Shown: positions 1 to 23,106 of the stretch, piece by piece
Position numbering within the stretch: position 1 is the first letter of the stretch
Layout of the letters: every line of letters begins with the position of its first letter
Origin: a virus
Direction: 5' to 3' (one strand)
Length of the DNA stretch: 23,106 bases
IMG/VR virus record: IMGVR_UViG_3300046697_000223
Location: 1 to 23,106 of that record
Position numbers and translations under genes: made by a program
Notes under the pieces: model-generated
What the model saw: the letters and a program-made list of their open reading frames with translations, nothing else
Database searches by the model: none
What the model was told of the DNA's origin: nothing

Positions 1-1006
1 CAGTTCCACCATTAGCTAAGGCTACAATTCCTGTTACGTTAGCGGCCGTTCCGCTAGTACTTTGATTAAGTGTTGGAACATCTGCGGCTTGAATAGCACT
101 CATTGTTACATTGGTGTTATCTCCACGCAGGTAATATTTAGTAGTTACGGCTCCAGCAATAGCATTTAAAGCTAACTGCTGTGTTGTTTGTCCAGTCCCG
201 CCATTGGCAATTGCAACAGTTCCTGTTACGTTAGCGGCCGTACCACTAGTACTTTGATTAAGTGTTGGAACATCTGCGGCTTGAATAGCACTCATTGTTA
301 CATTGGTGTTATCTCCACGCAGGTAATATTTAGTAGTTACGGCTCCAGCAATAGCATTTAAAGCTAACTGCCGTGTTGTTTGTCCAGTCCCGCCATTGGC
401 AATTGCAACAGTTCCTGTTACGTTAGCGGCCGTACCACTAGTAGACTGGTTCAACGTTGGGACATCTGCGGCTTGTATGGCTGACATTGTTACATTGGTA
501 TTATCGCCACGTAAATAGTATTTAGTGGTGACTGCGCCAGCTAATGCGTTCATAGCTAATTGCGCTGTAGTCTGTCCAGTTCCTCCATTATTTATTGCTA
601 TTGGGTAAGACACAGATGGAATAGCGCCATATACATCAGATAAGGCAGTATTTATACTAGCAGATCCTGCAGTTTTAGGATCGGTTACCGTGCATGTTCC
701 AATACCAACAGCCGGTAAAGTCGTGGCCATCGATGGAACGCCAGCAACGCTACTAATTAATACAGCTGAGTTTACAGGGGTTATAAATGACGTAACATTA
801 GCTGCTGTTTGATATGGGATATCGTTAGCTATACCACCAACTATATCTGCTGCATAAGCGGCGGAACTAGTAGAATTAATATAATTTATCTGTCCTTGTA
901 AGTTTTGTGCTACAACCTGGCCATCATTACCCGCCGCTATAGCAGTATTACTTGGCGTTACTGTTGCCGTAAGTTTAACTTGGTTTAAATATTTAGTATT
1001 AGCCAT
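1..1006 (-). CDS. Tail fibre protein with tandem 64-residue repeats (partial, 3' end outside window)
   Basis: An open frame starts at an ATG at 1006 and has no stop before the left edge (335 codons seen), so the C-terminus is missing. The N-terminal ~40 residues (MANTKYLNQVKLTATVTPSN) resemble the start of the next gene upstream, suggesting a shared attachment region. From about residue 135 the protein carries repeats of a 64-residue unit. Each has a GGTGQTT motif, then LRGDNTN, then SAIQAADVPTLNQ. GGTGxTT repeats are common in phage tail fibres, and the position after the ejection proteins fits a receptor-binding role. The unit DPKTAGSASINTALSDVYGAI recurs in two neighbouring tail genes. The start lies 2 bp after the previous stop, so translation is probably coupled. 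Fibre function is well supported; receptor and full length are unknown. Confidence 0.8.
   Translation of the reverse strand, partial: MANTKYLNQVKLTATVTPSNTAIAAGNDGQVVAQNLQGQINYINSTSSAAYAADIVGGIANDIPYQTAANVTSFITPVNSAVLISSVAGVPSMATTLPAVGIGTCTVTDPKTAGSASINTALSDVYGAIPSVSYPIAINNGGTGQTTAQLAMNALAGAVTTKYYLRGDNTNVTMSAIQAADVPTLNQSTSGTAANVTGTVAIANGGTGQTTRQLALNAIAGAVTTKYYLRGDNTNVTMSAIQAADVPTLNQSTSGTAANVTGTVAIANGGTGQTTQQLALNAIAGAVTTKYYLRGDNTNVTMSAIQAADVPTLNQSTSGTAANVTGIVALANGGT
31..606. repeat. 192-bp tandem coding repeats in tail fibre gene
   Basis: Three consecutive 192-bp units begin at about 31, 223 and 415; the third is cut to its coding equivalent. Units 1 and 2 differ at only a few bases (for example Q versus R at one codon), whereas unit 3 encodes nearly the same peptide with many synonymous differences. 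The period is exactly 64 codons, so unit gain or loss keeps the frame. Confidence 0.92.
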
Positions 1007-1008
1007 AA

Positions 1009-1740
1009 TTAATTAATCAATACTGTAGTAGCATTTTGTAAAGTGAGTGTGTACCCAGTTCCGGCGTTTACTGTTTGAACAAGAGAAGATGTTAAAGCGT
1101 CTCCACCTATTACGACGGCACCACCCCCCGTGATTGTGATATTTTTGTTTAGAGAAGCATGGCTATTATATAAAACATATGGCGTCCCAATAACCATATC
1201 AGTTATAGCAATATTAATATCAGTATTGAAATATTGGACACCACCACCTTTTATCGTCCCATCAAAAGCACCGGCAACTAAATGCGAGCCGAAAGCAAGA
1301 CTAAGTACACCAAGATCGTTAATGGTAGCTTGGCCGCTCATCGTCTTACCAGCGCCAAGACCAGTAGCTTGACCTATAAGTAATTGACCGTCAGCGAGTA
1401 TCACATCCGATGTAATTGCAACTCCTTTTTGGTATGTCGTGCCATTAGAATAAACTGTATCATTAACTGCAAAAACAATATTACCAGCCCCAAAGTCTAC
1501 AGTTCCTGCGGCAGTAACATTATACCAATCACCAGCAGCTTCTACAGTAGAATTCAATAGCGTTGGGGTATTAGTTGCGGCGCTCCAACCACTTATATAT
1601 GTGCCATCTCCTGCGAAAAAATTTTGTGTTTGTAATTTACCAATAGCTACTTCAACACTATCACCTATGGCAACAACTGCTTTATTTGTAGTGACATAGT
1701 TAATGCTTAATTCTGTTTGATTTGCAAATTTAGTAGTCAT
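1009..1740 (-). CDS. Tail fibre-like protein sharing N-terminal region with downstream fibre
   Basis: A 243-residue protein rich in Gly, Thr, Asn and Val with no Cys, as expected for a beta-rich fibre. Its first ~40 residues (MTTKFANQTELSINYVTTNK) align by eye with the start of the next gene, including a following region ending in KLQTQ versus NLQGQI. The middle and C-terminal parts are unrelated to the 64-residue repeats. A weak Shine-Dalgarno (AGAGAA) precedes the ATG. It lies 8 bp after the upstream gene and 2 bp before the downstream one, so it is part of the tail operon. The role as a fibre, fibre adaptor or tip protein is inferred from composition and position; no catalytic motif is visible. 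Confidence 0.65.
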   Translation of the reverse strand: MTTKFANQTELSINYVTTNKAVVAIGDSVEVAIGKLQTQNFFAGDGTYISGWSAATNTPTLLNSTVEAAGDWYNVTAAGTVDFGAGNIVFAVNDTVYSNGTTYQKGVAITSDVILADGQLLIGQATGLGAGKTMSGQATINDLGVLSLAFGSHLVAGAFDGTIKGGGVQYFNTDINIAITDMVIGTPYVLYNSHASLNKNITITGGGAVVIGGDALTSSLVQTVNAGTGYTLTLQNATTVLIN

Positions 1741-1748
1741 AATTTTCT

Positions 1749-2441
1749 CTAAGTTAATAAAATAGTATTATCTGAATATTTGGTTAATGTAAAATTATCC
1801 TCTTGATTAAAACCTATTGTAGTACTGCTGCCATTAAGTGTAGGAGGATTTCTTATTGTGGCGCCCCCAATTATAGTTAACGTGATAACCGACACCGAAA
1901 TACTTTCGTATATATAGGAAACTCCAACAACCAAACTAGCACTATTTATAGTTGTATCAACACTTAATTGGATTGGTATTGGCGATAAAATAGCGTTATA
2001 CACATCATTTAATGCCGTATTTATACTAGCACTTGACGACGTTACGGGATCGGTAACTAATCCAGCTCCTATATCTATAGCGGATAATATACCTGTCAAA
2101 TCTCCTGCGCTTAAAGCATTCAAATAAGTGTTAGTACCATCACTACGTAAATAATACCCGTATATTTGTGTCCCAGATAATGCCGTTATAGCATCAGCTT
2201 GCGTAGTTTTACCCGTTCCACCATTTGCGATAGATATAGGCAATGTAAGTGGTGATGGTGAAAAATTTATATCTTGCCATATACCATTAATAAGAACTTT
2301 AGCTAAATTATTTGTACTATCGTAGACAAGCGACCCATTTGTAGAATTTGTCAGTAGATTTATATTATTTATAGACTGAGAGGGCATTACCAAACCCTCA
2401 TTCCCTACAGTCGATTGTAATCCCTCAAAAAGTTGCTGCAT
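1749..2441 (-). CDS. Tail fibre protein with GGTGKTT module; N-terminus probably longer
   Basis: The ATG-started frame gives 230 residues. The N-terminal part includes GLVMPSQSINNINLL followed by GSLVYDSTNNLAKVLINGIW, a pattern frequent at the start of phage tail proteins. It is followed by IANGGTGKTTQADAITALSG and GYYLRSDGTNT, a diverged copy of the repeat unit of the partial fibre gene. DPVTSSSASINTALNDVYNA is again the module shared with two neighbours. The frame stays open upstream to 2519 and encodes VPSFDNIKVVGDDGYFTPEY, which looks like a genuine phage tail N-terminus, but it holds no ATG, GTG or TTG. An AGGTGA Shine-Dalgarno precedes an in-frame ATC at 2516 by 3 nt. The true start may therefore be non-canonical, giving 255 residues. 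Fibre role likely. Confidence 0.72.
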   Translation of the reverse strand: MQQLFEGLQSTVGNEGLVMPSQSINNINLLTNSTNGSLVYDSTNNLAKVLINGIWQDINFSPSPLTLPISIANGGTGKTTQADAITALSGTQIYGYYLRSDGTNTYLNALSAGDLTGILSAIDIGAGLVTDPVTSSSASINTALNDVYNAILSPIPIQLSVDTTINSASLVVGVSYIYESISVSVITLTIIGGATIRNPPTLNGSSTTIGFNQEDNFTLTKYSDNTILLT

Positions 2442-2523
2442 GATGGCTCTATACTCTGGAGTAAAGTAGCCATCATCACCAACAACTTTTATATTATCAA
2501 ACGAGGGAACTAAGATATATCAC

Positions 2524-2745
2524 CTACCCTAAGTTAACTGCTGTAATAGTAGCATTAACCGTATAAGTATCAGCACCATTAGCTACACCAATTATTACGG
2601 CATATGCAGGCGCGTCAGCGGGGGCAGTTATGCTTTGTTGTTCACTAGCAGATAATAACCCTGTGTATATAACATTTGACTGGGGTATAACATATGTTGG
2701 TCTACCGTTTATATCTGGGATGATTTGTAATTTAGTGGTGCTCAT
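2524..2745 (-). CDS. Small tail-region protein (73 aa)
   Basis: A 73-residue protein begins MSTTKLQIIPDINGRPTYVI and ends in NATITAVNLG. A good Shine-Dalgarno (GGAG, 8 nt before the ATG) supports the start. Its C-terminus resembles the C-terminus of the 521-residue gene just upstream (EANITAVRLGN), suggesting a common end structure or duplication of a terminal segment. It sits inside the tail-fibre cluster on the same strand. The sequence shows no signal peptide, membrane segment or catalytic motif. A fibre tip or small structural role is possible; function is not recognised. Confidence 0.6.
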   Translation of the reverse strand: MSTTKLQIIPDINGRPTYVIPQSNVIYTGLLSASEQQSITAPADAPAYAVIIGVANGADTYTVNATITAVNLG

Positions 2746-2782
2746 GCTGCTTTCTCCAATTTTAATTGTTTTTATATTATAT

Positions 2783-4348
2783 TTAATTACCTAATCTAAC
2801 AGCTGTAATATTTGCTTCAATTGCATTATAAGATTGTAATCCATTGTTGCTATCTATCATTCCAGCTACTTTAAACACAGTTGGGACAGCGACAACCAGA
2901 ATAATCGTACATGACGCACAACCTCCTCCAAAAAATCCTCCTACATACGTAGTCCTTACAGCCATGTTTTGTTGAAAAGTTGATGAAATTATATTTACTA
3001 CCGTTGGATTAGCATTATATAAAGAGGAATATGCAATAGTATTCACCGACCCCTCGATTGTCTGTAGCCCGGAAATCTGTTGCGAACAATTATAACTAAT
3101 CATATACGTTCCAGGAATAACAGAAATATCGGTTCCTGTTATTACCTGCCATGCCCCAGGTGACCCAAGGGAAAAAGTAAAAGGACTAGAAATAACAGCG
3201 CTAGTATAATAAGGAGATATTATAACGGAATTATATATATTAGCTAAAGCGGTATTTACTGTAGATAATGATGCTGTAGTAGGATTAGTTACCATACTAG
3301 CATCAACGGCATATGGCTCAATTGGATCTACACCAAATGGATATGCAGTTATATTAACAGCTCCTAAATACAATACAAAATCAGTTAGCGATACATCAAA
3401 TGTTGATGTCGGCGGAAATGAAATCTGTATCGCAAAATAATCATCGTTATTAGAGCCTAATGTTTGTGTATAATTAGAACCAAAAGAAAATGGAAATACA
3501 ATATTAGAATATCCAGTACTATTAACTACAAAAGATCCTATTGGGGTTGTTGTTGGTGTCGATCCACTAGTACCAAAATTTTTATACAGATTTACGTTTA
3601 ATTGCATTATTCCAGTAATATTATTTAACCCAGAAAAGAATAATGTTAATTGTTGAGCGGGGTCAGAAAACCTATTTACATCCTGAAATACCATTTGCAA
3701 TATTTTAGAAGTATCGCCAGCATTAGGAGCATTACAAGCAACCCTACAAGCATATCTAGGATTACCGGAAGGAATGCCATTAAGAGGAGAATTAAACCTA
3801 TTAAAAGTAACTTTGTCTCCAGTAGAAAGATTAGAAGAACGAACATATTGCCAACCGCCGTATGCAATGGTTGTAGTGGTTGCGCTTATAGTTCCTGGCG
3901 CTGGTAATTGCCCCAAAAGGAATTGTCCGTTGGTAATGAAATTTTGTTGATCGGCAGTTTCTTCAGGTCCTGCGACTTCCGGTATATTAGGCACAGCTGC
4001 TACAGAAAATTGAAATTGTCCACCAGAATTTGCGACAACTATATAGTACAAATCTATATCGCCAGCTCCTGCCAAACCATTCTCAACATAAGGATATATG
4101 TAAGGAACAAGGTTGTTACCAAGTGAGTCGTTAAAAGTTCCAATCGAGCTAAGAGTTAATACAGAGCCAATGTTAGCATATGCATAATCAGGCGGGGAAT
4201 TAGTAAGAGCATACACATCCTTTGGCACTGTTCTTTGAGAATCTTTAAAAAATGATACTGTACCGCCAGCTAACGGCTGATCTGTAAGTTTATCTATTAA
4301 CTGTTGTTGTATTCCTGTAAGAGGAACGTATAAAGTATTTAAACTCAT
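2783..4348 (-). CDS. Large tail fibre / receptor-binding protein
   Basis: A 521-residue protein. The N-terminus reads LIDKLTDQPLAGGTVSFFKD followed by QRTVPKDVYA, a pattern (x-GGxVxFFxDxxRTxPKDVY) often seen at the start of phage tail fibres and spikes. A central region from about residue 135 begins FITNGQFLLGQ and continues with GGWQYVRSS. It is beta-rich and aromatic, and resembles carbohydrate-binding jelly-roll domains found in fibres, although this assignment is by pattern only. Near residue 350 the segment ASLSTVNTALANIYNSVI matches the module in two downstream fibre genes. The C-terminus ends ITAVRLGN. It starts 4 bp after the stop of the ejection-type gene. Likely the main adsorption protein in this window. 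Confidence 0.7.
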   Translation of the reverse strand: MSLNTLYVPLTGIQQQLIDKLTDQPLAGGTVSFFKDSQRTVPKDVYALTNSPPDYAYANIGSVLTLSSIGTFNDSLGNNLVPYIYPYVENGLAGAGDIDLYYIVVANSGGQFQFSVAAVPNIPEVAGPEETADQQNFITNGQFLLGQLPAPGTISATTTTIAYGGWQYVRSSNLSTGDKVTFNRFNSPLNGIPSGNPRYACRVACNAPNAGDTSKILQMVFQDVNRFSDPAQQLTLFFSGLNNITGIMQLNVNLYKNFGTSGSTPTTTPIGSFVVNSTGYSNIVFPFSFGSNYTQTLGSNNDDYFAIQISFPPTSTFDVSLTDFVLYLGAVNITAYPFGVDPIEPYAVDASMVTNPTTASLSTVNTALANIYNSVIISPYYTSAVISSPFTFSLGSPGAWQVITGTDISVIPGTYMISYNCSQQISGLQTIEGSVNTIAYSSLYNANPTVVNIISSTFQQNMAVRTTYVGGFFGGGCASCTIILVVAVPTVFKVAGMIDSNNGLQSYNAIEANITAVRLGN

Positions 4349-4352
4349 ATTT

Positions 4353-5585
4353 TTAATATCCCAATAAATGTCTAATTTTATTTAATCCTAATGCCCCACC
4401 AGTAATGCTAGCCGCTTTAATTGCATAATTTTTATTTCTTAATTGATTTTTTAATAATTCATTTAGTTTCATAACTTCCTGGGGAATAGGATTGTTCTTT
4501 AAAGATTTAATGTTATATGCATTTTCCAGTGCTTTAGATAATGATCCTGGATTTATCTTATTGGTATATGCATTAACATGTTGGCCAATAATATCAATCG
4601 CATTTTCATGAGGAATAACATTTTCTCTATGAAGTCTAGTGGCTTCTTTATATGATTTACCCAACCCAGATTCAGAGCCTTCTAAAAAACTATTTATATC
4701 ATTCTTTAAAATATCCCTAGCATATTCATAACTTTCTTTATGCGCTTTGTCAGCAGCATCAGCTAATTTACCTTTTTTATTTATCCCCCTAACCTCAGTT
4801 CCTAATTGAGATTGCAATTTATGAGCATTCTCCAATGTTGGATGTTTTTCAAAAACATTGTGTAATCTTTTTAATCCAGAGTCTACATACGCTGTTTTAA
4901 TTTCCTGAGGATTTAAATCTATATATCTATGCACAAGATCCGGTAATTCATTTTTCTCTACATTCTCAATTAAGTCTTGAATAGCTATATTTTTATTGCC
5001 AATATTTTCACCATATATATTAGTATGTTTTGTTCCTTCGAATACCTTGTTATATAAATTACCAGATGGAGCTCTAACAGCATTTCCAGATTCTTTCGTT
5101 AAAAGTTCTTGTAATGTAAGCGCCGTCTTTCCTGGATTTACCGCACCAAAGACCTTTCCCCCTAACTTCAATGCTGCTTTTCCAGCCATAGCTCCAGGTA
5201 CCATCCAAGGAGCAGCTTCACCAACAAAATGGCCCGCTTGATATCCTAACCCCGGGTTCTCTGGTTCTTCTGCTCTTGGCAATGTTCTGTAATTTAAATC
5301 TGGAAGAGGAATATTTACACCAGGAATTTTATTAAGAAGTGAATTTATGGTATGTGCCCCTCCTCTTAATAATTGCTCTGGCATTGAGGCGAAATCCATA
5401 ACTTGATTTCCTACGCTTGTAGCTAAACCGCCAGGAAATGAATTTTCTAATCTTTTTTGCCAATTTTGTTGCTGTGGTTCATTCCCTTCTAATTGCGCAA
5501 TAATATTAGGATCAGTTACTTTCTTATAATTTGAAGGCGCCGCTTCTAATTGAGCAAGCAAATTTGGGTCTGTTATTTTTCTCAT
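4353..5585 (-). CDS. Ejection (internal virion) protein, gp16-position
   Basis: With the ATG at 5585 the protein has 410 residues, and this ATG overlaps the upstream stop as ATGA; a GTG at 5597 would add four residues. The N-terminus holds two copies of a short motif, RKITDPNLLAQLE and KKVTDPNIIAQLE, about 22 residues apart, a signature often seen in podophage DNA-transfer proteins. A glycine/alanine-rich apolar stretch follows near residues 110-150, and the rest is charged and helical. By position it is the last of three ejection-type proteins before the fibres, like P22 gp16, which enters the cell envelope during DNA injection. No lysozyme or transglycosylase motif is seen. Family assignment is by motif and gene order. 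Confidence 0.62.
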   Translation of the reverse strand: MRKITDPNLLAQLEAAPSNYKKVTDPNIIAQLEGNEPQQQNWQKRLENSFPGGLATSVGNQVMDFASMPEQLLRGGAHTINSLLNKIPGVNIPLPDLNYRTLPRAEEPENPGLGYQAGHFVGEAAPWMVPGAMAGKAALKLGGKVFGAVNPGKTALTLQELLTKESGNAVRAPSGNLYNKVFEGTKHTNIYGENIGNKNIAIQDLIENVEKNELPDLVHRYIDLNPQEIKTAYVDSGLKRLHNVFEKHPTLENAHKLQSQLGTEVRGINKKGKLADAADKAHKESYEYARDILKNDINSFLEGSESGLGKSYKEATRLHRENVIPHENAIDIIGQHVNAYTNKINPGSLSKALENAYNIKSLKNNPIPQEVMKLNELLKNQLRNKNYAIKAASITGGALGLNKIRHLLGY

Positions 5586-7126
5586 GATTGATGCCACTCA
5601 CCATTAATTTTTACATACCTTTGCCCATTAAACATTTTTTCATCCTCAATATTCTCCATCCCACCTTTTTTCGGAGAATATTGATTACCTTCTCTGACTG
5701 CATTTAAAGCTTCTGGAGATAAATAATCTTTGAATGAATGAAGATTCTTTATTAAAGGTTTTTGGTTAACTTCATCATATGCAGGACGTTCGGTATCATA
5801 AGCATTCCAAAGAGTCTTCGCATCTTGTGAATTCAACCCTTTTGCTCTCGCAGCATTTAAGAAAGGTTGCTCTTCAGTAAATCTAGTTGAATATGCACGC
5901 AAAGAATCCATAGCTGCTTTAGCTGCAGGTGGATTCATGGTTCTATTTGGTTTTAATCTTCCTAAAAATTCTAATTGTTTCTCTGTAATTCTTCCGCCTT
6001 TAAACAATATCATTAATCCAGCTTGGATATTCTGTGCAGCTAAATCAGCTTGCTGCGCATTTGAACTAACAGCAGGAGCTCTACCAGCTAATACACCTTT
6101 TTCCGCTGATCCTAACTTTCCATATGAATTTTCAAATTTGTCTAAATATTTATTTACCTCATGCGCGGCTTTACCAGAAGCATTAGCTGCATTTATAGTT
6201 TTATTATATTCCTTAATATCTTCTTTTCTTTCGGTTGTACTAACCGCACGCTCTTCTTTAGCCTCTAAAGTATCTTTACCACCTGTTCTTAACCCTTGTA
6301 ACATTGATAATTCTTGTTTTGCTCTATCCAATTGCGACAATTGTGGTTGTGGCAAAGCAGTAGGCTCAGCAGCTATAGGCTGTTGATTCATTTTCTGACC
6401 AATAGGAGCTATAGCTCTTCCTTGATTTTGTTCTGGATATTGTTTTATTATATCATTTATTGACTGCTGTATTTGCTCACCAGTTATTTCTCTTGGATTA
6501 TTTATTGGTTTTGGTATTGCCCCTAATTGATTTAATTCTGATAATGTTCTAGGATTTTGAGCAGCAACTTGAGGCTGATTGGCTGACATTTGTTGTCCAG
6601 ACGCATTAATTCCATTCTGCATCGCATTACTTAATGAAGCAGGAGAAGGATTATATGACTGCTGTGGAGCAACATAATCTTGCTGAGGACTTACACCCTG
6701 CTCCATTTCAGCTATTGATCTTTGTAGATCAATAATTCTTTGCTGACGATTATTACCCATGTGTAATTCGCTTGCTTGCTCTCCTAACAAAGCATTTTGT
6801 GCCCCTAGATGATTTCCTTGCATTCCTCTTAGAGCTATTTCAGAAGCAATATTAGGACCATGCCATTGCGCCTGTTGGTTAAGGTAATTAGAACCAGCTT
6901 GATAATGCGGAATTTGTCCTTGGTTAATTAAATCAATATTAGCTTGTTGTGTAGGTCCGTAATACTGATTATATAACTGCGATTTCCTTAACTCTTCTTG
7001 CAACGATCCAGGCAAAGCTCTATTGCGAACTGCCATTTCACCATTCTTAAGCATCGTTTGATATATATCGTTGATATCTCTACCGCCATAAAGACCGTAA
7101 TACTGTGGTTGATAACCGTATGCCAT
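5582..7126 (-). CDS. Ejection (internal virion) protein, gp20-position
   Basis: A 514-residue protein with a Tyr/Gly-rich start (MAYGYQPQYYGLYGGRDIND), a glutamine- and asparagine-rich first half, and a charged helical second half. It is the middle of three consecutive genes that follow the gp10-like gene, the same place as P22 gp20. Those proteins are packaged in the head and released to build a channel for DNA. The Q-rich low complexity and lack of any enzyme motif fit this. The end overlaps the next gene by 4 bp (ATGA), so the two are translationally coupled. The Shine-Dalgarno is weak (AAAGAG). The assignment rests on order and composition; direct sequence homology to P22 gp20 is not evident by eye. 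Confidence 0.58.
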   Translation of the reverse strand: MAYGYQPQYYGLYGGRDINDIYQTMLKNGEMAVRNRALPGSLQEELRKSQLYNQYYGPTQQANIDLINQGQIPHYQAGSNYLNQQAQWHGPNIASEIALRGMQGNHLGAQNALLGEQASELHMGNNRQQRIIDLQRSIAEMEQGVSPQQDYVAPQQSYNPSPASLSNAMQNGINASGQQMSANQPQVAAQNPRTLSELNQLGAIPKPINNPREITGEQIQQSINDIIKQYPEQNQGRAIAPIGQKMNQQPIAAEPTALPQPQLSQLDRAKQELSMLQGLRTGGKDTLEAKEERAVSTTERKEDIKEYNKTINAANASGKAAHEVNKYLDKFENSYGKLGSAEKGVLAGRAPAVSSNAQQADLAAQNIQAGLMILFKGGRITEKQLEFLGRLKPNRTMNPPAAKAAMDSLRAYSTRFTEEQPFLNAARAKGLNSQDAKTLWNAYDTERPAYDEVNQKPLIKNLHSFKDYLSPEALNAVREGNQYSPKKGGMENIEDEKMFNGQRYVKINGEWHQS

Positions 7127-7151
7127 AAAAGTGCTCTTTTTTTAATTTATT

Positions 7152-8054
7152 TTAGAAAAATAATCCGCCCAACAATCCACCAAATAAACCGCCCATAGCA
7201 GATCCTTGCTCTGCTTTAGCTTTATTACGATCTTGTGTATTATAATATTGCATTTCAGCTTGTGACTGTGCATTTTGCGCCTGCGCTCTTAACATATCTG
7301 ACAGCGTTTGATTTGCTCCTTGCGCCGCACCATAACCTAATTGCTGTTGACCTTGCATACCTTGCATGCCAGCACCGTAAAGGTTTCCCATGCCTTGCAA
7401 ACCTTGACCATATAAATTATTCATCCCTTGTAAACCTTGGCCGTATAACCCCATGGCATTATTTAAATATTGATTGTAATCCTGGCTTGCCATTCCGCTA
7501 ACCTGATGCGCCAACTGTTCTTGTTGTTGGGGACTACCTATAAAACCACCAGCAGCTGCGGCATTATTAGATGCTTTTGTTGCTTGGTCTACATTATATT
7601 GATAACCAGGGGATTGTTGATATCCTGAACCCATTTGATTCATTATCTCGCCTGGATTACGTGTTAAACCCAAGTAATTTTCCATAGGGTTAGATTGATT
7701 TACAAGATTTTGATATTGCCCCGATGGATTTTGTCCTAAAAGTCCTTGATACTGTCCTTGCAATGTCCCCATAGCTCCTTGACCAGCTTGCATATATGGA
7801 GAAAGATATTGATCTACATATCCAGGGGTTTGGCCTAAATATTGGTTAGCTTGTTGATAATATTGGCCAGCTATTTTTCCCGGGTCTTGTGCATTACGTG
7901 CACCAAATAAACCACCGACAAGACTCCCCAACCCCATCATCTTAGCGGCTTGTTGATCTTTTATACCCATTATATCTTTGATCATTCCACCGCCTTGACC
8001 ACCACCTTGACCGCCTCCACTGCTCGCTGCACCTGCTATTAACGCTGGCCACAT
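7152..8054 (-). CDS. Ejection (DNA-transfer) protein, gp7-position, Gly/Gln-rich
   Basis: A 300-residue protein with very high Gly, Gln, Met and Tyr. Early residues hold GGGQGGGQGGG, then an apolar patch (MMGLGSLVGGLFGARNA). Around residues 200-235 there are repeats of NLYGQGLQGM (MGLYGQGLQG, NNLYGQGLQG, GNLYGAGMQG). The C-terminus is a strongly apolar glycine zipper (MGGLFGGLLGGLFF). Such features suit a packaged protein that later inserts into or crosses membrane. It is the first gene after the gp10-like gene, the area where P22 has gp26, gp14 and gp7. A Shine-Dalgarno AGGTGA lies 4 nt before the ATG. The ejection role is inferred from composition and location. Confidence 0.62.
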   Translation of the reverse strand: MWPALIAGAASSGGGQGGGQGGGMIKDIMGIKDQQAAKMMGLGSLVGGLFGARNAQDPGKIAGQYYQQANQYLGQTPGYVDQYLSPYMQAGQGAMGTLQGQYQGLLGQNPSGQYQNLVNQSNPMENYLGLTRNPGEIMNQMGSGYQQSPGYQYNVDQATKASNNAAAAGGFIGSPQQQEQLAHQVSGMASQDYNQYLNNAMGLYGQGLQGMNNLYGQGLQGMGNLYGAGMQGMQGQQQLGYGAAQGANQTLSDMLRAQAQNAQSQAEMQYYNTQDRNKAKAEQGSAMGGLFGGLLGGLFF

Positions 8055-8075
8055 AAAATCACCTATTTTTTATTA

Positions 8076-9860
8076 TTATTGTGTACAATCACAGACCCCA
8101 TCAGTGAGGACAAAACGACCCAAACCCCAAAATCTAAATTGGAAAGTTACTTCATTATACCGTCCTAGATTGTAATACTTAAATATATTTCTACGATGTC
8201 CCGTACTGTTTAAATAAATTCCCACTGGATTGCCAAAAGTAACGCCACCATCTGAAGACGTACTCAAATCAACCCTAGAATTTGATGTTGCTGATGCTAT
8301 AGCGGAGTAATCCATTACCTGATAGATAATCTGATCGCCATCATTATCTATTAAATAGTTTCCGTCATTATCTATTATATAAGAATCGACAGCGTAAGAA
8401 CCTATCTCTTCGCCAGTATCTTCACCTTGTTTTATAGGGAAAGTTAGATTATTTATAATAAATGGATTTCTATCAGGCATAGCAGATGGAGCGGTAATTA
8501 TAATCCTTGGTATCTCTTCTCCATCGGCGGTATTAATTTCTCCAGATAATTGATAAAGATTGTTATCATTAAAACTAATGAAGTAATAATCATTATTAAA
8601 ATATGCCACGCGTCTTGCTATATGATAGTTTTGATTTGTATCACAGAGAGTATAAAAACTCTTTGCATTAAAGTCATATATGTAAGTTACATTATCTTTA
8701 GGATCGGGAAATGTAATTTGATAAAACATATGCCCGGCTTGTTTAAAAATAAATCCGTGGGAGTTCTCAGGATTAACCATGGTAGATAATGTGTAATTTA
8801 TTCCATCAGATGATATCTGTTGAACACCACTGCCGGAACACATCATTATGGTAGGACCTGATTTTTCATTACTACCAAGCCAAACAACAAAGTCATCACT
8901 AGCTGCGATAGTAGCGGGATTTAAACATCCATAGTCTATGGTATAACCACTATTACGCTGATATGGGAATAACTGTAATCCAAGATCTGTCCATATCTCA
9001 GTAACTACAGAACCCATTATTAATATTTGCCCAGAACGCCCAGGAACACGCACACAGGCCAAACAACTGTCAGGTTTAGACTGGAATGTACCTATCTGCT
9101 GAGATGATGGGGTAAATCCACTGGTTATCGTAACGGCGAATGTAGCACCAATTCCATAGCCACCAGAAACAGGATAGGTAGTGTTAATATAACCAGATCC
9201 TGCGCCACTAGCAGCACTAGGGATATTAACTATTACAGTAGATACAGCAGTTCCACTAAGTCCTGTAACTGTTAGCGTCCCTTGATTCAACCCACCATTC
9301 ACCACAGTTAAAACGTCCCCAACATGATAACCAGAACCACCAGAAACTACAGCAGCGGTAGCAATGGATAATAGATTGAAATCTGAAAGTCTCCATTGTG
9401 GCAAATTATTTGCCGTGGCAATGAATCGATTATCTTGAAAGGTTACATAGCCAGCAGAGAAATCTAAAGCGAGTTTAGCAAAAGCGCTAGTTGAGTAATC
9501 ATAAATATAAATATCAGTTTTATCGCAAAATGCTATTTGATTCTGTAAATTTTCATCTATGAAAACATCTGTTGTTGTTGATCCAATGCTTGCAACTAGG
9601 GTGTATGTTAGATTGCCATAATTGGCGACAACGGTATAAATGTTTTGAGAGATGACTACAAATAGTTTATCAGAACGAGAGCTATAGAATATTCCGCGAC
9701 CCGTTCCATTGGTTATGGGAAAGGTAACAGCTTTTTCATGTCCGGCATAATCTATCATCCACCCATCAGACATAAACATGTTATAAACTTGTTCTGCCGA
9801 TATCTTCTTCGAGACACCGAATTTTGAACTACATGTAAGTTTGAGTGGTAATTGTGGCAT
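8076..9860 (-). CDS. P22 gp10-like packaged-DNA stabilisation protein with inserted beta domain
   Basis: A 594-residue protein starting MPQLPLKLTCSSKFG. It has beta-propeller-like stretches (GRGIFYSSRSDKLFVVISQN) and GQILIMGSVVTEIWTDLG, which is typical of the phage stabilisation family (gp10 of P22, 472 residues). In P22 gp10 sits below gp4 at the portal vertex and closes the filled head. This copy is ~120 residues longer. Much of the excess is residues ~165-250 (VVSGGSGYHVGDVLTVVNGG and a second GGYGIGATFAVTI half), a separate module common in phage structural proteins. Near residue 490 a short tandem, IIDNDGN then LIDNDGD, is present. It follows the gp4-like gene by 2 bp. Assignment is good; the insert has unknown function. 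Confidence 0.85.
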   Translation of the reverse strand: MPQLPLKLTCSSKFGVSKKISAEQVYNMFMSDGWMIDYAGHEKAVTFPITNGTGRGIFYSSRSDKLFVVISQNIYTVVANYGNLTYTLVASIGSTTTDVFIDENLQNQIAFCDKTDIYIYDYSTSAFAKLALDFSAGYVTFQDNRFIATANNLPQWRLSDFNLLSIATAAVVSGGSGYHVGDVLTVVNGGLNQGTLTVTGLSGTAVSTVIVNIPSAASGAGSGYINTTYPVSGGYGIGATFAVTITSGFTPSSQQIGTFQSKPDSCLACVRVPGRSGQILIMGSVVTEIWTDLGLQLFPYQRNSGYTIDYGCLNPATIAASDDFVVWLGSNEKSGPTIMMCSGSGVQQISSDGINYTLSTMVNPENSHGFIFKQAGHMFYQITFPDPKDNVTYIYDFNAKSFYTLCDTNQNYHIARRVAYFNNDYYFISFNDNNLYQLSGEINTADGEEIPRIIITAPSAMPDRNPFIINNLTFPIKQGEDTGEEIGSYAVDSYIIDNDGNYLIDNDGDQIIYQVMDYSAIASATSNSRVDLSTSSDGGVTFGNPVGIYLNSTGHRRNIFKYYNLGRYNEVTFQFRFWGLGRFVLTDGVCDCTQ

Positions 9861-9862
9861 AT

Positions 9863-10573
9863 TTATGGCTCAAAACCTTTACCAATATTTATCTGCGCCC
9901 AAGACAGCTGATTACGTTGGTTATACAAATCAATCTTTCTGCTCGATAAATCTATGACATTCATATCGGCTACATTATTTGAGATTTGATCAATAATATT
10001 TTGTACTTCCGGACTTATAGACATGCCATAAAAATTGCATATCCTTTTTACTAAAACATGACATAAATAATCACAATACCATCGGTCATATGTTAATAAT
10101 AAATCAGTTGTTAAATCATCAACAGTCACCGCCTCTAAACCGAATTTCCCCCAGACATGAAATGGAAATGCTTTGCATGGTAAAAAATACATGTACAAAT
10201 TGCATCCATTTAAACATCGCTCAAATGATGTGTCGAATGGGTAGGCTTCAATTCCATATATTTTTGTAGTGCTATGAAATTCTCGACGCGATTTATCGAA
10301 AGTTGCGTACCTAACTACAGAATCCATAAATGTTGCTGAGAACGGTTCCATCAAATTTGGAATGAAATACTTTTCCTGACCAATTACAGCATTGAATGTA
10401 TATTCCGAATAATATGGAATCATTTTTGTATTGCTAGAAGTAGCAGAAAGAACGGAATTCATCAAATCAAGACCACGCGTAATGTCGGCCCCGGTCACTG
10501 TCTGAAAATCAGGAGACCTTACCTTGCTTATATAAAATGCGTCAGTAATTAAATTATTTAAAGTATAACTCAT
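9863..10573 (-). CDS. P22 gp4-like tail accessory factor (head completion)
   Basis: A 236-residue protein beginning MSYTLNNLITDAFYISKVRS with DITRGLDLMNSVLSATSSNT and later YFIPNLMEPFSATF. This matches the P22 tail accessory factor family (gp4), whose members bind the portal ring after packaging and form the platform for gp10. P22 gp4 is 166 residues, so this one is longer, mainly in the C-terminal half. The gene lies between the putative decoration gene and the gp10-like gene, as expected for the neck module. A purine-rich Shine-Dalgarno (GGGGAG) is close to the ATG. P22 gp4 has been reported to have muralytic activity, but no such motif can be confirmed here. Confidence 0.82.
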   Translation of the reverse strand: MSYTLNNLITDAFYISKVRSPDFQTVTGADITRGLDLMNSVLSATSSNTKMIPYYSEYTFNAVIGQEKYFIPNLMEPFSATFMDSVVRYATFDKSRREFHSTTKIYGIEAYPFDTSFERCLNGCNLYMYFLPCKAFPFHVWGKFGLEAVTVDDLTTDLLLTYDRWYCDYLCHVLVKRICNFYGMSISPEVQNIIDQISNNVADMNVIDLSSRKIDLYNQRNQLSWAQINIGKGFEP

Positions 10574-10603
10574 ATACTCCCCATTATCAGATCAGTAAGA
10601 CAC

Positions 10604-10623
10604 CCGCCAAGTCTCCCTGGCGG
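10604..10623 (-). other. Intergenic hairpin before gp4-like gene
   Basis: A perfect 6-bp inverted repeat (CCGCCA / TGGCGG) with an 8-nt loop lies in the 97-bp gap between the putative decoration gene and the gp4-like gene. On the minus strand it is followed by GTGTCTTACTG, not a T-run, so it is not a standard intrinsic terminator. It could be an mRNA-processing or stability element lowering neck-protein output relative to head proteins. Confidence 0.4.
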
Positions 10624-10670
10624 ATGAATATAATATCAAACCAAACACTAAACATAGTAAGTAAATCTAT

Positions 10671-11564
10671 TTACACACAATAGCCGAACGATTTCACGTA
10701 AATTACGGCTGTATCTGACGTAGGAGTTGTTCCGGTAGCTTTAATACTAACACTGGCAACACCGCCAACATTCAAGAATGCTAAAGATGATAAGTCTGCC
10801 CATTGATGAACAGCAGCAACGACACCACTCATTCTAGCCTCATTACCAGTACTGCCTGTTGGTTGTACATAAAGAACATTTCCAGCGGTAAATGGGGTAT
10901 AATCAACCGTAAAGTTAACATCAGTTTTGCCAATAGGAGCAACACATGCAGTCAAAGGAAGAGCTACATAAGAAGCAGTCAAAGCAGAAGAACCAGTTGT
11001 TAAAGGAGCGTCATAAACAAATTTACGATAGCCATAGTCGCCAAAAGTATATGACAATAGGAAATGTGAACTACCATCAGTTACTTTAACATCTACTAAA
11101 CGGAAACTATCATAACCGTATGGTAGTATAGGAAGTACATTAGCTGGATTAAAAGCAAGATCAGGGTATATACATTTTGTTGAAACTAATGCAGCAGGTT
11201 TATTAAACCCATTAGAATCACCAATTACATATACGTAATAGAAAGTAGACGCAGCTAAAGCACCAGTATCTAAACCATTAACACCAACTGTAGTACAATC
11301 AATTACCAAAGATGTGCGCGTAAATACACCGGCTGGAAATGTTATAGTGTCGCGTATAACCATGTCAATATTGTTTAATATATCACTGCATGCGCCTTCA
11401 CTCATAGTTAATGAGGTGTTAGGAGTAGTTGCATTCAATGTAACGTTAAGACCACGAATATAACCAACTGGATTGCGAGCTATTGGTTTGTTAATAGCAG
11501 GAAAAATTGGTTCTGCAACATTAACTGGGAATGGCATAATGTCTAAAGAATTTGGAAATGTCAT
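10671..11564 (-). CDS. Putative head decoration / head-fibre structural protein
   Basis: A 297-residue protein with the segment IARNPVGYIRGLNVTLNATT, followed by beta-rich, Thr/Ser/Val-rich sequence to the end (AVIYVKSFGYCV). The pattern YIxGLxVxLxATTPNTxLxxSxG is of a kind often seen in phage virion proteins of unknown role. It lies between the coat gene (separated only by an endonuclease gene) and the gp4-like gene, a place where decoration or head-fibre proteins are often encoded. No enzymatic motif is visible. It could instead be a minor tail protein. The start at 11564 is an ATG 11 bp after the endonuclease gene ends. Confidence 0.55.
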   Translation of the reverse strand: MTFPNSLDIMPFPVNVAEPIFPAINKPIARNPVGYIRGLNVTLNATTPNTSLTMSEGACSDILNNIDMVIRDTITFPAGVFTRTSLVIDCTTVGVNGLDTGALAASTFYYVYVIGDSNGFNKPAALVSTKCIYPDLAFNPANVLPILPYGYDSFRLVDVKVTDGSSHFLLSYTFGDYGYRKFVYDAPLTTGSSALTASYVALPLTACVAPIGKTDVNFTVDYTPFTAGNVLYVQPTGSTGNEARMSGVVAAVHQWADLSSLAFLNVGGVASVSIKATGTTPTSDTAVIYVKSFGYCV

Positions 11565-11574
11565 AATATTTACC

Positions 11575-12222
11575 TCAAGTTATTAAATTGTTAATATCAT
11601 TTAAAGATTTGTTAGCTTTCTTAACAGCCTCTCTTTTAATAGCTGCCTTCCTATATCTTTCGATAGATTCAGGACTACGTACTTTACCTAAAGCATTCTT
11701 ATTACCAGTAGATCCAGCCCTAAGTTTTTCTTTTGTCTCAGAACTAACTTTATGACCAACAAGACTAGCAGTAATCTTAGCCTTATGCTCTTCGCTAAGC
11801 GTTTTACCTGTGTGAGCAATGCTAAGTTTGGCTTTGTGATCATCGCTAAGAGTTCGTCCTAAATTATATGTGTTACCTTTATGTAACTCACTAATTCTAG
11901 ACTTAGCCTCATCGTTAACAATCCAGCCCTTGCCTCTACCTTTATTATGCTTATCTTGCTGATTATCAGCATTGGTACCAATCCAGAGATGTGCAGGATT
12001 TACACACCAAGGATTATCACATTTATGACATACAAACATTCCATCTGGAATCTCACCAACATAAAGTTCATAAGATATTCTATGAGCTCTATACCGATTA
12101 TTATCTGTATAAAATGTACCGTAACCCTTTTCTGTCTTGGCACCAGTCCAAACCCAACAACCATCTTTAGGGAGTCTGTGAATCTTGCCTTCAAAATCTA
12201 ATCTATTTATATTTTTTATCAT
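11575..12222 (-). CDS. Free-standing HNH homing endonuclease with NUMOD3 repeats
   Basis: Using the ATG at 12222 gives 215 residues; a TTG at 12258 could add 12, and neither start has a strong Shine-Dalgarno. An HNH_3-type nuclease core spans residues ~21-90: CWVWTGAKTEKGYG, then YRAHRISYELYVGEIPDG, then VCHKCDNPWCVNPAHLWIGT, with the His, Asn and metal-binding Cys/His expected for this family. Three NUMOD3-type DNA-binding repeats follow (~113-160: GRTLSDDHKAKLSIAHTGKT, SEEHKAKITASLVGH, SSETKEKLRAGSTG). The tail is lysine-rich. Such genes spread by cutting unoccupied sites, here presumably near the coat-gene end in related phages. It is inserted between the coat and decoration genes without disrupting either. 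It is not needed for virion assembly. Confidence 0.9.
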   Translation of the reverse strand: MIKNINRLDFEGKIHRLPKDGCWVWTGAKTEKGYGTFYTDNNRYRAHRISYELYVGEIPDGMFVCHKCDNPWCVNPAHLWIGTNADNQQDKHNKGRGKGWIVNDEAKSRISELHKGNTYNLGRTLSDDHKAKLSIAHTGKTLSEEHKAKITASLVGHKVSSETKEKLRAGSTGNKNALGKVRSPESIERYRKAAIKREAVKKANKSLNDINNLIT

Positions 12223-12270
12223 AAATTGCAAAATACCATGGGGCAATTTATGAGTCAATATCTATCACTA

Positions 12271-13626
12271 CTATGCCGATGCAACGTTACCAGTTAAGGG
12301 CAAACAGAAACGTTGGCTATATCTTGATAATAACAATCCGCCCCATATGACGTCATTCACCAACCACTTTTTATTTTGTCCGAATACAGCACCATAATAC
12401 ATACGTAACGATACTTTAGTTTCATCGTCGGTATCTACTGATGTGGTAAATGGGTGTTCATTATCTAATCTCGGTACGGCTATGTAAAATGCTTTGCTAC
12501 AGATCCTAAGTCCACAACGATGCGATCCAACGAATTGTACAGTCATACCAGCTTGAATTGTTCCGCTAATATTCTGCAATGCATTACCGACTACACTACA
12601 TAAGCCTTGGCCTTCTGTATGAGTATTAGTAATAATATTTACTACTACAGCACCAGCATTAGAAGAAGCATCAGCAATTACACGGAATTGAACTGGCTGA
12701 TTAGTCTGCATGTGACCATAAAAAGTTAATGCATTAATGTTGGAAGCAGGTAGGAACCAACCCATATCACCAGCAGCAACAGCGATAGAATGACTACCAC
12801 CACCACTAGACAATGTTAACTGTGTTACGTTAGTACCAGTTGGATCGTTAGTGCTTACAACTGTACAAACCGTGCCAGCAACACCGAAAGCACCAGCGAT
12901 TTGAACAGGCAAGTAGTTTGATCTGTAGTATTTAGTACGAGGTGAACCAAATTCACCGACTAACCAACTTTGCGCGGCCTCATCATTACGGATCGGTACG
13001 AATTGGTTTAAGCCTGATCCAATAATTGGGGAATAATAGTTAGTAGGTAATACGACACAATGATCATCGTTAGGTGCGCCCATAGAAATAAAATCTGACA
13101 TGCTCTGATCTAAAGCTTGGTAGCTTAAAAGGCCTGTAGCGGTGCAATCAACGAAACGAGTTGGTCCGGAAAGATATTGTTCTTGACCATAAGTTGGGGA
13201 ATCTAGGCGCATATCGATCGCAGAAGAGTTAACATGCATAGCAATAGATTGCTCAACCTTGCTTCCTAATTCTGAAATCATACCCTTACCGATCATTTTC
13301 CAGAAACCATCATGATTCGTATTGAAAATTCTTTGTTGGTTTGTAACTGCAATAGCGACGTTTGCGGCAGAGATAACAGAAAGGTGAGCAATGTTCTGAC
13401 GAACTGGTTGAGCCGATACTATGAGCCCAGCGTTAGCAACACTAGCCATTGGCAAAGCGATTGCAATGGTATCACCTAAATTTGCAGGTGTCTTTTTTTC
13501 GAAATCAACAAATTCATGATTGCAAATGTCTGATATAAAACAGTTTTGGTTCAAAAATCCAGGTAATTGTGCATCAGCGTTATACGTCCTTACTTGCTGC
13601 AAAAAATTAATCGTAGGGTTAGACAT
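12271..13626 (-). CDS. Major capsid (coat) protein, P22-like
   Basis: A 451-residue protein, close to the 430 of P22 coat. The N-terminus reads MSNPTINFLQQVRTYNADAQ and goes on with KTPANLGDTIAIALP, then NIAHLSVISAANVAIAVTNQ, a layout like P22-type HK97-fold coat proteins. The gene order scaffold-coat-(decoration)-gp4-gp10 supports it. A strong Shine-Dalgarno (GAGG, 8 nt before the ATG) fits high expression. An extra domain is likely in the centre (residues ~240-330, beta-rich, GTNVTQLTLSSGGGSHSI), as in P22 coat with its I-domain, though this is not shown by sequence alone. Forms the icosahedral shell on the scaffold. Confidence 0.8.
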   Translation of the reverse strand: MSNPTINFLQQVRTYNADAQLPGFLNQNCFISDICNHEFVDFEKKTPANLGDTIAIALPMASVANAGLIVSAQPVRQNIAHLSVISAANVAIAVTNQQRIFNTNHDGFWKMIGKGMISELGSKVEQSIAMHVNSSAIDMRLDSPTYGQEQYLSGPTRFVDCTATGLLSYQALDQSMSDFISMGAPNDDHCVVLPTNYYSPIIGSGLNQFVPIRNDEAAQSWLVGEFGSPRTKYYRSNYLPVQIAGAFGVAGTVCTVVSTNDPTGTNVTQLTLSSGGGSHSIAVAAGDMGWFLPASNINALTFYGHMQTNQPVQFRVIADASSNAGAVVVNIITNTHTEGQGLCSVVGNALQNISGTIQAGMTVQFVGSHRCGLRICSKAFYIAVPRLDNEHPFTTSVDTDDETKVSLRMYYGAVFGQNKKWLVNDVIWGGLLLSRYSQRFCLPLTGNVASA

Positions 13627-13692
13627 TATTTGTTCCTCAAAAATTATTAGTTGTCAATATATTTTTTGGATGGAACAGTAAATGTCAGATCA

Positions 13693-14445
13693 TCAAAATC
13701 TAAACGCTTTGTTACTACGCTTAGACGACATCGACAACTCACCACCACCCAAACCTAAACTAGATGGTTTCAGTTGACTTGACGGCACTGGTGCTTTTTC
13801 TTTAGCAAGAGCGTCTTTGTTTCTTTTAATCGAGTTAGAAATACCTTGCAATTCTTTAAATCCGTTTAATGGATTTAGATACGTGACAGCCAGCAAATTA
13901 GCTACCTTGACAGGGTTATCAGAAAAATCATCTAAGACATCAGCAATATTATCAAGAGAATTCAACATTGGTATCAGTGGATGATTTGTGGGTAAGTTTC
14001 CTATTCCCGATGATTCGATCTTATCAGCTTTACCACTAGCCTGGATCTTCATCAAAAAATCATTCGTCATCTGCTGTTGTTGAAAATGTTGCTGCTCTTG
14101 CTCTTGCCTCTGTCTAAAATTCTGATAGAGCTGTTCCTCGTTAAAGCCCTTATTTTCGATTTGATTGGTGGAGGGTGATGACTGTACAGCCCCTGTACCG
14201 ATCGCCTCGTTTTGGGTGCTTAAATTCGGTTTAGCACCATATCTTGACTCGTATTCTGCCTTAACCTCTGCCCTAACCCTTTCCTCAGTCCGCCTTTTTG
14301 TGTCAGCAGAAATAATATTAACTTGGTCCTGATTGAAAGTTGTTGGTTCAGATTTTACAACCGTATCTACAACATTGCTTTGCTGTACTGCAGGTTCTGC
14401 CTGTGGTGCAGCGGTATTCTCGATAGAAATATTTTCGTCAGTCAT
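13693..14445 (-). CDS. Scaffolding protein, P22 gp8-like
   Basis: A 250-residue, highly polar protein directly upstream of the coat gene. The N-terminal part is acidic and disordered (MTDENISIENTAAPQAEPAV). The middle is a Gln/Glu-rich helix (RQRQEQEQQHFQQQQ). The end is short and basic (KRSNKAFRF), as in P22 gp8, where a basic C-terminal helix-turn-helix binds coat. The element SSQLKPSSLGLGG also occurs in related podophage scaffolds as xSQxKPS. It directs procapsid assembly and leaves before maturation. The start has a Shine-Dalgarno AAGGG 7 nt upstream. Upstream DNA carries repeated operator-like motifs. Function is by position and composition. Confidence 0.75.
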   Translation of the reverse strand: MTDENISIENTAAPQAEPAVQQSNVVDTVVKSEPTTFNQDQVNIISADTKRRTEERVRAEVKAEYESRYGAKPNLSTQNEAIGTGAVQSSPSTNQIENKGFNEEQLYQNFRQRQEQEQQHFQQQQMTNDFLMKIQASGKADKIESSGIGNLPTNHPLIPMLNSLDNIADVLDDFSDNPVKVANLLAVTYLNPLNGFKELQGISNSIKRNKDALAKEKAPVPSSQLKPSSLGLGGGELSMSSKRSNKAFRF

Positions 14446-14463
14446 ATGAAACCCTTTTGATTT

Positions 14464-14552
14464 TTAACCGCGTCAGCGTAATTTTTGCCAATCTGTGCTT
14501 TTACCGCAACACATGCGTAGGCGTGTACTTTAACCGCAGTACGGGCGTAGGT
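14464..14552. promoter_or_regulatory. Operator-like repeats upstream of scaffold gene
   Basis: Three copies of ACCGC-Nx-GCGTA lie at 14467-14480, 14503-14519 and 14533-14549. The spacer N is 4 bases in the first and 7 in the other two; these two are exactly 30 bp apart and share GCGTAGG. Copy 3 is extended by TTTA and TAAA arms into an imperfect palindrome. They sit 20-110 bp before the scaffold ATG. They may bind a late-gene regulator. Confidence 0.5.
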
Positions 14553-14591
14553 AAATATAATAAGATTATTTTAAGCTTAGTTTGGATCGTG

Positions 14592-14864
14592 TCAAGCTTT
14601 TGTTTTATCTAGTTTCTTAAATCCATGCCTTTTAGCATTGTCACTTAGTTTTTGTCTTTGCTCATCACTCAATCTTCCTAACATAACCTTACCTCGAAAA
14701 TGAAACAATGGACAGGTCTCTATCTCGCAATCATCAGGATGTCCCTCAAAACCTAAGCATTGAACACAGAAATATTTAATAGCATCAGTCCTAGATAATT
14801 TTTCAGTAGTAAATATCTGTCCATTTTTGTCTTTCAAACTTTGAATTTCGTCAATTGCTGTCAT
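14592..14864 (-). CDS. Small four-cysteine (putative zinc-binding) phage protein
   Basis: With the ATG at 14864 it has 90 residues; a TTG at 14879 would add five. Four cysteines (C33, C36, C46, C51) lie in YFCVQCLGFEGHPDDCEIET followed by CPLFHFRG. A CxxC...C...CPLxxFR arrangement is widespread in small phage proteins of unknown function. It is probably a zinc-stabilised fold, possibly DNA-binding. The C-terminus is basic (RHGFKKLDKTKA). It is the first minus-strand gene left of the replication cassette, and appears to start the head-gene transcript from a promoter within the origin region. Function not recognised. Confidence 0.6.
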   Translation of the reverse strand: MTAIDEIQSLKDKNGQIFTTEKLSRTDAIKYFCVQCLGFEGHPDDCEIETCPLFHFRGKVMLGRLSDEQRQKLSDNAKRHGFKKLDKTKA

Positions 14865-14888
14865 GATTATGTTCTGCAATAGATTTTG

Positions 14889-14907
14889 GTCCGTTAAAAA
14901 TACGGAC
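14889..14907 (-). other. Leader hairpin upstream of four-cysteine gene
   Basis: A perfect 6-bp inverted repeat GTCCGT / ACGGAC with a 7-nt loop lies ~25 bp upstream of the ATG at 14864, between the predicted promoter and the gene. It could act in mRNA stability or translation control. It lacks the T-run of an intrinsic terminator. Confidence 0.35.
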
Positions 14908-14941
14908 GGATTAATATTTAACCCTCGTAAAACTATCCGGC

Positions 14942-14971
14942 AGTATACTTACCACCCCTCGGTCAAGTAAA
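14942..14971 (-). promoter_or_regulatory. Candidate promoter for the head-gene transcript
   Basis: On the minus strand TTTACT (-35, 4 of 6 to consensus) is followed after 18 bp by TATACT (-10, 5 of 6). It lies ~75 bp upstream of the first minus-strand gene and reads toward the scaffold and coat genes. The match is moderate, so it is a candidate only. Confidence 0.4.
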
Positions 14972-15197
14972 GACGTTTTTAATATGATTGGTCCGGTATT
15001 TATTTGGATGGTGTTTGTTTTGTAAATCATAAATCAGAGAATCTCATTTTTTTGCTTTTTTGCTTTTAAATTTGATAAAAAAATTCCTATTTTTCTCTTT
15101 GAAAACTTTATATCTTTACTTTGAAAGCTTTGGGCTTTTAAGGTACCATCAAAATATATAGGTTTTATGCGGTCTGTAGCGAAGGGTGGTACCTCCA

Positions 15198-15292
15198 ACT
15201 ATTGGGTTTGCCCCAACTACTATTGGGTTTGCCCCAGCTTTTTTACTCCAACTATTGGGTTTGCCCCAACTACTATTGGGTTTGCCCCAGCT
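15198..15292 (+). repeat. Four 21-bp iterons in two tandem pairs (replication origin)
   Basis: Copies at 15198-15218, 15219-15239, 15251-15271 and 15272-15292 share the core TATTGGGTTTGCCCCA and alternate in ending AACT or AGCT. Period within a pair is 21 bp (two helical turns); the pairs are 53 bp apart. The core is a partial dyad (TTGGG...CCCCA). Location just upstream of rep fits binding sites for the Rep initiator, for both replication and copy control. Confidence 0.9.
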
Positions 15293-15330
15293 TATTATAT
15301 GCTTGACAACATCAGCATATAATATACTCT
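15293..15330 (+). promoter_or_regulatory. rep promoter overlapped by 11-bp inverted repeat
   Basis: A perfect inverted repeat TATTATATGCT / AGCATATAATA (15293-15303 and 15314-15324, 10-bp spacer, centres 21 bp apart) overlaps a consensus -35 TTGACA at 15303-15308. The -10 is less clear; TACTCT (15325-15330, 16-bp spacing) is one option. The arrangement suggests autorepression by Rep, or another repressor, as is common for Rep_3 plasmids. Confidence 0.6.
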
Positions 15331-15397
15331 AATATAGACTTGCAGATTGGAGCAAATAATATAGAATAACAAAACTATAAACCTGAAGGGAATCTTT

Positions 15398-16219
15398 ATG
15401 CAAAATGATAAAAAAGTAATAAAGGTGGCGGTAGTGTCAAATTTAGTAGCAGAAGCAAAACAGGCAAGACCATATAGCGTTCAAGAGCAAAGATTGTTGT
15501 TATGGATATTAAGCCAAACACACGAAGATGATTGGTTTAAAGGCGGTGAGTATATTGAAGACGGTATTTATCTTGGAAAAGAAATATCTATTTCAGGTAA
15601 AGAATATATCAAAGATATGAATTTAGATATCAAAGATATGCCAAAAGAAATATACAAGGTATGCCTGAGTCTATCAGAAAGAGTAATACATATAAGACAG
15701 AAAGAAGAATGGATTATGGTACATTGGTTTTATAGTATATCTTACAGTGAAATTGATCACATGATTAAGTTCAAGCTTCATCCTGAAATAATACCACATA
15801 TTTTTTCATTAAAATCTAATTTTACCCAACTGGAAATATCATATATTTTTAAACTAGAATCAATGTATGCAATAAGGCTTTATATGATTTTAGCTTGTAA
15901 TAAAAAATATGGTAAAACTTTTACACTCGATAGATTTAAAGACATGATGGGAATAAAAGATAAGAAGACCTATAGGTTATACGGAAATATAAAACAAGAA
16001 GTATTAAATATAGCAAAAAAAGAAATAAATGAAAAAACTGATATACAATTTGATTATGAAGAGAACAAAGCCGGTAGGGAAGTTGTATCACTGAAGTTTA
16101 AAGTATTTAAAGGGAAGAGAATAAATAGTAAATCAATAAGATATAAAGACGAAATCAAAAGAATAAAAGCTCCATTATGCGATGAAGCTAAAAAATTCTT
16201 TGGTAGGGTAAAAAAATAA
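15398..16219 (+). CDS. rep: Rep_3-family plasmid replication initiator
   Basis: A 273-residue protein of the Rep_3 (RepB/RepE/Pi-like) family, which binds iterons and opens the origin for theta replication. It has the tandem winged-helix layout: YSVQEQRLLLWILSQT near residues 26-41; FTQLEISYIFKLESMYAIRL at 142-161, the classic start of the second winged helix; FTLDRFKDMMGI at 175-186; then VLNIAKKEINEKTDIQFDYE at 202-221. Length is usual for the family. Shine-Dalgarno GAAGGGA lies 6-7 nt before the ATG. It is on the plus strand, opposite to all late genes, with iterons directly upstream. Confident in family; copy number and host range unknown. Confidence 0.95.
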   Translation: MQNDKKVIKVAVVSNLVAEAKQARPYSVQEQRLLLWILSQTHEDDWFKGGEYIEDGIYLGKEISISGKEYIKDMNLDIKDMPKEIYKVCLSLSERVIHIRQKEEWIMVHWFYSISYSEIDHMIKFKLHPEIIPHIFSLKSNFTQLEISYIFKLESMYAIRLYMILACNKKYGKTFTLDRFKDMMGIKDKKTYRLYGNIKQEVLNIAKKEINEKTDIQFDYEENKAGREVVSLKFKVFKGKRINSKSIRYKDEIKRIKAPLCDEAKKFFGRVKK

Positions 16220-16239
16220 AAATAAAGAAGAGACAAAAA

Positions 16240-16301
16240 GCACCCATACACAAACTTCCTTTTTATAATCTAATAATAATCCCGCAAAACCAGATGGGTG
16301 C
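16240..16301. repeat. Perfect 8-bp inverted repeat between rep and the next gene
   Basis: GCACCCAT (16240-16247) and ATGGGTGC (16294-16301) are exact inverted copies 46 bp apart in the 106-bp gap after rep. They may form a large RNA stem controlling the downstream small gene, or bind a dimeric protein. No recombination-site consensus was recognised. Confidence 0.45.
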
Positions 16302-16325
16302 AAATACCGCTTAATGAACTAACAA

Positions 16326-16547
16326 ATGAAACAATCGACTCCTAACATGACACAATATTTCTTTGATTTCTTAGGTAGCATAGAGAAACAGTGCACTATA
16401 TTTATAGAAGGAAAAGAGAAGTTTTTAAAAGATGCGGCGTTAACCAAAGAACAAGAGGCAGAAATATCTTATTGTATAGAAGCTGCTACAGAATTATTGA
16501 TGGAGATAAGAGAGTTTAAGGATAGACAAAAGATAAGAGAGGAATAA
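16326..16547 (+). CDS. Small acidic helical protein downstream of rep
   Basis: A 73-residue protein (MKQSTPNMTQYFFDFLGSIE), rich in Glu, Lys and Leu and predicted helical through residues 20-70 (LTKEQEAEISYCIEAATELL). It is the only other plus-strand gene that looks real. It lies 106 bp after rep and just before a bidirectional terminator, so it is probably cotranscribed with rep. The Shine-Dalgarno is weak. A role in copy control or plasmid maintenance is possible from position, but nothing in the sequence proves it. Function not recognised. Confidence 0.5.
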   Translation: MKQSTPNMTQYFFDFLGSIEKQCTIFIEGKEKFLKDAALTKEQEAEISYCIEAATELLMEIREFKDRQKIREE

Positions 16548-16567
16548 ACCAAACAAAAATAAAAACT

Positions 16568-16594
16568 AATTCGGCCCACAATGTAGACCGAATT
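16568..16594. terminator. Bidirectional terminator between convergent genes
   Basis: AATTCGG / CCGAATT (7-bp perfect arms, 13-nt loop) sits between the plus-strand acidic gene and the minus-strand basic gene. It is followed by T-rich sequence on both strands: GTTTTTATTTTTG on the minus strand, and AT-rich DNA ending TTTCTTTTTT on the plus strand. It would insulate the rep unit from the portal transcript. Confidence 0.7.
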
Positions 16595-16607
16595 ATAAAT
16601 AAATTAT

Positions 16608-16802
16608 TTATTTCTTTTTTCTTAATTTGCTGAGCGTGACTGCTAAAGTTGCCCGTTTTCTCTCTACAGGGTTCTTGCTATGCTCGGCTTTTTCAAGTTT
16701 CTTTTCAGGGATTTTTTTACCCTTAGGGACTTTTAATTCTTCTCTAAGAGCGCCTTTTTTCATATGCATTGCTTGTATAAAATTTTTCTTTTTTGCTACC
16801 AT
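16608..16802 (-). CDS. Small basic phage protein downstream of portal
   Basis: With the ATG at 16802, 9 nt after a GGAG Shine-Dalgarno, it has 64 residues; an ATG at 16808 is only 3 nt from it. The sequence KKNFIQAMHMKKGALREELK, then VPKGKKIPEKKLEKAE, then RATLAVTLSKLRKKK matches a common small phage protein pattern (KxxFIQxAIxxPGxLxxxLxVPxGxKIPxxKLxxA). That family often sits beside portal or capsid genes and has no assigned function. It is strongly basic, so nucleic-acid or capsid-interior binding is plausible. It follows the portal stop by about 15 bp and ends at the bidirectional terminator. Confidence 0.68.
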   Translation of the reverse strand: MVAKKKNFIQAMHMKKGALREELKVPKGKKIPEKKLEKAEHSKNPVERKRATLAVTLSKLRKKK

Positions 16803-16817
16803 TTTCATATACTCCGA

Positions 16818-18989
16818 TTATTCATTAGTAAAATGTGGCTCGCCAGTTGGGCGATGTCCTGTACTTATCTTATGCATCAACTCATGTTGTTTTAATCCAT
16901 GCTCTGCGTGGTCTTTTGCATGCCGATGGTTCATGTCAGTCGCAGCATGTGCTTTATCAATTATAACTCGCGCCATATCTGCGTCATTCTTTTCTTGCTG
17001 AAGAGCCATGTAACCTTCTTCTGTCTGAGTCTTGGCTATTAACTCAACTCTCTTTAGGGCTAATTCCTCCTGTGCTAGATTTAACTTTGCCTCTTCAAGT
17101 TTAGCCTGCATCTCGTATTTTTGAGCTTCAATTTGATTTTGTTGCCCCTTCATTTGTATTTCATCCTGATGGTTTTTTTCTCGCATCATAATTGGATTTG
17201 GCTGAGGGTTTTGTTGTGCTTGCATGGCCTGTTGTTTCTGCTGCTCAAGTTCTTGCATAAATTGCGCAGCCAAAAGTTTAAGCTGATCCTGGCCCTTCAT
17301 ATCGATATTATCGATCAATACTTTCAATCCTTTGGTATTTATGAACTGGCTGAATACTTGAGAAGCCTGACTCAACTGTATTATCTGCTGAAGTGCTTGA
17401 GTTTTTTGCGCTATAAAAGATGTACCGGCCTCTACCTTAATGTTGAAAGTGTTGTCTTCATATTTTAAAGAAGGCTGACCTTCACCATTAACCGGATGAT
17501 ATTGTTGATTACCTTCTTTGTCGATCATGGGAATTGACATAGGAGCAACATAAACTTTAGGAATAAGACCTAATATTATCTTTGCTACTTGGTTAAGACT
17601 TAGAATATATCGGTTTATAAATGGTTTTGCAGTTGCACTACTGTGAATAGCCCCTTGAACTATAGCCGCACCGGATAGATTGTTGCCACCATTGATACCA
17701 AGTTGGCTATCATAACTACCCAATATGTTTTGGAACACCTGAGGAAGGCTAGACCATAATGCCAACATCTCAGGAGGAAAAGCGTTTCTAGCCATCTGTT
17801 GTGGGGGTGGATTAGGTTTGTCTGGGTTATTATTGTTAAAAGCTCTATATACTAACGTATCATACTGCTGAGGTTCGGTAATATGATGTACATAATTAGG
17901 ATCAATTGACTCAGATGCTATAAGTATCTTATGCCTGCTTAAATTCTGACATTCATCTGCAAGAGCCGCTCCTAGATTATTAAATAATTTCTGCACACCT
18001 ATACAGTTCATTAGATATGGGCGTGTCATCTGCTCGGATTTAGATCCGCCATCACTTAGAACAACCGAACTGCCATCAAACCAAACCAAAGGAAGTGAAT
18101 CAGAGGTATCTATCTCTTCTTTACTAAGAATCGTATTACCGATCAATTGATATCTAATTATCTTAGTGGTATCCACTTCTCTTTCATTAATAATCACGGG
18201 CGCAGCTTCTAGCGAGTTAAGAATTTTCTCTTCTATTAAAGTTGCATATTGTTTCTTCTCGATCACTTCACCCGTAGATAGTTCCACAATCTTGATCTTT
18301 TTTTGTTGTTTTTCATAATAATCTGCCACTACCACAACCTCCATATCATGAATTTTGAAAAACCAACTAAATTTTTCTTGATTACTAAACACAACGTCTT
18401 TAATTTTATGATCAAACATTTTCTCAAATTTTTCTTTGCTGTATGGGAATAACTCGAAACAGTACTCACTATCAGATTTGCTAGGTTCTCTAGATAATGG
18501 GTCAAATCCTGTTAAAGTTGGATCGTACGACTTCGCCCAAACTATTTTTTGTTTAAATGTTTTACCTTCATCGTACTTAGCGTAAACCTTGGCTGCGCTG
18601 AAGCCGCCACTTGTGATTTCGTCCCATAACGATGTTTGGGTGCCATTTCTTGACGCTTCATCCATTACAAACCTAACATAACCTTCAATAAGCTCGCGTT
18701 GCTGTTCTATCTCTGGGGTGACATTAACGCCGTCTTGAATACTTACCATGATGCCAGGTTGTTGTTCAGCAAACTCACCGCGAAGTCTGGATAAAAATGC
18801 CTCAGATAGATTAAATTCTAGGATAGGAATATTAAGCGCAGATAATGAATTTTTAGCCTTGGTAGATAAGGTAGATTTGAATACGAACTCCCTGGAGGTG
18901 CGATATCTTTCGATATTATTCCAATTAGTTTCCATCGATAATTCTACGTTTTTAGTTATTCTAAGAATATCATCTTTATCGGTTTTCAT
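16818..18989 (-). CDS. Portal protein, P22 gp1-like
   Basis: A 723-residue protein, nearly the same length as P22 portal (725). The N-terminus (NWNNIERYRTSREFVFKSTL) and the segment FNLSEAFLSRLRGEFAEQQP fit the P22-type portal family. The C-terminal ~170 residues are Gln/Glu/Lys-rich and helical (ELEQQKQQAMQAQQNPQPNP onward, then AKLEEAKLNLAQEELALKRV), like the long helical barrel of P22 portal that reaches into the head. The last ~30 residues are His-rich (HRHAKDHAEHGLKQHELMHK), which is unusual. It forms the dodecameric ring through which DNA enters and leaves. It lies downstream of the large terminase across a 98-bp gap that carries parS. Confidence 0.85.
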   Translation of the reverse strand: MKTDKDDILRITKNVELSMETNWNNIERYRTSREFVFKSTLSTKAKNSLSALNIPILEFNLSEAFLSRLRGEFAEQQPGIMVSIQDGVNVTPEIEQQRELIEGYVRFVMDEASRNGTQTSLWDEITSGGFSAAKVYAKYDEGKTFKQKIVWAKSYDPTLTGFDPLSREPSKSDSEYCFELFPYSKEKFEKMFDHKIKDVVFSNQEKFSWFFKIHDMEVVVVADYYEKQQKKIKIVELSTGEVIEKKQYATLIEEKILNSLEAAPVIINEREVDTTKIIRYQLIGNTILSKEEIDTSDSLPLVWFDGSSVVLSDGGSKSEQMTRPYLMNCIGVQKLFNNLGAALADECQNLSRHKILIASESIDPNYVHHITEPQQYDTLVYRAFNNNNPDKPNPPPQQMARNAFPPEMLALWSSLPQVFQNILGSYDSQLGINGGNNLSGAAIVQGAIHSSATAKPFINRYILSLNQVAKIILGLIPKVYVAPMSIPMIDKEGNQQYHPVNGEGQPSLKYEDNTFNIKVEAGTSFIAQKTQALQQIIQLSQASQVFSQFINTKGLKVLIDNIDMKGQDQLKLLAAQFMQELEQQKQQAMQAQQNPQPNPIMMREKNHQDEIQMKGQQNQIEAQKYEMQAKLEEAKLNLAQEELALKRVELIAKTQTEEGYMALQQEKNDADMARVIIDKAHAATDMNHRHAKDHAEHGLKQHELMHKISTGHRPTGEPHFTNE

Positions 18990-19059
18990 ATCTTGACTTT
19001 TGGATTTGTTAAGTTTTTCTTAATTTTCCGCTAGTTCTATGATATTTGCAAGTTATTAT

Positions 19060-19075
19060 AGTTTCACGTGAAACA
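19060..19075. promoter_or_regulatory. parS centromere-like site (ParB binding)
   Basis: AGTTTCACGTGAAACA contains the perfect 14-bp palindrome GTTTCACGTGAAAC. It matches the conserved bacterial chromosomal parS consensus TGTTNCACGTGAAACA at 15 of 16 positions; only the first T is an A. It lies in the gap between the large terminase and portal genes. ParB proteins load at such sites and ParA moves them to daughter cells. No parA or parB is in this window. Confidence 0.8.
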
Positions 19076-19087
19076 TAAAACTATTTA

Positions 19088-20638
19088 TCACCATCTATTT
19101 ATTCTGTCATTAGCTACATTAATCTGCGATCGAAGTATTTTATCTGCTTGATCTTTATTATTAACTTGAGCATTACTCATCAAATATAAAGCAGTTTTAT
19201 CAATAAATGTCATACGAACAGCATCAAATACTGAGTCGACAATATCCGAACGGCGCTGTGTTCCGGCTGCATTTATTTTTATCATATGCTCTATACACAT
19301 CTTAGTATGAGGAGCGCCATAAGGTAATGATATTAATTTTTGACTTATATATTGCTGCATAGATATATGACGATTTATCTTGCTTCCGCTCGCAGATGTT
19401 CTATCTACCGAGATTACATTCAGTCCTTGGATAGTTTCTAATACGCTAATTAATGTCACGCCCGTGCTTTTCTTTTCTATGGCTGCGAATGCAGGTATTT
19501 TAACCGAACATGCAGAGGCATAAAATTGCATAAACTCCGCCTGTAAGTCTTTAGGCTGTACAAATATTTCTACGCAGTTGAGCCAATGCAAACCATATAA
19601 ATCGGTTTCTTTTCCAAAATGTTCTATGCGATATATACCCCATAGGCTAAATACAGTGGCATCGTTATACGTTTTATCCGTCTCGGCAGTATCAGCGGTA
19701 ATAAACGTCATTAAAATATTTGGCATTTTTTCTAAAACAGGGAAATGCTCGGATTTGAATAAAGATGCAGTATCTCCGGTAGGGTTTTGTTGATATTGGC
19801 ACTCAAAGACAAAAGGTTGCAGCTCTCTTAAGTTTCTCAGTTCTTGAATATTCATCAATTGAGGGCAAATAGGGTTATTGGAGGAATCTATAGCTGGTAA
19901 TATTACCGTATCCCATCCGCCTTGAGTGATAAGATGGCCCGGCAAATCATCCTCATGTATTCTTTGGCCTATAATGCAAATGCCCGTTCTTTCTGCGTCA
20001 TTCCTTCTGCTTTGCAAAGTGTTATAATACCAATTCTTTATACCTTCTCTAACAACCTGACTTGAAGCTTCGCTTGGCTTGCCAATATCGTCTACAACTA
20101 AAATTCCCCCAAAGCGATCACAATTAAAGATACCGGCTGCCCTACCTGTTATCGTGCCGCCAGCCCCCACCGCAATTACAGAACCTCCAGCAGTTGTTAT
20201 AAATGCATCTTTGGCTTGAGAATCGTCTCTAAGTTCCACGCCAAACATTTTTTTATAGTATGGAGTAGATATTATTTGCTTTATTTCAGCAGTAGCAAGA
20301 CAAGCTAAATCATGAGAATAGGAAACATATAAAAAATTACAATCTGGATATCTGGCTAAACTCCACGCTATAAAATTCATCAATAAAGTTGTTTTACCCA
20401 TTCTTGGGGGCACATTTATTATGGTTTTAAATGATTTTCTTTCAAATAATTTATATAAAGCTTTTGCTATAATCGCATAGTGATTTTCACGTCCTATAGG
20501 ATTTCCCAAAACAAAATCCCTCCCTGTTCTAAGCTTATAAAATACACGCGTGAAAGCTAGTAAATCATCAAGCAACTCAGCCTTTACACTAGCCGCTAAT
20601 AATATCTCCTCGTCACTCATCCTAACTTCACTTGCCAT
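19088..20638 (-). CDS. terL: Terminase large subunit (ATPase/nuclease)
   Basis: A 516-residue packaging motor protein. Walker A is PPRMGKTT (77-84), and Walker B is ILVVDD (179-184) followed by IGKP. The RNase H-like nuclease acidic residues are visible at D316 (FITADTAETD), E388 (AAIEKK) and D465/D468 (RRSDIVDS). It cuts concatemers and drives DNA into the head through the portal. The gene overlaps the upstream zinc-ribbon gene by 11 bp; a second in-frame ATG at 20620 is possible. The small terminase is three genes upstream, with two small zinc-ribbon genes between. Confident. Confidence 0.93.
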   Translation of the reverse strand: MASEVRMSDEEILLAASVKAELLDDLLAFTRVFYKLRTGRDFVLGNPIGRENHYAIIAKALYKLFERKSFKTIINVPPRMGKTTLLMNFIAWSLARYPDCNFLYVSYSHDLACLATAEIKQIISTPYYKKMFGVELRDDSQAKDAFITTAGGSVIAVGAGGTITGRAAGIFNCDRFGGILVVDDIGKPSEASSQVVREGIKNWYYNTLQSRRNDAERTGICIIGQRIHEDDLPGHLITQGGWDTVILPAIDSSNNPICPQLMNIQELRNLRELQPFVFECQYQQNPTGDTASLFKSEHFPVLEKMPNILMTFITADTAETDKTYNDATVFSLWGIYRIEHFGKETDLYGLHWLNCVEIFVQPKDLQAEFMQFYASACSVKIPAFAAIEKKSTGVTLISVLETIQGLNVISVDRTSASGSKINRHISMQQYISQKLISLPYGAPHTKMCIEHMIKINAAGTQRRSDIVDSVFDAVRMTFIDKTALYLMSNAQVNNKDQADKILRSQINVANDRINRW

Positions 20639-20927
20639 CTTTTACGCCAGCTCTTGATAATATAATTTTACTCTTCCAATCTCCTGGACCACTTCGAGTC
20701 CAAGGAGATACATTAACTTTACCTGTAGGAAAACCACTTCTTAACCTATCAGCGTCTTTTCTGCTGATTAACATCCTGCTAGATTTAGGTGCCGTAGGAT
20801 TTGCCCACGCTTGGAAGTAGCATACTGGACAACTAATCATTAAAACCTTTTGGACGTCAATAAAACCCTTTCCTTGGCACAATAAACATTTTGACGACGC
20901 TGTACCGTCCTTGTCATTTTCTTTCAT
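20628..20927 (-). CDS. Small zinc-ribbon protein B (99 aa)
   Basis: A 99-residue protein with SSKCLLCQGKGF (C14, C17) and SCPVCYF (C33, C36): a CxxC-N15-CxxC zinc ribbon that resembles one DnaJ-type CxxCxGxG element. The rest is basic and Ser/Arg-rich (RMLISRKDADRLRSGFPTGK). It overlaps the preceding gene by 4 bp (ATGA) and the large terminase by 11 bp, so it is coupled to packaging genes. The upstream neighbour has the same cysteine spacing and is a likely paralogue. Possible role in packaging-site recognition or regulation; not known. Confidence 0.65.
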   Translation of the reverse strand: MKENDKDGTASSKCLLCQGKGFIDVQKVLMISCPVCYFQAWANPTAPKSSRMLISRKDADRLRSGFPTGKVNVSPWTRSGPGDWKSKIILSRAGVKDGK

Positions 20928-21235
20928 TTTTTCCCCTTCTTCTTTCTATTGGCGGCTATATCCCTTACTCTTTCTAGGATCTTATCTCTAGAATTGCCTA
21001 AGTGTAGTGGTTTAGATTCTTTTGGCTCGTCTATGATAATGACTTCCTGATCTTTTTCTTTTTCTACAATATTCCTATACAAGTCGCATAGGTAATCATT
21101 AGTTTTTATATTTTCAGATATCGAAGATTGTGCAGGGAAACAAGCGGGACACCTAATTCTCATTCCGTTTGTGGTGCTAACCATCGTTGAACCACCGCAT
21201 AGTGAGCATTTACTTGTGTTCGATAGCTCTGACAT
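20924..21235 (-). CDS. Small zinc-ribbon protein A (103 aa)
   Basis: The frame opens at 21295, but the ATG at 21235 has a GAGG Shine-Dalgarno 8-9 nt upstream and gives 103 residues starting MSELSNTSKCSLCGGS. Cysteines C10, C13, C29 and C32 form CxxC-N15-CxxC (CSLCGG and CPACFP), the same spacing as the next gene. The C-terminus is lysine-rich (DIAANRKKKGKK). It overlaps the small-terminase gene by 26 bp and the next zinc-ribbon gene by 4 bp. Likely a nucleic-acid-binding accessory to packaging, by context; function not recognised. Confidence 0.65.
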   Translation of the reverse strand: MSELSNTSKCSLCGGSTMVSTTNGMRIRCPACFPAQSSISENIKTNDYLCDLYRNIVEKEKDQEVIIIDEPKESKPLHLGNSRDKILERVRDIAANRKKKGKK

Positions 21236-21947
21236 TTCTTTTTTCCTCAAGAATTTTAAAAGTAAGTTCGTTAATTTTTTGTATATCCGTATCATTGTTA
21301 AGTGTTGCTACTATTGTTGATGTTGGCGCGATATGACCTTGCATTGCATTAAGTTCTTTAATTGCCGCAATGGCCATGCCTCCATATTGTCTATCCACCT
21401 TTCCTTTTTTATCAATAACTGATTCCACTAAATTAACCAGTTTATTAACCTTCCATTCAAAAGTAGACCTTAAATCGTTTTCATACATATTTTGCTTTCC
21501 TTTTAAGTATCTCTGAACATTAGGTTTTTTAAAAGATGCGTATGCACTGCATTCAACATAACCAGCGGCTTGACTGGCTAACCTAATGTTCCCTAAAATT
21601 AAATATGCATCACACAATTTTTGTTGCATAGGAGTAATGAAACGCTCTGGCATCTCTTCTTGTAATAACTTTTTGTTATCATGTCTTAATTTTTTTACTA
21701 ACGTTTGTCTTTTTATGCGTATTTTTTCTAATTCTATAAGATCTTGCCCAGACATCCCTTTGCTTTTTAAATAATCCAAGGCATTAACACTAGATAAAAC
21801 TATACTTGGTCTCGCTATCGTATCTTTAGCATATCCCGCTTTCTTTACTGATAATCTAGCGTCTTTAGTTATCAAATAAAGATCACAGGCTTTTTTCTGC
21901 CTATCGTCAAATGGATGTTGTTTAGAAGTACATTTGATTTTGAACAT
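21210..21947 (-). CDS. terS: Terminase small subunit with two Terminase_2-type modules
   Basis: A 245-residue protein. Residues 105-151 (TPMQQKLCDAYLILGNIRLA, then SQAAGYVECSAYASF and PNVQRYL) match the small terminase DNA-binding module (TPxQxxFxxxYLxxxNxxxAAxxAGY...NPxVxxYL). A second, weaker copy lies at 15-63 (DRQKKACDLYLITKDARLSV, KKAGYAKDTI, ALDYLKSK). The C-terminal part is helical. It recognises packaging sites and recruits the large subunit. The position at the start of the packaging operon agrees. Duplication of the module is unusual. Confidence 0.82.
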   Translation of the reverse strand: MFKIKCTSKQHPFDDRQKKACDLYLITKDARLSVKKAGYAKDTIARPSIVLSSVNALDYLKSKGMSGQDLIELEKIRIKRQTLVKKLRHDNKKLLQEEMPERFITPMQQKLCDAYLILGNIRLASQAAGYVECSAYASFKKPNVQRYLKGKQNMYENDLRSTFEWKVNKLVNLVESVIDKKGKVDRQYGGMAIAAIKELNAMQGHIAPTSTIVATLNNDTDIQKINELTFKILEEKRNVRAIEHK

Positions 21948-21954
21948 TATGCAT

Positions 21955-22155
21955 TTACCAACCTTTGCTCATCATTTGACTTTCAAAATCAGGAGCATTT
22001 GGGTCTAGTTCTTTTTGCGGTGCAAATACCATGAATCTAAAATCAAGGTTATCATCATGGGCGGCTTGAAGTGGTGCAAAATGAGCAGCTCTTCTTAATC
22101 CTTGTGGAGGAACATCGCTAACGAAATCTAATTCTTTACCGTTCAATGCTTTCAT
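21955..22155 (-). CDS. Small protein, first gene of packaging operon, leader-like N-terminus
   Basis: A 66-residue protein starting MKALNGKELDFVSDVPPQG and ending FESQMMSKGW. A Shine-Dalgarno AAAGG lies 8 nt before the ATG, and a strong promoter is just upstream. Its first 12 residues resemble the leader of the nearby microcin-like gene (M-K-x-L-x-x-K-E-[LI]-[DE]-x-V), but no Gly-Gly site follows. It contains no cysteine and no membrane segment. It is 7 bp upstream of the small-terminase gene. It may be a virion or packaging accessory, or a derivative of a leader peptide. Function not recognised. Confidence 0.55.
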   Translation of the reverse strand: MKALNGKELDFVSDVPPQGLRRAAHFAPLQAAHDDNLDFRFMVFAPQKELDPNAPDFESQMMSKGW

Positions 22156-22187
22156 TTTATCTACCTTTATTTGTAATGGTTATAAAA

Positions 22188-22216
22188 ATGATACATTGGG
22201 GAGGTGAAGGTGTCAA
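22188..22216 (-). promoter_or_regulatory. Strong promoter of the packaging operon
   Basis: On the minus strand, a consensus TTGACA (-35, 22211-22216) is followed after exactly 17 bp by TATCAT (-10, 22188-22193, 5 of 6). The expected start is near 22181, about 25 nt before the ATG of the 66-aa gene. A 12-bp palindrome GTCAATCTTGAC (22212-22223) overlaps the -35 and may be an operator. Confidence 0.75.
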
Positions 22217-22302
22217 TCTTGACTAGTTTAAACAACATTAGGGTAGCGCTATATCTTCAATGCGAAGTCGGTAGAAACGTAGACCTTATTTTGAAAGAGT
22301 AA
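22210..22302 (+). CDS. Possible 30-aa ORF on plus strand with strong RBS
   Basis: GTG at 22210 is preceded 5 nt upstream by GGAGG (22200-22204, within GGGGAGGTGA) and opens a 30-codon frame ending at TAA 22302, beginning (M)SILTSLNNIRVALYLQ. The Shine-Dalgarno lies inside the spacer of the opposing packaging promoter, so the match could be chance. No plus-strand promoter is clear. Low confidence. Confidence 0.2.
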   Translation: MSILTSLNNIRVALYLQCEVGRNVDLILKE

Positions 22303-22341
22303 TAAATATACGTGTACTTTTTTTCTGGACGTATTTAGTTA

Positions 22342-22683
22342 TCATGGAGTGGTTGTAGAATTGGTGGGTATAGTTGAGTTTGTTACAGTAGTATTGGTAG
22401 TAAAATCACAACTCTGTTCTGCTGATGATAATGCAGCTAAAGCAAAACTAAAACAATTTAATACTAAACCACCTATACTAATAGTCATACCTATTACCCT
22501 TTGCTTGGCTGTCTGGGTTGCATCTCCAAGATTAGGGGCAGCAACATGAATTGATTGTCCCCATGCCTGCAATGCTGATCCTATGCCAACACAAATTGCA
22601 CTTGCTGTACTCAGAGCTGTCTTTGGACAATTTAAATCACCACCGTTTACGCATTCAATCTCTTTCTTGCTCAATGTTTTCAT
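22342..22683 (-). CDS. Class II microcin/bacteriocin-like peptide precursor with double-glycine leader
   Basis: A 113-residue protein. The leader MKTLSKKEIECVNGG (1-15) fits the double-glycine type cut and exported by C39-peptidase ABC transporters; microcin V has a similar leader. The predicted 98-residue mature part has four cysteines (19, 31, 77, 92), two apolar helices (~24-41 ALSTASAICVGIGSALQA and ~64-86, including MTISIGGLVLNCFSFALAAL), and a Thr/Ser/Asn-rich tail (TTNTTVTNSTIPTNSTTTP). Membrane-acting peptides of this class have this layout. It has its own strong promoter. No exporter or immunity gene is seen in the window. Alternative: a secreted non-toxic signal or effector using the same export route. 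Confidence 0.65.
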   Translation of the reverse strand: MKTLSKKEIECVNGGDLNCPKTALSTASAICVGIGSALQAWGQSIHVAAPNLGDATQTAKQRVIGMTISIGGLVLNCFSFALAALSSAEQSCDFTTNTTVTNSTIPTNSTTTP

Positions 22684-22714
22684 TTCATTGCTCTAATTTA
22701 GAAATAGAAATTAT

Positions 22715-22742
22715 ATTATAAACCTGTTAAGCACAGTATCAA
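22715..22742 (-). promoter_or_regulatory. Promoter of the microcin-like gene
   Basis: On the minus strand TTGATA (-35, 22737-22742), a 16-bp spacer, then a perfect TATAAT (-10, 22715-22720), 32-38 bp from the ATG. A perfect 8-bp inverted repeat lies over the spacer and upstream of the -35 box. Confidence 0.7.
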
Positions 22743-22759
22743 GCTATAGTTTGTGCTTA
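22728..22759. promoter_or_regulatory. Operator-like inverted repeat over microcin promoter
   Basis: TAAGCACA (22728-22735) and TGTGCTTA (22752-22759) are perfect inverted copies with a 16-bp spacer that contains the -35 box. A dimeric repressor or activator site is likely; the regulator is not in this window. Confidence 0.5.
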
Positions 22760-23106
22760 TGTGTATGAAGTAGAGAATATGATTAAATTATGCGCAATTT
22801 AAGGGAGAGGCAAATAAACAACAGATCACATAAGATCCGGTCAAAGATATCAACAGACTTATCCATAGAATTTGTGAGTATCTATAAAAATCTAACTTCA
22901 GGGAATTTAATTTATCTATATTTTTTATTTCTTATGATTTAAATAATATCTATAAGAAAGTCACAACAGAAAGGAAAAAGAAAAAAGAAGAAAAACTACC
23001 AAATCCCCCCCAACCCCCCTATGAGAAGTTGCCCTGTTAATTCAGGAAAGTCCAAAAAAAACAAAAAATAAAAAGAAAGAACATGTATTGTATAATTATT
23101 TAAAAT

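Follow-up and report, generated by a model that had tools for sequence, protein, structure and literature searches.

A Rep_3 initiator with iterons between the portal and scaffold genes of a P22-like phage, and its possible role in plasmid maintenance

Background

Phage P1 is the textbook parallel for a phage carrying a plasmid replicon, with separate plasmid and lytic initiators. Phage-plasmids have been described as a class (PMC10879196), and plasmids of Arsenophonus combine Rep_3, ParM and phage genes (PMC7157526). A 30-kb episome of Legionella, LME-1, was considered as a possible relative from its description (PMC5071653). Here we analyse a linear virus record of 23,106 bases from a metagenome in IMG/VR (IMGVR_UViG_3300046697_000223, here called the window), which has no end repeats and in which an initial annotation had recognised a plasmid replication cassette inserted into a P22-type morphogenesis region.

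Results

All clearly identified phage genes of the window are on the minus strand and follow a P22-type order, with TerS, TerL, portal, a scaffold-position gene and coat followed by a homing HNH gene, genes of the head-closure and ejection types and tail-fibre genes. The genes that matter here are the following:

21210-21947, minus strand, TerS (phrog_51)
19088-20638, minus strand, TerL (phrog_38)
16818-18989, minus strand, P22-type portal gene (PF16510, E 2.9e-66; phrog_156, E 1.6e-58)
16608-16808, minus strand, gene for a 66-aa Lys-rich protein (66–71% identical homologue behind the portal in L010/L014/L015 and L012)
14592-14879, minus strand, 95-aa late-strand ORF with a Cys motif, inside the slot on its scaffold side (ORF list)
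13693-14445, minus strand, scaffold-position gene (38–54% identity with the pre-coat gene of close relatives along most of the gene)
12271-13626, minus strand, major coat protein gene (37–41% identical to the L004/L005 coat genes, about 80% in close relatives)

The identity of the scaffold gene comes from its homologue in L005, which matches phrog_8865 (head scaffolding), and the coat of the same record matches phrog_283 (major head protein); the portal-scaffold-coat order after TerS-TerL is as in the relatives. The combination looked for in a phage-plasmid, TerS, TerL, portal and coat together with a Rep, is present on the single contig. The rep gene is on the plus strand of a late operon that otherwise reads entirely from the minus strand, and it lies between portal and scaffold, as the initial annotation had it, and the adjacency of these two genes in P22-type elements was likewise confirmed, as they are 13–90 bp apart in the records. 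The position is not exactly between the two genes, since the 66-aa and 95-aa frames intervene. The first of these, coding for a basic protein, is the conserved last gene ahead of the cargo slot on the portal side, and the second had no homologue in the relatives examined. Scans of the window for Rfam families and tRNAs found nothing.

Three further features of the late region are recorded here. An HNH/NUMOD homing endonuclease gene lies directly 3′ of the coat gene (11575-12258, minus strand) and is present in some close relatives, not in L090 or L097. In the tail-fibre gene, units of about 190 bases are repeated almost exactly (88% alike; window 1-600 and L007), which probably explains why the contig ends there. 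Beside TerS, the window (22342-22683, minus strand) and L014 (5301-5606, minus strand) each encode a small protein whose leader is of the double-glycine, bacteriocin-like type (MKTLSKKEIECVNGGD...); the two proteins are 39% alike, and similar leaders occur elsewhere in the clade.

The cassette itself contains the following elements:

15398-16219, plus strand, Rep_3 (RepE/RepA-type) initiator, 273 aa, intact WH1 and WH2 (PF01051, E 3.3e-24; PF21205, E 4.2e-19)
15199-15289, plus strand, four exact 17-bp iterons CTATTGGGTTTGCCCCA (starts 15199, 15220, 15252 and 15273)
15030-15119, no strand assigned, 90-bp A+T-rich stretch (80–82%) adjoining the iterons, candidate DNA unwinding element
16326-16547, plus strand, 73-aa ORF 3′ of rep (ORF list)

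The rep frame is open, both winged-helix domains score above cut-off (Rep3_N, E 3e-24; Rep3_C, E 4e-19), and the protein is homologous by sequence to the F RepE structures in the PDB, so that the proposed Rep_3 initiator stands. The same is true of the four proposed iterons, which are spaced 21/32/21 upstream of rep on the same strand, with 0.06 matches expected by chance and four copies in none of 100 shuffles. As read from the sequence, the cassette combines an initiator, upstream iterons and an A+T-rich stretch in the way that iteron plasmid origins are usually built. No DnaA box was found in the cassette at one mismatch or fewer, and the 73-aa ORF had no match to Pfam, PHROG or plasmid records. 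The G+C content of the cassette (31%; rep 28%) is below that of the late genes (37–38%), which suggests that the cassette is foreign in origin.

Rep matched 4028 plasmid records and 19 entries of the phage collection, with a Rep from a Piscirickettsia salmonis plasmid as the best plasmid match (31% identity). The phage matches include the deposited phages D6 and KS14, which are known as plasmid prophages. Also among the 19 is PP798960.1 (L190), labelled Acinetobacter phage AB1I1L, which resembles a plasmid fragment, with a Rep_3 and 22-bp iterons beside universal-stress and sulphate-permease-like genes. Among other viral contigs, both Rep and the iteron were found only in a second contig of the same phage; a profile built from three Rep sequences reached 12 further viral contigs, none with a P22 portal. 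The cassette DNA had no match in plasmid records. We considered whether the cassette is a satellite and rejected this, as it has no integrase and is only 1.7 kb in size. A comparison with known phage-plasmid sets had been proposed for both Rep and TerL; the TerL matches on Acinetobacter and Herbaspirillum plasmids are in integrase-bearing records for which no P22-type relation was shown. The P22-like "plasmids" in PLSDB (Salmonella NZ_CP043906 and E. coli NZ_CP063485) are excised prophages that carry an integrase and lack a plasmid Rep, and no P22-type element with a plasmid Rep was found in the plasmid collection by a search that reaches moderate similarity only.

The interpretation that we favour, and hold to be somewhat more likely than not, is that an iteron plasmid replicon was captured in the portal-scaffold slot by a P22-like podophage and allows its genome to persist in plasmid form. 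Rep would bind the iterons, open the A+T-rich stretch and load the host replisome; after infection and circularisation, the genome would be kept as a low-copy plasmid while the late genes are silent, with lytic replication presumably driven by a separate early-region system, as in relatives. The element had been called a phage-plasmid, and of that claim a plasmid-type iteron replicon in a P22-like phage is present; persistence as a plasmid would be the most economical meaning of such a replicon in a P22-like phage.

The boundaries of the cassette and the start of rep carry the following candidate signals:

16567-16595, minus strand, intrinsic terminator with a 13-bp stem, 3-nt loop and T-rich tail (hairpin scan)
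15294-15323, no strand assigned, perfect 9-bp dyad ATTATATGC-N12-GCATATAAT around TTGACA, candidate rep operator or promoter
15348-15364, minus strand, degenerate inverted iteron (12/17) within the leader of rep, tentatively an operator half-site
14568-14595, minus strand, sigma-70-like promoter TTGACA-16-TAAAAT (11/12) at the slot edge, upstream of the scaffold gene (consensus match)

The terminator hairpin (16595-16567) is strong in the late direction, where it is predicted to end portal-side late transcription, and weak in the plus direction, where the T-tract is only TAAATAAATTATTTATTTC, so that of the bidirectional terminator initially proposed one direction stands. No terminator was found at the corresponding place in L014, L090 or L097. 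The dyad has its arms at 15294-15302 and 15315-15323 and TTGACA at 15303, and 7 of 200 shuffles fold equally well. Between the iterons and rep there is no sigma-70 match with 16–18 nt spacing, possible -10 elements being 14 or 21 nt off, and promoter-like matches in the cassette region number 11, against 11.3 in shuffles. The autoregulated promoter that had been assigned to rep was thus not recovered; the dyad and the degenerate inverted iteron are a candidate operator, nothing beyond, at which Rep might control its own synthesis.

The divergent promoter that had been placed on the other side of the cassette is weak at 14971-14942 (9/12); a good promoter is present at 14595-14568, which belongs to the scaffold gene. 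This promoter has counterparts in L014 (14046-14073, 11/12, identical) and L097 (8270-8297, 10/12, near-identical), and since it is kept in these relatives with other cargo, late transcription probably restarts past the slot across the clade; in the window it is predicted to restart transcription for scaffold and coat. Insulation from late transcription, as initially claimed, is therefore in part only a feature of the cassette itself: the terminator was found in the window and not in the three relatives named, and the scaffold promoter is kept by relatives around different cargo.

The window ends before the early region; of the relatives in which that region can be read, the closest is described here. 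The two records of this relative (G005/L175 and G009/L014) are 99.5–100% identical where they overlap, with 63% identity to the window phage in portal and 80% in coat. Its early region, from tail fibre to TerS, contains genes for an endolysin, a holin-like protein, CsrA, a Phd antitoxin and an XRE protein, as well as a Sak4-like ATPase, an SSB-like protein, a PLD-like nuclease and a lambda-O-like HTH_36 initiator, and no integrase was found in the two records. O-like initiators were located in L175 (10832-11878), in L008 (4921-5835, with DnaB adjoining) and in L185 (952-1824). Of 50 relatives surveyed, 29 of which have records of 35 kb or more, a tyrosine integrase was present in one, resolvase-family recombinases in five and ParA above cut-off in three, and an S24 repressor in none. 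Judged from these gene contents, the clade is mostly integrase-less with lysogeny by integration rare, plasmid-type partition is sporadic in it, and it may be largely virulent, given the missing S24 repressors and the rarity of integrases. No integrase or chromosomal flank occurs within the window fragment. The visible ~25 kb of the window phage, whose early region lies beyond the right end, likewise contains no repressor, no ParA and no pair of toxin and antitoxin genes.

These results bear on a first alternative, in which Rep is the lytic initiator of a virulent phage and the iteron origin fires early in infection, with no plasmid state. Most members of the clade do look virulent, being mostly without integrases and S24 repressors, and the early region of the window phage, outside the contig, could lack an O-like gene. 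However, the relatives have O-like initiators in their early regions (L175, L008 and L185), none of them with a Rep_3, and the cassette lies in the cargo slot, distant from the early genes. We consider this alternative unlikely, and plasmid maintenance remains the preferred explanation.

Some members of the clade showed other features of note. The distant member L185 (IMG/VR record G051, 41.4 kb) encodes a ParA at 3900-4912 (PF13614, E 7e-47), followed by an 82-aa gene of ribbon-helix-helix look, and has the O-like initiator and no integrase, which on gene content makes it an independent phage-plasmid candidate. ParA is also present in G029 and G041. A CsrA homologue (PF02599, E 4e-24) is located in the lysis/early region of L175 (4895-5125, minus strand), with tblastn matches in seven further loci of the clade.

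Searches of bacterial genomes gave no match for the portal and eight for the coat profile, mostly contigs of MAGs, with a single isolate, Legionella maceachernii. The distant relative in a chromosomal contig of L. maceachernii ATCC 35300 (NZ_FUXJ01000015.1; L171/L187/L188) has RecT, YqaJ, SSB and DnaB-like genes, recognised by eye from translations, and a tyrosine recombinase and a hybrid histidine kinase gene nearby. No Rep relative was found in seven of the coat-match genomes, by a search without a positive control that carries low weight. From the coat relative in L. maceachernii, the nearest Rep in P. salmonis plasmids and the CsrA of a relative, we guess that the host is a gammaproteobacterium of the Legionella/Piscirickettsia kind.

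Profile searches with portal and coat yielded about 150 viral loci, comprising a close clade (portal 61–64% and coat about 80% identical) and a broad clade (33–43% identity). Portal and coat were in order in 90 records, and in these the pre-scaffold interval has a median of 1.7 kb (range 268-6604 bp) and is at least 1 kb long in 75. The slot contains an ORF of 100 aa or more on the opposite strand in 38/90 records, against 66/450 intervals in a rough control of simple base shuffles. The occupants include a ParE-like toxin (PF15781, E 4e-31) with a ParD-like antitoxin (PF11903) in L014, a multi-HTH protein in L090, a sigma-70-region-4-like protein identified by eye in L097 and an excisionase-like HTH gene in L005. 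The portal-scaffold gap is thus a general cargo slot across the clade, and the Rep cassette is one of the things carried in it. None of 100 related records contained PF01051, and Rep therefore entered this phage or its close kin; the records point to a single acquisition and not to a Rep lineage, and other phages of the clade have the slot too. An undescribed lineage defined by this insertion point, as first suggested, is not supported by either result, and a Rep absent from close relatives, which the initial annotation had itself named as a refutation, is what was found as regards a lineage. Selection on Rep is not measurable because no close relative shares it.

The same survey suggests a second alternative, namely that the replicon is passive or selfish cargo from a host plasmid, of use for incompatibility or of none, and does not sustain the phage. 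Unrelated accessory genes fill the slot in relatives, and Rep is private to one phage and foreign in base composition, all of which this explanation accommodates; on the other hand, an intact initiator with iterons exceeds what iteron-only incompatibility needs, and a working replicon carried by a phage would not easily stay silent. We regard this alternative as unlikely too, and a replicon that sustains the phage as a plasmid as the better account.

Contigs 100% identical to the window were found in two other metagenomes, covering 1-15627 (L002/L007) and 16714-22825 (L003). The first carries late genes, all four iterons and Rep up to residue 76, adds 1,668 bases on the left, and shows that the left junction (late genes, iterons and 5′ end of rep) was independently assembled. 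The segment 15628-16713 is present in one assembly only, and exact patterns used to extend the right end and right junction had no match. An assembly chimera of phage and plasmid from the sample is very improbable: both other contigs do end in or beside the cassette (15627 and 16714) with the segment between assembled once, yet the join of late genes, iterons and the 5′ end of rep recurs unchanged in a second metagenome, the cassette has its right boundary immediately after the conserved 66-aa gene, at the point from which the slot of relatives extends, and no plasmid record matches the cassette DNA.

Discussion

Several lines of evidence point to maintenance of the phage as a plasmid, namely the layout of Rep, iterons and A+T-rich stretch, the kinship of Rep with plasmid initiators and its foreign G+C content. 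To these may be added the integrase-less close relative, whose slot holds a ParE/ParD-like pair, a device of the plasmid-stability type, the low frequency of integrases (1/50) alongside ParA (3/50), and the precedents for Rep_3 in genomes with phage genes (L202 and pArsFIN11). Against it stand the linear record without end repeats, the lack of partition, toxin-antitoxin and repressor genes in ~25 kb with the early region outside the contig, the count of 0/50 for S24, the missing DnaA box, the origin of 15628-16713 from one assembly and the restriction of Rep to this phage among its close relatives.

If the replicon works, one insertion of 1.7 kb into a cargo slot of the late operon gave the phage a plasmid life, the origin of phage-plasmids can be tested in a clade in which the replicon is missing from the other members, and a P22-type virion is added to those of the phage-plasmids. 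A wider proposal, which we offer as speculative and rather unlikely, is that a largely integrase-less P22-like clade, with some members linked to Legionella, collects devices for plasmid maintenance one by one (Rep_3 with iterons, ParE/ParD, ParA), with the gap between portal and scaffold as their docking site and cargo exchange allowing a switch from lytic to plasmid-temperate life.

The replicon resembles those of iteron Rep_3 plasmids (F/RepE, pPS10/RepA, Piscirickettsia and Acinetobacter) in having the same two winged-helix Rep, direct iterons upstream on the same strand and an A+T-rich stretch. It differs in its location inside a phage late region, in the arrangement of the iterons in two pairs (21/32/21) and in a protein identity of about 30%, and its repeat sequence is different from those of the P. 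salmonis and Acinetobacter records compared. Accessory genes on their own strand between morphogenesis genes are also known as cargo (morons) in P22-like late operons, whereas the cargo here is a replicon, and portal and scaffold of classical P22-type relatives are separated by only 13–90 bp.

Morphogenesis genes and a plasmid initiator are likewise combined on one element in phage-plasmids such as P1, D6/SSU5 and the groups analysed by Pfeifer and Rocha (PMC10879196). In contrast to these, the element described here has a P22-type podovirus virion, as judged from its genes, and rep within the late operon, and no partition gene, repressor or circle was seen in the partial record. The Arsenophonus nasoniae plasmid pArsFIN11 (PMC7157526) also has Rep_3 and phage genes on one element, but plasmids of this type are complete and circular, use ParM for partition, carry genes of the contractile-tail type and have rep outside the late operon. 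Two IMG/VR records of 37–39 kb, L201 and L202 (IMGVR_UViG_3300031088_000006, 39 kb; 886-15271), have Rep_3 close to podovirus-type head genes, and differ in their T7-like portal and head genes, the presence of ParA and the lack of a P22 portal; they also encode an Ant antirepressor, and on gene content are a second podovirus-type phage-plasmid candidate. Rep_3 on phage genomes is already known, and what is new here is not a demonstrated lineage but the combination of a P22-type virion with an iteron replicon in a slot of the late operon.

What the first reader, a model, noticed from the sequence alone, without database searches (positions are those of the whole stretch)
19060..19075. Chromosomal-type parS site between large terminase and portal genes, without parAB in the window
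AGTTTCACGTGAAACA matches the near-universal chromosomal parS at 15 of 16 positions. Plasmids normally carry their own distinct centromere. A chromosome-type parS in a phage late region suggests that the element is segregated by the host ParABS (or SMC loading), a form of hitch-hiking. The alternative is a parAB pair outside the window. A chance perfect 14-bp palindrome of this exact sequence in intergenic DNA is unlikely.
Basis: partly seen in the sequence, partly recalled or inferred. Interest (0 to 1): 0.85.

Follow-up and report, generated by a model that had tools for sequence, protein, structure and literature searches.

The report
Host-type centromere on a phage-plasmid
A phage that seems able to live as a plasmid carries a near-exact copy of the DNA tag that bacteria use to pull their own chromosomes apart, so it may ride on the host's segregation machinery; the same tag turns up, far more often than chance allows, in many other phage sequences that seem to lack the protein that reads it.

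Summary
The site is real. AGTTTCACGTGAAACA (19060-19075) holds the perfect 14-bp parS core, is the only perfect 14-bp palindrome in the window, and is expected 1-4e-5 times there by chance. It lies in the 98-bp gap between terL and portal. The 25 proteins scanned hold no ParA or ParB, but the record is a fragment. The element also has a Rep_3 initiator with four perfect iterons, a plasmid-type origin; Rep_3 was found in 0 of 46 related records. The host is uncertain; Legionella is one candidate, and a Legionella MAG has exact parS copies beside parAB. The closest relatives lack the site, but none keeps the gap. It recurs in distant relatives (L015, found without using parS; L160 and L033, found by it). 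In IMG/VR the exact 16-mer occurs in at least 120 stretches, against 1 and 5 for two control palindromes. Its sites are often intergenic (31 of 53 clusters, 18% expected), and ParB was found in 4 of 117 parS-bearing records searched. Best reading: a host-ParB site, most likely used to segregate the phage-plasmid. Binding is likely; segregation is inferred. A lytic-cycle role is the main rival, since Rep_3 was found in 0 of 50 parS-bearing viral records.

The parts
19060..19075 (.). chromosome-type parS (perfect 14-bp core at 19061-19074)
18990..19087 (.). 98-bp non-coding gap between terL and portal that holds parS; on the minus strand TATAAT directly follows the palindrome (promoter scan finds no excess over shuffles, no terminator)
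19088..20638 (-). terminase large subunit
   Evidence: PHROG 38, E 2.7e-74
16818..18989 (-). P22-like portal protein
   Evidence: PF16510, E 2.9e-66
21210..21947 (-). terminase small subunit
   Evidence: PF03592, E 8.7e-9
12271..13626 (-). putative major coat protein (named by position after the scaffold-like gene; no Pfam or PHROG hit), 41% identical to L015
15398..16219 (+). Rep_3 plasmid replication initiator
   Evidence: PF01051 E 3.3e-24, PF21205 E 4.2e-19; NCBIfam RepM and RepE below their cut-offs; PDB replication initiators, best E 8.2e-10
15199..15289 (+). four perfect 17-bp iterons CTATTGGGTTTGCCCCA, likely oriV of the Rep_3 replicon

Best explanation
The site is a functional host-type parS. 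The phage persists, at least for part of its cycle, as a low-copy plasmid driven by its Rep_3 protein and four iterons. It has no partition genes of its own in the part we hold. Host ParB loads at the site, forms a CTP clamp and slides over the flanking DNA, and host ParA moves the complex, so daughter copies are shared out like the host's origin region. Shown: the site, the replicon module, the absence of ParA/ParB among the proteins scanned, and the non-random occurrence of such sites in phage DNA. Inferred: the host, ParB binding, plasmid lifestyle, segregation.
For: Chance is very unlikely. Rep_3 with four perfect iterons; Rep_3 in 0 of 46 relative records and 0 of 14 first relatives (the sets overlap, one of the 14 is a piece of the same phage, many are fragments). 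A Legionella MAG with a related phage has TGTTTCACGTGAAACA three times beside parA-parB-rsmG-like genes, and L. maceachernii has two 1-mismatch copies, one seen beside recF/dnaN-like genes. The distant relative L015, found by portal similarity and not by parS, has the perfect 16-mer (4e-4 expected over the 101 relatives held); L160, found by pattern, has two in the same portal-scaffold interval. In viral contigs the 16-mer is in at least 120 stretches against 1 and 5 for control palindromes, intergenic in 31 of 53 clusters against 18% expected. ParB_N in 4 of 117 distinct parS-bearing records, 3 of them over the cut-off. Chromosomal par operons with a single parS can stabilise unstable plasmids (PMC7022226, one passage read).
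Against: The site is absent from the closest relatives: the exact core is in 1 of 92 other relative records. The element is incomplete, so its own parAB may lie outside. Rep_3 is in 0 of 50 parS-bearing viral records, so phage parS is not tied to this replicon type. The site lies inside the late gene run, an odd place for a centromere, since ParB can silence genes near parS on plasmids (PMC7333895, passages read). The host is not known: only 2 of 13 genome loci with a related coat are Legionella, the other 11 are MAG or uncultured-isolate contigs of many phyla, some as similar, and 2 of 4 of these genomes searched have no parS within one mismatch. In the control palindromes, 3 of 6 sites were intergenic too. 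L033, another relative with parS, has it inside the portal-like coding region.
Confidence: 0.47

Rival explanations
1. Host ParB does bind, but the site serves the lytic cycle: ParB (with or without SMC) organises or places phage DNA near the packaging locus, or controls late transcription, rather than segregating a plasmid.
For: The site is 13 bp past terL and upstream of portal. Fourteen other loci carry parS about 25-145 bp upstream of the terL frame, most in one clade. Of 65 members of that clade not picked for parS, 6 carry GTTNCACGTGNAAC in the held stretch against 0.018 expected; one of the 6 (L285) is 97% identical to a picked one. The isolate Pelagibacter phage HTVC027P has the core in a gap between terS and terL. 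Rep_3 in 0 of 50 parS-bearing records.
Against: Taking one locus per terL clade, parS is no nearer terL than random positions (4.7 of 12 within 1.5 kb against 6.5). Positions relative to terL vary widely. Does not explain why this one phage also has a plasmid replicon.
Confidence: 0.25
2. The element encodes its own ParAB, in the part outside the record, with a chromosome-like parS.
For: Several records of relatives reach 35-43 kb, so a third or more may be missing; known extrachromosomal prophages carry their own parABS (PMC7157519, passages read).
Against: ParB_N in 0 of 32, 2 of 50 and 2 of 36 records, nearly all parS-bearing. The partition sites of mycobacteriophage RedRock are arrays of 8-bp repeats, not chromosomal parS. 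The 1.7 kb to the left of the window, read from L256 of the same phage, holds mainly the rest of an 826-aa repetitive tail-like protein.
Confidence: 0.12
3. The palindrome is a chance match or an operator for another regulator and has nothing to do with ParB.
For: Not kept in close relatives; a TATAAT follows the palindrome.
Against: Expected 1-4e-5 for the core; strong enrichment of the identical 16-mer, but not of two near-identical palindromes, in viral DNA; the promoter scan finds no excess over shuffles.
Confidence: 0.1

Closest known systems
Chromosomal ParABS with parS TGTTTCACGTGAAACA (here seen in a Legionella MAG; B. subtilis and others recalled)
   Same: Same 14-bp core; same 16-mer as in the Legionella MAG except the first base
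   Different: Here on a phage element, inside late genes, without parAB among the proteins scanned
Extrachromosomal parABS prophages (mycobacteriophages RedRock, Miko; P1 recalled)
   Same: Phage kept as a plasmid with a centromere; Miko also has RepA
   Different: Those encode ParA and ParB and use their own centromere (8-bp repeat arrays in RedRock); this one has a host-type site and no par genes in the record
Staphylococcus phage Lacachita group (ParB-only phage)
   Same: Phage with part of a partition system, no integrase found
   Different: It has a ParB-like protein and no ParA (PMC10286716, passages read); the window shows the reverse, a site without ParB
Rep_3 iteron plasmids (RepE, RepM; Piscirickettsia plasmids at 31%)
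   Same: Initiator family and iterons upstream of rep
   Different: Here inside a phage genome with a P22-like portal

Membership tests
chromosome-type parS site | palindromic 14-16 bp consensus (TGTTTCACGTGAAACA) | tested here: met
   15 of 16, core 14 of 14
chromosome-type parS site | bound by a chromosomal ParB | not testable with these tools
   needs a binding assay
chromosome-type parS site | same sequence as the parS of the host | tested here: inconclusive
   exact core in a Legionella MAG, 1-mismatch sites in L. maceachernii, none within one mismatch in two other genomes with a related coat; the host is not known
phage-plasmid | tailed-phage structural and packaging genes | tested here: met
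   terL, terS, portal, head closure
phage-plasmid | plasmid replication module | tested here: met
   Rep_3 plus four iterons
phage-plasmid | circular or extrachromosomal prophage state | not testable with these tools
   linear fragment, no exact terminal repeat
parABS phage (own partition system) | parA and parB genes on the element | tested here: inconclusive
   none in 25 proteins scanned, but the record is incomplete

The most novel reading that the evidence does not exclude
Many tailed phages carry bare host-type parS sites and exploit the host ParB clamp. The window is the case in which such a site was combined with a Rep_3/iteron replicon to make a phage-plasmid that hitch-hikes on chromosomal ParABS; in a clade with terminases related to that of Pelagibacter phage HTVC027P the sites often sit at the terminase locus.
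Probability: 0.5. Interest if true: 0.85.

Novelty: new variant of a known kind. Interest (0 to 1): 0.65.

Why it matters
The plasmid prophages I read of bring their own centromere and ParB. A phage that brings only the host's centromere would outsource partition entirely, tie its host range to ParB specificity, and compete with the chromosome for ParB. The wider result, host-type parS at least 24 times as frequent as control palindromes in viral DNA and mostly intergenic, gives a large set of natural parS sites for testing what ParB does on phage genomes. I saw no report of this in the listings of nine full-text searches; the listings show at most the top 20 papers, subscription papers are mostly not held, and Livny et al. 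2007, a survey of parS in bacteria, was not available.

Tried and rejected
Conservation in close relatives: the gap itself is not conserved, so the test was uninformative. A general link between parS and terL in phages: strong in one clade only; one locus per clade against random positions showed no excess, so I do not claim it. Rep_3 as a general companion of phage parS: 0 of 50, rejected. A terminator at the window site: none predicted; in L015 the 20-bp palindrome is followed by a T-rich stretch and could double as one. Isolate phages HTVC023P, CRP-901, MinM2, Lacachita, S-CBS2 and PHS21: no parS within two mismatches in the stretch fetched around terL; 023Pt_psg01 and DSL-LC04: none. RNA families and tRNAs: none. 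Near-identical DNA in phages or plasmids: none; portal in plasmids: none. Weak Pfam hits of the tail protein at 4-1006 lie below their cut-offs and are taken as noise. Two regions fetched as flanks of the L. maceachernii phage locus came from the wrong contig and were not used, so its integration is unverified.

Full report
Observation. The window holds AGTTTCACGTGAAACA at 19060-19075 and no other match to the parS consensus with up to three mismatches. The 14-bp core is a perfect palindrome, the only one of that length in the window; Markov models of orders 1 to 3 expect it 1e-5 to 4e-5 times, and an order-2 model expects the 16-mer with up to one mismatch 2e-4 times. It lies in a 98-bp gap, 13 bp past the terL stop and upstream of portal, both on the minus strand.

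What the element is. The window is a 23,106-bp IMG/VR record with no exact terminal repeat. It encodes terS, terL, a P22-like portal and a head-closure protein, plus a coat-like protein that I name by position and by its relatives. Two other records are the same phage (L002 and L047, 100% in the matched proteins). L256, part of the L047 record, extends the window 1,668 bp to the left and completes an 826-aa repetitive tail-like protein. On the plus strand at 15398-16219 is a Rep_3 initiator (E 3.3e-24 and 4.2e-19 for its two domains), related to RepE/RepM-type initiators, preceded by four perfect 17-bp repeats at 15199-15289 (mean 0.06 matches with up to three mismatches in shuffles). That is the layout of an iteron plasmid origin; 'low copy' is inference. 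Rep_3 was found in 0 of 46 relative records searched over their whole length and 0 of 14 first relatives; the sets overlap and many records are fragments. An integrase was found in 2 of 46. No ParA or ParB was found in 25 window proteins.

Relatives and conservation. I found relatives by terL, portal and coat. Of 92 relative records other than the same phage, one (L015) has the exact 14-bp core, in fact the perfect 16-mer. Of the 87 of these searched with GTTNCACGTGNAAC, one more (L068) has GTTCCACGTGGAAC. None of 13 related loci from genome assemblies has a site within two mismatches of the 16-mer in the stretch held; L270 is one mismatch from GTTCCACGTGGAAC. The closest relatives (terL 62-69%, coat near 80%) lack the site; where I could read it, their terL-portal interval is about 0.5 to 3.6 kb, so none keeps the gap. 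L015 was found by portal similarity (32%) and carries the site between portal and a scaffold-like gene; 4e-4 exact 16-mers were expected over the 101 relatives held. Its nearer relative L263 (coat 86%) lacks it in the 21 kb held. Other relatives with parS came in by the pattern itself: L160 has two sites in the same portal-scaffold interval, L033 has one inside the portal-like coding region, and L190, L202 and L016 match only some genes, weakly. In this phage group parS is therefore rare and scattered, but more frequent than chance.

Host. The coat profile hit 13 genome loci: a Legionella MAG (40%), Legionella maceachernii (38%), and 11 contigs filed under many other groups, among them Sulfuricurvum (42%), Bacteroidetes, Flavobacterium and a Thermoplasmata archaeon; the closest (79%) is a contig filed under Saccharibacteria. 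I suspect mis-binned phage contigs. L. maceachernii is the only one whose title names a cultured strain, which is why I name Legionella as a candidate, no more. The window's G+C is 36.8%. Of four of these genomes searched for parS with up to one mismatch, two have it: the Legionella MAG, with three exact 16-mers beside parA, parB and an rsmG-like gene and one 1-mismatch site elsewhere, and L. maceachernii, with two 1-mismatch copies, one of which I saw beside recF and dnaN-like genes (gene names by eye from the translations). The other two have none. Because the parS consensus is widely conserved in bacteria (PMC10197239, passages), the ParB reading does not hang on the Legionella guess.

Wider pattern. 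The exact 16-mer occurs in at least 120 stretches of viral contigs, where the scan stopped at its limit. Two control palindromes of the same base composition occur in 1 and 5. Grouping the 120 into 53 clusters, the first site of one member is intergenic in 31 of 53, against 18% expected (p 7e-11); in the control loci it is intergenic in 3 of 6. Over all 186 core sites in 150 loci, 71 lie inside open frames of 100 aa or more although these cover 81% of the DNA. Seventeen of 120 stretches hold two to five exact copies. ParB_N was found in 0 of 32, 2 of 50 and 2 of 36 records, together 4 of 117 distinct records (3 over the cut-off); L068 among them has only the variant site. These cover 84 of the 120; in the last set I took only longer records. 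Many are fragments, and some contigs may contain host DNA; 50 of 151 parS loci hold a terL by an iterated profile.

The terminase clade. Fourteen loci have parS about 25-145 bp upstream of the terL frame; the eleven that I aligned have terL 65-91% identical to L154. A scan for this terL stopped at 600 stretches and kept the best 80; 15 of them had been chosen for parS; of the other 65, 6 have GTTNCACGTGNAAC in the held stretch (5 of the 27 nearer ones, 1 of the 38 more distant) against 0.018 expected. One of the 6, L285, is 97% identical to the chosen L222 and so is not independent; L286 is 81-82% identical in DNA to chosen ones, and the other four show no such match. Four of the 27 hold fewer than 65 bases upstream and could not show an upstream site. 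The isolate Pelagibacter phage HTVC027P, whose terL matches that of L154 at 64% DNA identity over part, has CGTTTCACGTGAAACA in a gap between terS and terL, and no ParB_N match in its whole record. Against a general rule: with one locus per terL clade, sites lie within 1.5 kb of terL in 4.7 of 12 clades, and random positions in 6.5 of 12. The association is therefore clade-specific.

How it most likely works. Host ParB loads at the palindrome, closes as a CTP clamp and spreads, and host ParA moves the complex. For a Rep_3 replicon this would supply partition without any gene. A review states that chromosomal par operons with a single parS stabilise otherwise unstable plasmids (PMC7022226, one passage). 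What is shown is the sequence, the replicon and the non-random occurrence. What is inferred is the host, binding, the plasmid state and the effect. The main rival is a role in the lytic cycle, because the site is among the late genes and Rep_3 was found in 0 of 50 parS-bearing viral records.

Comparison and novelty. Extrachromosomal mycobacterial prophages carry parABS with their own repeat-type centromeres (PMC7157519, passages). Lacachita has a ParB-like protein without ParA (PMC10286716, passages). A survey of the ParB fold covers phage ParB proteins (PMC12704722, passages); in the passages I saw it does not treat bare parS sites. The listings of nine full-text searches showed no report of host-type parS in phages without parB (titles, start of abstracts and at most the top 20 of each, except the papers named). 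I rate the window a new variant of a known kind, and the wider pattern as the more interesting result.

Noticed in passing
L154, L144, L218, L208, L245, L222, L244, L236, L152, L226, L167, L213, L132, L191 (upstream of terL): parS about 25-145 bp upstream of the terL frame with flanks that differ by eye, most in one clade; L222 has GTTCCACGTGGAAC next to GTTTCACGTGAAAC.
   Followed up: partly
L249:1423-1438 (Pelagibacter phage HTVC027P, MN698241.1): parS core in a gap between terS and terL of an isolated phage without a ParB_N match; a ready test case.
   Followed up: partly
L142, L169, L135, L176, L178, L188: Three to five copies of the parS core in one viral stretch; in L142 and L169 within about 1.5 kb of terL.
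   Followed up: no
L160:1886-2457: Two parS copies lie at the two ends of a pair of small genes; the protein at 2155-2436 looks to me like sigma-70 region 4 (by eye, not tested).
   Followed up: no
window 22342-22683 (-): Small protein starting MKTLSKKEIECVNGG, like a double-glycine bacteriocin leader (recalled), with a 39% match in L005, L006, L007 and L009; no Pfam, PHROG or NCBIfam hit.
   Followed up: no
window 11575-12258 (-): HNH homing endonuclease (HNH_3, NUMOD3) between the coat-like gene and the next late gene.
   Followed up: no
window 2-1006 (-) and L256:194-2674 (-): 826-aa tail-like protein with long internal repeats (ANGGTGQTT...).
   Followed up: partly
L260 (CAIMCP010000014.1): Close relative (coat 79%) in a 40.6-kb contig filed under Candidatus Saccharibacteria, probably a mis-binned phage.
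   Followed up: partly
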